In this document: one piece after another, positions 1 to 64,000 of the stretch | Position numbering within the stretch: position 1 is the stretch's first letter | Layout of the letters: each line of letters starts with the position of its first letter | Virus record (IMG/VR): IMGVR_UViG_3300042389_001739 | Location: 1-64,000 of that record | Length of the DNA stretch: 64,000 nt | Reading direction: 5' to 3' (one strand) | DNA from: a virus | Made by a program: the position numbers and the translations under genes | Notes under the pieces: generated by a model | What the model was told of the DNA's origin: nothing | The model's database searches: none | Seen by the model: the letters and a program-made list of their open reading frames with translations, nothing else

Positions 1-191
1 ACAGCGAACAAACGTAATTCTTTAGCAGGCAGCACACCATCTCGGGTAGCTACCCAAATCAACCAGTCTCCAGGCAACTTCTCCCAGCAATCTTGCATAG
101 ACGAACAGTTAGCAAGTGCCCATTCCCTACCGTCTTCGCATGCTGAGTGCAACTCACAGAACTCTTCGATTGTTAGATCAGGTTCGCTCAT
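1..191 (-). CDS. Alanine-rich family protein, copy 1 (partial, runs off left edge)
   Basis: Only the N-terminal 63 codons are inside the window. They read as a DLTIEEFCELH opening, then EDGREWAL, a Q-x-CWEKLP box, WVATRDGVLP and the start of the LRLFAV core. This matches the order seen in four other proteins of the window (178-783, 3766-4644, 5548-6075, 6063-6620). The ATG at 189-191 lies inside the end of the upstream copy (14-nt overlap). Function is unknown. The family resembles very common Gemmata-type planctomycete proteins (from memory, not searched). Confidence 0.8.
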   Translation of the reverse strand, partial: MSEPDLTIEEFCELHSACEDGREWALANCSSMQDCWEKLPGDWLIWVATRDGVLPAKELRLFA

Positions 192-783
192 GATTTACTT
201 TTCTAAAGTTTGGTTTTGTGTTGGCCCGCAACCAGGCTGCCTGGGTATTCTGTGCCGCAACCTGTGCTGCACGGTATTCCGCATTTCCTGCAACATCATC
301 TGCCGCATCCCTCGCCGCAGCCCCTGCCGCAGCCGCTGCCGCAGTACATGCCGCAGCCCACGCCACATTATACGTTGCAGCCCTTACCGCCCTTGCTGCA
401 TGCCATGCCGCAGCTTCTTCCGTATAAAGTACCACAGCGTCTGCCGCAGTCCATGCCGCATCTAATTCCTCATCAGTTGCTTGGCCGTTAGCGTGTTTTT
501 CCGCAACCTCTACCGCATTTCTACTTCTTTCGTCTGGCATCAAATGCCAGATTTGACGACAGCAAAATACGGCGAACAAACGCAGTTGTTTGTCGGGCAG
601 CACGCCATCTCGGGTAGCTACCCAGATTAACGAGTTTGCATGCAACTTCTCCCAGCACTCCTGCAGCGATTTACAGTTATCGAGTGCCCATTCTCGCCCA
701 TCCTCGCACGCTTCGTGTAACTTGCAAAACTCTTTAATAGTCAAGTCAGATGCAACTGCTTTAGTTTTTGTTTGTTTTTGCAT
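178..783 (-). CDS. Alanine-rich family protein, copy 2
   Basis: About 201 residues. The ATG at 781-783 is chosen because GGGGAG lies 6-7 nt upstream and the previous gene stops one base before it. Order of parts: DLTIKEFCKLHEACEDG, a CWEKLH box, WVATRDGVLPDKQ, then LRLFAVFCCRQIWHLM and DERSRNAVEVAEKHANG. An alanine-rich stretch of roughly 70 residues follows, then a conserved WLRANTKPNFRK tail. The alanine stretch is encoded by GCN-rich near-repeats at about 290-470. LRLFA..CCR..W.L..DERSR..VEVAE is a signature I associate with abundant proteins of unknown function in Gemmata-like planctomycetes. No catalytic motif is visible. Tandem duplication with copy 1 is evident. Confidence 0.85.
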   Translation of the reverse strand: MQKQTKTKAVASDLTIKEFCKLHEACEDGREWALDNCKSLQECWEKLHANSLIWVATRDGVLPDKQLRLFAVFCCRQIWHLMPDERSRNAVEVAEKHANGQATDEELDAAWTAADAVVLYTEEAAAWHAARAVRAATYNVAWAAACTAAAAAAGAAARDAADDVAGNAEYRAAQVAAQNTQAAWLRANTKPNFRKVNHERT

Positions 784-784
784 T

Positions 785-1198
785 TTACTCTCCCCACACC
801 GGCACCACTTTGTAGCCATCAGCTTTATGCTCTTCCGCGTCCTGCTTACTGAGAAACAAGTAATACCGCATATTCAGCGAAACCTGCTTAAAAGCCCCTC
901 TTTTTTGACGCCAACAATCATCATCCTCATCTGCTGGCACAGCCGCCCAAAGTGGCTTATAGAGCTGTGCAGACTCGTCAGTTGGCTTTTCCGGATCAGT
1001 AGACGTGTCAGTCTGCTTCGATGCGTCCGCCAGTTGATCCACAATTTCGCAGGCAAGCTGATTAATGGTCGAGTTAACAATCGTCATTGCCTGATTTATC
1101 GTGGTTTCCCCGTGCACGTTAGGGTAGAAAACGGCGATATTAGTTAAGACTTCGAAATCTCTTTTAGCTTCTTTGTAATCATCCATCAATTTTCCCAT
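785..1198 (-). CDS. Hypothetical protein
   Basis: About 137 residues starting at MGKLMDDYKEAKRD, chosen over longer forms because GGGAG precedes this ATG by about 8 nt. The N-terminal half is predicted mainly helical. The C-terminus has a KRGAFKQVSLNMRYYLFLSKQDAEEHKADG segment that could bind or modify a partner, but I do not recognise the family. It stops one base before the next gene, so translation is probably coupled. Confidence 0.7.
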   Translation of the reverse strand: MGKLMDDYKEAKRDFEVLTNIAVFYPNVHGETTINQAMTIVNSTINQLACEIVDQLADASKQTDTSTDPEKPTDESAQLYKPLWAAVPADEDDDCWRQKRGAFKQVSLNMRYYLFLSKQDAEEHKADGYKVVPVWGE

Positions 1199-1326
1199 TA
1201 GTTGTCTCCCACTTTTCGTTTTTGTTGGTTCTTTAAATATGGATAGCGTGCACCGGCACATACGTGCTCCAGCACGTGTAAGGCGAACTATTCAGCCGCA
1301 TTTTCCGTAACCATTTTTTTAGCACT

Positions 1327-1662
1327 TCAAGCGTCTATTTTTACGCAAAAAGTTTTATCGCATGATTCACACTTATACCCATCCCAACGCTCTATTGCCG
1401 TCGAGTAATTAGTAGTACTGATAAAACGGTCAACCGGCTGCCTATAACCACAACGCGGACAAAAGTATGTCGCAAATCGTCTATCCGCAGTTGCCTGAGC
1501 TACGATTACAGCATTTTTTTGAACATCTACGTCGATTCTTGCCGTTGGAAACTCCAACGTCATTCTCAAATCACCGCCTTCAGGCATGTTGCTGTCATCG
1601 ATATAACCGGTAAACGGTTGTCCGGTCCTTGCTTTTAGAAGCTCTTCAAAAGATTTAGCCAT
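1327..1662 (-). CDS. Small zinc-ribbon protein
   Basis: About 111 residues. The start MAKSFEEL at 1662 is preceded by AGGAG at good spacing; the longer reading to 1695 has no such site. The C-terminal half carries two CxxC pairs, CPRC and CESC, about 30 residues apart, consistent with a zinc ribbon (inference from spacing). The N-terminal half contains LRMTLEFPTARIDVDVQ, which looks like a beta-rich segment. Nucleic-acid binding is possible but not shown. Confidence 0.75.
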   Translation of the reverse strand: MAKSFEELLKARTGQPFTGYIDDSNMPEGGDLRMTLEFPTARIDVDVQKNAVIVAQATADRRFATYFCPRCGYRQPVDRFISTTNYSTAIERWDGYKCESCDKTFCVKIDA

Positions 1663-1701
1663 AAATGTTCTCCTGTACAAAGTTGGTCTCAGCACACAAG
1701 C

Positions 1702-1719
1702 TTAAATTCCAGATTTAAA
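1702..1719. promoter_or_regulatory. AT-rich dyad element, site 1
   Basis: TTAAATTCCAGATTTAAA lies between the stop at 1738 and the gene starting at 1662. It is one of five intergenic copies of a near-palindrome (also 15076, 25999, 30953, 55803). Operator or promoter use is inferred only from recurrence and position. Confidence 0.45.
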
Positions 1720-1737
1720 GCCCCGCGCACGTTTTGT

Positions 1738-2013
1738 TTAACAGTCTGTAACACACTGCACGCAGGTTCGAATAATTTGATAAATTTCATAGCCCACAAT
1801 GCAATTAGGTGTGGCATGATGGGTATTATAGATCGTCACCGCAGCTTTGGCCTCTTTAACAGCGCTATCAAAGCTGCTGGCAGGGTTAGACCGCCAGATA
1901 CCAGATTGCGCTGTAGTTTTATTTGCTACAACAATTCTCCACTCATATGTAATGTGCTCTGAATTAACCCCGAGCGGTGCCGAGAACAACGCATGATCTT
2001 TTTTCGATGACAC
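1738..2013 (-). CDS. Hypothetical protein
   Basis: 91 residues, starting with GTG at 2013 behind GAGGAG spaced 7 nt. It contains an ITYEWRIVVANKTT strand-like segment and ends in a cysteine-containing tail (TCVQCVTDC). I do not recognise the family. The 75-bp gap downstream holds dyad element site 1. Confidence 0.65.
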   Translation of the reverse strand: MSSKKDHALFSAPLGVNSEHITYEWRIVVANKTTAQSGIWRSNPASSFDSAVKEAKAAVTIYNTHHATPNCIVGYEIYQIIRTCVQCVTDC

Positions 2014-2037
2014 AGCTTAACTCCTCAAGTTTCCTGT

Positions 2038-2547
2038 TTACATGTTGTTGAGTGAGTCGAGCACCCGGTCGTAACCTGCCCTATCAACTGCCTGTTCCAA
2101 CGCATCCGCTAGGACACGTTCACGTTCTTCTTCCGCTTCGCGCTGCTTGCGGTCTGCAATAATCTTTTGCGCCCGCTTTGTTTTCGCAATCTCGAGTAAT
2201 TCCGGATAGTCTGGTGCACATTCCGGATTAATCATCAAGAACGGTAACGAACTGCCACTGCCACCCCCGCCAAATTCTAAAGGGTTTGAGTCTCTAGGCC
2301 GCATGCAGCATATATAATCGCCACTAGAATCTTTACAGTATTTATCAATAACTATTTGCTCGTGCTGTGTTTTATCCAAATACAGCAGCACACGTTTAGG
2401 GGAATTTTTGAGATAAAAATCACAATTGTGGGGGTAAGTCTCTTTGACCCGAATATCGTAAATTGTAAACACATCTGCAACGTCGTTCACGTCGATGTAC
2501 TGTAAATACCCAAAGTGCGGTATTCCGCGTATGGCAATTCGATACAT
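2038..2547 (-). CDS. Hypothetical protein with charged helical C-terminus
   Basis: 169 residues. The N-terminal 120 residues are mixed in character and include a glycine-serine patch (GGGGSGSS). The last 50 residues (KRAQKIIADRKQREAEEERERV...) form a strongly charged predicted helix or coiled coil. No known domain is recognised. It starts at ATG 2547 with AGGG upstream. Confidence 0.7.
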   Translation of the reverse strand: MYRIAIRGIPHFGYLQYIDVNDVADVFTIYDIRVKETYPHNCDFYLKNSPKRVLLYLDKTQHEQIVIDKYCKDSSGDYICCMRPRDSNPLEFGGGGSGSSLPFLMINPECAPDYPELLEIAKTKRAQKIIADRKQREAEEERERVLADALEQAVDRAGYDRVLDSLNNM

Positions 2548-2550
2548 GAT

Positions 2551-3195
2551 TTACCCTGTAATTCCTGCTTGTGCGGCGTGTAAGTGAGCTAACCAGTAAG
2601 ATCGGGATTCTTTTTGTTTTTCTCGCCAGGCTGTTTGCTGCGCTTCCAGGTGGGAAATCAAAAAACTGATTTGATTGTGGTAGGAGACCCAGGCGTCCGC
2701 CTCATGAAAAAACAGATCCTCCACCTTGCAATAAACATTTTGGCTGTACTCTGTGAATTCTCCTCCCAACGTGGGGGCCAAAGCCACGACACGGGAACCA
2801 TTAATTGATTCAATTTTTACCTTGTAAGGTGTTACAGGTTCTATGTTATCCGCTACCGCGGCGTCGGTGGGGGCGACATGCGTCCAGGCCAGGGCACCGA
2901 GTGCCCACACCTGCAAAGGCTTTTCTGGCACACCTTCCATTACGCGCCCGATCAGCTGCTTGGTCTCGAAGTACAAACTGCCAAGCTGATCTGTGCGAGT
3001 GCAACTGTCATCATCCAAACAAGCAACAAACCACTGAAGTGTTTTCAACATTTCAGGAGCTTGAGCAATCAAGTGGGCCTTGGCTTTATCGTCAGACGCA
3101 CAGTAAATTCCGGCCACAGGCGTATTGCCGTCTACGACTTGCCAATGCCCTGGTAATGATTCACGGGCTGTCCAGCGTGATTCTGTAAGATCCAT
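2551..3195 (-). CDS. Conserved-type phage hypothetical protein (LIAQAPEML motif)
   Basis: 214 residues. Residues about 35-55 (AKAHLIAQAPEMLKTLQWFV) match a motif seen in many phage proteins of unknown function (ARLIAAAPELLEAL-like, from memory). The remainder is unrecognised, ending in a helical, Gln- and Ala-rich tail. AAGG precedes the ATG at 3195. The stop is 3 bp before the next start, in an operon with its neighbours. Confidence 0.75.
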   Translation of the reverse strand: MDLTESRWTARESLPGHWQVVDGNTPVAGIYCASDDKAKAHLIAQAPEMLKTLQWFVACLDDDSCTRTDQLGSLYFETKQLIGRVMEGVPEKPLQVWALGALAWTHVAPTDAAVADNIEPVTPYKVKIESINGSRVVALAPTLGGEFTEYSQNVYCKVEDLFFHEADAWVSYHNQISFLISHLEAQQTAWREKQKESRSYWLAHLHAAQAGITG

Positions 3196-3205
3196 TATGT
3201 TTACC

Positions 3206-3769
3206 TTAAATAGTTTCGTCAGAAAAATTCGATTCGCTGCGGATACCGCTCAACCAATCAGGATGATTAGCCCGGAGCCAGGCATACGCTTCCTTGATGT
3301 TGACGTACACTGCAAACCCGTTAGGGTCATCGCTGTGCGGTAGTTTTGGTATATGCTCCAGGTAGGCAAAGAAATCCAGGGCCATCGGATCTTTCACCAC
3401 ATAAGCCATGTAGTCCAAAACGCCGTCTGCAGCATAATCACCGCCCCAGTCCTCATCGGCCAATTCTACCAGCGTGGTGAATTCGGCGCCTTTAAAGTAT
3501 TCCGTGCAATCAAGTTCTACCGTTTTATTGCCGCAATCAGAGCGTACGGTACAAGTCACGCGAACGTCGTCCTCCAATTCCGGTTCGTCGTCATCCTCCG
3601 CCCGTTCAATCACCAGCTTGTAATGCAGCAACTCCAGCGCGTCGCCGTACATGACCAGCTTGTCCTGCGGCGTATTGCCGTCGTATTGTTGGAGTAATTC
3701 AGTGCGCTGGTTTTCATCCAGCGTGCTGACTAACACTGCGTTGTATTTTGGTTTGTTGTGCTGACTCAT
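3206..3769 (-). CDS. Acidic hypothetical protein
   Basis: 187 residues, very acidic (for example RAEDDDEPELEDDV). The middle has DCGNKTVELDCTEYF and the C-terminus AYAWLRANHPDWL. The ATG overlaps the stop of the upstream gene (ATGA), so the two are translationally coupled. A high negative charge is sometimes seen in phage DNA mimics, but nothing else supports that here. Confidence 0.75.
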   Translation of the reverse strand: MSQHNKPKYNAVLVSTLDENQRTELLQQYDGNTPQDKLVMYGDALELLHYKLVIERAEDDDEPELEDDVRVTCTVRSDCGNKTVELDCTEYFKGAEFTTLVELADEDWGGDYAADGVLDYMAYVVKDPMALDFFAYLEHIPKLPHSDDPNGFAVYVNIKEAYAWLRANHPDWLSGIRSESNFSDETI

Positions 3770-4644
3770 CGTGATTGAACTTTCTTAAAGTTGGGTTTAA
3801 TGTGTTTTCGTAGCCAGGCGGCTTGTGCGGCCCTGGCTCGTGCGATGGCCGCAAGTTTATCTGCCTCAGTGTCAAAATTTAAGCTGGCGGCCTCTGCTGC
3901 GCGTGCGGCGATACAGGTAATATCGTTTTGTTTGCCAGAAGCGATACAAGCTGCATCTTTCGTATCAGTGCCTAGCTTACTCAACAAACGTTGCGCAATT
4001 TCGGTATCTTCTGTCTGCTCCAAAAAATGCCAGGTGATGTTTAAACAGTACACAGCAAAGCGAAATCGTTCTTTAATTGTCAGCACTTGCGGCTGTGTAG
4101 CAATCACGAGGAGTGCGTGAGGTTCTACCTTGTCCCAACACTCCTGCATTGTTTGGCCCTGCAGCGTCCACGGCATTCCCTGCAGAAAATGTTTGGCACA
4201 AAATTCATCGATTGACATATCACGGTCTTCAGCCGGATCACCGCACTTCGCCTGCAGCTTCCGCATAATTGTGTGCGCCACTCGATCTAACTTATCCACC
4301 AATGTCTGCCGCTGCGTTTTAAATTCTTGTCGCTTTTCCGCAGTGTTAGCGAAAATCTCAAAGTCAGCCGCGGTGTGAATTTTTTCCGAAATCTCCTGAT
4401 ACTCTGCCAACAGTTGACTGACGGCGCGCAACGGCCTTAACACAGCGGCCAGCTGCAGAATTTTGGCAGGGTCGGCAGTCGTAATATGGTTTACAATACG
4501 CGGGTCAAGCTGTTTTACTTCGAACAGTATGTCGTTCTCGTCATCAACTACATACCCTTGACGTGTCTCACGCCAGTTCTTGTTTTGGACGCGGACCGCG
4601 TGATATTGCAGACTTTCCAGCAATTCCTCGAGTTCTGTGATCAT
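3766..4644 (-). CDS. Alanine-rich family protein with extra N-terminal domain, copy 3
   Basis: 292 residues. The first 140 residues are an additional helical domain not present in the other copies (IDPAKILQLAAVLRPLRAV...). From about residue 140 the family layout returns, though divergent: SIDEFCAKHFLQGMPW, MQECWDKV, a degenerate FRFAVYCLNITWHFLEQ core, an alanine-containing stretch and a terminal WLRKHIKPNFKKV. The C-terminal copy lacks the DGVL and CCR residues, so it is the most diverged member. It overlaps both neighbours by ATGA. Confidence 0.8.
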   Translation of the reverse strand: MITELEELLESLQYHAVRVQNKNWRETRQGYVVDDENDILFEVKQLDPRIVNHITTADPAKILQLAAVLRPLRAVSQLLAEYQEISEKIHTAADFEIFANTAEKRQEFKTQRQTLVDKLDRVAHTIMRKLQAKCGDPAEDRDMSIDEFCAKHFLQGMPWTLQGQTMQECWDKVEPHALLVIATQPQVLTIKERFRFAVYCLNITWHFLEQTEDTEIAQRLLSKLGTDTKDAACIASGKQNDITCIAARAAEAASLNFDTEADKLAAIARARAAQAAWLRKHIKPNFKKVQSR

Positions 4645-4877
4645 GGTTGGTTTTCCTTAAAACTGGATTTTAAACGATGCGTCCAAACCCCGGGTTTGTC
4701 CCAGAGCTTTAACAGTTTAGTAATATCGTCGCCGTATTTACAGTAAATTGTAAAATGCCGCAACATTTTTGTCCTGTTATGTGTTTTTTCTATCACAACC
4801 GGACGGTAATTTGCAGGCAATAGCGGCAAAGTCGGTCGCTCGTAAGCGGTATAAAAAACGATTCCAGCCTGTTTCAT
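4641..4877 (-). CDS. Small hypothetical protein
   Basis: 78 residues, basic, with FYTAYERPTLPLLPANY near the N-terminus. AAGGTG precedes the ATG at 4877. ATGA overlaps on both sides place it in a coupled operon with 3766-4644 and 4874-5134. No domain is recognised. Confidence 0.65.
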   Translation of the reverse strand: MKQAGIVFYTAYERPTLPLLPANYRPVVIEKTHNRTKMLRHFTIYCKYGDDITKLLKLWDKPGVWTHRLKSSFKENQP

Positions 4878-5134
4878 AATGACACCTTATCTTCAAACGA
4901 GGCTCCGCAGGCAATACGGTTACCCAGCGCATCCATCGCTTTGAGATCAGTATCTTTAGCCACGTCCGTCCATCGCTGTCGAATTTCCGCCACGTCTTCT
5001 TGCAGTTGTGGATCAAAGTATTCCAGAAAGAACTGTAGCGCGTTGACCAGCATGTACCGCTCAGTCTGTGTCACCCGCAGACTGGTGGAAAACTCTGGCA
5101 CTCGTCTTTGCGGTTTTGGTTCAGCTTCACTCAT
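4874..5134 (-). CDS. Small hypothetical protein
   Basis: 86 residues with a helical centre (MLVNALQFFLEYFDPQLQEDV). The ATG at 5134 follows AGGAG at 6 nt, so this is probably the first gene of the 5134 to 3206 operon. The 143-bp region upstream (5135-5277) is the likely promoter area. No family is recognised. Confidence 0.7.
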   Translation of the reverse strand: MSEAEPKPQRRVPEFSTSLRVTQTERYMLVNALQFFLEYFDPQLQEDVAEIRQRWTDVAKDTDLKAMDALGNRIACGASFEDKVSL

Positions 5135-5277
5135 GCATCACTCCTAAACAAAACACCACAGCGACTGTGATGACGTTAAAACCCTCATAAACGGCCGTAA
5201 ATGGCCCTTGGTTGCGTTTACACGCTAAAGTAGATTAAAACCTCTACGTGTGCTGCTAAACGCTAAAAACGCAAATT
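5135..5277. other. Intergenic spacer with small CACAG/CTGTG hairpin
   Basis: No gene fits here. It contains CACCACAGCGACTGTGATG at 5154-5172, a small stem. Its CACCACAG and ACTGTGATG ends are the same as those of the 90-bp repeat hairpins at 10.4 and 11.9 kb, although the CCTGCA/TGCAGG outer stem is missing. AT-rich segments upstream of the 5134 start could hold a promoter, but no clear hexamers were identified. Confidence 0.35.
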
Positions 5278-5544
5278 TTATTGCAATACAGCCATGGACT
5301 TCACGTCCATCGTCATCAGCACGTCCATGACGTAGGTTTTGGCCAGCACGGTTTTCGGTCGTGGCTGCTTTGTTTTGTAAATCAGGTTGTAAGCCTTTTC
5401 GCGTGCCTCCAGGCGTGAACTGCTGGATTTCACCAGGATCAAGTGGTGTTTATTTTGCCGGGTTACGCCGATCATCACCGGCACTGTCGTGCGATGCAGC
5501 AATTCCTCAAGCAACTGATCGCGATTTCCAAGGCTTTTTGTCAT
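5278..5544 (-). CDS. Small basic hypothetical protein
   Basis: 88 residues, Lys/Arg-rich with a serine run (KSSSSRLEAREKAYNLIYKTK). AGGAT precedes the ATG at 5544, and the upstream gene stops 3 bp earlier. The C-terminal half is methionine- and valine-rich (YVMDVLMTMDVKSMAVLQ). No known domain. Confidence 0.65.
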   Translation of the reverse strand: MTKSLGNRDQLLEELLHRTTVPVMIGVTRQNKHHLILVKSSSSRLEAREKAYNLIYKTKQPRPKTVLAKTYVMDVLMTMDVKSMAVLQ

Positions 5545-5547
5545 CGG

Positions 5548-6075
5548 TTAATCCTGTGCTTTTTTGAAATTAGGTTCGGTATTGGCACGCAGCCAGGCCA
5601 TCTGTTTAGTTTTCAGCTCATCCGATTGTAAACCGTTTTCTTTTGATGCCTCGCATGCGTAGGTGGACACCAGGAGCATTGCTTCCGCAGCATAGGAAAA
5701 CAAAGCACACCGAACCGTAGTACGCGCAGAAAATTGCGGCTTTTGTCTAACAGGTGTCTCAGCTACGGCTGTGTAAACGGCAGTCAACTCTTCGGGTTCG
5801 GCCTGTCCGTTGGCATAGCGTTCCAAAAATTCTACAGCATCACGGCATTCTCGGTTCGGTAAGAATTGCCAGATTTCACGACAGCAGAACGCAAAGTAAA
5901 GCCGTATTTCTTTTTCCGTTAAAACGCCATCCCGAGCTGCGACCCAGAGTAAATCGTCATAGGGCAACCGCTCCCAACATTCCTGCATGGAACTACAGTG
6001 CGTAAGCGCCCAGTCGCGACCGCTGGGGCAGGCATCGTGCAATTCACAGAACTCTTCGATGGTTAAGTCGGGCAT
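5548..6075 (-). CDS. Alanine-rich family protein, copy 4
   Basis: 175 residues with the full family order: DLTIEEFCELHDACPSGRDWAL, SSMQECWERLPYDDLLWVAARDGVLTEKEIRLY, FAFCCREIWQFL, a helical middle with few alanines, and a terminal WLRANTEPNFKKAQ. It overlaps copy 5 by 13 bp. The N-terminal halves of copies 4 and 5 are nearly identical at both DNA and protein level (about 5,990-6,075 versus 6,530-6,620), which points to recent tandem duplication. Function unknown. Confidence 0.85.
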   Translation of the reverse strand: MPDLTIEEFCELHDACPSGRDWALTHCSSMQECWERLPYDDLLWVAARDGVLTEKEIRLYFAFCCREIWQFLPNRECRDAVEFLERYANGQAEPEELTAVYTAVAETPVRQKPQFSARTTVRCALFSYAAEAMLLVSTYACEASKENGLQSDELKTKQMAWLRANTEPNFKKAQD

Positions 6076-6620
6076 AGGGCTTCTCGCGTAAAATTGGGTC
6101 TAGTGTTGGCACGCAGCCAGGTCATCTGTTTAAGCTTTAGCTCATTGGACGACAAACCGGCAGCCTCTAGTGCGGCACAAGCGTAACCCGCTGTTGCGTA
6201 TAAAGCGCCCACCGGGCGTGTCGCGCCTGCACAGATCGCTGCAAGTCTCGCGTTGTAGTATTGTTTCGGTAGATTATCCGTATACCGGATCACCGACAAA
6301 GATATAGGCGACACAGCATCAGCTGCTGAAATTAACTCATAAAAGTTCACCTGCTTGTTTGCGTAAAGTTCAGCCAAGTCTACAAGCCGCCGCCAATGTG
6401 GATCTGTCATGAACTGCCAGATTTCACGGCAGCAAAACACACAAAAGAGACGACATTCTACATCAGTTAATACGCCATTACGCACAGCGACCCAGCGTAA
6501 ATAATCATACGGCATTTTGTTCCAGCATTCCTGCATGGAACTACAGTGTGTAAGCGCCCAGTCGCGGCCATCTTCACAGGCATCGTGCAATTCACAAAAC
6601 TCTTCGATGGTTAAGTCCAT
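6063..6620 (-). CDS. Alanine-rich family protein, copy 5
   Basis: 185 residues: DLTIEEFCELHDACEDGRDWAL, SSMQECWNKMPYDYLRWVAVRNGVL, CRLFCVFCCREIWQFM, a middle with scattered Ala, and WLRANTRPNFTREAL near the end. The N-terminus is almost the same as copy 4 while the middle region differs. This suggests the core is constrained and the middle is free to vary. The weak ribosome site and close packing suggest coupling to the gene at 6623-6901. Confidence 0.85.
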   Translation of the reverse strand: MDLTIEEFCELHDACEDGRDWALTHCSSMQECWNKMPYDYLRWVAVRNGVLTDVECRLFCVFCCREIWQFMTDPHWRRLVDLAELYANKQVNFYELISAADAVSPISLSVIRYTDNLPKQYYNARLAAICAGATRPVGALYATAGYACAALEAAGLSSNELKLKQMTWLRANTRPNFTREALCPT

Positions 6621-6622
6621 AT

Positions 6623-6901
6623 TTAGCGCTCATTTGCTTTAAAGGCTTTCCAGATCGGCAGCCACCAGTAATTGGATCCCGCCGCCACATAACCGATGAA
6701 ATACCACGTACTGGTATCACCTTCCTTAAAGGATGATTCAGGTCGCGCACAGTACGCCTGGGCCTTTTCCAGCGTATCTACACGTCCGACTACTTCTTCT
6801 TCTGCCGGGTTGTCCGGATGTGGGTACTTAATCAGCAGATAACCCTTAGCATGGTCAGTTTTTTTCCCGACCCCTAACTGATACAGCGGATTCATGGGCA
6901 T
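6623..6901 (-). CDS. Small hypothetical protein
   Basis: 92 residues. The ATG at 6901 shares one base with the upstream TAA (TAATG), and GGAG lies 7 nt ahead. The sequence contains GRVDTLEKAQAYCARPESSF and a tryptophan-rich end (STWYFIGYVAAGSNYWWLPIWKAF). No membrane segment of convincing length and no recognised family. Confidence 0.65.
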   Translation of the reverse strand: MPMNPLYQLGVGKKTDHAKGYLLIKYPHPDNPAEEEVVGRVDTLEKAQAYCARPESSFKEGDTSTWYFIGYVAAGSNYWWLPIWKAFKANER

Positions 6902-7443
6902 TAGGGTGCTCCCCGGCGGCGTAAGCGCCGAAACGTTGGAGGTAAAAGCACAACAGGCGGTGCTTTTTTCGGTGGCAGGGGTGGAACAAAACTTGGATCG
7001 AAGCAGATAGGCTCTTCTTCAAATAGCTCCACATAAGCTTTTCGTGCAGGCACCCATTCGTCTTCATTATCCCAGCAACCATCGCTGCTGATTTTAATCG
7101 CATCGGGTGCGATTGCCAGCACTCGCAGCAGTGTAAGACAGACGGCCAAGTCGTATGGCTTTCGCGCTGTCTTGCAGTACAAATCTACTGGGGGCATCGA
7201 ACTAAGATAATCTTCAGGCCAGCGGAGCAATACAAAATCTTCGCAGCTTAATTTCTTTATTCCGTTAAAGCTGAGAATATCGAAGGCATATCTGGTCGGT
7301 TTATTAGAACCCCGGCTATCTCTCAGCTCAATTTCGTGCTTTTCGCGACAATATTTTTCAATTGCAAGTGTATTTAATTGGATAGCCGACCATTCTTTTG
7401 CCGTAAAATCTCTGGTTTGCGTGTAGTAATGTGTATACCCCAT
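6901..7443 (-). CDS. MGYTHY-family conserved hypothetical protein
   Basis: 180 residues beginning MGYTHYYTQTRDFTAKEW. This start resembles a widespread phage and bacterial family that opens MGYTHYW...F(T)xxEW (family memory, function unknown). The centre has RYAFDILSFNGI and a DNEDEW loop. The C-terminus is proline-rich followed by an arginine cluster (RRLRRRGAP). It begins 21 bp after a small membrane-protein gene. Confidence 0.75.
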   Translation of the reverse strand: MGYTHYYTQTRDFTAKEWSAIQLNTLAIEKYCREKHEIELRDSRGSNKPTRYAFDILSFNGIKKLSCEDFVLLRWPEDYLSSMPPVDLYCKTARKPYDLAVCLTLLRVLAIAPDAIKISSDGCWDNEDEWVPARKAYVELFEEEPICFDPSFVPPLPPKKAPPVVLLPPTFRRLRRRGAP

Positions 7444-7464
7444 AGTTTACTCGCGTAAATGGTG

Positions 7465-7629
7465 TTATTCCTTTGATTTGAAAATCGTGTCCGTGAGCGT
7501 ATCCCGGGTGATACCCAGAAACCAGATCAGGGAATACGCCCCAACCACGGTAAAAGCCGTCAGCACAAACAGCAAAAACGCCCAGCAGAAGCGCCAGAAT
7601 TCCTGCAGCAATTCTATTACTTTTCGCAT
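7465..7629 (-). CDS. Small single-pass membrane protein (54 aa)
   Basis: Short gene starting MRKVIELLQEFWRF at ATG 7627-7629, with AAAGGAATCGAC directly upstream. It has one hydrophobic segment (about residues 15-38: WAFLLFVLTAFTVVGAYSLI) and a charged, soluble C-terminus ending KSKE. The start overlaps the end of 7617-7868 by 13 bp. A longer alternative reading in another frame (7358-7648) would overlap the MGYTHY gene and has no start signal, so this one is preferred. Possible holin, inhibitor or superinfection factor; not assignable. Confidence 0.6.
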   Translation of the reverse strand: MRKVIELLQEFWRFCWAFLLFVLTAFTVVGAYSLIWFLGITRDTLTDTIFKSKE

Positions 7630-7868
7630 GTCGATTCCTTTGCATCAATTCGAATTACCGCCGACAGTCTGCTGGTTCTGTAGTTTTGTGGTGGTACCTT
7701 GTCGTCCAGCACACGGTAACTGCTTTGATTGATTTTTTCACATTTCGTCGCTGTGTTTGGGAATTTGAACAATTCCTGGTCAGCCAGATAATCAAAAAGC
7801 GTAGCATCATCGCCATACAGGCTCTTAGCCCAAAGATAGGCTTCCACGGCTTTTGACTTAAAACTCAT
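7617..7868 (-). CDS. Small hypothetical protein
   Basis: 83 residues with a helical N-terminus (KAVEAYLWAKSLYGDDATLFDYLADQ) and a basic C-terminus. GGAG lies somewhat far upstream of the ATG at 7868. No recognised domain. Confidence 0.6.
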   Translation of the reverse strand: MSFKSKAVEAYLWAKSLYGDDATLFDYLADQELFKFPNTATKCEKINQSSYRVLDDKVPPQNYRTSRLSAVIRIDAKESTCEK

Positions 7869-7876
7869 CAGCTAAT

Positions 7877-8194
7877 TCAGACTCCAAAATGAATTTGTTT
7901 CTTGAAAGCCTTAGTTTCAGCGATCTCAGCATAATTTTCAGGGTAGGTGTAACAGAGAATCGCAGGGTAAAAATTTTTACCCTGCTTTTTGTACTGTTTT
8001 CCTACTGCAAAAAATTCGACGTCTTCCGATTCAAGTACTGTGAAGTAAATCCAGTGCTTGTTGTCTTTGGCGTAGCAGGCATCAATCGAAATGCGTGCGA
8101 CAATTTTTATATTTTTATGCCACTTTGGCTTGGTTCGAGATCCTGTGAAAACAGGAAAATTAGCCGTAAAAATCGTACCGAGCACGGCGTTCAT
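7877..8194 (-). CDS. Hypothetical protein
   Basis: 105 residues, basic and aromatic-rich (YFTVLESEDVEFFAVGKQYKKQ), predicted mostly beta. It is in one leftward operon with its neighbours. No family is recognised. Confidence 0.6.
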   Translation of the reverse strand: MNAVLGTIFTANFPVFTGSRTKPKWHKNIKIVARISIDACYAKDNKHWIYFTVLESEDVEFFAVGKQYKKQGKNFYPAILCYTYPENYAEIAETKAFKKQIHFGV

Positions 8195-8224
8195 ATGAGA
8201 TTCTTTGTGTTAAAATTCAGCGGA

Positions 8225-8605
8225 TTAAACAATTCTGCTGTATACTGCACCACTGCTTTCCAGCTGCTGTTGTGCGTATTCTGTAGCGAACTCACACACC
8301 AACAGACCTGGCCTAAAATCCGGATTTAGTGGCTTTGAGTTTGTCAGTTCATCCAGTGCAAGATGAGCGCGCTGCCACAATTTTAGAATGTTCAGCACGA
8401 CGATTAAACTTTCATGCGGCGCTGCGGTAACGACCAATGTAGCGCCTTGCTGTAAGTGCCTTGCGTGTGTTGTCAACCGAGTCAGCGTTTCAACCGCGTC
8501 TGCCAATTCTTCCTTACTTACCGGCTCACCGGTCACAGCCCGAAAGAAAACGAAACCAGCCGCGGAGGTTTTTGCGGTATCCCAATCTGTCAAATGCTCT
8601 GCCAT
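8225..8605 (-). CDS. Hypothetical protein
   Basis: 126 residues; AAGGA precedes the ATG at 8605. Mostly helical with one hydrophobic stretch (ATLVVTAAPHESLIVVLNIL) that is probably a buried core. The C-terminus contains LLVCEFATEYAQQQLESS. No family recognised. Confidence 0.65.
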   Translation of the reverse strand: MAEHLTDWDTAKTSAAGFVFFRAVTGEPVSKEELADAVETLTRLTTHARHLQQGATLVVTAAPHESLIVVLNILKLWQRAHLALDELTNSKPLNPDFRPGLLVCEFATEYAQQQLESSGAVYSRIV

Positions 8606-8623
8606 TTTAACTTCCTTGTAAGC

Positions 8624-9376
8624 TTAACCTTCAATTTCCAGTTGTCTAAACACTTCGGGCTTACGCTGTACAACGGTTTCCCAGACTGTGCTGCTCGCAT
8701 ACTTCCGCTGTAAGTCATACACCACATCCTGCCCGTGGGGTCCGGCGTTACCGTCCTGTGGGCTAAAATGGGCGGCGACCATAATTCCCATAGGATAGGC
8801 CCTGGTCGCCCAGTCTTCGATTTTTTCTTCTAGTTCTGGCTTGGTTATTTCTGTTCCTATTTCGTCCTTAACCTGGATTAACCTTATCACGGTAGGCACA
8901 TCCGTGTTGTTGGTTAAGTTCAGTTCAATCCTGGCAATGTCTGCCGCAATTGCAGCGTTGTAGAGCGCAGCTGGTAACGGAACTGCGCCGCCAAGCACGC
9001 GTTCAATTGGGAGACTTGTCAGCTGTAGCTTGGACGCCACTTTTGGGCCGTAAAACCGCCTAGGCAGTTCCTGCCAATCCTGAATCGATTGAGTTTCTTG
9101 CGCGATATCATACGCAACAAGAACTCCTGCACGGACGCCAGGTTGTAAACTGTACCGATAGTTATGCGAAGCCCATTTATAGATTGCTTGTTCAACGGCT
9201 AACTGCCCCTGAAATTCCTGTTCAAATCCGTCTTGCTGACAGAGCAGCTGTAATTCTACCCTTGTGGAATTGCCTGCATTTTCGTGATCTGGTGTAGTAA
9301 TGCGTAAAACTACTTTACTAATTCCGGCTTTTCGGCAAAGAATATACAAATCAGCATCAAACGGCAAAAGTTCCAT
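8624..9376 (-). CDS. Hypothetical protein
   Basis: 250 residues, predicted mixed alpha/beta. The N-terminal half reads VVLRITTPDHENAGNSTRVELQ and the middle has an alanine-rich helix (PLPAALYNAAIAADIARIEL). It ends YDLQRKYASSTVWETVVQRKPEVFRQLEIEG. I see no catalytic or metal motif. It is the longest protein of the 7-10 kb accessory run. Confidence 0.7.
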   Translation of the reverse strand: MELLPFDADLYILCRKAGISKVVLRITTPDHENAGNSTRVELQLLCQQDGFEQEFQGQLAVEQAIYKWASHNYRYSLQPGVRAGVLVAYDIAQETQSIQDWQELPRRFYGPKVASKLQLTSLPIERVLGGAVPLPAALYNAAIAADIARIELNLTNNTDVPTVIRLIQVKDEIGTEITKPELEEKIEDWATRAYPMGIMVAAHFSPQDGNAGPHGQDVVYDLQRKYASSTVWETVVQRKPEVFRQLEIEG

Positions 9377-9377
9377 A

Positions 9378-9572
9378 TCATTTCATCTTTCGGGATTTAG
9401 AGTAATAGCGGTGAATCAACGCACTGGTTTCTGCTTTTCGCTTTGCCAGTGCACAGTCTGCGTGCGTTGTAAACAGGTTGCTGTAATAACTGGCCGAGTT
9501 TCCGTATTTACGTGCGCGTTCCTCGGCTGAAGGAACGAGTACAATCGGTTTATTGCAGACTGTACAGTTCAT
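9378..9572 (-). CDS. Small CxxC-containing protein
   Basis: 64 residues opening MNCTVCNKPIVLVPS, with a later HADCALA segment. Two Cys followed by His and Cys could make one zinc site. The C-terminus is very basic (YYSKSRKMK). The start overlaps the upstream stop by ATGA. Confidence 0.6.
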   Translation of the reverse strand: MNCTVCNKPIVLVPSAEERARKYGNSASYYSNLFTTHADCALAKRKAETSALIHRYYSKSRKMK

Positions 9573-9784
9573 GCGTGTCCAGACCTTATTAAGTCAGTTA
9601 ATTTGAAAAAATTCACAATTTCCCAGCTGGGCATCGTTTTCGAATCGTCCAGCTGGATTAGCGCGTCACGTCTGCCGACGCGGCAATTCCGCACCGCCGC
9701 CGCACAGGGGAGAGCATAACGCGTATCCTTAGGCGGAAAGTGATTGAACTGCAAGTGCCAGTTAATAATGTTTTCCAACAACAT
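9569..9784 (-). CDS. Small hypothetical protein
   Basis: 71 residues. It includes PPKDTRYALPCAAAVRNCRVGRRDALIQLDDS, a plausible small beta domain. The upstream gene stops 2 bp before the ATG and the downstream one overlaps it. No recognised family. Confidence 0.55.
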   Translation of the reverse strand: MLLENIINWHLQFNHFPPKDTRYALPCAAAVRNCRVGRRDALIQLDDSKTMPSWEIVNFFKLTDLIRSGHA

Positions 9785-9786
9785 GA

Positions 9787-10104
9787 TTATGATTCTTTCA
9801 CCTTAAATGTGAAATAAGCTACATTACCGCCCGTGTAGTCCAAATCATTGGACCAGGCAAACCACGTATCCTCGCTGATATCCAGCAAGCTGTCCAGTTT
9901 GTGCTTTTCTTTGAAAGCAAGTATTGCCTGCTTTTCAAACTCTTGTACCTCGTAGTCATCCCCGTAGGTAAGGTAATACCCATAAACTTCGGGCAACACA
10001 AAAGTTTCGGTACGCCACTTTTGTGCTGGTACCACGGCCGCAGGTGGCTTAGGGGCAAAAACCAACGCCGCTACTGTCTTGAACCAGCTACGTCGATGCA
10101 TCAT
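9787..10104 (-). CDS. Hypothetical protein with twin-arginine-like N-terminus
   Basis: 105 residues. AGGGAG lies upstream of the double ATG at 10104. The N-terminus MMHRRSWFKTVAALVFAPKPP resembles a Tat-type leader (RRSWFK followed by a short hydrophobic run), but the hydrophobic segment is short, so export is uncertain. The remainder is acidic and soluble (DDYEVQEFEKQAI, DTWFAWSNDLDYTGGN). Confidence 0.65.
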   Translation of the reverse strand: MMHRRSWFKTVAALVFAPKPPAAVVPAQKWRTETFVLPEVYGYYLTYGDDYEVQEFEKQAILAFKEKHKLDSLLDISEDTWFAWSNDLDYTGGNVAYFTFKVKES

Positions 10105-10323
10105 TTATCTCCCTTGAAAAAGTCGAGAATTAGTTTGCTTATAAACAACGTCATCCAGCGCGCGCTGCCAGCTTGACCAGCAATCCGGGTAACCTTTTTC
10201 TTCAAACACTTTCATCGCATGCCGACATTCCTGTTTGATTTTTGCTGAATCGCCGGTGTTAATTGCGCGAGTCAGCCTGGCTTTAAGTTGAGTAAGTTCT
10301 TGTTTTGGTAGCTTGTAACTCAC
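10105..10323 (-). CDS. Small hypothetical helical protein
   Basis: 72 residues, GTG start at 10323 with GGAG 6 nt upstream. Basic, predicted helical (QELTQLKARLTRAINTGDSAKIKQECRHAMKVFEEKG). Its promoter or leader region is the repeat array A immediately upstream, ending about 60 bp from the start. Confidence 0.6.
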   Translation of the reverse strand: MSYKLPKQELTQLKARLTRAINTGDSAKIKQECRHAMKVFEEKGYPDCWSSWQRALDDVVYKQTNSRLFQGR

Positions 10324-10379
10324 AGATTCTCCATCAAAGAATTAGAAAAATTCGGCCCAACCTATTGAGCCAAAAGGGG

Positions 10380-10416
10380 AAAAACCTGCACCACAGATAT
10401 CTCACTGTGATGCAGG
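10380..10416 (-). terminator. Intrinsic-terminator-like hairpin (last unit of array A)
   Basis: On the minus strand the 12-bp stem CCTGCATCACAG/CTGTGGTGCAGG (one G-U pair, 8-nt loop) is followed by TTTTT. It sits downstream of the gene ending at 10630. The other array units have only TTTCTCTT or TTTAA after the stem, so this copy is the best terminator. Confidence 0.55.
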
Positions 10417-10629
10417 TGACCCTGCCTTGCCCTGCCCTACCTTGCCCCGCCGCGCCTCGCCCCGCCAAGAGAAACCTGCACCACAGATATCTCACTGTGA
10501 TGCAGGTGACCCTGCCATGCCTGGCCCGGCCCCGCCACGCCTCGCCTTGCCCCGCCAGGAGAAACCTGCACCACAGGTATTTCACTGTGCTGCAGGTGAC
10601 CCTGCCATGCCTAGCCTTGCCATGCTCTG
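10381..10629. repeat. Array A: three 90-bp hairpin plus GCC-pentamer repeats
   Basis: Hairpins begin at 10385, 10475 and 10565, exactly 90 bp apart. Each has CCTGCACCACAG, an 8-nt loop and CTGTG(A/C)TGCAGG. Each is followed by TGACC and a run of 5-mers of the form NNGCC (nine in units 1 and 2, five in the shortened unit 3, which runs into the stop of 10630-11124), then A(A/G)GAGAAA. The first 5-mer is always CTGCC and the last CCGCC. The ones between vary in their first two bases. The 306-bp gap carries nothing else. On the minus strand the 5-mer blocks are G-rich. Function unknown. Confidence 0.9.
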
Positions 10630-11124
10630 TTAGTTTTTAGGTGGTTTAAAACATCCTACAGGTTTCAGTTTAGGCGGTGGTGCCAGATAGTCCGACTCTG
10701 TCGGATTCGAATGATGTTTAATTTCGCGTAACGATTTTTGCACCGCAACGAGCGACGCGCTGATTTTACGCGACTCAAGTTCATGTTGTCGCCGATCGAC
10801 TTCACCCAGCTGTGAAATGTCAACCTGATCCACGTGCCGTTTGCTGCGGCGGATCTTTTTTACACCCGTGCGAAATCTTTTAGCCTGGAATTCCACCGAT
10901 TCCGCGTCGGTCAAAACATAGACTGCACCTTTTACCGCACGTAAACTCCAACGCTTGCCTTGCGCCCAAAGTGCCTGCTCTAAAATTCCGGCTAACTGCA
11001 ACGCGACAAAATTCAAAGATTCAGGCGTAAAGTCTTCAACGCCAGCTATTTTGCTTACTTCGTCTGCAGGTATACAACTACCCTTTTCAAGGGTATCCAG
11101 AAATTTTAAATCGAAATTGGTCAT
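10630..11124 (-). CDS. Hypothetical protein between the two repeat arrays
   Basis: 164 residues. The N-terminal half is a compact mixed domain (LDTLEKGSCIPADEVSKIAGVEDF..., ALWAQGKRWSLRAVKGAVYVLTDAE), and the centre is strongly basic (KRFRTGVKKIRRSKRH). The C-terminus is helical, ending PPPKLKPVGCFKPPKN. The N-terminal layout recalls small helix-turn-helix-like or RNA-binding domains, but this is only an impression. It is coupled by ATGA to the gene at 11121-11714. Arrays A and B flank the pair. Confidence 0.75.
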   Translation of the reverse strand: MTNFDLKFLDTLEKGSCIPADEVSKIAGVEDFTPESLNFVALQLAGILEQALWAQGKRWSLRAVKGAVYVLTDAESVEFQAKRFRTGVKKIRRSKRHVDQVDISQLGEVDRRQHELESRKISASLVAVQKSLREIKHHSNPTESDYLAPPPKLKPVGCFKPPKN

Positions 11125-11714
11125 GTAATCTCCTTAAAATCCGTAACCTCGAACAACCCAAATCGAGGGCGATAATCGCAAATGCCTACCGAACGGCCAG
11201 CAAGATGACAGATTCGTTCAAGATCGTCAACGTTGAAATCATAAAGATTAACTTCTATGTCTGCCGCCCACACATTAAAACGGGGACGATACCGCATAAT
11301 GCGCTTTGTCTGCACTCCAGCGCAGCGTAGATCCACGTATTTGTTGCCTGCATTCCAAAAGTCATCAATAGTTGCCTTCAAACCCACAGGGTGATCGTGA
11401 ATCAACAATGAGTCCTTTGTCACGATAACTCCAGCCAAGGCCTGCTTTTTCATCCGTAACTTAGTTGCCCCTGCGATTATCATTCCTTGTATGCAATCGG
11501 CAGTCAGTATTGGACGACGCTCCTTGTCATAGTAGAAGCCGTTGTACCAATCCAGTCTGGCAATCTCTATATAGTCTTCATCAGTCTTGTTTTTCTTTGA
11601 AGTGACTGCTTTTAACTGCTTACTTTCTTGGCTTAATGGATTAGCGGCACGTGAGGCGTGCATCAGTAGTGCACGCACCCCTTTAATAGAAAAACGAACG
11701 GAAGTTTCGGCCAT
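11121..11714 (-). CDS. Conserved-type phage protein with GDxRPRFGxFEV-like end
   Basis: 197 residues from MAETSVRFSIKGVRALLMH; the ATG at 11714 has AAGGA upstream, while an extension to 11795 has no such site. Order: GVRALLMHASRAANPLSQ, a DEDYIEIARLDWYNGFYYD segment, RPILTADCIQGMIIAGATK, then RPRFNVWAADIEVNL and the tail GICDYRPRFGLFEVTDF. I recognise this order from a widespread phage family of unknown function (from memory). The paired RPRF segments and strand pattern hint at a RAMP-like fold, which is inference. It is the first gene after array B and forms the bracketed module with 10630-11124. Confidence 0.8.
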   Translation of the reverse strand: MAETSVRFSIKGVRALLMHASRAANPLSQESKQLKAVTSKKNKTDEDYIEIARLDWYNGFYYDKERRPILTADCIQGMIIAGATKLRMKKQALAGVIVTKDSLLIHDHPVGLKATIDDFWNAGNKYVDLRCAGVQTKRIMRYRPRFNVWAADIEVNLYDFNVDDLERICHLAGRSVGICDYRPRFGLFEVTDFKEIT

Positions 11715-11846
11715 TAGCTGATTCCTTATTTTTGTTGCTTCCGCAGAAGCCGTTAAAATGTTTGTTTGTCCTGGCAGTAAAACTACTACCAGCACCTTAC
11801 ATTATCCGCCGCAACTGCATAGAAACCGCTGTTCTATTCAGTTAAA
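11715..11846. other. Spacer between array B and gene 11121-11714
   Basis: AT-richer, non-coding by inspection: the only reading frames are under 15 codons or continue the downstream gene without a start signal. It probably contains the leader of the two-gene module. No clear promoter hexamers were found. Confidence 0.4.
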
Positions 11847-12028
11847 CCTGCACCACAGATATCTCACTGTGATGCAGGTGACCCTGCCTTGCCCGGCCTT
11901 GCCATGCCGCGCCGTGCCTAGCCCCGCCAAGAGAAACCTGCACCACAGATATCTCACTGTGATGCAGGTGACCCTGCCCCGCCTGGCCCGACCTAGCCAT
12001 GCCTTACCATGCCCCGCCAAGCCATGTA
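11844..12028. repeat. Array B: two 90-bp hairpin plus GCC-pentamer repeats
   Basis: Same unit as array A. Hairpins begin at 11847 and 11937 (90 bp apart) with identical arms and loop. The NNGCC block after the first hairpin again has nine 5-mers starting CTGCC and ending CCGCC, with different inner dinucleotides from those of array A. The block after the second ends CCGCC, AAGCCATG and is then lost. The array lies between the genes ending at 12081 and starting at 11714. Confidence 0.9.
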
Positions 12029-12080
12029 ATAAACATATTAACTCTTTAGTGGGACAAATACAAACACTTTTAAGTGCATT

Positions 12081-12440
12081 TTAAAGTTGACGGTTAGCCC
12101 CAAAATATTCCGTCGCGCGCGTCATTTCCGCGTCATAATCCTCATCTGGATCGTAATTAAATTTGACAGCCACAGGGTTTAACTGTTCAACGTCACGGCA
12201 ATGTCGGTAATGGCTGAGTTCCAAACTTGCGGAATGCAAATCCGATTCGTCTTCGTCACTTAATGTCTTTTCCGTGTTGAAATACAAAAACTGTAGCCAA
12301 TAGCTGGGAGTAAACTCGCAGACAGCAGTGCGTTTGTCGGCGTCATAAAGAAAAACTTGGGTAAGTTTGCCCGTTTTACGTCGCAGTGCTGGTGTCAGGT
12401 GCTGTGAATTGATGGGTATCTTTACCAGGTGTAGCTGCAT
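12081..12440 (-). CDS. Hypothetical acidic protein
   Basis: About 119 residues from MQLHLVKIP. The ATG at 12440 follows AAAGGAG, though at rather long spacing; the longer reading to 12596 would run deep into the neighbour. The C-terminal half is acidic (SDEDESDL, NYDPDEDYDAEMT). It overlaps the end of the upstream gene by 65 bp in another frame. No family recognised. Confidence 0.65.
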   Translation of the reverse strand: MQLHLVKIPINSQHLTPALRRKTGKLTQVFLYDADKRTAVCEFTPSYWLQFLYFNTEKTLSDEDESDLHSASLELSHYRHCRDVEQLNPVAVKFNYDPDEDYDAEMTRATEYFGANRQL

Positions 12441-13161
12441 CGGAATTCTGCTCCTTTCGGCGTTTGACTCGGAATATTCTGTCCAGAATAGCTTTAGCTT
12501 TAAGCGCAGCAAGCGGTAGCTCGGGGATCCGATCATACGCCAGATATTGTTTTCTGATGACCTTAAATCCGGCGTATTTACGCATGTCGCCCCCAAACTT
12601 GTCCACCAGCTGCGCCCAAATTAGGGCTTTCTCGTTTGCGGTGCAATTATGTAGTTGAATCTTCCAGTAGCGCAAACAATAGAGAACAAAAGGTGATTCT
12701 TCCGGAATGGGCAAATACACAAGATTCTCGGCAATCTTCTGTATGCGGGTAGGCGTCAGAAGTCGATTGACAGCTTTGGGCCGTTTCGATAGTTTTCTTA
12801 AACTAAACGTTCCATCGTTGTGTACTGTTATTCCCGCAAGGCGGAACTGGCGGCGGCGAAAACCGCCTGAATCTACGTGCGAAAGTAATCGACCATACTT
12901 TTGCAGTAACTGCCTGACTTGATCGATATCAAATGTCACAATACCGGGAACAGTGTAAAATTCTACAGAAACATCGTTAACAATACACATGTAACCGTAA
13001 CCAGGCGCAATGTCAGGGTACGAGGCCTTTAAAATTTGTACCAGACATTCAACGTTGTCTACCAAAATTGCGCCGGGCTTGAGCAATTCTTCCCGTGCTT
13101 TTGTATGGACATATTTTACAAAATTAGAGTACTGTACAGGAACAAAACCTTGAAAATCCAT
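12376..13161 (-). CDS. Hypothetical protein
   Basis: About 261 residues. The ATG at 13161 (MDFQGFVPVQ) with AGGAG at 8 nt is preferred over the GTG at 13170. N-terminal alpha/beta region (EELLKPGAILVDNVECLVQILKA, YTVPGIVTFDIDQVRQLLQKYG). The middle is basic and could contact nucleic acid (SKRPKAVNRLLTPTRIQKIAENLVYL). The C-terminus is low-complexity, rich in Thr and Ala. No catalytic motif recognised. Confidence 0.7.
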   Translation of the reverse strand: MDFQGFVPVQYSNFVKYVHTKAREELLKPGAILVDNVECLVQILKASYPDIAPGYGYMCIVNDVSVEFYTVPGIVTFDIDQVRQLLQKYGRLLSHVDSGGFRRRQFRLAGITVHNDGTFSLRKLSKRPKAVNRLLTPTRIQKIAENLVYLPIPEESPFVLYCLRYWKIQLHNCTANEKALIWAQLVDKFGGDMRKYAGFKVIRKQYLAYDRIPELPLAALKAKAILDRIFRVKRRKEQNSDAATPGKDTHQFTAPDTSTAT

Positions 13162-13218
13162 CAGTGACACTCCTGAAAGCTGGAGGGCAGTGCCCTCCAG
13201 CAGTAGTGATAAAGAAAT

Positions 13219-13866
13219 TTACTCAGGTAACGCCAGTACCTTTTGCACCAGACTCGACTTGATTGAGTCGAGGATTGCCACGCCTTGATCACCCATAGAC
13301 TGAAGCTTGGCTTCCGCCAACTGGGCGGTGGTGATTCGCTGTAGTGCCGGAATATCCGTGCGCTTGCGGCGCAGCGTCAATATTTCGTCTGTTAAATTTG
13401 AGATGGTTGATTCCACTCCTTGACATTTAATGTGCATTGCAGAGATATCAAGCTCAGCGAAACCTGCGAATACCTGTGTTAATATGTTAAACCCGTAAAT
13501 CGATTGCGTAGTTGGTTGAGTCACGCGCAAGCACACGCGATGTTTGTCGCGATCAACGATGTAATCCAGTTTCAGCGGCAGCCCCAAGGTGCGGCCGGTT
13601 TCGCAAAAAGATTCAGCGGCCGACCGCAGGTGTACGGGAAAATTACGCTCGGCCGTTTGACGCATTTCCAGCAGAATCTTCTCTTTCTTTTGTGTTGCTT
13701 CATTCATCTGGGTGGTTTTCCCCTGCTCCAGCTTTTTCAGATTTTCTTCAATGTGGGTTACACCAATTGCGACGATGTCGCTGATATTCAGCTCGGCCTG
13801 CAGGTTAATCGCAGGCATTGCAGCTTCAACGACACCAGTAACCTTGTTGTTCTTGCGCTTAGCCAT
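13219..13866 (-). CDS. Hypothetical helical protein
   Basis: 215 residues with GAGGA ahead of ATG 13866. Predicted largely helical: NISDIVAIGVTHIEENLKKLEQGK, then a charged helix (NEATQKKEKILLEMRQTAERNF), a beta segment (LKLDYIVDRDKHRVCLRVTQ) and a C-terminal helix. A coiled-coil structural or scaffold role is possible but unsupported. Confidence 0.7.
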   Translation of the reverse strand: MAKRKNNKVTGVVEAAMPAINLQAELNISDIVAIGVTHIEENLKKLEQGKTTQMNEATQKKEKILLEMRQTAERNFPVHLRSAAESFCETGRTLGLPLKLDYIVDRDKHRVCLRVTQPTTQSIYGFNILTQVFAGFAELDISAMHIKCQGVESTISNLTDEILTLRRKRTDIPALQRITTAQLAEAKLQSMGDQGVAILDSIKSSLVQKVLALPE

Positions 13867-13912
13867 CTTTTGTTCCTCACTCGAAAGGGATGAATTACCG
13901 ACCTGAATCGTC

Positions 13913-14179
13913 TCAAACCAGCGAGACGATTAACACGACTCCGACAAGGGCCGCAGCACCAAAAAGAATAAGCTGGATCAACCGAATATAACCACGCTCC
14001 AGCTCTTTTAAGCTTTGCTCACGTAACTCCTGCATTTCACGCTCGTGTCGGGCTTGTTCCGCCTGCATTTGCGCTAACGCCTTCGCTCGCTCTCGCTCAG
14101 TATCATAAACCAGTACATTGCGGGTGACCCGCACATCAGCGATGAAACCTTGCACTGGGTCTGTATTGTTTGCTGACAT
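13913..14179 (-). CDS. Tail-anchored coiled-coil membrane protein
   Basis: 88 residues. Residues about 28-62 are a charged heptad-like helix (AKALAQMQAEQARHEREMQEL). The last 22 residues are a hydrophobic segment (LIQLILFGAAALVGVVLIVSLV) ending at the stop, so the protein should be inserted by its C-terminus with the coiled coil facing the cytoplasm. AGGAT precedes the ATG. It lies in the operon just downstream of the tubulin-like cluster. Membrane anchor, lysis or envelope remodelling roles are all possible. Confidence 0.75.
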   Translation of the reverse strand: MSANNTDPVQGFIADVRVTRNVLVYDTERERAKALAQMQAEQARHEREMQELREQSLKELERGYIRLIQLILFGAAALVGVVLIVSLV

Positions 14180-14497
14180 TTAGATCCTTTCCTGGGGTAG
14201 AGTGATCTGACCACGGTCGATTTTTCGCCAACACCGGTTTAAGATTCTTTGCTCTTCATCTGCCGTTGGCATGTAGGCACGCCACAAATTACACCGGTTT
14301 TGCTGCCTGGCTGCAATCAGGGCATAACCACTGACTGGTACCTCGGAAGCGTAGAATCTTGTTTTATTTTCCTGTTCAAACTCCTCCAGCCACGGTCCAG
14401 TCACCGGATTGCCGTAGCAAGTCACGTCGCTGAACCGGTAAATGCCTACGTTACCCGGTACCAGACACGCAAGCAGGTGCGGTACAGTCAGGATCAT
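14180..14497 (-). CDS. Hypothetical protein
   Basis: 105 residues (MILTVPHLLACLVPGNVGIYRF...). It stops at the base before the next gene and is joined to the upstream gene by ATGA. The C-terminus has paired Arg/Trp (NLWRAYMPTADEEQRILNRCWRKIDRG). No recognised family. Confidence 0.65.
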   Translation of the reverse strand: MILTVPHLLACLVPGNVGIYRFSDVTCYGNPVTGPWLEEFEQENKTRFYASEVPVSGYALIAARQQNRCNLWRAYMPTADEEQRILNRCWRKIDRGQITLPQERI

Positions 14498-15048
14498 TTA
14501 GCTTCATCCTCCAGTTCAATTTGGGTTGCCACCTCAAGTAGTTGTGTCGCCAGCTGGAATAGCTCGGCTACTGACAAATCCAAGACACCGTCCGTAGACA
14601 TGACTTTTAAACTCCAGATTTCATTCACACCGCCGTCACCGGCGAGCTCAAGTAAACGATTACCGTCCTCCGCAGAATAAAAGCTGTAAGTCTTGCGTAC
14701 GGCATAAGCAACCAACTCTTCGTTTTGTGCGGGTTTAACGCTACTGGGTTTAATATCGTCTTTAAATTTATTAATAATCTCAGCATGTATGGCTGAGTTC
14801 AAATCAGCTGAAAGCGATTTTGTAGGCGGATGGAGTGGAGATACTTTCTCGCTATTTTCTGCAAATGGCGCATCAGTCTCAACTTCCAGTAATAATTGTA
14901 GTCCTGCTTTTAATTCCGCAATCTTAACGGAAAGCGGAGTACCTGCGATATCGGTTAAAAAGTAGGTGCAAACGGCTCGTATGACGTCCAGGTCCGCAAT
15001 GCACTTTTTAAGTTGTTGAATTTTTTCTGCATTTAACGATTCGGCCAC
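14494..15048 (-). CDS. Hypothetical protein
   Basis: 184 residues with a GTG start at 15048 behind AAGGAG. N-terminal helical part (QQLKKCIADLDVIRAVCTYFL), a low-complexity middle, then LVAYAVRKTYSFYSAEDGNRLLELAGDGG and an acidic end. It is the first gene after the terminator at 15060-15100, so it probably begins a new transcript or depends on read-through. Confidence 0.65.
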   Translation of the reverse strand: MAESLNAEKIQQLKKCIADLDVIRAVCTYFLTDIAGTPLSVKIAELKAGLQLLLEVETDAPFAENSEKVSPLHPPTKSLSADLNSAIHAEIINKFKDDIKPSSVKPAQNEELVAYAVRKTYSFYSAEDGNRLLELAGDGGVNEIWSLKVMSTDGVLDLSVAELFQLATQLLEVATQIELEDEAK

Positions 15049-15059
15049 AAGTTGCTCCT

Positions 15060-15100
15060 TGAATAAAAAAGCCGGTTTAAATTCTGGAATTTAAACCGGC
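15060..15100 (-). terminator. Intrinsic terminator (minus strand)
   Basis: GCCGGTTTAAATTC and GAATTTAAACCGGC (15071-15100) form a 14-bp stem with a TG centre, followed on the minus strand by TTTTTTATTC. The inner 20 bp are the same AT-rich dyad found at four other intergenic sites. It ends the portal/glycosyltransferase/tubulin transcript. Confidence 0.8.
15076..15095. promoter_or_regulatory. AT-rich dyad element, site 2 (within terminator stem)
   Basis: TTTAAATTCTGGAATTTAAA is the best-matching copy of the recurring dyad. Here GC arms and a T-run have turned it into a terminator stem. Confidence 0.45.
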
Positions 15101-15125
15101 CACACAAAGTTTCGTCACAACCCGC

Positions 15126-15455
15126 TCAAATCGAGATCGAGTTGTCCGGCCCAGCCATTGCGCCGGTACCGGTAGTTGTGCCCGGTACGTTCGGACACAA
15201 CTGCACACGTCTGCCGTTTGTCAGCTGGATGCCGTAGTTATTATCCACGGCAAACACCTCAACCGGACGATTGCTCGTCAATTGTTGGGTTGCCCAGCCA
15301 ATAAAGTGTTCTGCCGCTTTTAACTGATCTGCTGTAGCCACTGTGGCAAATTCTGCTGCCAGGTACTGAAGCAAATCCGGTAAGCTGCCTTGCGGTTCAA
15401 ACAACGTTCTCTCCTTTACTGAAGAACGGTGAATTTTTGAAATCGGGTTAGTCAT
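15126..15455 (-). CDS. Hypothetical protein, last gene of tubulin/glycosyltransferase operon
   Basis: 109 residues with a helical middle (LPDLLQYLAAEFATVATADQLKAAEHFIGWATQQL) and a beta C-terminus (VEVFAVDNNYGIQLTNGRRVQL). It overlaps the end of the tubulin-like gene by 8 bp and is followed by a strong terminator. Functional partnership with the tubulin-like protein is inferred from coupling only. Confidence 0.65.
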   Translation of the reverse strand: MTNPISKIHRSSVKERTLFEPQGSLPDLLQYLAAEFATVATADQLKAAEHFIGWATQQLTSNRPVEVFAVDNNYGIQLTNGRRVQLCPNVPGTTTGTGAMAGPDNSISI

Positions 15456-16710
15456 TCACACCCAGAAACTGAGCCAATCCGCCGCCCAGTTGTTCGGAGG
15501 TGATGTTAGCGGCCTTGGCCAGCCGAGTCAACGTAGCTACCGGTGGTTTGAGATCACTGACCATGGCATAGACCTGCAAACCTTCCGAAGCGCCGATGTA
15601 CACGCCACGGTGGACCACCGACGTACCGCCCTTGAGCGTACGATTCATCTGGGTAAAGCCTGCATCGAAGAAATCCAGGCTCAAGTTATCAAGATGGTTC
15701 TGATCACCGACGAACAAACAGGCCCCCTTGGTGCCCTGCGTCAGATCCACCTCCGCCAGCACGTTGTTGGTCAGCTGGTCCCGAATCGCGGCGCTGATGT
15801 CCGCCGGACTGGTTACCGTCGAGATACTGGCGGCACCCATGACACAGATGCCGTTATCCAGCAGCTGCGCCAGCTCACTGCGGTCAAAGGTAATCAGCGG
15901 ACTATGTACGGCCGCCAATTGGTTGAACAGGTGAAACAGCAAGCTGATCGTGTTGTTGGCCACCGGATACAGCTGGGTCATACCAGGCTTGTACAGTGCG
16001 TTAATTCGCGCATTGTCAATCAGGATCAGCGGACTGACCTTGAGCTCCAGCAGTTTCTGGAAGGCCGTGACCGCATTGCGACAAACCTGCTGTCCTTCGT
16101 TTGGACTGGGAATCGAGGCGATCACACCTACCCGTGGTGGTTTACCTTTGGATTCCATGTATTGCCGGGCAATCTGCACCAGCTTAGCCGCCGTACCGGA
16201 ACCGGTGCCGCCGCCCAGCCCAACACAGATCAGACCGTAATCCATATTGTTACCCCAGGACCGCTGCAGCAAATCCCAGATTTCTTCTTCGTGTCCGCTC
16301 AGGCTCTGCTCGGCAAACCGGGCGTCCTTGGCAGCACCACCCAGCTGCAAGGTGTGCCGCTGAATTTCTTCCGGCAAACCTTGAAAATCACTTTCGGCGG
16401 TGTTGAATAAACCGACGCGGCGATACCCCAGCCGGTGAAAGCTGGCAGCCAGTCGTGCGCCTCCCTGGCCTGAACCCAAAAACGCCATATTAAATGCAAC
16501 GTCATAAGGGAACTGATCGTCCACGACAACCTGCGTCATGGCTTGCCGGTGTGACCCTGGATGCAGCGTCGCCGCCACATTACCGATCGGAACCACGCCT
16601 GGCGGTGGTGCGGCCACTGGAATTACATTCACTGCTTCTGGTTTCGGCTTTCGTTTACCGGACGCTTGATCCAGGGATTGAGCCAGGCGGGCATTCAGAT
16701 CGTCACTCAT
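15448..16710 (-). CDS. Tubulin/FtsZ-like GTPase
   Basis: 420 residues from MSDDLNARL; the ATG at 16708-16710 overlaps the upstream stop by ATGA, which fits the operon better than the ATG at 16725. After a proline-rich leader of about 60 residues comes an N-terminal nucleotide-binding loop (FLGSGQGGARLA, about 78-89). Then comes the tubulin signature GGGTGSGTAAKL at about 166-177, followed by RVGVIASIP and LILIDNARIN, where FtsZ has its following strand. This supports a GTP-binding, potentially filament-forming protein. Known phage tubulins (PhuZ, TubZ families) position replicating DNA or move capsids; FtsZ-like proteins may instead interfere with host division. Which applies here cannot be told. 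Planctomycetes generally lack ftsZ (established), which makes a phage copy notable. Confidence 0.85.
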   Translation of the reverse strand: MSDDLNARLAQSLDQASGKRKPKPEAVNVIPVAAPPPGVVPIGNVAATLHPGSHRQAMTQVVVDDQFPYDVAFNMAFLGSGQGGARLAASFHRLGYRRVGLFNTAESDFQGLPEEIQRHTLQLGGAAKDARFAEQSLSGHEEEIWDLLQRSWGNNMDYGLICVGLGGGTGSGTAAKLVQIARQYMESKGKPPRVGVIASIPSPNEGQQVCRNAVTAFQKLLELKVSPLILIDNARINALYKPGMTQLYPVANNTISLLFHLFNQLAAVHSPLITFDRSELAQLLDNGICVMGAASISTVTSPADISAAIRDQLTNNVLAEVDLTQGTKGACLFVGDQNHLDNLSLDFFDAGFTQMNRTLKGGTSVVHRGVYIGASEGLQVYAMVSDLKPPVATLTRLAKAANITSEQLGGGLAQFLGVND

Positions 16711-17297
16711 CGACTGTTCTCGCATAAAGACTTCAGGGCTTCAAACCGCAGATTCCTGACGTCCGTATTTGTCATTGGGAAAATCTGCGGAAACTGTTTA
16801 CGCTGTTCATTGTACCGTGCGATATAATGCTGCCGTATAGCTTTTAGCTGGTCCACCGTATAACTTCCTTTAGACCAGTGGGACAAAACCGTCAAGTCTT
16901 CCGCTTCCGTGGCTTGTATATCGACCACGATTGCGGCAACCGGGCGCCAAATCTCCAGAAACGGTGGCAAGGTCGGTGCGGAGATGACTACCTTGAGTGG
17001 AATCACGTCTGTAAACCGCCGAATAAACTCACTCGGCCCTGGGTACGGTATCTCGTAATAGACCGGCAACTGATCGGAGAGCGGATGCACGTTGGCTTGT
17101 ACGCAGATCGCTTCGTGAATCCGCTGTGCTTCAAAGTTTTGGTAATTTGTTTCATAAACGTGTCGCCCGTTGGCCACATCAATATCCTGACCAGGCCAAA
17201 GGACAGACCAACCCTGCTGCAAAAGATACTTTGAAACATAATGCGTGTAGGCTCCAGGCGTCCCGGCAATCAGCACATTGTCGGTATGATGCTTCAT
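16707..17297 (-). CDS. Unassigned protein of the glycosyltransferase cassette
   Basis: 196 residues, opening with VLIAGTPGAYTHYVSKYLLQQGWSVLWPG, which looks like a Rossmann-type first strand-loop-helix. Later segments are VVISAPTLPPFLEIWRPVAAIVVDIQ and YTVDQLKAIRQHYIARYNEQ. The layout recalls small kinases or sulfotransferases but the loop is not a canonical P-loop (GTPGAYTH). It is coupled on both sides (ATGA with the tubulin-like gene, overlap with the glycosyltransferase). Probably a carbohydrate-modifying accessory enzyme, by context. Confidence 0.7.
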   Translation of the reverse strand: MKHHTDNVLIAGTPGAYTHYVSKYLLQQGWSVLWPGQDIDVANGRHVYETNYQNFEAQRIHEAICVQANVHPLSDQLPVYYEIPYPGPSEFIRRFTDVIPLKVVISAPTLPPFLEIWRPVAAIVVDIQATEAEDLTVLSHWSKGSYTVDQLKAIRQHYIARYNEQRKQFPQIFPMTNTDVRNLRFEALKSLCENSR

Positions 17298-18358
17298 CGC
17301 ATAAATTCCTGCTGCAGAAATTCTGCAAACTTTTGTTGTCGCTGCCGCAGCACGATAACGGAAGCTGCTTGTAATTGTTGTAACCAGGTTTCAGATTTAG
17401 CCAATACCATATCTAGCGTGTCTCTGACATCCTGCTGCTGCAGTTCAGCCACAGGTAATGGCTGGTATAAAGTCTTACACGGTAAAAGCACGCCAGTCTT
17501 TGTTGCCATAATGTGTTCAGATGCCGGAGAAACGTTTGCTGTAATCACGGGGGTTGTGCCCGGGAGTAACGCGGCCAGCGTCGAACCATACGGATGACGA
17601 GTGCTGACCAGATAAGTCCAGTCGCAGTTTCGGGACAGCTGCGAGTATTTTGTGTAATCGGGTTTCAGGTGTAGCTGGGTGCGCGGGTGCTGTAACAAAG
17701 TCTTCAGCTGCTTGCGATACGTTTTAGATAGCGATCGTTCCATTAAAAACTGAAGATGCAATCCGGAATACTGCTGCAACAATTCATTAAATAACGGCAA
17801 AAAGTTGCGACCGAGATCCCGCTCAAGTTGTTGTGGCAGCACCACCAGCAGGCTGGTTTGATCCTGACGCAGTCGTCCGTAACGACCTTGCAACACTTCT
17901 ACCGGCGAAGTCAGCACACCCCAGGTTCGCTGCGTCGTGTTCAATCCGTACCGGTGATCGAGCCAATCCGCCATTTGACGCGAAAAGACGATGGTACGAT
18001 CCACCGCTTGCAGAAAATCTTCGTGTTGCGTCTGCCAGGAACCCCAGCGAGGGAAGAATAAATGGCGGGTACGCCGACGACGACTACTGGTGGTTACCAG
18101 CTGCGCCTCGGCAAAGGCAAAATGACTGGGCTCAAACCAGCACAAATGTGTACAACCATAGGCCCAGTTATAGACCTGCTCCGGTTTAAGCGCTCGCACC
18201 ACTTGCCGATCCCAATAAGGATGAATGTTGCGCGAAACCACACCATCCGACAAAAACCTGACTTTGACGCCCAGCCGCAGCAGCCAGTCCGCCAGCATCG
18301 TAGCGGCCAATGCGGCTTCGCCTCGAACATAGTTGACATAAATGCCTACTGTCAGCAC
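17294..18358 (-). CDS. GT-B-type glycosyltransferase-like protein
   Basis: 354 residues, GTG start at 18358 behind GGAGG. N-terminal Rossmann-like half (VGIYVNYVRGEAALAATMLADWLLRLGVKVRFLSDG). The C-terminal half has the GT4-like pattern YSQLSRNCDWTYLVSTRHPYGSTLAALLPGTTPVITANV, corresponding to the sugar-nucleotide site region (the usual E-x7-E is not clear). It likely transfers a sugar to a phage or host acceptor in the cytoplasm. It is embedded with two other glycosyltransferase-like genes downstream of the portal. Donor and acceptor cannot be predicted. Confidence 0.75.
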   Translation of the reverse strand: MLTVGIYVNYVRGEAALAATMLADWLLRLGVKVRFLSDGVVSRNIHPYWDRQVVRALKPEQVYNWAYGCTHLCWFEPSHFAFAEAQLVTTSSRRRRTRHLFFPRWGSWQTQHEDFLQAVDRTIVFSRQMADWLDHRYGLNTTQRTWGVLTSPVEVLQGRYGRLRQDQTSLLVVLPQQLERDLGRNFLPLFNELLQQYSGLHLQFLMERSLSKTYRKQLKTLLQHPRTQLHLKPDYTKYSQLSRNCDWTYLVSTRHPYGSTLAALLPGTTPVITANVSPASEHIMATKTGVLLPCKTLYQPLPVAELQQQDVRDTLDMVLAKSETWLQQLQAASVIVLRQRQQKFAEFLQQEFMR

Positions 18359-18376
18359 GCCCAGCCTCCGGAAAAT

Positions 18377-19069
18377 TCAGGCCGGATGCGGTACAAAATC
18401 ACAAAATCCAGATTTTGCGCGACAGCCCGGCATAGTATAGTACCGCTGTTTTAAGCGCCACGCGACATAATTAAAACTGAGTTGATCCCGATAACTGTGA
18501 TTTTCGATCTGCTGCCACCAGTATTGGTTAAAGGCTTGAATAAGTTCCGTCGATTTACGCACCAGACAAGCCGTCTCTACCAACCCGTGATACGTCGGGT
18601 AACCTTCTGCCTGGTAACGCTGCAGCTGCTGCCGCATCAGTTCCGCGTTATCTTTGCGAAGGCGGATACAAGCCTGCAGTTCCTGATACACACAAACCCG
18701 CTGCGGATGTTTAAACGTAGCCAAAGTGCACCTGGCCGGTAGCAGATCCAGCAGTGTCGCCCGCAAACTCACCGGTTTAAGCCGCTGCGAACCATCCAGC
18801 CAAACCGTAATGTCTGCCTGATCGGGTAATAAATGCGTATTGATTTTGTGCCAGCGGGCTGTGCGTCGACGGCACATCGGGTGCTGCCAGACGAGTGGCT
18901 TTAATTCCCAGTCCAGGTAACCCGTTGCCCGTCGCTGCGGAGTTGTCACCTGATCCGTATAGATCAGGTACCGGATATCTAATTCCGGGAGCATTTCCGA
19001 GGCCAGCAGCGAGCGTTCCAACTGATCATAGTGTCCGGTTACACAGCTATAGACTAAGACGCTGGGCAT
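18377..19069 (-). CDS. DUF616-like glycosyltransferase
   Basis: About 230 residues from MPSVLVYSCVTGHYDQL. The ATG at 19069 is preferred to the GTG at 19081, where the ribosome site would be too close. Key segments: CVTGHYDQL at the N-terminus, RYLIYTDQ, RRRTARWHKINTHLL and TVWLDGSQRL (a DxD-like D-G-S). Then LATFKHPQRVCVYQEL and YHGLVETACLVRK follow. This order matches the TOD1/DUF616 glycosyltransferase family as I know it. Overlap with the GT2 gene and close packing place it in the same cassette. Confidence 0.75.
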   Translation of the reverse strand: MPSVLVYSCVTGHYDQLERSLLASEMLPELDIRYLIYTDQVTTPQRRATGYLDWELKPLVWQHPMCRRRTARWHKINTHLLPDQADITVWLDGSQRLKPVSLRATLLDLLPARCTLATFKHPQRVCVYQELQACIRLRKDNAELMRQQLQRYQAEGYPTYHGLVETACLVRKSTELIQAFNQYWWQQIENHSYRDQLSFNYVAWRLKQRYYTMPGCRAKSGFCDFVPHPA

Positions 19070-19863
19070 TGGCGATACCACTTTCCTTTGTTATAGCGTG
19101 GCCCGCGCGACACCGAACGGTAGTGAAATATAAAACTGCCCGGGACCACCGCAGCCTTTTTACCTGCCGCCCGCCACCGTGCCTGCAATTCGTCTTCGTT
19201 CAGTGTCATCAGCGGCGTTGGATTACGCTTGCCCTTGGAAGTATGCGTATTGACCGGGCAGTAATAATGCGTGGCATCATACTTACCTTGCCGCCAGGCC
19301 GTCATGGTCGCCAGCTGAAAAAAGCCGTTAATCGGGCTTTCGATAAATCTACCGTTTTGGGTTTTTTGCAAGCGGGAAGCTACCTGATTGATCTGGCCGA
19401 TGTCGTCCGTCAGATAATAGTTTGGTAAGTACGTCGTAATATCCTGCTTGCCCTTGGCCGTTGATCCGGGGGCATTGGAGACCGGGCCCACTAAATCATA
19501 GCCGTGGTCCAACGCGGCCAGTAGTGCTTTATAATAACCGCTGGAAAACACAAGATCATTGTTCCCGGCAATGACATAAGCCAGGTCGAGGGCGTCCGCA
19601 ATGGCCAATCCCTGATTCCAACTGCGGGTCAACCCGCCGGTTGTCGGAAAATGATAAAGCTCCAGCCGCGCATCCATATGCATTTCCGCCAACTCAAAAA
19701 GCGACTGAACATAAGCGTCTGTCCAGCCCGTCGAGCCGTCATCCACGACGATGGCAACACCGTCAGGGGTGTAAGTAAAGAAGGTGTCTAACGCTTTACG
19801 GGTATAACCATCCAGCACAATAGCGTTATAGGTAGGACAAATGAAACCAATTTGTCCGCCCAT
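19054..19863 (-). CDS. Family 2 glycosyltransferase (GT-A)
   Basis: 269 residues with GGAG upstream. Typical GT2 order: IGFICPTYNAIVLDGYTRKALDTF, AIVVDDGSTGWTDAYVQSL, a donor-site region GGLTRSWNQGLAIADALDLAYVIAGNNDLVF (NND as the DxD equivalent, about residues 107-109), then a C-terminal LNEDELQARWRAAG acceptor-side helix. A cytoplasmic glycosyl transfer from a nucleotide sugar is expected. The gene starts 2 bp after the portal gene, so the products are probably made late, possibly decorating virion proteins (inference). Confidence 0.85.
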   Translation of the reverse strand: MGGQIGFICPTYNAIVLDGYTRKALDTFFTYTPDGVAIVVDDGSTGWTDAYVQSLFELAEMHMDARLELYHFPTTGGLTRSWNQGLAIADALDLAYVIAGNNDLVFSSGYYKALLAALDHGYDLVGPVSNAPGSTAKGKQDITTYLPNYYLTDDIGQINQVASRLQKTQNGRFIESPINGFFQLATMTAWRQGKYDATHYYCPVNTHTSKGKRNPTPLMTLNEDELQARWRAAGKKAAVVPGSFIFHYRSVSRGPRYNKGKWYRQCPAS

Positions 19864-19865
19864 GA

Positions 19866-21764
19866 TTACACTCCAAACTGCTGCTGCATCATCATCGCAC
19901 CTCCCTGGGTGCGCGCTGACTGACGAATCTCATCCATCTTTGCCCGCGTGATCGAGTGCAGCGTCGGGTTCCACTGGCGCAGTTGACGCAGCTGGGAATC
20001 CTTTACGGACTCAGGTAGGCCCAGCAGTTCGCTGGCCAGCTGCGAAGCGGCGGCTTGCAGATCGTTCGGTGTGACGGCGGCGTTAGGTCCCATGTTTTGA
20101 ATGTAATCGGATACCGGTGCCATCGTCGCACCACCCATACCGGGTTGCGGCGGCTGTCCGCCTGCCGGTGCCCCTCCCTGGTTAGGATCTGCCGGTGCAC
20201 CACCTCCGCCTGCAGGTGCCATTGGATTGACCCCCTTGGCGACCTGTGCGGCAAACCCGGACTGTTCCATCAACTCCTGGTTGCGTGCCTGCATTTCCTG
20301 CTGTTTACGCGCTTCGTCGGCAATCCGTTTCTGTTCGGTTTCCCAGTCGTAACCGATTGCGGCCAGGCCTGACGTACCGGAAAGCTGTTGCCCCATCATC
20401 AGCTGCAGCGCAGACATCTGTTTCTGGACATCGTCGGCAATTGTTACACGCTTGAGGCTGGCCTTTACCGGTTCCCAGCTCTTGATCCGGCTGATGCTGC
20501 TTACCATCCACTGCACAAACAAGTTAGCGTCGCTCACCAATGGGCGGTGAGTGCTTTCAAACAAGCGCAAACCGACCGGTGCGGCCTGCACTGCCATGCT
20601 GCCGTTATAAAAATCCACCGGCGTGCCTGCTTCATTGAGCAAGGTTTCGTAACCCTGCTGAATCAGCTCGGTCGGTGCCAGTTGTTTGGCGTCACCGCCC
20701 AGCACCTGATAGTTCACAGGAAAGGGTAGCATTTGCCAGCTGGCCGGATCACGTCGTCGGCGATTGATCATATTACGCACCTGGGCGCGAAAGTCCCCGG
20801 CGGCATAAATCGACATCGGGTCCTGGGTGGAGATACCCCCGGCAGCTGTTCCGTTACGACTCTCGGGTGTGATCAGTCGAAACGGAATCACGTAGTCCAT
20901 GGCGATGGCTTCATTGAACCGCCGCAACACCTGGACATACCAAATCTGGCGGTAGTTCACCAGGCTCCGGGGAATTCCCCAGCCCATATTGCGAATCCCA
21001 GCCAGGGTCGGCTCTTTCATATGAAAAATTGCGTCTTTGTTAAACCGAAACAGCTTGTTGTAGCGCACCGCTTCCAGCACCTGCTTACTGGCGCGTTCAA
21101 GATGGTAAAGATTACCTTCGCGCACCATGCGCTTGTAATACTCAGGAATACGCCAGAGATAAGCCACTTCGTCCGTGTACGGATCGTGCAGCAATTCCAT
21201 CTCGTGCGGATTCCATCGCTTTAAAATCAATTGATCTGATTCTTCTCGTGGTTTGTCTACGACCTGCCAGGCACCACGCCAGCCGGTTTGAGGACAACTG
21301 GCCACAAATTCAAAATCACCATTGAACTCAAAATTAAAGTTGTCGTAAACCACTTTAAGTGGATACATCGCGCCAGTCTTAGGGCACTGCAAATACCGCC
21401 GAAACGGCACCATCACACTGGCGAACCCGTTACCATAGCATAACCTGTCCCGCAGCAACTGCCCGAGAAACGTGGTGGCATGCAGCGTGTCGTCCAGAAA
21501 ATCTTTGTATTTTTTCTTCTCGTCATCGTTGGCATCACCGCCCAGCTCAATATCAGTCACGAAGTAACTGACCAGGCGTTCCATCGCCATCCGGTATGTA
21601 CCCTGTACCATCCAGATATATTCCGACCACCAAAGCGCTGAGCGCATCGTGGTCGGCATCTGCGTTGTGGCAATGTCGTTAAACGGATCAGCAAATCCTA
21701 CATCACCGGAAGCCGTGGCGGCTCCGCGGTTAAAAAACGGACTACTGGTACCGTACAGGGACAT
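19866..21764 (-). CDS. Portal-like protein
   Basis: 632 residues. Features consistent with a portal: a polar N-terminus, TYRMAMERLVSYFVTDIELGG followed by a long alpha/beta body, and a LLRDRLCYGNGFASVMVPFRRYL segment (crown to wing transition in portals). Next come AIFHMKEPTLAGIRNMGWGIPRSLVNYRQIWY and a PVDFYNGSMAVQ strand. The C-terminal third is glutamine-, proline- and glycine-rich (about residues 490-560, with NPMAPAGGGG and PQPGMGGATM), then SVKDSQLRQLRQWNPTLHSI. Length is in the range of large-phage portals. The ring would sit at the capsid vertex and dock the terminase encoded at 58.6-60.5 kb. A GGAG site supports the ATG at 21764. Confidence 0.75.
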   Translation of the reverse strand: MSLYGTSSPFFNRGAATASGDVGFADPFNDIATTQMPTTMRSALWWSEYIWMVQGTYRMAMERLVSYFVTDIELGGDANDDEKKKYKDFLDDTLHATTFLGQLLRDRLCYGNGFASVMVPFRRYLQCPKTGAMYPLKVVYDNFNFEFNGDFEFVASCPQTGWRGAWQVVDKPREESDQLILKRWNPHEMELLHDPYTDEVAYLWRIPEYYKRMVREGNLYHLERASKQVLEAVRYNKLFRFNKDAIFHMKEPTLAGIRNMGWGIPRSLVNYRQIWYVQVLRRFNEAIAMDYVIPFRLITPESRNGTAAGGISTQDPMSIYAAGDFRAQVRNMINRRRRDPASWQMLPFPVNYQVLGGDAKQLAPTELIQQGYETLLNEAGTPVDFYNGSMAVQAAPVGLRLFESTHRPLVSDANLFVQWMVSSISRIKSWEPVKASLKRVTIADDVQKQMSALQLMMGQQLSGTSGLAAIGYDWETEQKRIADEARKQQEMQARNQELMEQSGFAAQVAKGVNPMAPAGGGGAPADPNQGGAPAGGQPPQPGMGGATMAPVSDYIQNMGPNAAVTPNDLQAAASQLASELLGLPESVKDSQLRQLRQWNPTLHSITRAKMDEIRQSARTQGGAMMMQQQFGV

Positions 21765-21784
21765 TGCAAATTCTCCGTGCTGGC

Positions 21785-21970
21785 TTATTTGATTTTACTG
21801 GCCTGCTTTACCCAGTCAGTGGCCTGTTTCAGCAGGTCGTTATCCATATCGTCAGCCTGACGTTCTGTTTCAGGATAAACAGCGTCTGCCTGTGCGGCTT
21901 TTTCTGCCTGGCATTTGCCGGTGCAGCGGTGCTTCGGCGTGCAGCTGCTAATAGCGCCATTTTTTTCCAT
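21785..21970 (-). CDS. Small hypothetical protein upstream of portal
   Basis: 61 residues with a CTPKHRCTGKC cysteine/histidine cluster at residues 10-20 and an acidic helical C-terminus (DDMDNDLLKQATDWVKQ). The start shares a base with the upstream TAA. A small metal-binding head-associated factor is conceivable. No family recognised. Confidence 0.6.
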   Translation of the reverse strand: MEKNGAISSCTPKHRCTGKCQAEKAAQADAVYPETERQADDMDNDLLKQATDWVKQASKIK

Positions 21971-22875
21971 TATACCGGTTCTCCATTGTGCTTGAGTAAG
22001 ATCACAATATCCAATCGTCCCAGTGGTAGATGCAGATTGAGTGACGAGCAGGTAAAGCGAGTTTTCAGCTGAGGTACCGTGACACTGAGTTGTTCTTCGC
22101 CCAAGTATGGCGGCAAGTACTGAAACCCGTCTTCAAATCGTGTGTCATACACCAGCGCCAGACAGTCTTGCCCGACGACTACCGCATGATACCTTGCTGC
22201 TATTGTACCCAGCTGCCCGAGGGTAAAGTAGACTTCGTACTGTGGCTTTTGGGGCGATCCGATCAAAAAGGAAATACCCAGATCCAGGCTGGGTGGTGGT
22301 TCGGATGGCGCGCGAACGGCAACACGCTGATCCAGCCGATCGTGTAATTCCATGAGCAGCTGGGTCTGGTTTGTGAGCTGCTGCAGCAAAGCCTCGGACT
22401 GCACATTCGAGGTTTTCACGGGAGAACTCGGATTTACTTCGGCTTCTTGGGGTACCGGCGCAACCGCAGGCGGACGAGCAAAATACTGCTGATGCACTTC
22501 AGCGGCCTTTACCGCTTCCTGTTGCATCAAATCTGCGAGCTGTGTCGCAACTTTCTGCTGCCGCATCGGGCTAACCGGAGCCGCCAGCCGCGCGGTTGCC
22601 TGCTGCTGGATCTGGCGAAAAAATTCAGTGACATCGCCACCGTACTGCTTGGGCGACTGATTTTTAAACTCCGGTGAATCTCGAAGCTGTTCCAGGTCAA
22701 GTTCAAATCCGCCGCCTTCCACCCCCGGATCCACGATCACTTTTTGCGGGCGATTGGCATCAAACCCCAAAGACACACCTTCACTGTCCGAACGTGGTAG
22801 CATTGTGCCGGGACGAGGGCCGCCTTCCGGAAAATACTTGGTCGGGTCAGGCGTATCGGCTCGCACTTTATCCAT
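21970..22875 (-). CDS. Hypothetical protein, possible head-region component
   Basis: 301 residues. N-terminal low-complexity acidic region (DTPDPTKYFPEGGPRPG), a helical middle (EFFRQIQQQATARLAAPVS, ATQLADLMQQEAVKAAEVHQQYF), a proline-rich linker, then a beta-rich C-terminal domain (PQYEVYFTLGQLGTIAARY, DCLALVYDTRF). It overlaps the upstream gene by 8 bp. Location next to the portal suggests a virion or assembly role, but nothing more specific is visible. Confidence 0.65.
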   Translation of the reverse strand: MDKVRADTPDPTKYFPEGGPRPGTMLPRSDSEGVSLGFDANRPQKVIVDPGVEGGGFELDLEQLRDSPEFKNQSPKQYGGDVTEFFRQIQQQATARLAAPVSPMRQQKVATQLADLMQQEAVKAAEVHQQYFARPPAVAPVPQEAEVNPSSPVKTSNVQSEALLQQLTNQTQLLMELHDRLDQRVAVRAPSEPPPSLDLGISFLIGSPQKPQYEVYFTLGQLGTIAARYHAVVVGQDCLALVYDTRFEDGFQYLPPYLGEEQLSVTVPQLKTRFTCSSLNLHLPLGRLDIVILLKHNGEPV

Positions 22876-23449
22876 GAGAATCTCCGTTGGTGGATTCCGC
22901 GTCTACGTAATAGTCACTGCCCAGCTCTTCCGGATCACCCAACCAGTGGTGTGGCTGCAACAAGAGCGGTTCCGGCAAAAGACTCTGTTCAATCACCTGA
23001 AAGGGTTCGTCGACTCCCGCCAGTGTCGCGGTACTGTTCGGCAGCAGTACGTAACGAAACGATTTACCGTTGGGTTTCTGAATAGGCACGGAAAACGGAA
23101 TGATCGCACCGTAGGTGATGACGGCAGCGGTTTCCTGATTTTCTAATGCCGCCAGCGCCTGCAAGAGCTCCGGTAAAGTCTCAAAGTCGTGCACCAGAGG
23201 GTACTGCCCTGCGGGCATTTCGCACAGAATCCACCGATGCGGTAACCCGCGACTCCACTGTTTAGGATCCTGATCTCGCTGGGCTTCCGCCAGTTTTGCA
23301 CTGATGTCCGCAGGTAGTTGCTGCTTCAGCTCACTGAATTCTGCCGAATAGTCTGTAAAGATCTCGGGCGGCCCGGCCATGAATTCTTCCAGGCCCGGCA
23401 CAGTCTGGCAAAACTGCTGATAGCGCTCGCCTTTTTCAGCTACTGCCAT
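22868..23449 (-). CDS. Hypothetical protein
   Basis: 193 residues with a strong GGAGGAGGG site before ATG 23449. Segments: EKGERYQQFCQTVPGLEEFM, a helical middle (AEFSELKQQLPADISAKLAEAQRDQ), and a beta C-terminal part (SFRYVLLPNSTATLAGVDEPF). It ends with a Gly/Asp/Ser tail. It is coupled to 21970-22875. No family recognised. Confidence 0.65.
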   Translation of the reverse strand: MAVAEKGERYQQFCQTVPGLEEFMAGPPEIFTDYSAEFSELKQQLPADISAKLAEAQRDQDPKQWSRGLPHRWILCEMPAGQYPLVHDFETLPELLQALAALENQETAAVITYGAIIPFSVPIQKPNGKSFRYVLLPNSTATLAGVDEPFQVIEQSLLPEPLLLQPHHWLGDPEELGSDYYVDAESTNGDSHG

Positions 23450-23672
23450 GATTACCCTCCTCCACTGCCGGAACGTAGGTTAACGCCAGCGAAACCTCGT
23501 CCGACGTTTTAACAACACTGCCCACTACCGCAATAATTGCCTGCGTTGCCTGTACCCACTCGTTGATCGTCTGTTCCAGTTGCACCGAGTCCGGTGCGGT
23601 AAAGATGCGCAGCTTTACGGTCTGATCCGGTAAAAGAAACTGGCGAAGTGAAGGCAGGGGAAACTCGGACAC
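23436..23672 (-). CDS. Small hypothetical protein
   Basis: 78 residues, GTG start at 23672 with a weak site. Strand-rich (LPDQTVKLRIFTAPDSVQLEQ, VSLALTYVPAVEE). It overlaps the next gene by 14 bp. No family recognised. Confidence 0.55.
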   Translation of the reverse strand: MSEFPLPSLRQFLLPDQTVKLRIFTAPDSVQLEQTINEWVQATQAIIAVVGSVVKTSDEVSLALTYVPAVEEGNHGSS

Positions 23673-23678
23673 GGCAAT

Positions 23679-24368
23679 TCACTTTCGATATTGTTCAATG
23701 CGTTTTTGATGTTCCAGATCCTGTGCCCGCGTCATGATTTCCTTATACTGTGCAAACGCATTATCCTGCGTCAACCGGGGCAGCGAAAACAGAGAATTCG
23801 CGGCCTCCACGTGTAGCTTGCTGGGGCGAAAACTTACAATCGATGGCGTCGACTGCACCTGCTCCTGGCGGGTATCAAAGGCGTATTGCCGCTCGTTTGT
23901 CAGCACCGCAAATACATTTACTTCCACTAACGGCATTCCGGGTGTCAGCACTTTACGTGCGTCATGCACCAGGGGATCGTAAATGTTTAACTTCTGTAAG
24001 GCATACTGATACAGCCGTTTGTTCGGCAGATCAAACTGCACGGTCTCTAAAATCGCGTCCACCAGCTGATTCCACTGATCCTGCCGCGCCGCCCAGAGTG
24101 AATGATTCCAGGCCGGATCGTTCGGCAGTTGCAAGCCCTGAAACACGGGCTGCTCAAACTGATACCAGAAAATCTGCAGGTTGCAGCGCTGCACCAGATC
24201 CGCCAGATTGATTTCCGAAAACCGACCCCAGAGATAGATCGGTGCGGGGGTGTACCAGACATAACCAGCCACATCGGCCAGCTGGTGTGCGCGCTCAAAC
24301 TTGATCCGGTACTTGGGCACCGTAAATGGTTTGAACAGGTAATACTGATCTTCTGCAACTTGCGACAC
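23679..24368 (-). CDS. Hypothetical protein
   Basis: 229 residues, GTG start at 24368 behind GAGG. Aromatic-rich beta segments at the N-terminus (YYLFKPFTVPKYRIKF, YVWYTPAPIYLWGRFSE). The centre has LQLPNDPAWNHSLWAARQDQW, and the end is a charged helix. It lies in the run between the portal and the nucleases. No family recognised. Confidence 0.65.
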   Translation of the reverse strand: MSQVAEDQYYLFKPFTVPKYRIKFERAHQLADVAGYVWYTPAPIYLWGRFSEINLADLVQRCNLQIFWYQFEQPVFQGLQLPNDPAWNHSLWAARQDQWNQLVDAILETVQFDLPNKRLYQYALQKLNIYDPLVHDARKVLTPGMPLVEVNVFAVLTNERQYAFDTRQEQVQSTPSIVSFRPSKLHVEAANSLFSLPRLTQDNAFAQYKEIMTRAQDLEHQKRIEQYRK

Positions 24369-24378
24369 GTTCAGGACC

Positions 24379-24981
24379 TCAAGCGAAAAATCGCCAGGAA
24401 GCGGTGACCAGCACCGTACCGTCCAACTCAGCGCTGAGTCCAGGTTTCAACCATTGCTGGGACAACTGCTTGTACTGTTCGGCCGCCGGTCCGGTTGTCG
24501 TTTCGCTGCACGCTTGCAATAACGCGCGTAACAGTTCCGAGTTCGGCAGTATTTCGATTTGAGGTGAGTCACGCCAGAAATCAAACGGCAGCGGTTGCGC
24601 CAGTGCGGCACAGGCGCAGGCCCAGTACGGCAAAAAGTCGCGCAGGCCCGGTAACCCGTACAGCTCAATCGAGTTGGCTGGGCGCTTATCCGGTAACTTA
24701 CTGAGCAGATAATTGCGCGCTGCGACTGCCGGTAACAGCTGCTTGCTGCCAGGTAATCGCTTGGATAACCGAAAAGTTGCCGCTTCCTGCAGTTCAGGAA
24801 TCACCAGGCGCAGTGCCAGGATATTCGCGTTAATTACATCCAGATTCTTGACCGGCTTCTTGTCCGTCATTTCCCGGTACTCGAAAAGCTCCGGCAACAT
24901 TTCGGCTTTGGCGGCTTTACCCAGTTCACCTGCAGCGGCTTCGGCCAGGTCCCGGTAAGCCCAGCTGATATGGACTTTCAT
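24379..24981 (-). CDS. Hypothetical protein
   Basis: 200 residues with GGGAG ahead of ATG. Helical throughout (YRDLAEAAAGELGKAAKAEML, NILALRLVIPELQEAATFRLSK). Followed by ACACAALAQPLPFDFW and a C-terminal GTVLVTASWRFF strand. No recognised domain. Confidence 0.65.
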   Translation of the reverse strand: MKVHISWAYRDLAEAAAGELGKAAKAEMLPELFEYREMTDKKPVKNLDVINANILALRLVIPELQEAATFRLSKRLPGSKQLLPAVAARNYLLSKLPDKRPANSIELYGLPGLRDFLPYWACACAALAQPLPFDFWRDSPQIEILPNSELLRALLQACSETTTGPAAEQYKQLSQQWLKPGLSAELDGTVLVTASWRFFA

Positions 24982-24984
24982 GAA

Positions 24985-25986
24985 TCAGCTCCCGGTAATG
25001 ATCAACTTGTCTTTAAACGGGTTCAATGCGTCAGCAGGCACTTGCTTGACGCATTGACCACCCACGCGCACCTCAAACAGCGACGGATCGTCCGTTTTAC
25101 AAAACTCGACCAGCCGCAAAATGTTGAACTCATTCAAGGTTTGGTATTTCTCCTGCTCGAGTTCGTTTGCACTGGGCGGTGTGGTCAGCTGCAGCCCACT
25201 GATAAGCAGTGTGTTCTTCGTTTCAGCCCACTGCTGCAACAACATCTGCGCCCGGTCGGCCATGCTGGTTGGCATGAAACCACTGGTAGCATGGCAGATA
25301 TCCGAGACCAGCATCACATCCGGCGGCGCATACAACAGTGGTTGAATGGTTGTATCGTAAAGCTGGGCAAAGCTGTTTCGACTGCGTGCACAATTTTTCC
25401 AGGTTTGCCCTGGGAGATGCACCAGGTTAGTTGCCTGGATTTGCGGTGCCCGGTCTGCCAGGTGCAGCAGCTGTAAAGGCTTGTCTTGCAAAAATTCCAT
25501 GATATGGTTCAGCAACCAACGCACTACGGCTGCCTCCCCGACAAACATGACGCGATCCTGCCGATTAAGCGCAGTTGCGCCACCATCCAGCTGCAAGTCG
25601 AACCCCAGCTCAATTTGCGCGGCTGCCTGCTGTTGGGCTGTGTGGGTTTTCACCACCTCAAGCAGCCAGGGAAATACTGTTTCGGTTAACCCTTTAAACA
25701 GCACCAGATGTTCAAACGGCTTTTGACCTTCAGCGGCGATTGATCGTACCAACACCTCGGTGACGACCTTGCGCTGCTCGTCTGTCAACTCCGGGGCGGT
25801 CGGGTCGATTGTGTTTAACTCCCCAAGTTTCAGTCCCAGATCATACATCGCCACGTGATACAGCTGCCGTGCCGCCAGCATGGCCGCCATGATGCTGCGA
25901 AACTTTTCGTGGTTGGTCACCAGCGACTCAGCCAACTGTGCCAGTCGGAACAACTCGGCTTGCTGCTCATCCTGCTCGTCTGCCAT
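24985..25986 (-). CDS. Hypothetical protein, possible degenerate RecA-fold
   Basis: 333 residues. After a 160-residue helical part comes RVMFVGEAAVVRWLLNHIMEFL, then LQLLHLADRAPQI, and PDVMLVSDICHATSGF followed by KNTLLISGLQ. This strand-helix order is like a DnaB/RecA ATPase core (strand 1, Walker B-like VSDI, and a following strand), but there is no Walker A, so ATP binding is doubtful. Treat it as an impression. It sits downstream of dyad site 3 and next to the PD-(D/E)xK nuclease gene. Confidence 0.6.
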   Translation of the reverse strand: MADEQDEQQAELFRLAQLAESLVTNHEKFRSIMAAMLAARQLYHVAMYDLGLKLGELNTIDPTAPELTDEQRKVVTEVLVRSIAAEGQKPFEHLVLFKGLTETVFPWLLEVVKTHTAQQQAAAQIELGFDLQLDGGATALNRQDRVMFVGEAAVVRWLLNHIMEFLQDKPLQLLHLADRAPQIQATNLVHLPGQTWKNCARSRNSFAQLYDTTIQPLLYAPPDVMLVSDICHATSGFMPTSMADRAQMLLQQWAETKNTLLISGLQLTTPPSANELEQEKYQTLNEFNILRLVEFCKTDDPSLFEVRVGGQCVKQVPADALNPFKDKLIITGS

Positions 25987-25998
25987 GATTGCTGCTTT

Positions 25999-26017
25999 CT
26001 AAATTCCGGAATTTAAA
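25999..26017. promoter_or_regulatory. AT-rich dyad element, site 3
   Basis: CTAAATTCCGGAATTTAAA at the junction of 26013-26366 (its stop lies inside the element) and 24985-25986. The inner AAATTCCGGAATTT is a perfect 14-bp palindrome. No T-run follows, so it is not a terminator. Confidence 0.45.
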
Positions 26018-26366
26018 CTTCAACCTTCTCAGCCGCAGCTAACAGGTTTCCAAACCGGGCAACAAAAATCTCGACATCATCCAGCTCAAGGGTTACCAGC
26101 CAGTTTCGCCGGTTTTTGCGGTGAAACACGACCGGGATTTCACCTTCCTTGGCGTCGCGCTTGGCCTGTAGCACTGCGGTATCAATATTGAGCTTTTCCA
26201 CGCGCTTGCACTCTACGTGCACGCCCGGTAAGCCCACAACATCGTCACCTTCGATGCCGTTATACTGCTGCCCTCTGCGGGCATTGACGTTAAAAAGCCT
26301 GCGAAACTCGGCAGCCAGCTCGCGTTCGCCGACCTTACCTTTTCGATTACCGTTAATCCGTGCCAT
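26013..26366 (-). CDS. PD-(D/E)xK nuclease, Holliday-resolvase-like
   Basis: 117 residues. Residues 10-30 give KGKVGERELAAEFRRLF, with E14 or E16 as the helix glutamate. GDDVVGLPGVHVECKR supplies the catalytic D41/D42 and E52-x-K54. This order and size fit Hjc-like resolvases and small phage PD-(D/E)xK endonucleases. It would cleave branched DNA arising in replication and recombination before packaging. AAGGA precedes the ATG. The basic C-terminal half (RKNRRNW) fits DNA contact. Which of the two families applies is not certain. Confidence 0.8.
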   Translation of the reverse strand: MARINGNRKGKVGERELAAEFRRLFNVNARRGQQYNGIEGDDVVGLPGVHVECKRVEKLNIDTAVLQAKRDAKEGEIPVVFHRKNRRNWLVTLELDDVEIFVARFGNLLAAAEKVEV

Positions 26367-26375
26367 GTTGATTCC

Positions 26376-27275
26376 TTAAATCAAACGTTGTTTCCGCCTC
26401 GGGTGGTGTGATTGTACGGAAGTTTCCAAGTTTACACCAGGCAATAGCTCAGGATCGAGTGCTTTTACCGGTTCCGTTGCGCTCGCTTGCGTTGTGCCTG
26501 CAATTTTTAACGGGTCAGTACACTGCAAAAGCTTATGATATTCAGCCATTACCCAGTGCAAACACAGCGAGTCATAACCGGCATTATGCATACTGTTGAC
26601 ATCCACATTATGCTGCTTGATCAGGTCATAGTGCTCCAGTATGTACTTCAAACCCCACTTGACGCCGCTGATCCTTAACTGGCAAACACGCTGAAAATAG
26701 GCTTTAAGCGTCTCGTTACGCTGCGGCAAGATTGACGAGCGGTAGGAGGCCAGCCGGGACTCGCGTGAATTCCAGATTTGATCTGCTTTGAAAATGGCGC
26801 CGGTGTCGAAATAATTGTCTTTCGGTAAATCGAAAGTTTTACGAAGGAACCTTGCAAAATTACCGCGAATTAAACGCTCGTCAGCCGCTTGACCGTTTTG
26901 TGCCACAAAGGGCAAATTACGTTGACGCCAGGTATCAAACAATGTGCTGTAGAACTTCAGTACGTGAACAGGGTCTTGACCTTCGGACTGCAACACGTGC
27001 GGTAATAACCGCCAGCTTGGTCCTACGATCGCGCGCATATTGTTTAACTTATAGTCTAACCAGTGGGACTGAACCTGCGGATGCTTGTACCAGTTAAGCA
27101 CCAGATTTAAACGATCCACCACAACTCCGTCTTCCACCAGTGTGTGGCCGATCTCAACAATCAAATCGTTACCAGCGTCGCTACCGGTAAATTCTGTATC
27201 GAAACAAAGGTAAGAAGGCGGAAATTGATGACCATACTGGGCTGTAAAGCTACGCTGCCATGCGCTGATGATCAT
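26376..27275 (-). CDS. DEDDh 3'-5' exonuclease (DnaQ-like)
   Basis: 299 residues. CFDTEFTG gives D26 and E28, FVAQNGQAADERLI gives D132, and NSMHNAGYDSL gives H230 and D235. These are the four DEDDh positions. The protein degrades single-stranded DNA or RNA ends and may proofread or trim, although the polymerase already has its own exonuclease domain. The C-terminal 50 residues are low-complexity and end in a basic patch (HHPRRKQR). AGGG precedes the ATG. Neighbours are a second nuclease and recombination genes. Confidence 0.85.
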   Translation of the reverse strand: MIISAWQRSFTAQYGHQFPPSYLCFDTEFTGSDAGNDLIVEIGHTLVEDGVVVDRLNLVLNWYKHPQVQSHWLDYKLNNMRAIVGPSWRLLPHVLQSEGQDPVHVLKFYSTLFDTWRQRNLPFVAQNGQAADERLIRGNFARFLRKTFDLPKDNYFDTGAIFKADQIWNSRESRLASYRSSILPQRNETLKAYFQRVCQLRISGVKWGLKYILEHYDLIKQHNVDVNSMHNAGYDSLCLHWVMAEYHKLLQCTDPLKIAGTTQASATEPVKALDPELLPGVNLETSVQSHHPRRKQRLI

Positions 27276-27291
27276 ACAATTTCCCTGAATT

Positions 27292-27801
27292 TTAGCCTCG
27301 TAAAGTGCGCAACGCAGTGCGGAACTTTGACTTCAACCGCTCAAACCGGCGTCGGCGTCGTGACATACCAGCGTACCGCCGAAATTGCTCGGCGTAAACC
27401 AGCAACTGCTCAACAGTCAACAAAGGACCTTCACCGTTGACGGTGGCTTCGCGCACCCCGGCATACTGGATTCCGGCATAACACGCGCCAATGTGGGCCA
27501 GAACAGCCACCTGAGCTGCTGGTTTGCAATCCAGAAATCCCGATTTACGTAAGCTATCGAACAGGGTGATTTGTAGTTCGGTTGCAGCGGAAGCCAGGTA
27601 ACGACAATATGCCCCACAAGCCTCACCCAGCTCGTCCATCGTAATACGTTCTCGTTCCAGGATGCTATCCAATTCTGGCCAGGTATGATCTTCTAATCGA
27701 CCCGCCACGATTTCCATCACTTGTTGAAAGTTATGTGCGACATCCCGCGAAGGATTATACAGCCGATTATCACCGGCGCTCATGCGTGCCTGCATCGTCA
27801 T
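27292..27801 (-). CDS. Hypothetical protein
   Basis: 169 residues from MTMQARM. The ATG at 27801 overlaps the upstream stop (ATGA), giving a simpler junction than the upstream ATG at 27834. Helical: FQQVMEIVAGRLEDHTW, ITMDELGEACGAYCRYLASAATEL, AAQVAVLAHIGACYAGIQYAG. It ends with a strongly basic tail (SRRRRRFERLKSKFRTALRTL). Nucleic-acid association is plausible from the tail. Confidence 0.65.
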   Translation of the reverse strand: MTMQARMSAGDNRLYNPSRDVAHNFQQVMEIVAGRLEDHTWPELDSILERERITMDELGEACGAYCRYLASAATELQITLFDSLRKSGFLDCKPAAQVAVLAHIGACYAGIQYAGVREATVNGEGPLLTVEQLLVYAEQFRRYAGMSRRRRRFERLKSKFRTALRTLRG

Positions 27802-28697
27802 AGTTTCTTTAGCTCCATTGTGCACCGTAGACATTTTCCGGGATATTCCAGCTCAGCAGGATCTACGTATTCCGGCTGCTTGCATCGGGTACAGGACTGC
27901 TTTCGATAAGTTAATGCATGGGTGGCCAAAACACAGTCTTTTGCGCCAAACGGACAAACATAGCATTCCAGATCAAAGCCTTTAAGACAAGGATTTTGTG
28001 TTCGGTCCCGCAGGGTAATCAGTTCTTTGTTGTAAGCGGTCGTTGCTGCAGTGTGTCCCACCTCGATCGCAAACGGAACATTTTTGGAACGAGCCGGGTC
28101 CAGCAGCAACCAGCAACGCAAATTGTAAAATTGTCGGGAATCGAGGTAAAGTCCTTTACCAAGCTGCGTGCCCCGCCGATTCACGCGAGACCGGCCAAAC
28201 CCGAACCCAAAATTCTTTTCGGTGCGGTACTTGGCCAGGTAATTGGTCTTTTTTACAGACCAGCTTTGTACCAGCGTTTGCGGCACAACCGAACCGGCCA
28301 GCGCCTGGAACGTAAAAACATTTTGCAATTCTTTATCTTTGCGCTGTGTTTCCACGCCGCAAATCTGCACCGGAATCCATTCGTAAGCCTTCTGACGTTC
28401 CCAGGGTAATACCGGACGTACCGAACGCAACTCTTCCACATTGGCCACCAGCCGCCAGCAAATTTCAAAAAGTTGCCGAGACGAAAGCCGCTGCTTGAGC
28501 AGAAGCTGCACACTGTCATGAATCACACATCGCAGGATGCCGTCCGGCAACTCCTGATGCAAGCGGTCGACGAAGTCGTGATAGGTTTGCGCCACCAGTT
28601 CCTTACCGACAAAATCATTCAGGTTTTCAACCAGACTATCTCGCTGTTTAAACAACCGCGTGAGCGAAATGGAAGGTATAGGCGGATGTTCGTCCAT
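27798..28697 (-). CDS. Hypothetical protein with C-terminal cysteine cluster
   Basis: 299 residues; the ATG at 28695-28697 overlaps the upstream stop by one base (TGATG) and has GGAGGAG ahead. The C-terminal 75 residues contain C-x2-C (CYVC), a further Cys, then CTRC and a final CLRC, enough for one or two zinc sites. The body is helical at first and basic in the middle (GFGRSRVNRRGTQLGKGL). The zinc cluster with basic patches suggests DNA or RNA binding (inference). Confidence 0.7.
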   Translation of the reverse strand: MDEHPPIPSISLTRLFKQRDSLVENLNDFVGKELVAQTYHDFVDRLHQELPDGILRCVIHDSVQLLLKQRLSSRQLFEICWRLVANVEELRSVRPVLPWERQKAYEWIPVQICGVETQRKDKELQNVFTFQALAGSVVPQTLVQSWSVKKTNYLAKYRTEKNFGFGFGRSRVNRRGTQLGKGLYLDSRQFYNLRCWLLLDPARSKNVPFAIEVGHTAATTAYNKELITLRDRTQNPCLKGFDLECYVCPFGAKDCVLATHALTYRKQSCTRCKQPEYVDPAELEYPGKCLRCTMELKKL

Positions 28698-29158
28698 CAC
28701 TCCTCCAGGATTTTGTCGGCGTTCAGACCTGTCAGGATGTATTCGTTTTGGACCCAGCGGACAAACCGGGTGTAATCAGGATTAGCAAACTCATGCACCG
28801 CGTTGCCGGTTTCAGACAGGCCGCAGTCAAAATAAGTCCAACCCGGAAACACCAGACCGCCGCTGACGTTACAGGCCTTCAACATTGCCTCGGCTTCAGC
28901 GGGTGAACCGCCTGCGTTGAGGTAGGCGGCAAAAGCGCGCAACAAACCGAGCAAGCGTTTCTGCGCCGCCACCTGTGCGGCCGTAGGTTCCTTGAGCTGC
29001 TGCAGTGTATCGTACTGAATCACCTGCGCATGCTCCGGTGCACGCAGGCCAAAGACGATACTGCTGTAAACATTATGCACGTCATGCTTGCGCTCGGCGT
29101 AATACCCAGCACGCGGCGTCATCTTATCCCAGTTAAACATCTGATACAGCTCCGCCAT
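28697..29158 (-). CDS. Hypothetical protein
   Basis: 153 residues. The middle is alanine-rich helix (LLGLLRAFAAYLNAGGSPAEAEAMLKAC). The rest is FPGWTYFDCGLSETGNAVHEFANPDYTRFVRWVQNEY. It overlaps the glycosyltransferase gene upstream by 26 bp. No recognised domain. Confidence 0.65.
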   Translation of the reverse strand: MAELYQMFNWDKMTPRAGYYAERKHDVHNVYSSIVFGLRAPEHAQVIQYDTLQQLKEPTAAQVAAQKRLLGLLRAFAAYLNAGGSPAEAEAMLKACNVSGGLVFPGWTYFDCGLSETGNAVHEFANPDYTRFVRWVQNEYILTGLNADKILEE

Positions 29159-29996
29159 TACAAATTACCAGGGTGTCTCGTACACGCTTACTTATGAACT
29201 TGGTTATTTCCAGCTGAAAATTTCCATATTGACGCGTGATGTCACCGTCTTCCCAGATGTAGACTTCATTTTGTCTACCCAACCCGCGACGACCCTTGCG
29301 ACCGCCGACATTAATATGCACAACGGGAAAACGATAATCATACAGCTCTTTCTGGATATGCGCTTCACAATGACAACGCGCTCCTTCCGGAAAACTGTGT
29401 AAAGTACGGTTCTGCTGCCGGATTAATTCGCCCAGGATCGAGTCGCCCCCGTTGTGATGCAACCCTTTAAAAGGGTAATCCCACCGGCGTAAAAACGCAG
29501 CATCAGCTACCCACCAACCCCCGGTGATAAAACGATAGTGATGGGATTTACTTACAGGGTATTGATACCAGGGCTGCTGCCTAATTGCCGCATATTGTTC
29601 TCCGCGTTGCCGGATTGCATGCGGTATCCCAAGTTGCACGAAATCAGGACCGGCGGCACAAACTTTATCGGCAACCAATTGCCACCAAGACGCACCTGAA
29701 TCCAAAAAACTGTCGTCGTCAAACCACATGAGATGCGTGGCCGTTTTAGGCTGCAGCATCTGTCGCATCATGGGATACTTACCTGGATTTTGCTCGGTTT
29801 TAAACACTGTAACAGGCCAGTGTTCTGCTTGTCTGGCTGCCCAGCGCTGCACCAGTGTTTCGGTCGCAGTTGACACTGCGTTTAAACCGATTCGAAATTC
29901 TTCAATTACAGAACAATTCTGTTGTGGTAACGAAGACAGCAGCCGTTCAGCCAGTGCCGGGTAATCGCCGTAAAGCAAAGCACATACTGTAAACAT
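29133..29996 (-). CDS. Glycosyltransferase-like protein (GT-A, WFDDDSF motif)
   Basis: 287 residues. Opening MFTVCALLYGDYPALAERLLSSL resembles a GT2 start. ATHLMWFDDDSFLDSGASWW carries the DxD metal site (about residues 92-95). GGWWVADAAFLRRWDYPF lies where the acceptor loop sits. The C-terminal part has CHCEAHIQKELYDYRFPVVHIN. GGAG precedes the ATG. It is isolated from the cassette at 17-20 kb and instead follows the replication operon, just downstream of a terminator. Sugar transfer to DNA, to a host target or to a virion protein cannot be separated here. Confidence 0.8.
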   Translation of the reverse strand: MFTVCALLYGDYPALAERLLSSLPQQNCSVIEEFRIGLNAVSTATETLVQRWAARQAEHWPVTVFKTEQNPGKYPMMRQMLQPKTATHLMWFDDDSFLDSGASWWQLVADKVCAAGPDFVQLGIPHAIRQRGEQYAAIRQQPWYQYPVSKSHHYRFITGGWWVADAAFLRRWDYPFKGLHHNGGDSILGELIRQQNRTLHSFPEGARCHCEAHIQKELYDYRFPVVHINVGGRKGRRGLGRQNEVYIWEDGDITRQYGNFQLEITKFISKRVRDTLVICNGGAVSDV

Positions 29997-30009
29997 AAAC
30001 GCTCCAATG

Positions 30010-30037
30010 AAAAAGCCCGCAAAACCAGTTTGCGGGC
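30010..30037 (-). terminator. Intrinsic terminator (minus strand)
   Basis: GCCCGCAAA (30015-30023), loop ACCAG, TTTGCGGGC (30029-30037): a 9-bp GC-rich stem followed on the minus strand by TTTTT. It lies just downstream of the stop at 30060 and ends the recombination/replication transcript before the glycosyltransferase gene. Confidence 0.8.
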
Positions 30038-30059
30038 GGGTACCATATTAACGGCTAAA

Positions 30060-30941
30060 TCAGGCTTTGGACCGCCGCGGGAGCTGCCGCTTTTTGGCGG
30101 CCACCACGATATCCGGCTGAATTTGAGGTGGACCTTCATCAAACACGTCTTCTTCAAGGTCCGGCTGTACTGCGGGTTTGGCTTCTCCGCCCAACACCCG
30201 CTTAGCGCGGCTAATTGCCGCATCCAGTTTCGGCTGCATGCTGTTTAGATGTTCCTGCATCACCAGCATGCGTGCCCGGGTGTTTTCCAGATTCTCCAGG
30301 AATCTGTCATTAATCTTGGCCGGAGGCAAATCCGCCAGATCGGCTTCAAGCGGATCAGCTACCTGCAGGACATAGTTATCCACATGCTGGAGACTGGTGA
30401 ACAACTTGTACAACTTGGCATCGACCGACGAGGGAATCGTCGGCTTACGCCCACCTTCCCGGTGGATTACGGCATCCTTTTTGCCTTGCAGCTCAAGCGC
30501 CAATTCGTTGGCTGACCAGCTGTTTTGCCTGATCTTTTTAAGATAAGCCAGCTGCTTTTTCGACTCGACCTTCTGTAGCTGGACAAAATGCGTCCAGGTC
30601 AAATAGGTTCCGTTGGCCATCGGCTCGGTGGCCTGATCCTGCACAAACTGCCGATCAAAGGCAGTCGCAACATTGCGCATGTCGTACAGTGTCGTCAGAT
30701 TGATATTAGGCTGGCCCCAGTATGCCGCCAACTTTTTGACCTCGCTTTTACGCTGATGGTCGTTCAAGTCGTCGTTTTCCAGCACCTGATCGACCAACAA
30801 CCCCAGATCATAAAACACCGTCAAGGATATCTTGGCCGCTGCTTTGAGTTTTTCAACTCCAGCCAACGCCACCTGCCGAGTCACATCGGCCATGTCATCA
30901 AAAATTTCCTGTTGATGCGCTGTGCGCGCTAATTCACCCAT
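30060..30941 (-). CDS. DUF1016-N-like protein without visible nuclease domain
   Basis: 293 residues with AAAGGA ahead of ATG 30941. Residues about 44-150 read YDLGLLVDQVLEND, AAYWGQPNINLTTLYDMRNV, TYLTWTHFVQLQKVESKKQLAYL and SWSANELALEL. This order resembles the N-terminal DUF1016/YhcG domain (YDxGxxI, LW-S/T-H-x-x-L, W-S-x-x-EL). In typical DUF1016 proteins a PD-(D/E)xK nuclease follows, but here the C-terminus is helical and ends with a basic tail (KKRQLPRRSKA), so no nuclease is seen. DNA-binding role in recombination is inferred. Dyad site 4 lies 12 bp upstream of the start. Confidence 0.65.
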   Translation of the reverse strand: MGELARTAHQQEIFDDMADVTRQVALAGVEKLKAAAKISLTVFYDLGLLVDQVLENDDLNDHQRKSEVKKLAAYWGQPNINLTTLYDMRNVATAFDRQFVQDQATEPMANGTYLTWTHFVQLQKVESKKQLAYLKKIRQNSWSANELALELQGKKDAVIHREGGRKPTIPSSVDAKLYKLFTSLQHVDNYVLQVADPLEADLADLPPAKINDRFLENLENTRARMLVMQEHLNSMQPKLDAAISRAKRVLGGEAKPAVQPDLEEDVFDEGPPQIQPDIVVAAKKRQLPRRSKA

Positions 30942-30952
30942 TGTTGAATTCC

Positions 30953-30971
30953 TTTAAATCCAGAATTTAAA
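30953..30971. promoter_or_regulatory. AT-rich dyad element, site 4
   Basis: TTTAAATCCAGAATTTAAA lies just upstream of the ribosome site of 30060-30941 and directly next to the stop of 30972-31532. One base is missing compared with the full 20-bp form. Regulatory role inferred. Confidence 0.45.
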
Positions 30972-31532
30972 TCACAACCGCCAGGCCAGCCCTGTCTGGA
31001 TGTGGTCGATGAGCGCGGTGTACGGCTGCACAACCAGCTGCATCGCATGCTTTTTACCACCCTTATGTACATGGCAACTGGACTGCGGCGGCACAAACAT
31101 TTCCCAGTTACCGTTATGGATCACCATCCCCTGTGCGAACCCTCGCCGCGGAAAAATCATTGCCAGCGGACGATCCGGGTACCGCTTGTACAGCTCTTCA
31201 AACCGAGATTCATAGCGCTGCACTAGCGGCAAGCTGCGAAAGGTTTTAAACCAGAGCGGATGAATTGACCGCTGATCCTTATGAATCGGCGGTTCATCCG
31301 TCATGGCATCAGCAAACAGGTAAACCGGAAAAGTATTCACCACAGTATTGAAAGCTTCACAGGTGAAGTGGTCCGTAGTCGACAATTTCCTGATTTCCTG
31401 CTTGCAAGCCATGGACAGTTTCAGACGATTGGCTGTCCACTCAATACGAGCCGATTCCCACTGGCTGACCCGCCGTTCGGCCTGCTCGTAACGTGTAATT
31501 TTACTCAGTAATGGATGAAATGGATGATCCAT
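30972..31532 (-). CDS. Hypothetical protein
   Basis: 186 residues between the RecA-like gene and the DUF1016-N-like gene. Helical N-terminus (PLLSKITRYEQAERRVSQWESARIEW), then a mixed region including RPLAMIFPRRGFAQGMVIHNGNWEMFVPPQSSCHVH, which may hold a metal or nucleic-acid site. It starts one base after the RecA-like stop. No family recognised; recombination accessory by context. Confidence 0.7.
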   Translation of the reverse strand: MDHPFHPLLSKITRYEQAERRVSQWESARIEWTANRLKLSMACKQEIRKLSTTDHFTCEAFNTVVNTFPVYLFADAMTDEPPIHKDQRSIHPLWFKTFRSLPLVQRYESRFEELYKRYPDRPLAMIFPRRGFAQGMVIHNGNWEMFVPPQSSCHVHKGGKKHAMQLVVQPYTALIDHIQTGLAWRL

Positions 31533-31533
31533 G

Positions 31534-33027
31534 TCACTTCGACTTTTTACGAGTTTTATGCTCCAGCTGCATTGCCTCGTACGGTAAAGGCAATACCTTG
31601 CGCCGCTTGATATTCAGCGCATCGCGAATCCGATCACAGACCTCGGGATTATCCTGAATCATCTGGCCGACCTCAGAAAACGGCAGATATTCTTTACCCA
31701 TCCCCAGCGCCGGGAAATTTGCCAGGCACTCCAAATCCGCTTTTGGACTTTGACAATTGATGTGCAGATCGCGCGCTTTGAGTCGTTGCTGTCCTGTACC
31801 CTCCAGCTCGTGGAGCAAAGTTACCAGCGCCCAGTTCCAGTCCCACAAAAACACATCGCGAGGATCGCCTGTCTCGGGGTCGTCTTCGACCCACCAGATA
31901 AACCGGGTCTTAATTCGTCGCCCGGTAGGTCCGAACGAATTCTTGGAACACCGCAGTTCGATACCGATACCCTCAAATTGGGCATTCTTAATTTTTGAAC
32001 GCCAGACTCCGGTCTGGACCTCAAAACTTTCGTGGAAATTAAACGCCTGACCCCCCAGCGTATACCGATGCGCGTTACCCTGTTGATCAGTCTTTTCCTT
32101 GAGGTGATTAATCAGCAGCAATGTAAAAGGCCAGTCATCCAGCTCGCTTTTGATCGCAGGCAGATAGTTGGAATTCATCAGTGCGGTGATCGGGTGCACG
32201 CGTCCGGCGGTACCGTCCTTTTGTACCTTCTCCAGCACTTCCTGCGACTGGGTGCCACCGATCGAGTCGACACAGCAACAAACCGGAATTTTTTTCCCGG
32301 GGCCTACCTCGTTATCGGAAACACGCACCATATCGCGCTGAAGTTCGCGAACATAGTGCGTCAGCATCTGCTGCCAAACCTCCGTACTGTCGGCTTTATT
32401 CGATATGATTGGCATATGATTGCGCGCAACCCGCATGATGTCACACGCAAAATCCGCATCAAATTTGAACTCCGTATCAATATGTACGGAGATGCCCTGC
32501 CTTTCATAAAACCAGCGAAATATTTCGTACGACAGCGCGGACTTGCAGGTGCCCCAGGTACCCGCCAGCATCATCACACTGGATAAAGGGAAAACGTCGT
32601 TCGCCAATAAGTACTCAAATGCCAGCGAAGGCATGGGAATCCCGATGGCCAGCTGCTGGAGTTCTTCCCGCGAAGCAAACACATGGTTTTGCCCGAATTT
32701 ATCCCGTGCCCGGTTCAGCAGACTGGTCATCATTTCGGACCGCGTTGCTGCGGCGTTGACATCAGACCAACGCGTCACAAGTGCTTCCTGCTGCTTCTGA
32801 TTCAGTCGCCGCTTATCTGGCAAAATAATATGATTTTTGCGCGGAGTTGCGGCAACGGCGATCTGCTGCGGGAATTCTTCGCCTTCAGCTTCAAGTTGCA
32901 CTGTCGGCGGCGGAGGCTGAGCCGCGGATCGGCGTGGTAACTTCTTTGCCGGTTGAGCTTTTTTCTTGGTTTCCGCTTTTTTCACCCGCGGTGGGGCATC
33001 GCCTAACATATCTTCGTATTCGCTCAT
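31534..33027 (-). CDS. RecA/UvsX-like recombinase
   Basis: 497 residues from MSEYEDMLGD; the ATG at 33025-33027 has GAGG at 7 nt, better than a longer start. A basic, proline-rich leader precedes the core. Walker A is AGTWGTCKSALSYE (about 154-167) with Cys replacing the last Gly, and VHIDTEFKFD follows. VCCCVDSIGGTQSQEV is the Walker B and the following helix. Then FTLLLINHLKEKTDQQGNAHRYTLGGQAFNF carries the pattern of RecA loop L2. It would coat ssDNA and carry out strand exchange with the SbcCD-like and nuclease proteins in this operon. T4 UvsX also has a substituted P-loop, which makes the Cys tolerable. Confidence 0.85.
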   Translation of the reverse strand: MSEYEDMLGDAPPRVKKAETKKKAQPAKKLPRRSAAQPPPPTVQLEAEGEEFPQQIAVAATPRKNHIILPDKRRLNQKQQEALVTRWSDVNAAATRSEMMTSLLNRARDKFGQNHVFASREELQQLAIGIPMPSLAFEYLLANDVFPLSSVMMLAGTWGTCKSALSYEIFRWFYERQGISVHIDTEFKFDADFACDIMRVARNHMPIISNKADSTEVWQQMLTHYVRELQRDMVRVSDNEVGPGKKIPVCCCVDSIGGTQSQEVLEKVQKDGTAGRVHPITALMNSNYLPAIKSELDDWPFTLLLINHLKEKTDQQGNAHRYTLGGQAFNFHESFEVQTGVWRSKIKNAQFEGIGIELRCSKNSFGPTGRRIKTRFIWWVEDDPETGDPRDVFLWDWNWALVTLLHELEGTGQQRLKARDLHINCQSPKADLECLANFPALGMGKEYLPFSEVGQMIQDNPEVCDRIRDALNIKRRKVLPLPYEAMQLEHKTRKKSK

Positions 33028-33052
33028 GAGATCCTCGATTGTGGTTGGGGAA

Positions 33053-33093
33053 CCGACGTGAGGCAATTATACCTCACGTCGGCGTGAAAACAA
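33053..33093 (-). promoter_or_regulatory. Candidate promoter with overlapping 11-bp dyad
   Basis: On the minus strand TTGTTT (33088-33093), 16 bp, then TATAAT (33066-33071). CCGACGTGAGG (33053-33063) and CCTCACGTCGG (33072-33082) form a perfect inverted repeat with the -10 in its 8-bp loop. It is immediately upstream of the RecA-like gene. Promoter and operator identity are inferences. Confidence 0.5.
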
Positions 33094-34761
33094 TCAACTG
33101 GACCGTCTTGGCTTTTTACCGCTGGCCGGAGCTTGCGGCTTTTTGTCGCTGGGCGGTTCGCTTACTCGCTTATGCGAGCGTGCGATTGCCTTGGCTTTAG
33201 CCAGGCTATTCACCTGATTCTGATCGAACTCAGGCTCGTCATCAAAGTTGGCGAACTTGTCTTCTTCGTCAGGTAACGACTCTTCGTCAAACTCGTCGTC
33301 ATCCGGATTGACCTGCTGCTGCGTGGCCGCAGGCGGGAAATCATCCTCGAAGTCAACGTCTTCGAACTCGTCCGCAAGTTCTGCCGCAGTTTTCTTCGGT
33401 GCTGCTAGTGCGGTAGATTGACGACGTGGTGGCACTTCCGCTTCGTCCTCAAACTCATCTTCGGGTTGTGGCTGTGTAACCCGCGGTTTACGCGTCGGCG
33501 CTACACCCATATCCACGACCGTTCGCGCCTGTAAGATCGATTGCACACAGTCGTAATTGAGATATTCCGGATGGGACATCCAGGAAAATCGCAATAGATT
33601 TGGAATTTGCTGGAACCCGCGGGCGATCCATTCGCACCGCTGCTCGATAGATGGTTCGAACAGCAGAAAAGTGTTGGCCGGGTCCTGTGGGGACTCGCGC
33701 CAGAAGAATAGGTGCTTATCCAATATGTTCTGCACCTGCTCTGCGGACAAATCGGGTGTTAGCACACCGTTTGGTCCTTGAAACCGCGTGGAAATTGCCG
33801 CTTCATACTCGACAATTTCCGTACCGCGCGGTGTACCTGTAAACGTGGTATTTGTCGGTATTGTCAAATTTAGCGGGTTGTACAGCGTGAAGAACAAACC
33901 GCCCTTTACTGTCCCGGTGGTTGGGTTAAATCGACCACACGGATCGCCGAATTTGAACGGAGCGCTCGGATTGACCGACTCGTCCCCCGACCAATCCTGC
34001 TTTTCTTCGTTACACAGTTGCAGTATTCGTCTGCCTGCGGACTGACTCATCTCGAAGACATACAGCGGATCACCCGCCTTTTCACCGTAGGGAATACCCT
34101 CGCGCGGAATATCCTTGATTACGGTCTTTGACCCTTTGGTGTATTCGATGTGTTCGCGGGTCAAGTCAAAGTCCGGCCCGTTTTGCAGCATAGACGCTAC
34201 GACGAAGTAGCGGCTGTTAAAAGGCGGCAAAGCCTTGTATGACCCTGAAAAGAGTTTATTCCACTGATTGTCCCACTGTCGACCCTGCGAAAATTGGCCT
34301 GCATCGAAGGCCTTTTTTGCGCTCATGTAGAGCTTGACATAAGGCTCGTCCCAGAACGAAACACCTTCCACTGTGCTGATCTTGTTACGCCCGATGATAT
34401 ACGAGAACTGATTCGCGTCTTCACCTGCCAGCAACGGCTTACTGGCGTCAGTACCAAGACCAGCAAACGCGACAGTTGGTACTGGCTGGCTGATGGACAT
34501 ACCGCCCAGGCCTGCCGAACCTTCCGCATTTAAACGACCATTCAGCAGCTGCTCGTGTGGATTCTCAGGATCGAGCATATTCCAGATGCGCAGAACCGTT
34601 GAGCCTTTCTTGTAGCAGCGAAGTCGGTCAAGGCGCACATCCTTTACCTCAGGATTCAGGTAATGAACCCCCTTAGGACCGTTGTAGGTCCGTTCATCAT
34701 TAGATTCCATTTGACGGTTGATTGATTCACGAGTGCGGGGGATAAAACTTCTCTTAGCCAT
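33094..34761 (-). CDS. Putative single-stranded-DNA-binding protein
   Basis: 555 residues with AGGAG ahead of ATG 34761. The N-terminal 400 residues are an unrecognised beta-rich body (RLRCYKKGSTVLRIWNMLDPENP..., PYVKLYMSAKKAF, LFFTLYNPLNLTI). From about residue 430 the chain is highly acidic and low-complexity (EDEFEDEAE, EFEDVDFEDDF, DDDEFDEES), with a short basic end (KKPQAPASGKKPRRSS). An acidic C-terminal region next to recombinase and polymerase genes fits a phage SSB (gp32-like), though the body fold is not identified. Placement in the replication operon supports it. Confidence 0.6.
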   Translation of the reverse strand: MAKRSFIPRTRESINRQMESNDERTYNGPKGVHYLNPEVKDVRLDRLRCYKKGSTVLRIWNMLDPENPHEQLLNGRLNAEGSAGLGGMSISQPVPTVAFAGLGTDASKPLLAGEDANQFSYIIGRNKISTVEGVSFWDEPYVKLYMSAKKAFDAGQFSQGRQWDNQWNKLFSGSYKALPPFNSRYFVVASMLQNGPDFDLTREHIEYTKGSKTVIKDIPREGIPYGEKAGDPLYVFEMSQSAGRRILQLCNEEKQDWSGDESVNPSAPFKFGDPCGRFNPTTGTVKGGLFFTLYNPLNLTIPTNTTFTGTPRGTEIVEYEAAISTRFQGPNGVLTPDLSAEQVQNILDKHLFFWRESPQDPANTFLLFEPSIEQRCEWIARGFQQIPNLLRFSWMSHPEYLNYDCVQSILQARTVVDMGVAPTRKPRVTQPQPEDEFEDEAEVPPRRQSTALAAPKKTAAELADEFEDVDFEDDFPPAATQQQVNPDDDEFDEESLPDEEDKFANFDDEPEFDQNQVNSLAKAKAIARSHKRVSEPPSDKKPQAPASGKKPRRSS

Positions 34762-35413
34762 TGTTACTCCTAGTGGGAATATAGTTCACAATCTCATCTA
34801 CAATCCGCTCTGGTTCAACCAGCGCGTTGTCTTTAACGCAGCAAATTCGCACCGATTTTACGGTGGGTTGATATTCTATCAGACGATCCCGGTAAAAAGC
34901 ATTCACCTTTTCCAGAAGCGTCCGATCACGCTCATGCACGTCCAGTTTGCCGTCACGTTTTGCAACATTTTTTATTGCAAAATCCACCGGCATATCCAGG
35001 TAAACTAAAAGATCCGGTACGGGCAAACCAAACGTACCGTGTTCCAGTTTATCCAGGTATTTCAATAACCGATCCTGTTCTGCTCCTTCCGTTTTTGCGG
35101 CCAGATAGGCCAGGTTTGAGGCGACATACCGGTCCACAATCGCGATCGACTGTCCGTCTGCCGCCGCCTGCAGCTGATGCTGATCGGAATCAAATCGATT
35201 GATTGCCCACAGGGTACTACAAAACTCGGGAGTAATCGCCTGATGATACTTGTTATCCAAAATACGGCGAATCAACTGACCGCTGGCTGATTGATATTCC
35301 GGATACTTGACTACATACACCGGTAAACTCATTCGCTGGCGCAAACGCCACAATAAACGGTTAGCCGCGGTGGTTTTACCAGAACCGTCAATTCCCTCCA
35401 GATTAATGATCAC
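34754..35413 (-). CDS. tmk: Thymidylate kinase
   Basis: 219 residues, GTG start at 35413 overlapping the polymerase stop by GTGA. P-loop EGIDGSGKTTAANRLL (about 6-21), a VVKYPEYQSASGQLIRRIL segment corresponding to the substrate-binding stretch, the DRY motif in AIVDRYVASNLAY (about 91-103), and a lid region with VAKRDGKLDVHE. It phosphorylates dTMP to dTDP, supplying dTTP for phage DNA synthesis. It lies directly between the polymerase and SSB-like genes. Confidence 0.93.
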   Translation of the reverse strand: MIINLEGIDGSGKTTAANRLLWRLRQRMSLPVYVVKYPEYQSASGQLIRRILDNKYHQAITPEFCSTLWAINRFDSDQHQLQAAADGQSIAIVDRYVASNLAYLAAKTEGAEQDRLLKYLDKLEHGTFGLPVPDLLVYLDMPVDFAIKNVAKRDGKLDVHERDRTLLEKVNAFYRDRLIEYQPTVKSVRICCVKDNALVEPERIVDEIVNYIPTRSNNG

Positions 35414-38400
35414 GCTTTGCCTTTCCGCTTACGCCATAGCTCATAGGACTTGTCCTCCAGGTTTCGTTGTGGTCTGACTTTGGTTGCCGCCACGATCGAT
35501 CGTTGCGGCTTTGTTGGGGCATCTTTGCTGTACGTTACCACACAACCCTCCGCCCCGCCGTGTCCGGTCGGCAGGCCGCGTTCTACCGCCTCGGCATAAA
35601 CTAGCTTTTCGCCCCAATAGTTCATCACCTCGGCTTCGATACCAAGATAATACGGACCGTCTCCTGTCGGAATCCCCTCCAAAGTACTGGGGTAAATCGG
35701 CACGGCCTTCCGCATGTAAGTCGGCAAAACATATTCGCAGACGTGTTTAACGTACCTGTCCGGCACTTCCAATAAAATGGCGTCATGAATCTGCAGCACG
35801 ACGTTAAAGAGATTATGCCCCTTTTTAGCCTGGCGTAGCTTGTAATCATAAAGATAAGCCAACGCACGCGACACCGCACTGGCGATCATGGACTGAATCG
35901 GGAAGTTCATGGCTTGGCGCCCAAACTCCGCCCGCAGAGCCTGATCCCGACTGGAATCCGGAAACCGCCGGAAGCGGCCGTAGCAGTTACAAAGCCAGCG
36001 ACTTTTAACTTGTTCCTGCGTGTTTTCGTCCGTGTAGGTACCTGCGGCCCGGTCCTGACACTCCTGAAAGAAAGGTCGCAGTTTAGGATACATTTCGAAA
36101 ATAGCGTTGATCACGGCTTGCGCTTCATCAACAGAAATGTCAATTTTCTGCTCCTTTGCGGCCACGGCAATCGCCTTAGCCCCTCGCCCGTAGGCGATTC
36201 CGAAAATCACGGACTTGGCCACAATCCGGATATGCTTTTTGCCAATGGCTTCCAGCCCACTTTTGGTGGGCGGACACTGCAGTTTAAAAGCAAAAACCGC
36301 CACATTGCTGTGGATGTCGTAGTAATCCGGATGATCTTCCGGCAACTGATTCCGCTGCGCGTGCGCAATCATATTCGGATCACCCGACATTACCGCCATC
36401 CCGAACAGTTCGGCGCCGACATAGTCGGCTTCCACCAGCACATGTCCCGGTGACGCTTTAAGCACGCTTCTCAGACTATATTTGTAATGCTCGCCAAGCA
36501 ACCGCTTGTAGTCCGGATCGCGTTGCTTGGAGATATTCTGCAGATTCGGTCGAGCACTGGACCAACGGCCAGTTTCCTTAGTCTGATAAATGTGGGTTCG
36601 TACTTTACCGTCATCGCAAACCAGTGAAGCCAACCCATCCTCGTATTCCATGTAACCGTCTTCGTTGTACTTTGCCTCCTCGGTCTTGTCGTCACGGCTG
36701 GGCGGACGCAGTACTGTCTTTAATACCTGATCAAGAAACCGATAATCCCGCAGCATGTCGATCAGACGCGCCTGATGCTCGTGTTCGGCGTCTTGTGCCA
36801 GTAGCGACAGCGCCTGTTTATTGGTAGAAGGCGAGTGGTTGTACTCCTGCTGCTGTCGCTTAATCTCCAGCCAGGGTCGCGGTGGTTTGGAGGTGTCAAA
36901 AACCGGGGTCAGTTTAAGCGAAGTTGCCCCTGGTGGTCGAATCTTGACCTCTTTCCCGGTTTCCTTGTTAATCCGGCCGTTGAGTTTTTCTCCGAATAAA
37001 AACTCCCGAACGTGCTGTGTCGAACGCACGTTGAACTCTGGCCAGTTAATTTCCGCTTTAAGTCGATTTTCCAGGTCTGCCCGTGCGTCCATAAACCGGG
37101 CCGTAAGAAAATCCACGCGGGAGCGGTCGACCATGATCCCGGTGCGGTGAATTTCCAACACCGCCGGGGTAGCAATCTGAGATTCCCAAAAGGCCTCCCG
37201 GCAGTTATTACCTTCGTAATCTTCATCCAGCAACAAGTCGAATTTGTAGAACAACCGCAAGGTTACGTCCGCGTCGTACATACCGTACGGCAGAAGAATT
37301 TCGTCAGGGCACATGCCGTACCCTTCGAGATCGCTGCTGCTCAGACCCTGCTGGCGACAGTAATCAATCTTCCACTTATCCAGCTCCCGGTCATAACGCG
37401 GTGCAGTGGTGTAACGCATGGCAAGCGTTTCCAGATTGTACTTGGCCGTCTCCTCGATAGCATGTGCCATCAAACCAGTGTCAGCACCGCCCTCGTATTT
37501 GGTGCGATACCAGGCGGGAACAACTTCACCCGCTTTGAAACCATCCTCCGCATACAACTTATGCAGCTTGGTGCCAGGCACCAGCGTGTAGTCGTAGAGC
37601 GGTGCCATGAAACATTCCTGCAGGTCGATGCCATAATCAACCAGCCACTCCAAGTCCGCGTTAAAGAAGTGCCCAATCACGCGTTTGCGGCGAAATTCAA
37701 CAGCACCGTTTGCATGCTCGTAACGGCCGCCCTTGAAAAAAACGTTAAGGAGTTTAATCGTTTCCTGCAAAATACCGCGTGCATTGGTTTCCTGCGGTGT
37801 GCCGCAAAAACCAAGCGTTACGTCACCCCCGGCGTCATGCAGTTTGATCCCGATCGCATGTTTTGGTCGCCAGGCAAACTGAATTGTGCGCATGTAGGTG
37901 TCGTGGTTGACCGGATGCTGACCGTGCCACTCCGCATCCACCGCAATCACATCGTCAGACTTTTCAGGATCCTGCTCGATGTTTACCAGCAGATCAAACA
38001 ACTGTGCGTGATTATCGACCACTACGTGATTGACCGTTTCGGTTTCGCCTAAATCTGCGCCTCGCAGCAAAGCCGCAAACCGGGCTAAACCACTTTCCAG
38101 CTGACGGAGTGCGGATTGATCACGGATGACCTGTTTGGGATGGACCACGGTAATGACTTTGGCTTCCTGCCAGCTGGTTTCAGCCAGTTCCGCAGTGTAC
38201 GCCGTGTTATACCGAAAAGTACCAACTTGACCCAGCATATCCGTAACGCTGGCTTGCGGACCAAGTATGGCTTTACTGGCATCTGTGCCCAGACAGAGAA
38301 TGTACTTGGGCTGTACGATTTTAATTTCCTGCATCAACAGGTGCATGCCGTCGTTGACCCAGGAAGCTTTTAACGTTGTCTTGAAGTTTGGGGGCTTAAA

Positions 38401-38976
38401 CTTGACCAGGTGTGTCAGGTAAAAGTCATCCAGCCGCTCAATCTTCAACCGCTGCATTAAATCGAACAGGAGCTCGCCGTCTGCGTCGCTGAGGCAGGCT
38501 TTATACTCCAGTTCCGTATCCCAGGGGTTTTTATTGATAATCATCACGCGTGCGGGGCGAGGTCCCGCGATGTCCAAGTGTTTAAGCGATTGCCCTCGCA
38601 AGTGACCCGGTAAAAACTTTGCGATTTTTTCCTGATGCGGTCCGACTTCCACCGGCATGGAAAAGTCGACCGTCCGCAATGCCCGCTGAATCAGGCGCTG
38701 CAAATCTTCGCTGTACTCCAGCTGCCGCACCTTTTTATCCTGCGCGTTTTTAACCTCTACAATTTTGCTCTTAGTGTCACCCAGCGCGTTGACGTGCGAA
38801 ACAAATGACGAATTGGGGGGCAGTACCGGCAGTCCAGGAGCATCCAGCGGAAAGATTGCGTCGCCCGTATGCATTGCCGCAATACGGGCCGCCTGGCGCT
38901 GCTCTAGCAGCAGCGTATTCTTTACAGGCGGTAAACTACCGTCCCGCATTCCTTTCAATTTACGTGGCGGAATCAT
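35410..38976 (-). CDS. Family A DNA polymerase fused to a UDG-like N-terminal domain
   Basis: 1188 residues. Residues about 140-310 resemble the UDG superfamily: VMIINKNPWDTE, LTHLVKFKPP, KYILCLGTDASKAILG, then VVHPKQVIRDQ. The catalytic loop of active family-4 UDG (GEAPG) is not present. Residues about 340-570 carry a 3'-5' exonuclease: VIAVDAEW (D347, E349), HFFNADLEWL (D441) and YDADVT. The polymerase follows with motif A VEADYVGAEL (about 848-857), motif B KSVIFGIAYGRG (about 921-932) and motif C QIHDAIL (about 1062-1068). It is the main replicative polymerase. The UDG/exonuclease/PolA layout is known from SPO1-like phages. GGAG precedes the ATG. Confidence 0.95.
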   Translation of the reverse strand: MIPPRKLKGMRDGSLPPVKNTLLLEQRQAARIAAMHTGDAIFPLDAPGLPVLPPNSSFVSHVNALGDTKSKIVEVKNAQDKKVRQLEYSEDLQRLIQRALRTVDFSMPVEVGPHQEKIAKFLPGHLRGQSLKHLDIAGPRPARVMIINKNPWDTELEYKACLSDADGELLFDLMQRLKIERLDDFYLTHLVKFKPPNFKTTLKASWVNDGMHLLMQEIKIVQPKYILCLGTDASKAILGPQASVTDMLGQVGTFRYNTAYTAELAETSWQEAKVITVVHPKQVIRDQSALRQLESGLARFAALLRGADLGETETVNHVVVDNHAQLFDLLVNIEQDPEKSDDVIAVDAEWHGQHPVNHDTYMRTIQFAWRPKHAIGIKLHDAGGDVTLGFCGTPQETNARGILQETIKLLNVFFKGGRYEHANGAVEFRRKRVIGHFFNADLEWLVDYGIDLQECFMAPLYDYTLVPGTKLHKLYAEDGFKAGEVVPAWYRTKYEGGADTGLMAHAIEETAKYNLETLAMRYTTAPRYDRELDKWKIDYCRQQGLSSSDLEGYGMCPDEILLPYGMYDADVTLRLFYKFDLLLDEDYEGNNCREAFWESQIATPAVLEIHRTGIMVDRSRVDFLTARFMDARADLENRLKAEINWPEFNVRSTQHVREFLFGEKLNGRINKETGKEVKIRPPGATSLKLTPVFDTSKPPRPWLEIKRQQQEYNHSPSTNKQALSLLAQDAEHEHQARLIDMLRDYRFLDQVLKTVLRPPSRDDKTEEAKYNEDGYMEYEDGLASLVCDDGKVRTHIYQTKETGRWSSARPNLQNISKQRDPDYKRLLGEHYKYSLRSVLKASPGHVLVEADYVGAELFGMAVMSGDPNMIAHAQRNQLPEDHPDYYDIHSNVAVFAFKLQCPPTKSGLEAIGKKHIRIVAKSVIFGIAYGRGAKAIAVAAKEQKIDISVDEAQAVINAIFEMYPKLRPFFQECQDRAAGTYTDENTQEQVKSRWLCNCYGRFRRFPDSSRDQALRAEFGRQAMNFPIQSMIASAVSRALAYLYDYKLRQAKKGHNLFNVVLQIHDAILLEVPDRYVKHVCEYVLPTYMRKAVPIYPSTLEGIPTGDGPYYLGIEAEVMNYWGEKLVYAEAVERGLPTGHGGAEGCVVTYSKDAPTKPQRSIVAATKVRPQRNLEDKSYELWRKRKGKA

Positions 38977-38982
38977 TCAACG

Positions 38983-40071
38983 TTATCTCCTTTGTGCCGA
39001 AACTTGTACATTTTGCTCACGTGCCTGCTGCATAATGCACTGCCAGATGTGTGATCTTAACGACTCGCCTGGGTCACAATCACCTGGCAGCTGCACAATG
39101 CAAAATCCGGAATTTAAATCTGCGTTAAGCCTGGCGGCAATTTCTTTGAGGTTTTCTCCTTTTTGCGCATTATTGGGTTTGGCAAAGATATCCGGATCGT
39201 AAATCAACACCCCGGAATACTCGTTGAAATTTTGTTTGAACAAAGCTTGTTGTTGTGGTGTAAACGAAGCGCCCAAGGTGCAAACCGCTTGCGGACCCAC
39301 TCGCCACACGTCTGTTACGCCTTCAACGATTACACCGGTTCTGTACTGCCGAGCCTTGCCCAGATTGTACAAAAGCTGACGCCTCGGCGTACCAGGGGCT
39401 GTGTAATATTTCGGTTCGTTGGAAACTTTCCAGTCGATGTCGTAAGGCGGACGTGTCTGCCACCCTACCATTTTTTTCTGGCGGTAAATCGGGATGACCA
39501 TACGGTCTGCACAAAACGGTCGGGAACTTTCATGGCACCAGTGCACATTATAAAACCGCCCAATTTGTTCGGGATCAAACTGGCGGCTTTCTAAATAAAC
39601 TCGTGCCTTATGATCTGCCGGTAAACGATCCAGGCGAGTTACCTTGCCCGGCCAGTTCATCCGGATTGAATCCACATCGATAGTCTTACCCGGTTGAATA
39701 ACAGCCTTGTTGAGTTGAACAAGACTGTGTCCGCACAGCCATTCGTACAGCTGTTCATACGATTTGGAATCTTTGAGGTTGAGGGGACACCCGGCGTTGA
39801 AGCAGGTGGCCAGAAATTTCTGTGGTCGGCCGAATTCGTCGTCCGTACCGTAACGGTGGTTAATGTAGCAACGGTTACGCGTATCGTTGCAGAAGGGACA
39901 ACAAACCGCATAATACTCACCAGGGTGAGTGATCACGGGCACACGCCGCCCAGTAGCGATATCCAGCTGAAGTTTACGCTGCTGGTTTTCTCCTTCGTTC
40001 CGAATTTTAACGTGCTTGAACGTAGTGACGCACCGTCTGTACAGCAGAGAATTTAACGCCTTATTATTCAT
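38983..40071 (-). CDS. DnaG-type primase
   Basis: 362 residues. N-terminal zinc finger CCPFC (C58, C61) and CFNAGC (C90, C95), as in DnaG/CHC2 primases. TOPRIM part from about residue 240: VIVEGVTDVWRVG (E250), GVLIYDPD (D292, D294) and DCDPGE (D331, D333). It makes RNA primers at the fork. The gene starts inside the end of the DnaB-like helicase gene and precedes the polymerase gene, a typical replisome order. The ribosome site is weak, suggesting translational coupling. Confidence 0.9.
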   Translation of the reverse strand: MNNKALNSLLYRRCVTTFKHVKIRNEGENQQRKLQLDIATGRRVPVITHPGEYYAVCCPFCNDTRNRCYINHRYGTDDEFGRPQKFLATCFNAGCPLNLKDSKSYEQLYEWLCGHSLVQLNKAVIQPGKTIDVDSIRMNWPGKVTRLDRLPADHKARVYLESRQFDPEQIGRFYNVHWCHESSRPFCADRMVIPIYRQKKMVGWQTRPPYDIDWKVSNEPKYYTAPGTPRRQLLYNLGKARQYRTGVIVEGVTDVWRVGPQAVCTLGASFTPQQQALFKQNFNEYSGVLIYDPDIFAKPNNAQKGENLKEIAARLNADLNSGFCIVQLPGDCDPGESLRSHIWQCIMQQAREQNVQVSAQRR

Positions 40072-41710
40072 GGAATTCTAGTTCTTCATCCGAATCCTCA
40101 TCAAACATACCGGTTTGATTAACATTTACTGCGATATTGGGCACTGCAGCGCCGACCAAGTTTGCGGTGGCTTTATCCACAATATTTCCACGGCTATCGA
40201 TGTGGTAATTATCGGGGGATAATACCAAGTTAAACTCACCGTCCACTTTGATAATCGTAGGCGGCAATCGGCGATAGCGACGATGCTTGGTACACATAAT
40301 CTGGCCCAAGCCTTCCAGGTTTAAGTTACCAACCACAAACGCAAAGCTAAGATTTTCAGCAAATGACTTGCTACCTTTCGCGTCGGTGTGATGGAGTTTG
40401 GCCGTCACGCTTTGTTGTGAATTGGCTTCACCGCTTAACTGATGCATCAGCCAGGCGTGACAGTTAAACGGTTTACAAATTTGTTTGACACACAGCTCGC
40501 CTGCCTGCTGGTAGGACCGATGTGTTTCCATGGGATTTTTTGTATTTTTAAGTTTTGAGTCGTTATCGATCATCAGGCCCAAGTAATCGATAATTACGTT
40601 CTTGATATAGTACTCCGGACCCCGTTGCTGTAGTTCTTGTTTAATCCGCTGGACGATCTCGGCCACGCCGCCGTTACCCGCCGTGGGATGTAGCGGATCG
40701 GCCCCAGAAAAATCCAAACAAAGTGTATGCGCGTTGACCCAGTGCTCGATTTCCGCGACTCGTACCCGTTCGGGTTTAAAAACCCCGTCACGAATTTCTG
40801 TGGTAAACAACCGCTGCTCGTAACTCAGCGGATCGTTTTCGTTATTGTTCAGGGCATCAATCCCGTCTAATCCCATTCGCTCCAGGCTGTAACGACTAAC
40901 TCGCGAAGAATACATGACCAACCGGTGTAGAATTTCTGGTGCCAGTGGTGCCTCGTACGTAACCAGTACGGACAACCCTTTGCGCTGATCCCAGTCCTCT
41001 GCCAGTGTGTCTTCGTAACATTGCTGTGCCGCAGTGGCCCAAAGCATTACCGCTACGGTAGTTTTACAGGTACCGTAAGGTGCCATGAAGCCGTAAGCCT
41101 CACCGGCTACCGTACCTCCACCCAAATAATTGTCCAGAAAACCCAATCCCGTGGAGCGAATCAGCATGGGATTGGTACGAGACCAATCCGGTTTCATCGT
41201 CAACGTTGGTCCGGTTTTCTCCTGCAGCAGGCCGACCAGATCCAACTTAACCTGATGTTGCTGCAACAGAAATGGCAAGTCGTCCAGCGAGGTCTGACGA
41301 ATATTCTGTTCAAGTGCCTGCCGCTCATGCTGCAGCATCAGCATGCGACCGACTTTTAGCCCAAACCGATGCATTTTTTGGCCGGTTGCCGGTGACGTAG
41401 CAAACAGCTCGGGGTCATAAGCATATTCAAAGAAGTCTTCCAGCTCTGCCCGATCCTCTACAGGAATCAGTTCAGGGTCGTCTTCAAAATAACTGGCGAT
41501 TTCCGTCCAGAGTTCAGGCTGTGCCGGTATGCTCTGATTCTCTTCGTACAAATTAATCAGTGCACGGAACAGCAATCGATTACTGTCCGTAGTGAAATGT
41601 TCAACTGTCAATTTTCCCCAGTATTCCTGGAAAAGTGCTTCATTGTGAAGCAGGATTGCCAGAAATAAACGTAAATGGGCAGTTGACAGTCTGGTTGCCG
41701 ACTGTCTCAT
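40064..41710 (-). CDS. DnaB-like replicative helicase
   Basis: 548 residues from MRQSATRLST; AAAGGA lies before this ATG. N-terminal DnaB-like helical domain (STAHLRLFLAILLHNEALFQEYW, LFRALINLYEENQSIPAQPELW). RecA-like core: STGLGFLDNYLGGG, Walker A EAYGFMAPYGTCKTTVAVM (about 204-222, Cys replacing Gly), SVLVTYEAPLAPEIL, and Walker B-like IKNVIIDYLGLMIDND. SGEANSQQSVTAKLHHTDAKGSK leads to the arginine-finger area. It is expected to form a hexamer, unwind the fork and recruit the primase encoded next to it. Confidence 0.9.
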   Translation of the reverse strand: MRQSATRLSTAHLRLFLAILLHNEALFQEYWGKLTVEHFTTDSNRLLFRALINLYEENQSIPAQPELWTEIASYFEDDPELIPVEDRAELEDFFEYAYDPELFATSPATGQKMHRFGLKVGRMLMLQHERQALEQNIRQTSLDDLPFLLQQHQVKLDLVGLLQEKTGPTLTMKPDWSRTNPMLIRSTGLGFLDNYLGGGTVAGEAYGFMAPYGTCKTTVAVMLWATAAQQCYEDTLAEDWDQRKGLSVLVTYEAPLAPEILHRLVMYSSRVSRYSLERMGLDGIDALNNNENDPLSYEQRLFTTEIRDGVFKPERVRVAEIEHWVNAHTLCLDFSGADPLHPTAGNGGVAEIVQRIKQELQQRGPEYYIKNVIIDYLGLMIDNDSKLKNTKNPMETHRSYQQAGELCVKQICKPFNCHAWLMHQLSGEANSQQSVTAKLHHTDAKGSKSFAENLSFAFVVGNLNLEGLGQIMCTKHRRYRRLPPTIIKVDGEFNLVLSPDNYHIDSRGNIVDKATANLVGAAVPNIAVNVNQTGMFDEDSDEELEFHE

Positions 41711-41721
41711 ACTAATTCCTT

Positions 41722-42507
41722 TCACACGCCACTTACTGCAAGGATGGACTCCTCGAGAAGTCTGTTCGCCGCCGCACGAAACCCTGGTGGAATAACGCTA
41801 CCCCAGGCCTCGTCATAGAGATCCGGAAATAGTGTGTAATCCATCGCCGCCAGGAACTTGTACCGCTCGCCAAGCTTTTCCAGCTTGGCGCAGTGCAAAT
41901 CGTTTTTGTCGGTTGCCTGAATTTTCTCGCTTGTCGATATTGCCAGGCAATAGCGAAAAAGCGGTGATAACTCCAGTCGGTCATCCGCAATGGCGTAATA
42001 TACCGACAAAGAGAGCGTATGACCAGCCCCCTTTTGCAGCCGCACAACCGCCGAGCGCGCACGCTGGCTTTCGGCGATGTACTGCTGCCGCAATTCAGTT
42101 TTGCTCGCATTTACATGCTCACGCACCAGATCGAACCAGACCGAACTGGCTAACTGTTGCACCGTGGGTACGGTTAAAGCGGAACCGCGCAAAACTCGAA
42201 ACAGCAGCCGCAGGTAATACGCAGGCGCAATGGATTGCGCGCTTTGAATCTTGGCGTAAGCTTTGATCCAGGCGTTCTGCCGTTCCGGTTCTTCTGGCGT
42301 GTTAAATTGCTTTAATCCATCGAAATTGGGCGAAGGCGTGTAATGAGATACCCCGCCATGGCGAAACTGCTCTAAAACTCGCCTTTCTAAAATGTAGGTG
42401 TTTTTAAACCCTTGAATTTCCGGCGTCAGTTGGTGTGATCCGCGCAGCGATCGTTGGCCGGGCTTGGAATAAAGTCCCGGGATCGGTTGGCGTCTGAAGT
42501 TTCGCAT
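41722..42507 (-). CDS. Hypothetical replication-region protein
   Basis: 261 residues between the SF2 helicase and the DnaB-like helicase genes. N-terminal basic leader (RNFRRQPIPGLYSKPGQRSLRG), then helical segments (NAWIKAYAKIQSAQSIAPAYYLRLLF, QLASSVWFDLVREHVNASKTEL). This position in phage replication operons is often taken by helicase loaders, but I see no loader motif, so it stays unassigned. Confidence 0.65.
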   Translation of the reverse strand: MRNFRRQPIPGLYSKPGQRSLRGSHQLTPEIQGFKNTYILERRVLEQFRHGGVSHYTPSPNFDGLKQFNTPEEPERQNAWIKAYAKIQSAQSIAPAYYLRLLFRVLRGSALTVPTVQQLASSVWFDLVREHVNASKTELRQQYIAESQRARSAVVRLQKGAGHTLSLSVYYAIADDRLELSPLFRYCLAISTSEKIQATDKNDLHCAKLEKLGERYKFLAAMDYTLFPDLYDEAWGSVIPPGFRAAANRLLEESILAVSGV

Positions 42508-42514
42508 AAGTCCC

Positions 42515-44011
42515 TCACATCAATTGACTATCCAGTGCGGTTGTCGGCGGCTTGATCTGCTCAAACCCCATGGCAACATAAGTCGATTCACGACCTTTTG
42601 CCTGACTGGCCATTTTTGGATTGAATTGATCCCGATAGTCATGGACGATGCCGTATTCTTTCCCTTCCGCCACGCGAGAAACCCGGCCAGGAATTTGGAT
42701 ATCACCAATAACGCTTGAACCTCCGGCGGCCCTGATCAACACAGTCAGTTGGTTAAAACTGACACCCACATTCCAAACTGTCGTACAGATTACTTTTTTC
42801 AATCTACCTTTTTCAAAATCTTGAGTCAGCTGAATTCGCCGATCGACATCCATCAGCGGTTCATCCTGACTGCAACAACCACGATTTACATAGTCTTGAC
42901 GAGTCTTTGGTGTCAGCCCGCTTTCCCTATATACAAGTGTAAACTCTGGAAGCCGCTTTTTTAACTGCATTGCGTGCTCCAGCGTATCGACAGTAATCAA
43001 CACTTGTGTATTTCGATCATAAAGCCGCGCATCCCGTGCAATCGTGTCGTTACGGAAATCATTACACCAGATACCGTAGCGTTTCTTTTCAATGTCTTCC
43101 CGTGACTCGCACGGATCGTAATCGCTTCGCACGTTGGACCAGATGACGTGTATGGGTACCACCAACTTGGCCTGCTGTGCCTGTTGATAACTCACCGAAA
43201 AAATAATCGGACCAAAGATTCCGTGCATACGGAGATCTCTGCCGTCAAACCGCTTGTCGTGACTGGCTGACAACCCAAAGTTTCGACTGTTCTGCCACCG
43301 TACCAGCTGCGCGGCAGTCCGATCGGTAGCCAATTCCTGTATTTCGTCGCCAATCATGATGTCGGCAGTAGCCGGAGAGTGGTGGGCAGAATCTGCCGTG
43401 TAACACATCACTCGCCTGTTTAATTCTTTTTTAGATCCGCCCACGATTCCAACATCACCTACCATCTGCACTAACTCCGGATAAATCCGATCTCGCAGCA
43501 CAGACACCCGGCGAGTAATCACATCAATCTTGGCACGCGGAAACAACGAAGCAATCAAGCCGATCATAAAAGATTTGCCAAAACCAGGCGCGCAATCAAA
43601 ACGGCCGCAGCGATGCGTCAACACTTTCTGCAAAAATTCAGGCTGACCTTCTCGCAGCTGGTAACCTTGAATGTTCTCCCAATGTGGTTCAAATTTTTTA
43701 GCGTCCCCTGGCATCTGATCTTTCAGGCGGACTTCGTAACCATGCTGCCGCAGCTCGTCGCGAATCAGCTTCCAAAAGCCAAACGTAGTCGTCAACCGCT
43801 GATGGCGGTCTGCCTCAAATAACACATGGTTGATGAACTCGATCGGAGACAAATTCAGCCGTTTTCGCTGTTTGGCTTCATACCCGTAGAAAATCTTCTT
43901 TTCTTGAAATGTTAAAACCGGCTGCAGAATCCGAACTATGCGGTCTGTCGTGGGTTCCAGGCAAAGCATGTTGCCATGCTTCAGCATTGTTACAACAGGC
44001 TTTGTGCTCAT
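42515..44011 (-). CDS. SF2 helicase, UvsW-like
   Basis: 498 residues. REGQPEFLQKVLTHRCGRFDCAPGFGKSFM carries the Q-like motif and Walker A (about 141-147). Then VITRRVSVLRDR (motif Ia), DIMIGDEIQEL (motif II as DEIQ), NFGLSASHDKRFDG (motif III), TQVLITVDTLEHAMQLKKRLP (motif IV) and IQIPGRVSRVAEGKEYGIVHDY (motifs V and VI). This is a single-chain superfamily 2 enzyme like T4 UvsW, which unwinds branched DNA and D-loops and removes R-loops. It is transcribed from the candidate promoter at 44090 and lies beside recombination genes. Confidence 0.85.
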   Translation of the reverse strand: MSTKPVVTMLKHGNMLCLEPTTDRIVRILQPVLTFQEKKIFYGYEAKQRKRLNLSPIEFINHVLFEADRHQRLTTTFGFWKLIRDELRQHGYEVRLKDQMPGDAKKFEPHWENIQGYQLREGQPEFLQKVLTHRCGRFDCAPGFGKSFMIGLIASLFPRAKIDVITRRVSVLRDRIYPELVQMVGDVGIVGGSKKELNRRVMCYTADSAHHSPATADIMIGDEIQELATDRTAAQLVRWQNSRNFGLSASHDKRFDGRDLRMHGIFGPIIFSVSYQQAQQAKLVVPIHVIWSNVRSDYDPCESREDIEKKRYGIWCNDFRNDTIARDARLYDRNTQVLITVDTLEHAMQLKKRLPEFTLVYRESGLTPKTRQDYVNRGCCSQDEPLMDVDRRIQLTQDFEKGRLKKVICTTVWNVGVSFNQLTVLIRAAGGSSVIGDIQIPGRVSRVAEGKEYGIVHDYRDQFNPKMASQAKGRESTYVAMGFEQIKPPTTALDSQLM

Positions 44012-44089
44012 TTTTACCTTCCAATTGCTTTATTTTAGATGTTGAGTTACAATATGCATCGGTTGAGCGAAACGCCCTACCGCTGCACG

Positions 44090-44121
44090 ATTATACCGTC
44101 CAGGTTTCGCCGCCTGGACGG
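44090..44121 (-). promoter_or_regulatory. Candidate promoter with dyad upstream of the -10
   Basis: On the minus strand CCGTCCAGG (44113-44121 on the plus coordinate), an 8-nt loop and CCTGGACGG (44096-44104) form a 9-bp inverted repeat. TATAAT (44090-44095) follows directly. No good -35 is present, so the dyad may be an activator site or the hairpin may end the upstream transcript. It lies 79 bp before the UvsW-like start. Confidence 0.45.
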
Positions 44122-44601
44122 CTATTCTTTAAATTTTTGACGGCGCAAATGAAATTCAACTACCTGATAATGCCCGTACTGCCCCGGCTGCCAGGGTGAT
44201 AATCCTTTGTATTTTCCTGCAATCTGTAATAACGACCAAAAATCAGCATCGTCAATTTCACTGGGCACAATGCAATTCAGCCCAATGGTTTGCCCGGTTT
44301 TAAGTGATTCATGCACACTCCACCGTTCTTTACCGTTATTGGTTTTCGGATAATAATGGCGGGCGAAGCAGTTTGGATGCAACTTGGCATCAATCTCGAT
44401 ATCCCAGCAAATTTTTTTAACTGTTTCCTGATGTCTGCCCAGCATATCCGCAGCAAGCACCATGTTGCTGTAGTGCCACGTAGGTAAAAACAAAATCTTG
44501 TTATCCAGGCTGCGCTGAAACGTATATCGGCCGTTTGGACCTTTTTGATTGCCCAGACTCGGATTTGTAAACTGGATTTTTACCGTCAGCTCACGCATCA
44601 T
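44122..44601 (-). CDS. Hypothetical protein
   Basis: 159 residues; ATG at 44601 (or 44598) behind CAGGAG, overlapping the upstream TGA. Beta-rich: TVKIQFTNPSLGNQKGPNGRYTFQ, NKILFLPTWHYSNMVLAADMLG, VKKICWDIEIDAKLHPNC. The W-D-I-E-I-D and C/H residues could bind metal, but I do not recognise a family. It is between SbcC-region genes and the helicase. Confidence 0.7.
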   Translation of the reverse strand: MMRELTVKIQFTNPSLGNQKGPNGRYTFQRSLDNKILFLPTWHYSNMVLAADMLGRHQETVKKICWDIEIDAKLHPNCFARHYYPKTNNGKERWSVHESLKTGQTIGLNCIVPSEIDDADFWSLLQIAGKYKGLSPWQPGQYGHYQVVEFHLRRQKFKE

Positions 44602-45404
44602 CAGCTCCTGAATAACTCGGCATAGCGTTGCCTGACTTTGCGGCTCTGAAAAAACAGCGCCGGATCAAACTGAACGCTCTGGTTGTTCAGTTGTTGTAAC
44701 CAATTATAGGCCAGAAAATTTAATAATTTCCTGCACGCCTGCAGCGCATACCGAGAATTTGGCTTAGACCTGCCAAGCTCTTCCATCAACCAAGTCGTGG
44801 GTTCCATCTCCGAAAGAATGTTCATCAGCAACCGGTTACGTTTATGCTGTCCATCCGTGATGGATTTCAGTTGATTCGGTAAAACTTTGAAATAGCTGTG
44901 CAGCCGGTTGACGCGATCCGGCCGTTCCGGGTTGATATACCAGCGCGGATCACCAATTTCTGCCAGTAACTCAATCCCCAGCTCAATGGAGCGAATTCCA
45001 CTGAATTTCAGGTAACGATGCAGACAATGTTGACTGTAAAGTGCATGCAGATTATCGGTATAGCCCTTTGTTTTAAACGTATGTAACAAAAGAAAATGGT
45101 TATACACCTGACTGTCCATTCGATGCCAACACTGGGGCAAGTTGTCCTGCACCTGCAACAAAGTCAGCCGCTGTAAAATTGCGGCAGGATCGGCTTCGTT
45201 CAGCGGTTTACCAACTAATACCTGGGCCTGAATATCGTGTTGCTTGATGGCTGAATACAGGTCAAGCAACAAACGGTAGTTACAAGGTGTGCCTAACACG
45301 CGGTAAATTCCAGGCGAAAACGACGACGTAATCGCCCGAGTCAAGCCCTGCGAAGAATAGCTGTAAACTGAATCATTTGCAGCGTGCAGGCAAATTTGCA
45401 TCAT
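44601..45404 (-). CDS. Hypothetical protein
   Basis: 267 residues, coupled to SbcC by ATGA. Largely helical (NYRLLLDLYSAIKQHDIQAQVLVGK, LPNQLKSITDGQHKRNRLLMNILSEM). The middle is rich in His and Tyr (WHRMDSQVYNHFLLLHTFKTKGYTDNLHALYSQHCLHRYL). No known domain. Context suggests a recombination or replication accessory role. Confidence 0.65.
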   Translation of the reverse strand: MMQICLHAANDSVYSYSSQGLTRAITSSFSPGIYRVLGTPCNYRLLLDLYSAIKQHDIQAQVLVGKPLNEADPAAILQRLTLLQVQDNLPQCWHRMDSQVYNHFLLLHTFKTKGYTDNLHALYSQHCLHRYLKFSGIRSIELGIELLAEIGDPRWYINPERPDRVNRLHSYFKVLPNQLKSITDGQHKRNRLLMNILSEMEPTTWLMEELGRSKPNSRYALQACRKLLNFLAYNWLQQLNNQSVQFDPALFFQSRKVRQRYAELFRS

Positions 45405-47500
45405 TTGCGGATTTCTATGCTTTGTTCGAACACCTCTTGAAGATCATGCACATGCGTGATGATCACCATCTGTTGCTGTGTTCCCATTTTACTGGCCAAC
45501 TGCTGCAACGCGCTATGGAAGTATGTCACGTTATCGGCATCCAGGCCACTGGCGGGCTCGTCCAGGAACAGCATGCCGACGTCATGCCCGAACACACGAC
45601 CTAACGCGGTACGGAAAGCAACCGCCAGGATAACCTTCTGTCCACCTGAGAGTTGACTGGCCTTAACGGAGTATTGCCCGGGAAATGTGACCTGGAAAGT
45701 CAAATCCTGGTCTGCCTGCACGGTGAAGGGAGTACCGAACAATTCCAGATTCTCATTAACCCCTTGTACCAACAAGCCAAGATTAGCCTGGGCTACGGCT
45801 TTTGGTAAATTGCTCCAGTGAAATAAATTACCGGCTTCTTCCACAATTTTAAGCAACTCCTGAGTTTTTCTGTGTTTCTCCAGTCGCTTGCGCAACGTGT
45901 GCAAGTTGGCTTCAATACGCTGTTTTGTCTGCTCCAGTACCCGCAGTGCACCATCCAGCTGGTTAACGGCCGCCACGGCATCGTAATGAAGCTTTAAGCT
46001 GGAGGTGGCGCTTTCCAGCTCTCTTTTTGTCGGTCGCTGTTTAATTTTCTCCTGCTGTTTCTCTAGTTCAACGGTATTGTGCTGCAGGTCACTGGTGGTT
46101 TTGGCTTTTGTTTTTTCCAGCTGTGCAATTTCCGTGTTCACGGTGGCCAGCTCTTGTGTCAACTGCTGACGATTGTTTAGAAATTCTCGGGCTTTTGTGT
46201 CGGCACCAGGATCTTCTGCACCAACCAACACATCCAGCTGCGCCCGTATTTCGTTAATCCCGGCAGTCATACGATTGACTTGCGTGTCGTAAGCCGCCTT
46301 TTCTTTGTCGTAGCTTTGCGAAAATTGCACTCGCTGCTTCAGTGCATCGAACTCCTGCTGGGTGGTTTCAATTTCCTTGAGCAGTTTCTTTCTGTGTTTT
46401 TCCGAAATTTCCTGCTGACAATACCGGCAAACCGAATCAGCCAGACTTTCGGGCTCGGCAGCTTCCAGGATAGCGCGTAGTTCGCTTAACCGCTGTGCCG
46501 CGGTCTCCCGCTCATCAGCTTTAAGATAAAGTTGCGAATCCATTGCAGGCGGGAGTAACGACTGAACGCAGTCCATCTTTTTCTGCATACTGTCAGTCAG
46601 TTCATTGATCTGGGCCTTGGCTCTACGGTAAGCCGCCACGGCATTGATCTTGGCATGCGCCAGTTCAACCTTGGGTAAAGTGCGTTCTAGTTGTGCCTGG
46701 ATCTGCCCGCAACGCCCGTACAAACTTAACCCGGAAGTTTCAAGCTGATCCGCCTGAGACTTTAACAACTTAACCTTGGTTTGCTGTGCTTCAATCCCCT
46801 GCTCGGCGTCGCAGGCGACTTCTTCACGGCGGACAATCTTTTGTAAATTTACTACCGTATCGGGTGTTAAAATCTGCTTTTTAGACTCTTCTGCCTGCTC
46901 GCTTGTTTGCCGTATTTCTGTGTTAGTCTTTTCCAGGTCGTCGGTTAACTCAAGCGAGTTATCAACGATTTCAACGCCTTTTTGCTTGTTGACGTAATCG
47001 TTGCACACTTTATGGATTTGAGCCGCAATCTCTACACCACACAAATATTGGAACGTCTTCGCTCGTTCACTATCCCGTGCGTCGATAAAGTCAAACATTT
47101 TCCACTGGTCGACAAAGACGTATTTATCGATTACGGTTTTTGAAATGTTCAGCTCGGCGACAACGGCATCGTTAACGTCGTTTGCCTTTTCATAAGTTTT
47201 TCCTCCAATCTTGAACTCGTTGCGGTTCGGTCTTAACCAGCGTGTGAGTGTAAACTCCTGGTTACGATGTATGCCCGTTAGACGGATATAACTTTCACCG
47301 CTCGAGCCGTTGGTGATGATATCGGCTTTCGTGCCGCTAAACCGCCCGAAGTCGTTTGTGAGTGCCGCGTAAATACTGTTGACTAGCGTTGACTTACCGG
47401 CACCATTCGCGCCCGTCAAACCAATAAGCCCGCTCGCCAGTTCGACTACGAGTTGTCTATGGGGACCGATATTTTGAAGTTCGACTGTTCTGATTTGCAT
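45401..47500 (-). CDS. SbcC/Rad50-like (gp46-type) nuclease subunit
   Basis: 699 residues. Walker A GANGAGKSTLVNSIYAAL (30-47), long coiled coils on either side of a zinc hook CRYC (358-361), and the ABC signature QLSGGQKVILAVAFRTALG near residue 626. Walker B LFLDEPASGLD follows. Length is short for SbcC and close to T4 gp46. With the SbcD-like protein at 48186-49370 it would resect and process DNA ends for recombination-dependent replication. Starts MQIRTVELQNIGPHRQ, with a weak AAGG site. Confidence 0.92.
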   Translation of the reverse strand: MQIRTVELQNIGPHRQLVVELASGLIGLTGANGAGKSTLVNSIYAALTNDFGRFSGTKADIITNGSSGESYIRLTGIHRNQEFTLTRWLRPNRNEFKIGGKTYEKANDVNDAVVAELNISKTVIDKYVFVDQWKMFDFIDARDSERAKTFQYLCGVEIAAQIHKVCNDYVNKQKGVEIVDNSLELTDDLEKTNTEIRQTSEQAEESKKQILTPDTVVNLQKIVRREEVACDAEQGIEAQQTKVKLLKSQADQLETSGLSLYGRCGQIQAQLERTLPKVELAHAKINAVAAYRRAKAQINELTDSMQKKMDCVQSLLPPAMDSQLYLKADERETAAQRLSELRAILEAAEPESLADSVCRYCQQEISEKHRKKLLKEIETTQQEFDALKQRVQFSQSYDKEKAAYDTQVNRMTAGINEIRAQLDVLVGAEDPGADTKAREFLNNRQQLTQELATVNTEIAQLEKTKAKTTSDLQHNTVELEKQQEKIKQRPTKRELESATSSLKLHYDAVAAVNQLDGALRVLEQTKQRIEANLHTLRKRLEKHRKTQELLKIVEEAGNLFHWSNLPKAVAQANLGLLVQGVNENLELFGTPFTVQADQDLTFQVTFPGQYSVKASQLSGGQKVILAVAFRTALGRVFGHDVGMLFLDEPASGLDADNVTYFHSALQQLASKMGTQQQMVIITHVHDLQEVFEQSIEIRK

Positions 47501-48213
47501 TTTTTATACCTTAGAATGACTTCCCACTCCGCAACAATCGGGCGGGGAAATGAAAAGTTTGTAGGTTTTTTGCCCAGACTGGGATGATACTTTACAGTAT
47601 CCACCGGAGCATCAATTGGCACGATACGCGGATCTTCGATCGATACCATCTGCTGACCCGGCCGTACTATCAATTCGTAGGGCCGATCTTGGTTTTGCTT
47701 GGTCCAGCTCGAAATAGCCCGCCTGGCATCTTCCAGCAACCAACGCGTCGGATGCCCGGTCCAGTTTGTCCAGGTAAACCGACAACCCTGCCGAAGTAAC
47801 ACGCCTTCCCCGCAAATATCGTCTGGCTCAAAGCTGGGTAGCCGAAACCAGACGAGCTCTGTAGCGTTGGTCAGTGCCGTGTGGGTTACCATGTAAGCGT
47901 GATTTTTACTGGGCAGATGCTCCAGAAAGTGCCACGATAAGTAAACATTGCCGGGCGGTAGCTGTTTAAGCTGGCGTTCATCACTGCAGTCGATAAGTTC
48001 AAAGCAGTACCCTTTATCCGTCACGATGCGTCGATAATTTTCTGCTTGGGGTCTTTCAACCCCCAGGCAGCGGTGCGGTAACCAAAGATCGTTTGACCGC
48101 TCCGGCAAGGTCAGGGCGAGACCGCGTTTACGAAACTCGTCGATGGCGTTGCCGTGTTTTGTGCCTAAGTCCACGACGTCATAGGTTACGGTTTTGCGTT
48201 TTCCTCTACCCAT
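47446..48213 (-). CDS. SAM-methyltransferase-like protein between SbcC and SbcD genes
   Basis: 255 residues. VVDLGTKHGNAIDEF resembles the SAM-binding motif I (D-x-G). ELIDCSDERQLKQLPPGNVYLSWHFLEHLPSKNHAYMV has the layout of motifs II-IV with SWHFLEHL where Class I methyltransferases carry [DS]xxxH-LEH. LVWFRLPSFEPDD follows. Such LEH-containing enzymes act on small molecules or nucleic acids; the substrate is unknown. It overlaps both neighbours (55 bp with SbcC, 28 bp with SbcD), so it is co-transcribed and possibly co-regulated with them. Confidence 0.65.
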   Translation of the reverse strand: MGRGKRKTVTYDVVDLGTKHGNAIDEFRKRGLALTLPERSNDLWLPHRCLGVERPQAENYRRIVTDKGYCFELIDCSDERQLKQLPPGNVYLSWHFLEHLPSKNHAYMVTHTALTNATELVWFRLPSFEPDDICGEGVLLRQGCRFTWTNWTGHPTRWLLEDARRAISSWTKQNQDRPYELIVRPGQQMVSIEDPRIVPIDAPVDTVKYHPSLGKKPTNFSFPRPIVAEWEVILRYKKCKSEQSNFKISVPIDNS

Positions 48214-49370
48214 CGTCTCAGCGTTTGCTCCGGATCCGGGTTTTGCAAAAAAGCTACTGCCAATTTATTTGTAGCAGGTTGTACCACAAACGAATCAAGA
48301 CAGTCGAGTAGACCAACACGTTGATCGGTATCATAGCTTCCTTCCTCGGATAATTCATCCACCTGTTTTGCGCGTTTACACTTAAAGAACAGATGAGCCT
48401 GCTCGTGAAAAGTACGTTTCCAGTCTTCTACGATACTTTCTTCACCTTCCCGGTAAGTCAACTCAATTAAGGGCATGTGGAGTTCGGGAGGTAAATTCAC
48501 AGAATACGCGGAGGCTTTCTGTAACTCCGCTTCCGTGTTTGTCCGCAGCCGAAGCTGTTTTTGTAAATCCAGCTCATCAAGGGCGGCAAAATCCAGTTCA
48601 GCAACCGTAGGCACAGTTAACCGAATACATTGCCGCGAAAATAACTGATGGCTTCTCACGGTAAACTCGTGGTTATCCCCCAGAGTCAGCAACAAACAAA
48701 AATGGTTTTCAGGTTCGGCGATTGATCGCATATGTGTGCTGCCGGGAGACAACACCATAAAAGGAATTTCGTCTGTTGCCTGCAACACTTTCGATTCGTG
48801 AAAATCACCAGTAATCAAAATTTTTACATTATCCGGTACGTCGGAAAACGCGGCCTGTGGTCGAGCAAGCTCGCCCATAAAGTCCTGCCACACCTGATGG
48901 CAAACTAAAACATCAGCTGACTTGGCCAAGTCAGACTGTAAGAATACCTGAAAATTTTCCTGATTTTGATAATCACAGCCTACCAGATTCCAGCCGTTGG
49001 CTGTGGTATGTCGGCTTTCGTGCAGCCAGTGAGTCTCAGGCACCAGCTGCATCCAGGGCACGTTTTGATATTCGTGCTGACCTTGGTTGTATAGCACATC
49101 GATGCCGTGCTGCTGCAGCTGCTGGACTCCTTCCACCAGTTTCTGCACCGGCAACGACACATTACTCTGCTTGTCCAGAATATCGCCAGCCAGGATCACA
49201 CCGTGTGCCTTAGCCGCGATGGCCGCCGCCACAATCTGCTGCCAGGCAAAAAAAGAATCGCCCTCTATCGGTCGATGCCGCCAAACCCGCGTGGATAAAT
49301 GCAAGTCGCTGGCTACAATGTAGCGGCGACGATTTTCCGGAGAAACAAAAGAACCAGTCTTTATAGCCAT
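48186..49370 (-). CDS. SbcD/Mre11-like (gp47-type) nuclease subunit
   Basis: 394 residues with AAAGG ahead of ATG 49370. Calcineurin-type motifs in order: VASDLHLSTRVW (D22-x-H24), GVILAGDILDKQSN (GD-x-x-D), LYNQGQHEYQN (in place of GNHD), VLVCHQVW, and ILITGDFHESKVL (GD-x-H). The D-x-H-E variant (GQHE) keeps the metal ligands. C-terminal part has the helix that binds SbcC-like partners. Probable Mn-dependent exonuclease/endonuclease acting with 45401-47500. Confidence 0.92.
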   Translation of the reverse strand: MAIKTGSFVSPENRRRYIVASDLHLSTRVWRHRPIEGDSFFAWQQIVAAAIAAKAHGVILAGDILDKQSNVSLPVQKLVEGVQQLQQHGIDVLYNQGQHEYQNVPWMQLVPETHWLHESRHTTANGWNLVGCDYQNQENFQVFLQSDLAKSADVLVCHQVWQDFMGELARPQAAFSDVPDNVKILITGDFHESKVLQATDEIPFMVLSPGSTHMRSIAEPENHFCLLLTLGDNHEFTVRSHQLFSRQCIRLTVPTVAELDFAALDELDLQKQLRLRTNTEAELQKASAYSVNLPPELHMPLIELTYREGEESIVEDWKRTFHEQAHLFFKCKRAKQVDELSEEGSYDTDQRVGLLDCLDSFVVQPATNKLAVAFLQNPDPEQTLRRWVEENAKP

Positions 49371-49392
49371 ATCTACCTTTCAGGGGTTTCGC

Positions 49393-49794
49393 ATGCAGCC
49401 TATCCACATGCCAATTTGCGAAGTTTGTGATCGCTATACAATCGCGCTGCTAAAGCACGAACGCCTGGCCGATACCGAAATTGACAAAACTCAGCTGTTG
49501 CGTCAAATCACATACTACCGGGCAGGCATTAATTTGGAGTGCGCTAAATTACAACAACTGGTCGAAAATTTAAAGCACATCAATGGTGAAATCTGGGACG
49601 CGGAAAGTGCTATTCGGCAGGGACAGGATGCCAGACTAGGACTGGAAGAGATTGGCCGACGCGCACTAAAAATCCGGAATTTAAACCGCATTCGCGTGCA
49701 GGTTAAAAACCAGATCACCCGGCTCGTCGGCCAACCAGAATTTACAGACTGCAAGATGAATCACGCATCCGCAGACTTTGCTCCGGACGCTTGA
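49393..49794 (+). CDS. Small coiled-coil protein with CxxC near start (divergent gene)
   Basis: 133 residues reading MQPIHMPICEVCDRYTIALLKHERL, then a heptad-like helix (TEIDKTQLLRQITYYRAGINLECAKLQQLVENLKHI...). It is judged real for two reasons: AGGGG precedes the ATG, and its TGA ends at 49794 with the convergent gene's stop starting at 49795. The opposite-strand reading is not protein-like. It starts 22 bp from the divergent SbcD start. ICEVC could be a small metal or redox site. Confidence 0.65.
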   Translation: MQPIHMPICEVCDRYTIALLKHERLADTEIDKTQLLRQITYYRAGINLECAKLQQLVENLKHINGEIWDAESAIRQGQDARLGLEEIGRRALKIRNLNRIRVQVKNQITRLVGQPEFTDCKMNHASADFAPDA

Positions 49795-50025
49795 TCAGCA
49801 ATACGACGACGTGTCGATCGGCGTATCCATGTTGATGATATTCAGAGGCGGATCAAGCAGAAAGTCGTAAATAGGCGTCTGTTGCAGTGGGCCTGGGTCA
49901 GGTTCGCGTTCGCCCTTCGGATCGAAAACAACAACCGAAGGGGCGTAAGGGTAAGTGATAATCGCCGGAACCGCACGATTGTCTAAATTCTCTACAGTTG
50001 GCTGGATGTTGCGAGACTTGCGCAT
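49795..50025 (-). CDS. Small protein with planctomycete-type N-terminal motif
   Basis: 76 residues from MRKSRNIQPTVENLDNRAVPA; the ATG at 50023-50025 has GGAG at 6 nt. The R-x-R...P-x-x-E-x-L-x-x-R-x-V-P-A order resembles the motif at the start of many planctomycete surface and giant proteins (LExRxVPA, from memory). The rest is proline-rich (YPYAPSVVVFDPKGEREPDPGPLQQ). Secretion or surface sorting in the host is an inference. Confidence 0.7.
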   Translation of the reverse strand: MRKSRNIQPTVENLDNRAVPAIITYPYAPSVVVFDPKGEREPDPGPLQQTPIYDFLLDPPLNIINMDTPIDTSSYC

Positions 50026-50040
50026 ATCAAACTCCACGTG

Positions 50041-50076
50041 TGGAAAAAGAAAACTCAAACCACAGTGGTTTGAGTT
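50041..50076 (-). terminator. Intrinsic terminator (minus strand)
   Basis: AACTCAAACCAC (50052-50063) and GTGGTTTGAGTT (50065-50076) are perfect inverted repeats around one base, effectively an 11-bp stem with a CAG loop. On the minus strand TTTTCTTTTT follows. It lies between 50089-50337 and 49795-50025. Confidence 0.75.
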
Positions 50077-50088
50077 GTTAAAATCTAC

Positions 50089-50337
50089 TTAATTTGGCGT
50101 ATTAGCTTTTTCAAGGTCTTCGCTAATTTGCGCCAAATTAAGAACAGATACGCCTAGATTACGCCATTCGCTTGCCTTGGGAAGTTGGGGGAACTTGGGG
50201 CGAAGAATGGTAGCCTGTGTCTCTCTTCGACGACAGACCTCGGCAATTTGTTCCAAGACAGTTGTAATGCCCTGGTGCTCAATAATTTTTGTCAGCTGCT
50301 CGGTTGTGATTTCCGGAAGTTTTTCAGCGTAATGCAT
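50089..50337 (-). CDS. Small hypothetical protein
   Basis: 82 residues with GAGG ahead of ATG. Helical (EQLTKIIEHQGITTVLEQIAEVCRRRETQAT, VLNLAQISEDLEKAN). It shares one base with the upstream stop (TAATG). The EQLTKIIEHQGITTVL segment could be a small protein-protein interaction helix. Ends at the terminator. No recognised family. Confidence 0.65.
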   Translation of the reverse strand: MHYAEKLPEITTEQLTKIIEHQGITTVLEQIAEVCRRRETQATILRPKFPQLPKASEWRNLGVSVLNLAQISEDLEKANTPN

Positions 50338-50894
50338 TATTTGTCCTCGTCAACGTCGTCAGGGGGTTCAAAATGAAAGTCAAAAGCATCCAACTCTTCG
50401 GCATCTACTATTTTAATATTTTCCGCCCCAAACATTTTCTGAAAGAACGAGATGATCTCTTTCTTTTTCGACTTTATCTGTTTCTCCGCGCGAGCTTCGC
50501 GTGTCTCGTGCGGCAGGAACGCCTGTGACAGTAGTGCCTCTCCGGCGTGGACCAGGTTAATTCGATGAAAAATAGCGGCATCAGAGCTCCACTCGTCCTG
50601 AGTTTCATAGTTACGAACGACCTCGTCGTGTCGTTCCCGAATGGCTCGCAAAATCGTATAGGACAAAAACATGTCCGGAACAGACAGGTTTAGGTAACGT
50701 TCCACGCTGTTAGGCCGCGGAACAAGTAGTGGAACAAACGGCGTATCCGGCGCGCCCAGACGTTCCGCTTCAATGTTTGCCCAGTCTCGCTGGTCTGCCA
50801 CCCAGTCATACAGCTCCAGCAGGCTGTTAAACAGCAGCGAAGGACTGGTGTTCTTACGGGGAAAGGGAGGGGAATAGATCGAATTGTCGTTCAA
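50337..50894 (-). CDS. Hypothetical protein
   Basis: 185 residues with a TTG start at 50894 (AGGAG at 6 nt; the site is inside the end of the upstream gene). Helical central part (DMFLSYTILRAIRERHDEVVRNYE) and a basic/acidic C-terminus (KQIKSKKKEIISFFQKMFGAEN ... FEPPDDVDEDK). It forms one transcript with 50896-51684. No family recognised. Confidence 0.65.
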   Translation of the reverse strand: MNDNSIYSPPFPRKNTSPSLLFNSLLELYDWVADQRDWANIEAERLGAPDTPFVPLLVPRPNSVERYLNLSVPDMFLSYTILRAIRERHDEVVRNYETQDEWSSDAAIFHRINLVHAGEALLSQAFLPHETREARAEKQIKSKKKEIISFFQKMFGAENIKIVDAEELDAFDFHFEPPDDVDEDK

Positions 50895-50895
50895 G

Positions 50896-51684
50896 TTAAT
50901 CTCCTTTGTACTTGTTTACCCGGTACATCCGGGTTTTTTCTGTGAAATGGACCATTTGCTGGTAATGAATCAGACAATCCTGGTTAAGAATCACCAGCCA
51001 GTCCAGCTTACCAAGGTCAGTCAAGGCATCCAGTAGTGTCGTATCGCTTGCGTCCGAAAATATCTTGCTGGCCAGCGGCGGATAGAACTCAAAAGTATGA
51101 AAAACCTTCTGATCCGTTTTCGGTATAAGCTGCAAGCCACAATGTTGCAGCACCAACTCGCCTTTAAGATTAATCACCGGCGTCGCAAATTGCACCGTTA
51201 CGTGTGCCTTCAGCAAAACATGAGGACCTCTGCGAGAATCGAAAAAAGGCAACGATGCCCCAAGCGGCCAATGCCTCTTCCAGATCGCTATGCAACTGGC
51301 GTCACGCACATCAGCTGGAACCTGCATGATCGCATCATACATGGGCCTGATACGGCTGCGTACGTAACACCATGGGCACGTAAGAGGGCGATTGCACACC
51401 CGCGAGCGTGGTCTCATGTAAAAACCAAGCGGCGGACAGTGCATGCGGTACGTGTACTCCAGCCGCTTTTCCGGACTGCACTCTATCAACCGGTAATACT
51501 GCTGGCGTAAACGCTTCTGCAAGTGTGCTGCCTTGGTCAGGTCAGTCTTCTGGTGCGATTCATAATTCGCTGGCAGCACACATCGACGTACCAGGTCAAG
51601 GTCTAAGGATTCCTTTACTTTTAACAGCTTCGGCACGGTTTTAAGTGTCGGGTAGCTTGTGTCGAAATCAGGGGTTTTACCCAT
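50896..51684 (-). CDS. Rep-like zinc-finger protein (possible replication initiator)
   Basis: 262 residues with AAGGAG ahead of ATG. The centre MRPRSRVCNRPLTCPWCYVRSRIRPMYDAI resembles the C..R.CPxCxxRR zinc motif of rolling-circle Rep proteins, and DSRRGPHVLLKAHVTVQF follows where those carry an HxH-type strand (only one His is kept). Later LVILNQDCLIHYQQMVHF offers a tyrosine. The full HUH and catalytic Tyr motifs are not convincing, so initiator activity is an inference. The gene lies immediately beside the 531-bp inverted-repeat region, as expected for a replication protein and its origin. Confidence 0.6.
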   Translation of the reverse strand: MGKTPDFDTSYPTLKTVPKLLKVKESLDLDLVRRCVLPANYESHQKTDLTKAAHLQKRLRQQYYRLIECSPEKRLEYTYRMHCPPLGFYMRPRSRVCNRPLTCPWCYVRSRIRPMYDAIMQVPADVRDASCIAIWKRHWPLGASLPFFDSRRGPHVLLKAHVTVQFATPVINLKGELVLQHCGLQLIPKTDQKVFHTFEFYPPLASKIFSDASDTTLLDALTDLGKLDWLVILNQDCLIHYQQMVHFTEKTRMYRVNKYKGD

Positions 51685-51781
51685 TGAAATCTCCTTCGGT
51701 TATAACGGGGGTGCTAAACCGCAAAATCGTAGCAAAATTAACTGTTGTTTAAAATAGTTGGTAACTTTATCAAACATAAGC

Positions 51782-51852
51782 GTTTATAAAAAATATCAAT
51801 TTTGTTGAGATAAAGTTACGTTACTGCTGTCTTTTTCCTACGGAAAAGACAG
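51782..51852 (+). repeat. 71-bp inverted repeat, left arm
   Basis: Matches the reverse complement of 52067-52137 at 68 of 71 positions. Its inner end is itself a hairpin (CTGTCTTTT, then TCCTACGG, then AAAAGACAG). Two of the three differences (CTGTC/GACAG here, CTATC/GATAG in the other arm) are compensatory, preserving the small stem. Confidence 0.85.
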
Positions 51853-52066
51853 AATGTAAGGCTTTTAAGAGCCTTACATATGTTCAGTATAAAAAGATAA
51901 ATTAAAATAGATTATTAACTATTCACGGCGGCCCTACTGGGCTAGTCGCAGCTAACTTGGTTGTTTGCTCTGATTAACCCCACAGGGCACGCCGTAAATA
52001 GATGGTTCTTTATTTGTTTTTATTTTTATTAAAACATAACAAGCGTTTCTATCAAACGCTTGTATT
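51853..52066. other. Centre of the inverted-repeat element (hairpins and GC stem)
   Basis: Stems: ATGTAAGGCT/AGCCTTACAT (51854-51879, 10 bp); a long stem CTATTCACGGCG (51919-51930) with CGCCGTAAATAG (51990-52001), one C-A mismatch; a local GCCC-TACT-GGGC (51931-51942); and ACAAGCGTTT/AAACGCTTGT (52039-52063, 10 bp). No coding frame is convincing and a tRNA-like fold fails. Confidence 0.6.
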
Positions 52067-52137
52067 CTATCTTTTCCGTAGGAAAAAGATAGCAGTAACG
52101 TAACTTTATCTCAACAAAATTGATATTTTCTATAAAC
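52067..52137 (-). repeat. 71-bp inverted repeat, right arm
   Basis: Reverse complement of 51782-51852 except three positions. Weak similarity continues outside both arms (TATCAAACATAAGC versus TAATCAAAAAAG read inward), so the true repeat may be a little longer. Confidence 0.85.
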
Positions 52138-52215
52138 TTTTTTGATTATGTAATTTAGCCGCTGTTTATCGCAACAGGTAAATTACAGAGCCTATCAGCT
52201 TAATTATGCGCGATG

Positions 52216-52497
52216 CTAGGTAGCATCAGGTGTACTTTGGCTGATCGCAGCTATCACCTGTTCTGGTAGTATGCTTTGAACTGTCACGTGCTTTTCTTCA
52301 TCTGCTATCTTGCCTTGCCCTGCAGCCTGGAGCGTATAGATCAAGGCTGCGCCCAGTAGTGCTAACGCCTTGATGTGCGACGGGTCAGGCACAGCACCAC
52401 CGTAGAGGTCCAGGTTGCACAGGCACCTGGTTTCGTCATCAACGTCGCTGAACTTGGCAAATACGTTCTCTGCCAGCTGGTAGTATTCACAACTCAT
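52216..52497 (-). CDS. Small hypothetical protein
   Basis: 93 residues with AGGG ahead of ATG. Helical, with DETRCLCNLDLYGG and LALLGAALIYTLQAAG (a hydrophobic helix of about 16 residues, too short for a confident membrane span). Its stop lies inside the small hairpin GATGCTACCTAGCATC. No family recognised. Confidence 0.6.
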   Translation of the reverse strand: MSCEYYQLAENVFAKFSDVDDETRCLCNLDLYGGAVPDPSHIKALALLGAALIYTLQAAGQGKIADEEKHVTVQSILPEQVIAAISQSTPDAT

Positions 52498-52537
52498 TCT
52501 TGCCCTGCTTTCTTTTAATTTTCTTTATCAGGCGTAA

Positions 52538-52900
52538 TCACGTTTCTAAATCTACCAAGCAATCAGGGCCTAACCCGTTTAATCTATCAATTACAGTCTG
52601 CATTTGTCTTTTTGTTTCTTCACGTTTTCTTTCTAACTGAACACTGGATAAAATTTGCAAGATGAACGCGGCTTTGACAAGAGAATGTTCGTTGTCACCC
52701 CAAGCCTCTAATTGTAGTTGAGCGTCAAAAATCTTAAACGCTTTGTCGCAACTTTTGAATAGTTCAGAACGTTTAATAAAGACTTTCTTTTCAAGCTTTA
52801 AGAGTTCTAGTTCACCTCTTACCCAAACCGTAGTGAAGTGCTTAAAGTCAAATACAGCGGAGTCAGGTTTTAATGCGTTTTCTTTTTTCTGTTTGTCCAT
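52538..52900 (-). CDS. Hypothetical helical protein
   Basis: 120 residues with AAAGG upstream. Mostly helical and charged (TVWVRGELELLKLEKKVFIKRSELFKSCDKAFK, QLERKREETKRQMQTVIDRL). The region has a higher AT content than the replication block, as do its neighbours at 52-54 kb. No domain recognised. Confidence 0.6.
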   Translation of the reverse strand: MDKQKKENALKPDSAVFDFKHFTTVWVRGELELLKLEKKVFIKRSELFKSCDKAFKIFDAQLQLEAWGDNEHSLVKAAFILQILSSVQLERKREETKRQMQTVIDRLNGLGPDCLVDLET

Positions 52901-52946
52901 CGTGCAGACCTTTCATTAGCTATGGTCAGGTTTAATTTTCGATGCC

Positions 52947-53270
52947 TCAACGATAAAACGTTGCGTTAGGTAGTAGTTTTCTTATTTCGCTTTTCGCTTC
53001 GGCACGGTTATGCACCCGTACAAAAACGCGTATTGTCTGGTCGGCGTTTGCAGCAACGTATACGGTTGGTGTACTTACCCAATTTCTTGCGCTATTAAAT
53101 CCCCAAATTGGTCCACCCCAGTAAGCGCCGCCTTCGTCGTAGTCATGGTCATACCACCGAATCTTTTGTAAATAAAGCTTTACTGCTTTATTTGAGTCTT
53201 CAGGTAATTTACTTGGTCGCCCCATGGGCGCGCCAAGTTTAGAATCTACCTTCTCAAGAATTATTTTCAT
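52947..53270 (-). CDS. Conserved-type phage protein (YDxGGAYWG motif)
   Basis: 107 residues. DYDEGGAYWGGPIWGFNSARNW in the middle matches a YD.GGAYWG segment common in small phage proteins of unknown function (from memory). The C-terminus reads TIRVFVRVHNRAEAKSEIRKLLP. The N-terminus has GRPSKLPEDSNKAVK, like a small DNA-binding leader. Confidence 0.7.
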   Translation of the reverse strand: MKIILEKVDSKLGAPMGRPSKLPEDSNKAVKLYLQKIRWYDHDYDEGGAYWGGPIWGFNSARNWVSTPTVYVAANADQTIRVFVRVHNRAEAKSEIRKLLPNATFYR

Positions 53271-53286
53271 CTCGTTTGCCTGGTCT

Positions 53287-53514
53287 TCAATAGCTAATGT
53301 TAACTACCTGTTCGTACACTATTTCAGTATCAGGAGTTTTTTCAAAAAGCACTTCTTTCCATACGTCGTCGTTTTCTTTGTAGCGATACGCTTCTATTAC
53401 TTCAATTTTCCCTGCAGTCTTTCCGTTGGCTAACTCGTTATATCCCATGTTGACTACTACTCGCAACTTAGGGTCAAGCTTTGCCAAAGTGGCCATTACG
53501 CCTTCAACCGTCAT
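53287..53514 (-). CDS. Small hypothetical protein
   Basis: 75 residues starting MTVEGVMATLAKLDPKLRVVVNMGYNELA. An alpha/beta unit with KIEVIEAYRYKEND follows. A weak GAG site precedes the ATG. No family recognised. Confidence 0.55.
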   Translation of the reverse strand: MTVEGVMATLAKLDPKLRVVVNMGYNELANGKTAGKIEVIEAYRYKENDDVWKEVLFEKTPDTEIVYEQVVNISY

Positions 53515-53545
53515 ATTTTTTCTCTATTAACTAAGAGTGTGTATA

Positions 53546-53953
53546 TTACTGATCAGCCCAACAGCCGTTTTGTCTGCAAAAATTGGCAATTTCCTCTGGC
53601 CAAGGGCACCGAAAGTTCAAGCTTTTCACCCATGCTGCAAATTTTTCCATGTCCTCCCTTGCTGCATCAATTTTTTCCCTTGGTGGGTAATGAAAAACGA
53701 TATAATCGTCATCGATGCTGTTGATGGCCGCCCGTAGCCAATATTTTTTAGCTTCAAGATCTTCCTCAATGCCTCCGTGCACAAGCAATGCTGGACGCCC
53801 ATAGCTGAATATTAGACTCTGCGAATCGGGACGCAGCAGTCCGGAAAAGCGGTCTCCTGATATTTTTAACTGAAACAGTTCTGTGGCTGTTTCAATTCCG
53901 GTCGGCCAACTCAGTAAATTGTCTTCTGGTTTTGCCAGTATGATTTGGCTCAT
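53546..53953 (-). CDS. Hypothetical protein
   Basis: 135 residues with AAGGA upstream. Segments include FQLKISGDRFSGLLRPDSQSLIFSYG, an acidic central helix and FHYPPREKIDAAREDMEKFAAWVKSLNF. Its 213-bp upstream region is unusually structured and is listed separately. Confidence 0.6.
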   Translation of the reverse strand: MSQIILAKPEDNLLSWPTGIETATELFQLKISGDRFSGLLRPDSQSLIFSYGRPALLVHGGIEEDLEAKKYWLRAAINSIDDDYIVFHYPPREKIDAAREDMEKFAAWVKSLNFRCPWPEEIANFCRQNGCWADQ

Positions 53954-54166
53954 GTTTTTCCTTTTTAACTAAACTCTGTCCAACCACAGGCTCAAACGCG
54001 ATCCTCGTTCGATCCCTTGGGTACTTGCGGTTACAAGATTTATCCTGGCCTGGGATGTTGTACCAGGTCAGGATGCACGCTGAAGCAGAGAGACTTCAGG
54101 CACCTGGGCTACCACCATACTTAACGTCTTTTGACTATATGGTGGATGGACAAGAGTGTTGTCTGC
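53954..54166. other. Structured intergenic region
   Basis: No gene of more than 16 codons with a ribosome site. Four to five adjacent stems on the minus strand: CCACCATA/TATGGTGG, CTGAAG/CTTCAG, CCTGACCTGG/CCAGGCCAGG (10 bp with one G-U) and CTTGTAACCGCAAG. ATAAATCTTGT is followed by TACCC, a pair also found in the leader at 54697-54791. It may be a structured leader or small RNA. A tRNA-like reading was not supported. Confidence 0.4.
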
Positions 54167-54388
54167 TTAACTGGTTAAAAGTTTACCAAGCTGATTCAGC
54201 GTTTCCACTGGTAAATTTAATTTTGCTATATTTTGCTTCAGCCACACTATTGTTTCTGGCTTGCTCGCGTCACAGCGTTCCCTCGGTATCTGTGGTAACG
54301 AGATTAACAACGATTGCAGTGCTGCCTGGTGGCGATGTTTTGCATTTTGCCTTTTATAGAAAACTGTTTCTTTTTCTTTTATATTCAT
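54167..54388 (-). CDS. Small hypothetical protein
   Basis: 73 residues, coupled by ATGA to 54385-54696. Basic N-terminus (KETVFYKRQNAKHRHQAAL), then SKPETIVWLKQNIAKLNLPVETLNQLG. A fully helical prediction. It may work with the alpha-CTD-like protein by coupling, but no motif shows this. Confidence 0.6.
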   Translation of the reverse strand: MNIKEKETVFYKRQNAKHRHQAALQSLLISLPQIPRERCDASKPETIVWLKQNIAKLNLPVETLNQLGKLLTS

Positions 54389-54696
54389 ATTTCTTCTTTA
54401 ATTGGCAGTTTTAGCTCTACAAGGAGTTGTCTGCATTTTTTCATGGTAATTTCTCCCAGGTTAGGGATTTCCGCCAATTCGTTTAACGATACTTTGGTTA
54501 AATCACCAACCGTCAAAATTCCGTACTGTTCCAAGTTATTTGCTAACCGCACTGGAATACCGACGTCCGTTAACGAAACCGTGTGCCAGTATGCGATCCG
54601 CTGGTTTTCCCGGTCTGTTGCTGTGTAATACTTAGCCCAATAAGGCTCCGGTTTGCAACGCCTCTTGCGTTTGGCAGGGCCTCCATGCTCTTCCAT
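54385..54696 (-). CDS. RNA polymerase alpha C-terminal-domain-like protein
   Basis: 103 residues. After a basic leader (AKRKRRCKPEPYWAKY), residues about 41-100 align well by eye with the alpha-CTD fold. They read VSLTDVGIPVRLANNLEQYGILTVGDLTKVS, then LNELAEIPNLGEITMKKCRQLLVELKLPI. This keeps the hydrophobic spacing and the NLG turn of the helix-hairpin-helix. In the host enzyme this domain contacts UP elements and activators. A stand-alone phage copy could bind host promoters or replace/compete with the host domain. Target and outcome are unknown. Confidence 0.75.
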   Translation of the reverse strand: MEEHGGPAKRKRRCKPEPYWAKYYTATDRENQRIAYWHTVSLTDVGIPVRLANNLEQYGILTVGDLTKVSLNELAEIPNLGEITMKKCRQLLVELKLPIKEEI

Positions 54697-54791
54697 TTTT
54701 GTGTAATCTCGCAGTTAAAGCCTGCCCGGTTAGCGCTATGATACCAGGCTTGGGCCATAACGCCAGACCGGGTAGAGCTCGACCACAAGAT
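54697..54791. promoter_or_regulatory. Leader of the alpha-CTD-like gene with shared motif
   Basis: On the minus strand ATAAATCTTGT, a short gap and TACCCGG, matching the same pair in 53954-54166. Inverted segments AAGCCTG and CAGGCTT lie within. No clear promoter hexamers. Confidence 0.35.
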
Positions 54792-55340
54792 TTATGTATG
54801 CAGCTGCCAGAATTTTGGCTTGGTGAGCGACGTCGTAAACGTCTCACCGGCGCCTGGCCCATGGTAGATCAGGCCGCCGTTGTATCCAAATTTGTACCCG
54901 ATGCTGTCGGTAGCATTTTCTTCGGTTAAAAATCTTTCAATAGGGTCGTCTATGCGCAGCCGTATTTGAAAAACCGCTTTCTTTGTTGGTTTTTCCGGGT
55001 AATAAAACGATACGGCAAAGCCATGTAGCGTGCCATCATCGTTTAATATGACTTTTCTTAGCGGTACTTTGAATGTCTGTCCAGTACTGTCCGTAATCTC
55101 TTTATCGGACTCGTCTACAATCCATTTTAGCTGTTCTTCTAAATCCGCGAGCATTGCTCGCGCTTGCTCCACCTTTCCTGCATGCGACAGTCCAAGTATA
55201 TAACCCAGGATAGAAGACATTCGCAGGGTAGCTGGTTGTGTCAGCAACAAGCGATTAACCCAGTGCGCTGGAATAAGCGAATTGTTTGCAGCACTACCGT
55301 ACATTTGATCGGTCACCGCTTCCAGTTTTGATTCACTCAT
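54792..55340 (-). CDS. Hypothetical protein
   Basis: 182 residues with AAGGA upstream. Helical N-terminal half (LTQPATLRMSSILGYILGLSHAGKVEQARAMLADLEEQ), a beta C-terminal half (KVILNDDGTLHGFAVSFYYPEK, VFQIRLRIDDPIERFLTEENAT). No family recognised. Overlaps the short membrane protein gene by 8 bp. Confidence 0.65.
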   Translation of the reverse strand: MSESKLEAVTDQMYGSAANNSLIPAHWVNRLLLTQPATLRMSSILGYILGLSHAGKVEQARAMLADLEEQLKWIVDESDKEITDSTGQTFKVPLRKVILNDDGTLHGFAVSFYYPEKPTKKAVFQIRLRIDDPIERFLTEENATDSIGYKFGYNGGLIYHGPGAGETFTTSLTKPKFWQLHT

Positions 55341-55467
55341 TTAATTTTCCTTGTAGTTGTTTTTCAAACCGTGCTGATTCCTGGCAAGACTCCAGACACA
55401 GCACACAAAACGCCAATAAACAGAACCAGAACACAACTGCCGATTCACTGTTTTGATTTTTTGACAT
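55333..55467 (-). CDS. Small membrane protein (44 aa)
   Basis: Short gene from ATG 55465-55467 reading MSKNQNSESAVVFWFCLLAFCVLCLESC. One hydrophobic, cysteine-rich segment (residues 10-27) and a charged soluble end (ARFEKQLQGKLNE). It starts within the end of 55445-55774 and ends 8 bp into 54792-55340, filling an otherwise empty 104-bp gap. The ribosome site (AGG, weak) is the main doubt. Confidence 0.5.
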   Translation of the reverse strand: MSKNQNSESAVVFWFCLLAFCVLCLESCQESARFEKQLQGKLNE

Positions 55468-55774
55468 ACTTGCCTACTTTACGACATAGCCGGTTCATTG
55501 ACTTTGTAAACTTGGGGGCATAGCCCTTTTCTAATGCAATTGTGTACGACAACGTACTCGTAAGCTGTAGCACTTGCACCGCCGCCCACGCGATATAGAA
55601 GTCCGCAGAGTTGGGTTTACCTGCGCGTATCCAGGCTTCTCTGCCTGTATATCCCTTGGCCCACCCGTCTGGCCCAACGCAAAGTACAATAAAACCTGGG
55701 TGTATTTGTCCTTCTTTTATCATAGATGGCGTGATTTGAGCTAACTCTGATTTTTTATAAAGTTTTTCGGTCAT
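55445..55774 (-). CDS. Hypothetical protein
   Basis: 109 residues with AGGA upstream. Contains GFIVLCVGPDGWAKGYTGREAWIRAGKP and a helical C-terminus that is very basic (FTKSMNRLCRKVGKYVKKSKQ). No family recognised. Preceded by dyad site 5. Confidence 0.65.
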   Translation of the reverse strand: MTEKLYKKSELAQITPSMIKEGQIHPGFIVLCVGPDGWAKGYTGREAWIRAGKPNSADFYIAWAAVQVLQLTSTLSYTIALEKGYAPKFTKSMNRLCRKVGKYVKKSKQ

Positions 55775-55802
55775 GCTATTTCCTGTTTACACGACCAACT
55801 GC

Positions 55803-55820
55803 TTTAAATCTGGAATTTAA
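55803..55820. promoter_or_regulatory. AT-rich dyad element, site 5
   Basis: TTTAAATCTGGAATTTAA, the reverse complement of site 1 (1702-1719). It lies between the dCTP deaminase stop (its TAA is inside the element) and the gene at 55445-55774. Confidence 0.45.
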
Positions 55821-56353
55821 CGCAACCACTCGTCACGTTCATTCCAAATTCGGCTTGGTCGTGGTCGTTGTTGTCCTGTGTACTTACCTTTATAAAGATC
55901 TTCCGGTTTAACGTCAGAGCAGGTTTCAAAGAAAATCTGGCATATTCGCATGTTGGCGTAGATTCGCAGCGGCTTGATTACCGTCACTTCCAGCGTCCAG
56001 GTGCCATCAAATCCGATGTCGCCGAACCCTGCTGTAACATGCACACTCAGCCCCAATCGTCCGGTGGACGAGCGACCTTCCACGCCCGGTACGTACTTAC
56101 TGGTGCTTGTACGTTCCTTGGTTGCCATGAGATACAGTTGATGTGGTTGCAGTACTAATCCGCCAGGCGGAATCTCATAGCTGATCGTTGGATTTTCAAT
56201 TGCTGCATCCAGGATCTCTGCGGTGTACTGCGTAACGTGACTGGCCAGGCGCAAATCGTAACTATTCGGGTTAATCTGTGCCGGATCAAACGGGTCAATC
56301 AGAATATCTCCGTTTTCCACTGACTGCCGGATTGCGCTGCCTGTCAGGATCAT
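55817..56353 (-). CDS. dcd: dCTP deaminase
   Basis: 178 residues. INPNSYDLRL near residue 28-37 and the active-site stretch VEGRSSTGRLGLSVHVTAGFGDIGFDG (R94, S95, S96, R99), plus WTLE (E122), match Dcd family motifs. The residues expected for catalysis are present. It converts dCTP to dUTP, the first step to dTTP in the pathway that also uses the thymidylate kinase at 34.7 kb. A phage may use it to shift host pools towards dTTP. Confidence 0.93.
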   Translation of the reverse strand: MILTGSAIRQSVENGDILIDPFDPAQINPNSYDLRLASHVTQYTAEILDAAIENPTISYEIPPGGLVLQPHQLYLMATKERTSTSKYVPGVEGRSSTGRLGLSVHVTAGFGDIGFDGTWTLEVTVIKPLRIYANMRICQIFFETCSDVKPEDLYKGKYTGQQRPRPSRIWNERDEWLR

Positions 56354-56370
56354 TGCTTTGACTTTCTGGC

Positions 56371-56583
56371 TTAACCGTGAATTTGACTCAGGGTTTTTAT
56401 TTTGGGATCTTCGAAGGCCGCAATCAAGCCCTGTTTAACGGCCTCCGCCATTTCTTCCGTTGTTTTACAAAAAACCGGCTGCGCGCAGCCGCGGATGACA
56501 AATCCATTGGCAATCTGCTGCACGCGTATTTGCGCGCCAATATCGTTCTGCTCTTCACGGACAATGAACTTTGGTACTATCAT
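56371..56583 (-). CDS. Small hypothetical protein
   Basis: 70 residues, coupled by ATGA with the gene at 56580. Alpha/beta: MIVPKFIVREEQNDIGAQIRVQQIANGFVIRGC, then EEMAEAVKQGLIAAFEDPK. No family recognised. Confidence 0.6.
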   Translation of the reverse strand: MIVPKFIVREEQNDIGAQIRVQQIANGFVIRGCAQPVFCKTTEEMAEAVKQGLIAAFEDPKIKTLSQIHG

Positions 56584-56747
56584 TTTTTTCCTTTAGGCGG
56601 GTAGAGCCCGCAACATGTTTGCATGCAGCGACAACAAAACCACACACGAGAGGTAGCGTCGCTGTAATACCAGGCAAGACTACCTGGTTGAATTCTATTG
56701 TTACAAGTACCGCAACTCACCGGTTTGGCCGGTGTGCGGTACTTCAT
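56580..56747 (-). CDS. Small CxxC/CCRC protein
   Basis: About 55 residues from MKYRTPAKPVSCGTCNN; a GTG start at 56789 (adding 14 residues) is possible since neither has a good ribosome site. It has C-x2-C (CGTC) and then FCCRCMQTCC, eight cysteines in 55 residues, a likely zinc-binding or disulfide-rich fold. The end is basic (PPKGKK). Nucleic-acid binding is possible. Confidence 0.6.
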   Translation of the reverse strand: MKYRTPAKPVSCGTCNNRIQPGSLAWYYSDATSRVWFCCRCMQTCCGLYPPKGKK

Positions 56748-56814
56748 GTCAGTTTTAACACTTACAGTTCTTTGCGGTATTGCTTGCACAAACTGGGATA
56801 CAAGCGACTCCAGA

Positions 56815-57393
56815 TCATCGGAAATAGGGTCCCTCCATCCAGCTTACCAGCGAATAACGTAATCCAGCGGTTACCGGAGTTACGCGGTGCCTTAGAAAAG
56901 ACGGAAACACGATAACCGTTCCCTGTTGTTTCAGCTCGGTCGGATTCGGCAGATGCGTGCAATCCGCTTCCGCCAGTTCCAGCTCCCCGCCTTCGTAGTT
57001 GGCAGGATCGCTCAGCTGGATCACCATCGACAACTTGCGGCGAAAAAGCTGACTACTGACCCAGGTGGTGTCGTGGTGCCAGTCGTAGTGCCCGGCTGTC
57101 GTTGCGGGGTATTCTGTGAATTGGATTTCGTGAAACTCAGTCACATCGAAACCAAAGGCATTCCGGTTGGCTTCTGCAAACAAAGTAGCCATACGGCCAA
57201 ACAAGTTTGCAAACCGCTGGTCAAACCGCGGGATCCAGCGGATCTGACTGCGACGTACCGTCGGGTTATAAACAGTCACCCCACCATGACCGACTTGCCC
57301 TTCCACCGGTGGATATTTTTTACACGCCTCGACAATATCAGCACAATCTTGCGCAGATAAATGTCCTTTCCAGTATTGCCACCACTGGTTCAT
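56815..57393 (-). CDS. 2-oxoglutarate/Fe(II) dioxygenase (prolyl-hydroxylase-like)
   Basis: 192 residues with AGGGA upstream. The double-stranded beta-helix metal site is complete: GHYDWHHDTTW gives H106-x-D108, FLRHRVTPV gives H169, and GLRYSLVSW supplies the 2-oxoglutarate-binding R179. ANYEGGELEL is also typical of PKHD-type enzymes. Substrate could be a protein or a nucleobase. Phage enzymes of this class have been tied to DNA base or protein modification, so a DNA-modification role is only one option. Confidence 0.85.
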   Translation of the reverse strand: MNQWWQYWKGHLSAQDCADIVEACKKYPPVEGQVGHGGVTVYNPTVRRSQIRWIPRFDQRFANLFGRMATLFAEANRNAFGFDVTEFHEIQFTEYPATTAGHYDWHHDTTWVSSQLFRRKLSMVIQLSDPANYEGGELELAEADCTHLPNPTELKQQGTVIVFPSFLRHRVTPVTAGLRYSLVSWMEGPYFR

Positions 57394-57394
57394 C

Positions 57395-57730
57395 TTAGTT
57401 TCCCTGTGCCAAGGCGGTACGAGCCGCCAATAATTTTTTACTGGTCTCAGTTAACTCGGTTTGCATGTTGGCATGATGCGCAAAAAGCACATCCAGAATC
57501 TCTGCGGCTGTCTGCAGGACCATGCCGTAACTACCCATAGCCACGTCCACGGGTTTTATTTGATTCTCGGTGCTGTTGTTGGACCACAACCCGTGGCTGA
57601 TGTCCGGTGTATCGTTTAACGCACCGTGGTAATCGTAAATTACCAGGACGCTTCTTAGTTCCGGTACGGCATTTAATGCGTGCTGACAAACCGGTTGAAA
57701 TATGTCATCAAGTTTTTGATCAAACCTCAT
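57395..57730 (-). CDS. Hypothetical protein
   Basis: 111 residues; GAGG precedes ATG 57730. Starts MRFDQKLDDIFQPVCQHALNAVPELRSVLVIYDYHGAL, a possible alpha/beta unit with YDYHG. C-terminal helix (MVLQTAAEILDVLFAHHANMQTELTETSKKLL). It starts 11 bp before the end of the DUF1360-like gene. No family recognised. Confidence 0.6.
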   Translation of the reverse strand: MRFDQKLDDIFQPVCQHALNAVPELRSVLVIYDYHGALNDTPDISHGLWSNNSTENQIKPVDVAMGSYGMVLQTAAEILDVLFAHHANMQTELTETSKKLLAARTALAQGN

Positions 57731-58052
57731 TATCCGCTACCTCTTCTAGTTTGAACCGCGGGGTGCGACAAGCAGAATAGCACAAGTCATTACCAAGGTT
57801 GGCCAGTCGGGCGCAGGCGAAACCGAACAGTATCGCCTGCAGCACGGAACTGACTTGCCACGTGGGCGGAAGCTGAAAGATTCCGCTGCAACCGAATCCC
57901 ACCCAGACAGACAAGCAAAACGGGCAACACAACAGCTCCCCCAGCTTATTTGTCCAAAGCTCAACTCGGCTGCGCCATGCAGCAAATAATGACGAATGGT
58001 GCCAGATCTCAACAATTTGCCACGTTGCAAGACCGGCAATAAGCAAATTCAT
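57720..58052 (-). CDS. DUF1360-like membrane protein
   Basis: 110 residues. LLIAGLATWQIVEIW at the N-terminus, an ELLCCPFCLSVWVGFG segment and a hydrophobic C-terminal helix with FGFACARLANLGN match the phage DUF1360 pattern (hydrophobic, CxxC-S-x-W). Two to three membrane spans. Function unknown, often near lysis or accessory genes. Confidence 0.75.
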   Translation of the reverse strand: MNLLIAGLATWQIVEIWHHSSLFAAWRSRVELWTNKLGELLCCPFCLSVWVGFGCSGIFQLPPTWQVSSVLQAILFGFACARLANLGNDLCYSACRTPRFKLEEVADNEV

Positions 58053-58061
58053 GGGACAGTG

Positions 58062-58196
58062 TTAACCTCCACCGATTTTTAGTATGGCAAAAAGAAATAC
58101 CAGACTGAACATGCCAAGTCCAATATGTCCTTCCATAAATAGTAAAATCGTTGAGATCAGAAAACACAACGCCCATGTTGCTATTGCTTTATCCAC
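58062..58196 (-). CDS. Small membrane protein (44 aa, GTG start)
   Basis: Short gene with an excellent site: AGGAGG, 6 nt, GTG at 58194-58196. VDKAIATWALCFLISTILLFMEGHIGLGMFSLVFLFAILK shows two hydrophobic segments (about 7-20 and 28-41) and a short loop. It ends IGGG at 58062. It sits with three other membrane-type small genes upstream of the DUF1360 gene; a holin role is possible. Confidence 0.7.
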   Translation of the reverse strand: MDKAIATWALCFLISTILLFMEGHIGLGMFSLVFLFAILKIGGG

Positions 58197-58410
58197 CTGT
58201 TTCCTCCTGGGGTGGAGGAGACCAATCGTTTAACATTACACGATCGGGAGGGGGTGCCCCTTCACCGACAACCAGTTCCGCTATCGGTTTCCCTGTCGGG
58301 TCCGGATATTGATGAACTAAAAGTTGTCCTGGCGCAAACGTCGGCGATGGCCAATGCAGCGATCGTAATTGTTTGCGCCGCTCGTAGGCGAACGGACTCC
58401 TGGACGGCAT
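58189..58410 (-). CDS. Small soluble hypothetical protein
   Basis: 73 residues with AGGAGGGAGG ahead of ATG 58410. Basic N-terminus (PSRSPFAYERRKQLRSLHWPSPTF), then proline- and acidic-rich. It overlaps the next small gene by 8 bp. No family recognised. Confidence 0.6.
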   Translation of the reverse strand: MPSRSPFAYERRKQLRSLHWPSPTFAPGQLLVHQYPDPTGKPIAELVVGEGAPPPDRVMLNDWSPPPQEETGG

Positions 58411-58434
58411 GTTGGCCTCCCTCCTGTAATCTTG

Positions 58435-58563
58435 TTATCTTAATCTAGTTACGCGTGTAACCAGATTTCTACACCCGACGTACGCCAGTCGCGCTGGAGT
58501 GACAATCACCAGCATTACAACTGTTCCCAGTATACCTAGTACTATATCGCTAGGCTTGTCCAA
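58435..58563 (-). CDS. Small membrane protein (42 aa, TTG start)
   Basis: Short gene from TTG 58561-58563, with AGGAG 8 nt upstream. LDKPSDIVLGILGTVVMLVIVTPARLAY has one hydrophobic segment (about 7-24) and a basic cytoplasmic end (RNLVTRVTRLR). It fills the gap between the divergent terminase gene and 58189-58410. Its ribosome site also overlaps the terminase start region. Confidence 0.55.
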   Translation of the reverse strand: MDKPSDIVLGILGTVVMLVIVTPARLAYVGCRNLVTRVTRLR

Positions 58564-58577
58564 GTTACTGCTCTCCT

Positions 58578-60542
58578 ATGGATTATCTTGAACTACAAAA
58601 TTCCCGTAAAACAACAAGCCAACGGTTGGCCGAAAACATGGCCAACGTCAGCCAGTTCGACATCGAACTGGCGGATTTATTAAAGTCGCCACTGCTTGAA
58701 GGCTTTAAAATGCCACTCACCGATGATCCGGTGATTCAGCGGCTGCACGTTGTGAACCATGTCATGAAGCAGTCCGGCAGTCTTACGCTTAAACCGTTAC
58801 TGCCACTACTGCTTTCGATTCGAGGAAAACCTTACCATCTTGCTGACCATTTTCCGTTTGCTCCTTTCTTTCGCACACGGATGCCGACCAAAACTGTCTT
58901 GAAAACCGGTCGGCAGGTTTCCAAGTCAACGTCCCTGGCCGCCCAGGGTGTATTGTTTTCTAATTGTATTCCGTATTTCTCCACGCTGTATCTGACCCCG
59001 CTTTTTGAAATGATCCGGCGGTTCTCCCAGAACTATGTGGCGCCGTTTATTGAAACCAGTCCGGTTGCTCGCCTCTTCAGCGGGACAAACACAACAAACA
59101 ACGTACTGCAGCGCAGCTTCAAAAATCGCTCGCAGATGATTTTTAGTTTTGCCTATCTGGATGCAGAACGTACACGCGGTATCAGCGCAGATAAGAACGT
59201 TATCGACGAAATCCAGGACATGGATATTTCGTTTTTGCCAATCATCCATGAAACCATATCGGCATCGCGTGACTGGGGAATCATCCAGTATGCCGGGACG
59301 CCCAAGTCACTGGACAACACCATTGAGCGACTGTGGATCGACTCTTCCATGGCCGAGTGGGTGATTCGCTGTCCACACATGGGCTGTAATTACTGGAACA
59401 TACCAGCCCTGGAACACGACCTGCTCAAGATGATCGGACCGGTGCATAACGACATCAGCAACGAGTGCCCGGGTGTCATTTGTGCCAAGTGCGCCAAACC
59501 AATAAACCCACGACCACCATCCCAGGGTGGAACCGGCCGCTGGGTTCACCGTCACCCGGATCGTCGCTGGGCATTTGCCGGATATCACGTGCCGCAGATC
59601 ATCATGCCGATGCATTACGCCAGCATCGAAAAATGGCAAAAGCTAGTGGATAAAATGAACGGCAAAGGCAACACGCCGGTGCACGTTTTCTACAACGAAG
59701 TTTGCGGCGAAAGTTGGGATTCCGGTTCCAAGCTGGTATCCGTTACCGACCTGAAACGGGCGGCCTGTCTGCCCTGGCAAAACCGACTGGAAGACGCCAA
59801 GCCGCACATCAATCAGTACATTTACCGGTTTGTGGCGGTGGACTGGGGCGGTGGTGGGGTCAGCAAGGGCCGCAGTGATCTGGCGTTACAGTCCTACACC
59901 TCGATCGCCGTGTGCGGGTTACTGCCGAACGGCCAGGTTGACGTGATGTATGGTTTTCGCAGTTTGACGCCGCACGAGCATGTGCGGGAAGCGCAGATTA
60001 TCCTGGGGCTGATGAGCACGTTTCGCTGCAGTCATGTGGTGCACGACTATACGGGTGCCGGTACGGTGCGTGAGACCATTCTGGTTCAGTCGGGTCTGCA
60101 TCCGAACAACATTCTTCCGGTGGCTTATGTCGGGCCGGTAAAAGGCAGTTTGATTAATTTTAAACCCGCCACCCGGATACACCCGCGTAACCACTACACG
60201 ATGGATCGTAACCGAGCTTTGTCTTACTGCTGCCAGTTTATCAAATCCGGTATTCTGCGTTTCTTCCAGTACGACTACAAGGGATCAGAAGACCCGGGAT
60301 TGCTGCACGACTTTTTGCACCTGATTGAAGACAAGAAAGAAACCGGATTTGCCAAGGATAAATACAAGATCCTGCGAGACCCGGCCGGTCCTGACGACTT
60401 TGCGCAGGCGGTGACGATCGGCACCATGATGTTATTTCAAATGCACGGCGCCTGGCCAAATATGGCAGCGTACGAGGACGTGGAGATTGACGAAGATGCC
60501 GTCATTTCTGCAAGGGGCGTTAACCCGATTGACTGGATTTAG
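58578..60542 (+). CDS. Terminase large subunit
   Basis: 654 residues on the plus strand. Walker A is KTGRQVSKS (about 109-117), Walker B KNVIDEIQDM (D210, E211), motif III region IIQYAGTPKS. A zinc-like insertion CPHMGC...CPGVICAKC (C265, C270, C297, C302, C305) follows, then the RNase H-type nuclease with FVAVDWGGGG (D422), HDYTGAG and DDFAQA. It cuts and pumps concatemeric DNA into the portal. The zinc insertion is not in every family. No clear ribosome site precedes the ATG at 58578, so the start could be further downstream. It faces 60520-62775 tail to tail with a 23-bp overlap. Confidence 0.93.
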   Translation: MDYLELQNSRKTTSQRLAENMANVSQFDIELADLLKSPLLEGFKMPLTDDPVIQRLHVVNHVMKQSGSLTLKPLLPLLLSIRGKPYHLADHFPFAPFFRTRMPTKTVLKTGRQVSKSTSLAAQGVLFSNCIPYFSTLYLTPLFEMIRRFSQNYVAPFIETSPVARLFSGTNTTNNVLQRSFKNRSQMIFSFAYLDAERTRGISADKNVIDEIQDMDISFLPIIHETISASRDWGIIQYAGTPKSLDNTIERLWIDSSMAEWVIRCPHMGCNYWNIPALEHDLLKMIGPVHNDISNECPGVICAKCAKPINPRPPSQGGTGRWVHRHPDRRWAFAGYHVPQIIMPMHYASIEKWQKLVDKMNGKGNTPVHVFYNEVCGESWDSGSKLVSVTDLKRAACLPWQNRLEDAKPHINQYIYRFVAVDWGGGGVSKGRSDLALQSYTSIAVCGLLPNGQVDVMYGFRSLTPHEHVREAQIILGLMSTFRCSHVVHDYTGAGTVRETILVQSGLHPNNILPVAYVGPVKGSLINFKPATRIHPRNHYTMDRNRALSYCCQFIKSGILRFFQYDYKGSEDPGLLHDFLHLIEDKKETGFAKDKYKILRDPAGPDDFAQAVTIGTMMLFQMHGAWPNMAAYEDVEIDEDAVISARGVNPIDWI

Positions 60543-62775
60543 CGATAGACACCCGCTTTTGCGCGGCTTGCATCATCTTTTTCGGGACAAATGGAAACAG
60601 GGACTGCATTCGCACCGCCGTCTGTTCCAGCCAGGCCGTCCAGTTGACTTCGGTTTTCGGTAAGTCTTGACTAAACCCGCGTAAATAGTGCATTACGGCT
60701 TTATCCGCACTGTGCGTCAATGCCCGTGGAGATAGCTCCTCTTTTCCGCCATCCACCACAATAGTGCCGTATTTCTCTGGCTGGGAGTCAAGGGCCAGAC
60801 GGGCTACGAAAAAGCCTGTATCGTCCACGCGTACAGCCCTGGCGTAAGAATCAATCCAGCGTGGCCAGCGGTGCGGCCAATGTTCTGTGTCGCGTCCGGT
60901 AATGTTAAAGCGGGTGTACAGGACCGGCAGAAACGCATCGCCGTGCGGTCGTTTGACGCCGATGCAGTAGGGCTCCAGCTCCAGCACCGGCGCCGTAATT
61001 TGTGCGCACAGCGCAATAGCGAATGCCCACATCACTTCCATTTCCTGTGTGTCTTTTTGCAGGGCTTCCTGGACTTCCTCTTTCAACTGCGCGAAATGCT
61101 GCTTTGGTCCCGGCGCGTCGTCCGGCATCGTAAAATCCGGATTTTGCCGAAAGACCCCGTCTTGCAGATAAGCATTTCGAAACTGAAAACCGCTGCCGTC
61201 CCAACCGATGCGTTCTTTCCCCACCACCATTGTTGGGTATTCCAACCGACAGGCTGCATCAAACGGGCAGAAGCTGTCACGTGTGGTATCTTGCTGGTAA
61301 GTAATCTGATCTGTCTGCATAAAAACGCCGCTGTTGACTGCGAACTCTCGCAACCAGTGCCAATTGGCCTTATCTTTATCGACTCGAAATTCATGACGCA
61401 CACCGTCGGATTCCAGAAAACCAATATATTCTTTCTGCCCATTAGGCCGGACCACGATATGCGTGATACGCAGAACGGCCGGTAACCGAATCTGTCCGCT
61501 GGTGTTATACCACTTACCTTCACGTTCGATGACTGTGCTGTATCCGCCGATAACACCGTTCTTGTCATACCTTGCCGCGCGTACCCGCATGCCGACCGTA
61601 GCTTTGAGCTTAGGATCTACGACCTCACGCACTAGCTCTGCTGCTCTTGCGGAATACTGCTCAGCATCCTGCAACAATTTGGCTTTGTCTGCCGGAGCCG
61701 CTGTCTCGGCCCAGTTTCGCAAGGCCTGTTCGTACGGACGCGATGCTCGAATTACGCGATTAATTACTTCCGGTGCGGGATGATTGTGAATCCAGGCACG
61801 CCACCGCGGTCCGCTAACTTCTTGCGGTTGCTGGTGATCTGTTTCCGGACCGACAAACGACAGGTTAGCACTCATCAGACTGGCATGATGCAGAATTGCT
61901 GCCGTGGGGGCGCGTTCCCACAATACCAGCCGCCGTCCCCCCAGAATCGACCACTGCCGATCGACACCTGCGGCTTGGTGCTGTCGCCAGGCCAACAACG
62001 GCAACGGCGAATTATCGTAACTGAAGTTATGCGCATGCATCTGCAGCATGACATGCAGCATTGAAGTCACAACCAGCGAGTTGGATTGCATTGAGGTAAG
62101 AAACGGCAAACCGGCAAATCCATACTCTCCAACGGCAAAGGCATTCATGCCCGAATGGGGTGGAGCAAAAAAGTATTCCTGCTTGTCGGTATAGCAGTTA
62201 AACGCACCAACCTGTGCCAGTGATTTGAAGAAAGGCACTACAGCCGTCAGCTTATTTTTACCAGCCGCATGCCGGTTTAGATTTTGCTTGAGATGAATAA
62301 ACGGCAGGATGCCGTAGAGTTGTCCCAGCCCTGCCTGGAATCGTTCGCTACTCATTTGCACCGAAGGTTGCCAACCCAGCTGACTGATCAGCTGATGTTC
62401 TTCACGGCTGAGTTTGGTTTTCTGCGCGGTTTGCCATATCTCCTGATACCGGCGGGCGTAATCGATACTTTTGTGATAAACTTTAATATGATCAAACGTC
62501 AGACTCATGTTGAGTCTGTCGGCCAAATACTTTACGGTGTCCTCCAGGGACATCTCCAGCCGTTCAGCTGCCATTGCCAAAATACTGCCAGCCGCTTTAC
62601 ACTGAGAGCAATAATGCCATTCTTCAAGGTTTCTGCTATCTTGGTGGATGGTCCACGCATGTGCGGTACAGTACGGACAACGATTAAGTACCGCGTATTT
62701 CGTAACCGGCTCCAAACCCAGAATTGGAGCAATTGCCGCATACGTCAAACCTGCATGGATGTCTAGGAGACTCAC
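60520..62775 (-). CDS. Primase-like zinc-finger protein of unclear function
   Basis: 751 residues, GTG start at 62775 with AAGGA before it. Residues 30-60 carry RCPYC (C33, C36) and YCSQC (C56, C59), as in CHC2-type primases, followed by MSLEDTVKYLADRLNMS. SNSLVVTSMLHVMLQ and RLVLWERAPTAA may be a degenerate TOPRIM core, though no acidic triad is seen. The C-terminal half (GKERIGWDGSGFQFRNAYLQDG) recalls DUF927-like helicase-associated domains. The genome already has an intact DnaG-type primase, so this is probably a paralogue or a second initiation protein. It is transcribed leftward, opposite both neighbours. Confidence 0.65.
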   Translation of the reverse strand: MSLLDIHAGLTYAAIAPILGLEPVTKYAVLNRCPYCTAHAWTIHQDSRNLEEWHYCSQCKAAGSILAMAAERLEMSLEDTVKYLADRLNMSLTFDHIKVYHKSIDYARRYQEIWQTAQKTKLSREEHQLISQLGWQPSVQMSSERFQAGLGQLYGILPFIHLKQNLNRHAAGKNKLTAVVPFFKSLAQVGAFNCYTDKQEYFFAPPHSGMNAFAVGEYGFAGLPFLTSMQSNSLVVTSMLHVMLQMHAHNFSYDNSPLPLLAWRQHQAAGVDRQWSILGGRRLVLWERAPTAAILHHASLMSANLSFVGPETDHQQPQEVSGPRWRAWIHNHPAPEVINRVIRASRPYEQALRNWAETAAPADKAKLLQDAEQYSARAAELVREVVDPKLKATVGMRVRAARYDKNGVIGGYSTVIEREGKWYNTSGQIRLPAVLRITHIVVRPNGQKEYIGFLESDGVRHEFRVDKDKANWHWLREFAVNSGVFMQTDQITYQQDTTRDSFCPFDAACRLEYPTMVVGKERIGWDGSGFQFRNAYLQDGVFRQNPDFTMPDDAPGPKQHFAQLKEEVQEALQKDTQEMEVMWAFAIALCAQITAPVLELEPYCIGVKRPHGDAFLPVLYTRFNITGRDTEHWPHRWPRWIDSYARAVRVDDTGFFVARLALDSQPEKYGTIVVDGGKEELSPRALTHSADKAVMHYLRGFSQDLPKTEVNWTAWLEQTAVRMQSLFPFVPKKMMQAAQKRVSIAKSSQSG

Positions 62776-62776
62776 A

Positions 62777-63946
62777 ATGCCAAATCCTTCCGTTATCGTT
62801 GATCCAACTCAAGACCGGGCGCAGACGGAACTGGTAAAGATCGCCAGCCGCTATTCTTTCCCGGATTTCGTACGCTCGGCTGATTTGCACGATACGATGA
62901 ACCCGGCGGATATCGCCATTACAGCTTACGCTGACCCGGTGCAGAAGAAATACGCCTGCCACAACGCCGCCGCAACGTGGTTGTCTGCTGTTTATTTCCA
63001 CGAAAAAGCGGCAGAATACCATCCTAAACAGCAAGCACGGATTTGTGAACGCCTTACCCGCTTTGCGGATTATTTTGGGATTCGTCCGGAATATGACAAA
63101 ATCGTCAAGCGAGCTGAAGACTTGCGCGGCTCAGACCAGTTACCGGACAGTAGTTATGCCTACGTATGGCAGGGTAAAGACGGGAGCAAGGAACGCTATT
63201 ACCCGCTAACCAATTCCGTACAGGTTAAAGCCGCAGCTGAGTGGCTATTTGCAAATCGCGACCGAATTCCTTTTGCAGACCGCAACGTAATTGCAACTAA
63301 AATCCTGGAAAAGGCTGCCGCGTTTAACGCAAACCCCGGCGAAGAGCTGATTACTTTTATTGAGCGACAAGTCGGCCGCGGTTGGCCCGACAAGGCTGAA
63401 TTACAGTCCGCGCTGGACTATCGGGTCAAGCTGGCCCGAACCGAAGAACAACGTACGGCGATTACTAAACTGGCGCAGGCGCTGCAAAACACACCACCGC
63501 TGGCGTTACAGCAGCCCGAACTAGTTAAGCTGGCAACAACGCTGGACATGGTGGATTACTCAATCGGCTTGAAAGGCAAATACACCGAGCTGCTGCAACG
63601 ACCGGAGGATGTAATTTTCCGGCAGACGTACACGAAGACGGCGGCAGAGCACAGTCGTTTGTGTAACCTTACAACCGGTAATGTCTACAGCAAAACCCAG
63701 CTGGCCAAGCTGGCCCGGGAAGATATGGTCAATCTGTTCGGGCCAGACTTTGCCAGCGAAGTTTGTACCGGATTTGAAATTAATCCGGAGAAGCTTGCCG
63801 CTGTGGCACACACCCTGCCTCGACCTGATGCCGAATTACTCGAGCAGCTGTTAGCCGAAGCAGGGCAGTATCCGCAACAAAAAACCGCCTCAGCGCTTGA
63901 GCTTGACCCTCAAGCACTGGAAGAACTTGCTGCGGCCTACGCTTAA
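62777..63946 (+). CDS. Hypothetical phage protein, possibly structural
   Basis: 390 residues from MPNPSVIVDPTQDRAQ; AGGAG lies 7 nt before the ATG and inside the first codons of the divergent gene. Mostly helical with repeated short motifs (KIASRYSFPDFVRSADLHD, CHNAAATWLSAVYFHEKAAEYHP, LAQALQNTPPLALQQPELVKLATTL). No catalytic residues are visible. It has some features of conserved virion-associated proteins of large phages, but a confident family is not recognised. The 54 bp after its stop are too short to judge. Confidence 0.7.
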   Translation: MPNPSVIVDPTQDRAQTELVKIASRYSFPDFVRSADLHDTMNPADIAITAYADPVQKKYACHNAAATWLSAVYFHEKAAEYHPKQQARICERLTRFADYFGIRPEYDKIVKRAEDLRGSDQLPDSSYAYVWQGKDGSKERYYPLTNSVQVKAAAEWLFANRDRIPFADRNVIATKILEKAAAFNANPGEELITFIERQVGRGWPDKAELQSALDYRVKLARTEEQRTAITKLAQALQNTPPLALQQPELVKLATTLDMVDYSIGLKGKYTELLQRPEDVIFRQTYTKTAAEHSRLCNLTTGNVYSKTQLAKLAREDMVNLFGPDFASEVCTGFEINPEKLAAVAHTLPRPDAELLEQLLAEAGQYPQQKTASALELDPQALEELAAAYA

Positions 63947-64000
63947 AAAATTTTATTGGCATTTTCTGAAAGAAATTGCACAGAGAACACCGGAACTCCA

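Follow-up and report, generated by a model that had tools for sequence, protein, structure and literature searches.

Background

VIPR (Viral Interference Programmable Repeat) loci encode a RAMP protein, Vipr, usually one accessory gene, vap, and guide RNAs termed vrRNAs (PMC13142463, bioRxiv 2026). According to the main text of that report, vrRNAs have 9-16 YNNGG repeats followed by a structured 3' tail that does not vary, a pseudoknot in the SUSP1 clade, and their NN letters pair with DNA, one base being skipped, with silencing of competing phages (PMC13142463). Seven VIPR types are distinguished there; the clade of SUSP1 and P. fulva is type II, and vrRNA expression and co-purification with Vipr were published for these two (PMC13142463).

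Here we describe a two-gene locus with flanking repeat arrays in a window of 64,000 nucleotides from a 79,722-base IMG/VR virus record. We assign it with high confidence to the VIPR systems, with a Vipr protein, a candidate accessory gene and predicted vrRNA guides, because the Vipr homology, the RAMP fold, the GGY/NN tracts and the structured tail fit the published description. It is a divergent and previously unannotated VIPR locus, which groups separately from the characterised SUSP1/Pseudomonas branch. The terminase (58578-60542), DNA polymerase (35410-38976) and UvsX-like recombinase (31534-33066) of the window are distant from those of known phages. Elsewhere in the window, small paralogous genes at 5548-6075, 6063-6620 and also 178-819 encode DLTIEEFCELHDAC..GRDWAL or a close variant.

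Two other kinds of RNA-guided systems invite comparison. Like class 1 CRISPR effectors (Csm3/Cas7), the system of the window would combine a RAMP fold with assembly on a guide RNA that has regularly skipped letters; unlike them, it is encoded without Cas1/Cas2 or CRISPR repeats and uses a noncontiguous pentamer code and one small protein. No match to Cas proteins was found among the ten proteins at 7877-13866 in Pfam and PHROGs, and the repeat unit is built differently from that of a CRISPR array. TIGR-Tas systems resemble VIPR in being phage-borne, in targeting DNA by RNA guidance and in having tandem arrays. The Tas proteins have a different, Nop-like fold, and their arrays, unlike those of VIPR, are without GGYNN pentamers.

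Organization of the locus and its repeat units

Tandem Repeats Finder and a second repeat finder detected a 90-bp period at 10382-10616 and 11844-12021; the units themselves occupy 10382-10625 (array A, three copies, the innermost truncated) and 11844-12023 (array B, two copies). Together with the gene coordinates, this confirms a sequence-only reading of the same DNA, in which two 90-bp arrays directly flank exactly two genes: the minus-strand genes 10630-11124 and 11121-11714, which overlap by 4 nt, lie exactly between them. The 90-bp unit was found nowhere else in the 79.7-kb record, as that reading had also stated from inspection of the window; the partial match it listed at 5154 is an unrelated short CACAG-CTGTG palindrome without pentamers. 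The predicted features, all on the minus strand, are as follows.

11121..11714, minus: vipr, predicted single-domain RAMP protein of 197 aa, phrog_4652 (PDB profile match, AlphaFold2, Foldseek)
10630..11124, minus: vap-like candidate accessory gene, 164 aa, 4-nt overlap with vipr (position, coupling, weak homology)
11969..12023, minus: vrRNA B1 guide tract, 11 GGY, TT-GG-AT-AA-AT-TA-CG-CA-GG-AG
11936..11969, minus: vrRNA B1 tail hairpin, 13 bp, then a T-rich run
11879..11928, minus: vrRNA B2 guide tract, 10 GGY, GG-TA-AC-GC-AT-AA-CG-AA-AG
11846..11879, minus: vrRNA B2 tail hairpin
10562..10625, minus: vrRNA A3, truncated copy, 5 GGY, mismatched hairpin
10507..10556, minus: vrRNA A2 guide tract, GG-AA-GA-GT-GG-CG-CA-AT-AG
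10474..10507, minus: vrRNA A2 tail hairpin
10417..10466, minus: vrRNA A1 guide tract, GG-GA-GC-GG-AA-AG-AG-AA-AG
10384..10417, minus: vrRNA A1 tail hairpin, then TTTTT, the last unit of the locus

Read 5' to 3' on the minus strand, each unit consists of a tract of about ten GGY-NN pentamers, the linker GGTCA and a 13-bp hairpin. The four full tracts contain 10-11 GGY repeats each, and the codes of A1, A2, B1 and B2 all have seven variable NN pairs, preceded by a constant GG and followed by an AG that is likewise constant. The hairpin is invariant among the four full units, whose differences fall almost entirely on these seven NN pairs, the remainder being C/T substitutions at some of the Y positions and differences in a few linker letters. 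The earlier description of the units as identical direct repeats is thus incorrect, since the copies differ at the NN letters of the GGYNN tract and it is the differing letters that hold the information. Unit A3 directly adjoins the stop codon of the second gene; it has a G-G mismatch in its hairpin and is probably a remnant.

The full 13-bp pairing, with G-U pairs counted, is present only on the minus strand, which is the gene strand, and folding of the unit relative to shuffled sequences gave z = -7.7 on this strand vs -3.9 on the plus strand. The hairpin of A1 is followed by TTTTT and reads as an intrinsic terminator; since two other tails also score as terminator-like, the vrRNA tails may in addition end transcription. 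No Rfam match was obtained in the window, and no convincing sigma-70 promoter was found. An exact search of IMG/VR for the hairpin gave nothing other than an unrelated hairpin, present in three related contigs. The closest relatives identified, IMG/VR loci L014 and L015, have different stem sequences at the same tail position, with loops that in all three loci mostly start with TGARA, which supports a conserved hairpin.

Vipr is a RAMP-like protein of a separate clade

The 197-aa product of 11121-11714 belongs to phrog_4652, a family annotated as of unknown function, and shares 28-35% identity with homologues in Felixounavirus, Pseudomonas, Gordonia and Mycobacterium phages. One solved structure, chain D of 36pp ('SUSP1 Vipr protein'), was identified in PDB with E=1.6e-61 by a profile built from 55 members of the family. 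As modelled by AlphaFold2 (pLDDT 93.8, pTM 0.87), the window protein resembles CRISPR Csm3/Cas7 RAMP proteins: its top PDB matches in Foldseek, at E of about 1e-4 and TM of about 0.5, are RAMP subunits of the Cmr, Csm3 and type VII kinds.

This fold bears on a second interpretation, in which the arrays are cis-acting RNA elements through which a TRAP-like ring protein, bound to (GGYNN)n, would control the operon that encodes it. TRAP recognizes about 11 triplets separated by 2-nt spacers, a likeness to the pentamer tracts that is joined by the position of array B before vipr and by the resemblance of the tails to terminators. We nevertheless regard such autoregulation as highly improbable, given the RAMP fold of the protein, the published guide role of Vipr, the target information carried by the NN letters, for which a TRAP-like reader has no need, and the occurrence of arrays also downstream of both genes. 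The related proposal of the sequence-only reading, that the hairpins regulate the two genes, is replaced by an interpretation of the arrays as guide RNAs used by the gene product.

In a tree of 83 Vipr proteins, which was rooted arbitrarily at its midpoint and contains several long branches, the window protein and that of L014 group together at 100/100 within a group of 21 rows. Another group contains tootiki (close to SUSP1), LESphi2 and Medea1, and the Felixounavirus, Pseudomonas and actinophage members share a group separate from that of the window. On these sequence comparisons, the window Vipr is placed outside the SUSP1/Pseudomonas clade, type II. A search with the single Vipr sequence did not find close viral relatives, and no relatives of Vipr or of the second protein were found in a search of bacterial genomes.

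A candidate DNA-binding accessory protein

The second gene is 57% identical to its counterpart in L014/L015. Its position and coupling are conserved in the relatives, where a gene of ~150-195 aa usually directly follows vipr. Alignment by hhalign with the second gene of the Pseudomonas/Felixounavirus VIPR group is weak (prob 40, E 3e-4, 117 columns), a point against the VIPR assignment. The matches of the family profile to OmpR-type winged-helix DNA-binding domains are weak too (E 0.25-0.75). The structural model (pLDDT 87.6) combines a mixed helical/beta part at the N terminus with two long helices, and its comparison with PDB structures gave no significant match. The model would probably correspond to a winged-helix DNA-binding fold with long helices, and the protein is likely a DNA-binding accessory protein.

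Linkage of GGYNN arrays to vipr in related phages

A search with a six-sequence alignment found 312 viral relatives, from which 80 IMG/VR loci were retrieved; with seven GenBank phage loci they form a set of 87, or 88 including the window. Scanning the 87 related loci for GGYNN arrays revealed 167 arrays, all of them on the gene strand and within ~2 kb of the gene; the opposite strand yielded none, nor did Markov-resampled or shuffled sequence. At least one GGYNN tract is present in 72 of the 88 loci; the other 16 have no tract by the strict criterion, which we count against the VIPR assignment. The per-position entropy over all tracts is 0.29/0.53/1.01 bits at GGY vs 1.96/2.00 bits at NN. The last NN is common to the tracts of one locus in 31% of cases over all loci, the penultimate NN in 20% and inner NN pairs in ~7%; because of this sharing, the handle probably includes the 3' end of the tract.

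These comparisons sustain the earlier proposal of a single system made up of arrays and gene pair, GGYNN arrays accompanying the same gene family in most of the 87 loci, and do not sustain the mechanisms that had been attached to it. One of these was a mobile or recombination-exchanged module, in which the direct repeats would be recombination or transposition boundaries of a two-gene cassette. The repeats do lie on both sides of exactly two genes, and in other phages the gene pair occupies different genome positions, for instance in LittleE, where it runs against the strand of the tail genes. In the relatives, however, the gene pair does not always sit between arrays: these are found only upstream, between the genes or only downstream, which excludes a role as cassette boundaries. 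Moreover, the copies share a pentamer grammar and not a sequence, they are always on the gene strand, and no recombinase belongs to the gene pair. We consider the cassette even less probable than the TRAP-like regulator. The least probable of the alternatives is an origin of replication or a set of degenerate iterons: the presence of tandem, hairpin-bearing repeats in the genome of a phage would fit it, whereas the strand-locked linkage to vipr across diverse phages and the hypervariability of NN do not.

Among the close relatives, L014 and L015 have, around 3400-5400, near-identical vipr and vap genes (92-100% per 100 columns) with strongly diverged guide arrays on both sides (many blocks at 35-69%), a pattern that guide turnover would be expected to leave. 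In some VIPR loci, tRNA-like elements lie between or after the GGYNN tracts (L008 at 4599, 4720 and 4829; L010 at 3759, 3894, 5217 and 5358; L012 at 1671 and 3004; L013 at 2378; L046 at 4794 and 4910; L050 at 4186; L053 at 2896; L093 at 1907). Each has an acceptor-like stem of 6-7 bp, a ~10-nt linker often with TGGTNNCA and the T arm GGTTCGANTCC; ARAGORN labels one of them 'tRNA-???', and Rfam reports none. Through these elements, the arrays may become open to cleavage by RNase P and tRNA-end enzymes. The main text of the VIPR paper (PMC13142463) has no mention of tRNA.

Guide matches and the one-base-skip rule

We compared 128 distinct guide codes with 727 kb of the window and related loci, no locus having been fetched by guide pattern, and accepted matches at >=85% of NN pairs. 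With one skipped base, 27 sites were matched by 9 guides, related contigs being counted more than once. Skips of 0, 2 or 4 bases gave no match, and neither did 20 permutations of the NN order. A guide of L081 matches L084 at 14/15 NN pairs, and a guide of L084 matches the vipr gene of L081 at 10/10 NN, the skipped base falling on codon position 3; each of these two related phage contigs thus has a guide directed at the other. A single guide from L087 matches the vipr genes of six other loci. At the level of sequence matches, the published one-skip rule and VIPR-against-VIPR targeting are reproduced in the relatives.

For the guides of the window itself, codes A2 and B2 had no match in the window with up to three mismatches, and the inner codes of A1 and B1 had none in the full record with fewer than two; the guides thus give no sign of self-targeting. 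The seven-NN code of A2 (14 letters) matched at least 120 stretches in IMG/VR, which we attribute to chance because they are scattered over unrelated proteins. The 16-letter codes of the four guides matched 21, 24, 4 and 4 stretches in IMG/VR, a chance-like result. None of the contigs with 16-letter matches encodes window proteins, and contigs matched by different guides have no common target except for one weak similarity of ~69% identity, between the cluster of A1 matches and one contig matched by B2. In one phage cluster, A1 matches fall on a Shine-Dalgarno-like AGGAGG, within chance. No convincing target of A1, A2, B1 or B2 was found in IMG/VR, and this too counts against the VIPR assignment.

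Proposed function and comparison with SUSP1

In the VIPR mechanism as it would apply here, a minus-strand transcript would carry the vrRNAs, in each of which a tract of about ten GGY-NN pentamers at the 5' end would precede a hairpin tail at the 3' end. Vipr would assemble along the tract in multiple copies, probably one per pentamer, with GGY bound and NN exposed. The complex would pair with double-stranded DNA through NN, with one skipped base between pairs (NNxNNxNN), and, once bound, would silence transcription of a rival, either a phage or a mobile element; Vap, the second protein, would probably help by DNA binding. For the window phage, we infer vrRNA expression, formation of the ribonucleoprotein, DNA binding and silencing from the published work, and the silencing of competitors is its likely function.

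Like the VIPR of Escherichia phage SUSP1 (PDB 36pp), the locus contains a RAMP-type Vipr followed by a small candidate accessory gene, and predicted GGY/NN vrRNAs that end in a structured 3' tail, are encoded on the gene strand and lie on both sides of the gene pair. It differs in its Vipr, which is ~28% identical to the Felixounavirus homologue and belongs to another clade, in its four full guides, with seven variable NN, a constant GG before and AG after, and in its tail, a plain 13-bp hairpin in place of the pseudoknot described for the SUSP1 clade in the main text of the VIPR report. L014 and L015 are closer, with 57% identity in both Vipr and the second protein and hairpin tails with mostly TGARA loops; their guides and tail stem sequences differ from those of the window, and they have more units upstream. 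Tentatively, and with reservations, we suggest a VIPR subtype beyond those in the main text of the report, defined by head-to-tail 90-nt vrRNA units, a fixed first GG and last AG, exactly seven programmable NN, a terminator-like tail that would also set the RNA 3' end, and a second protein that falls outside the known Vap families.

The first report of VIPR dates from 2026, and the system has been proposed as a precursor of CRISPR effectors. The related loci provide independent support, from sequence alone, for the one-base-skip rule and reveal VIPR loci aimed at one another's vipr genes. The present locus adds a divergent VIPR in an unclassified phage, whose unusually regular guides help to define which part of the vrRNA is guide and which is handle.
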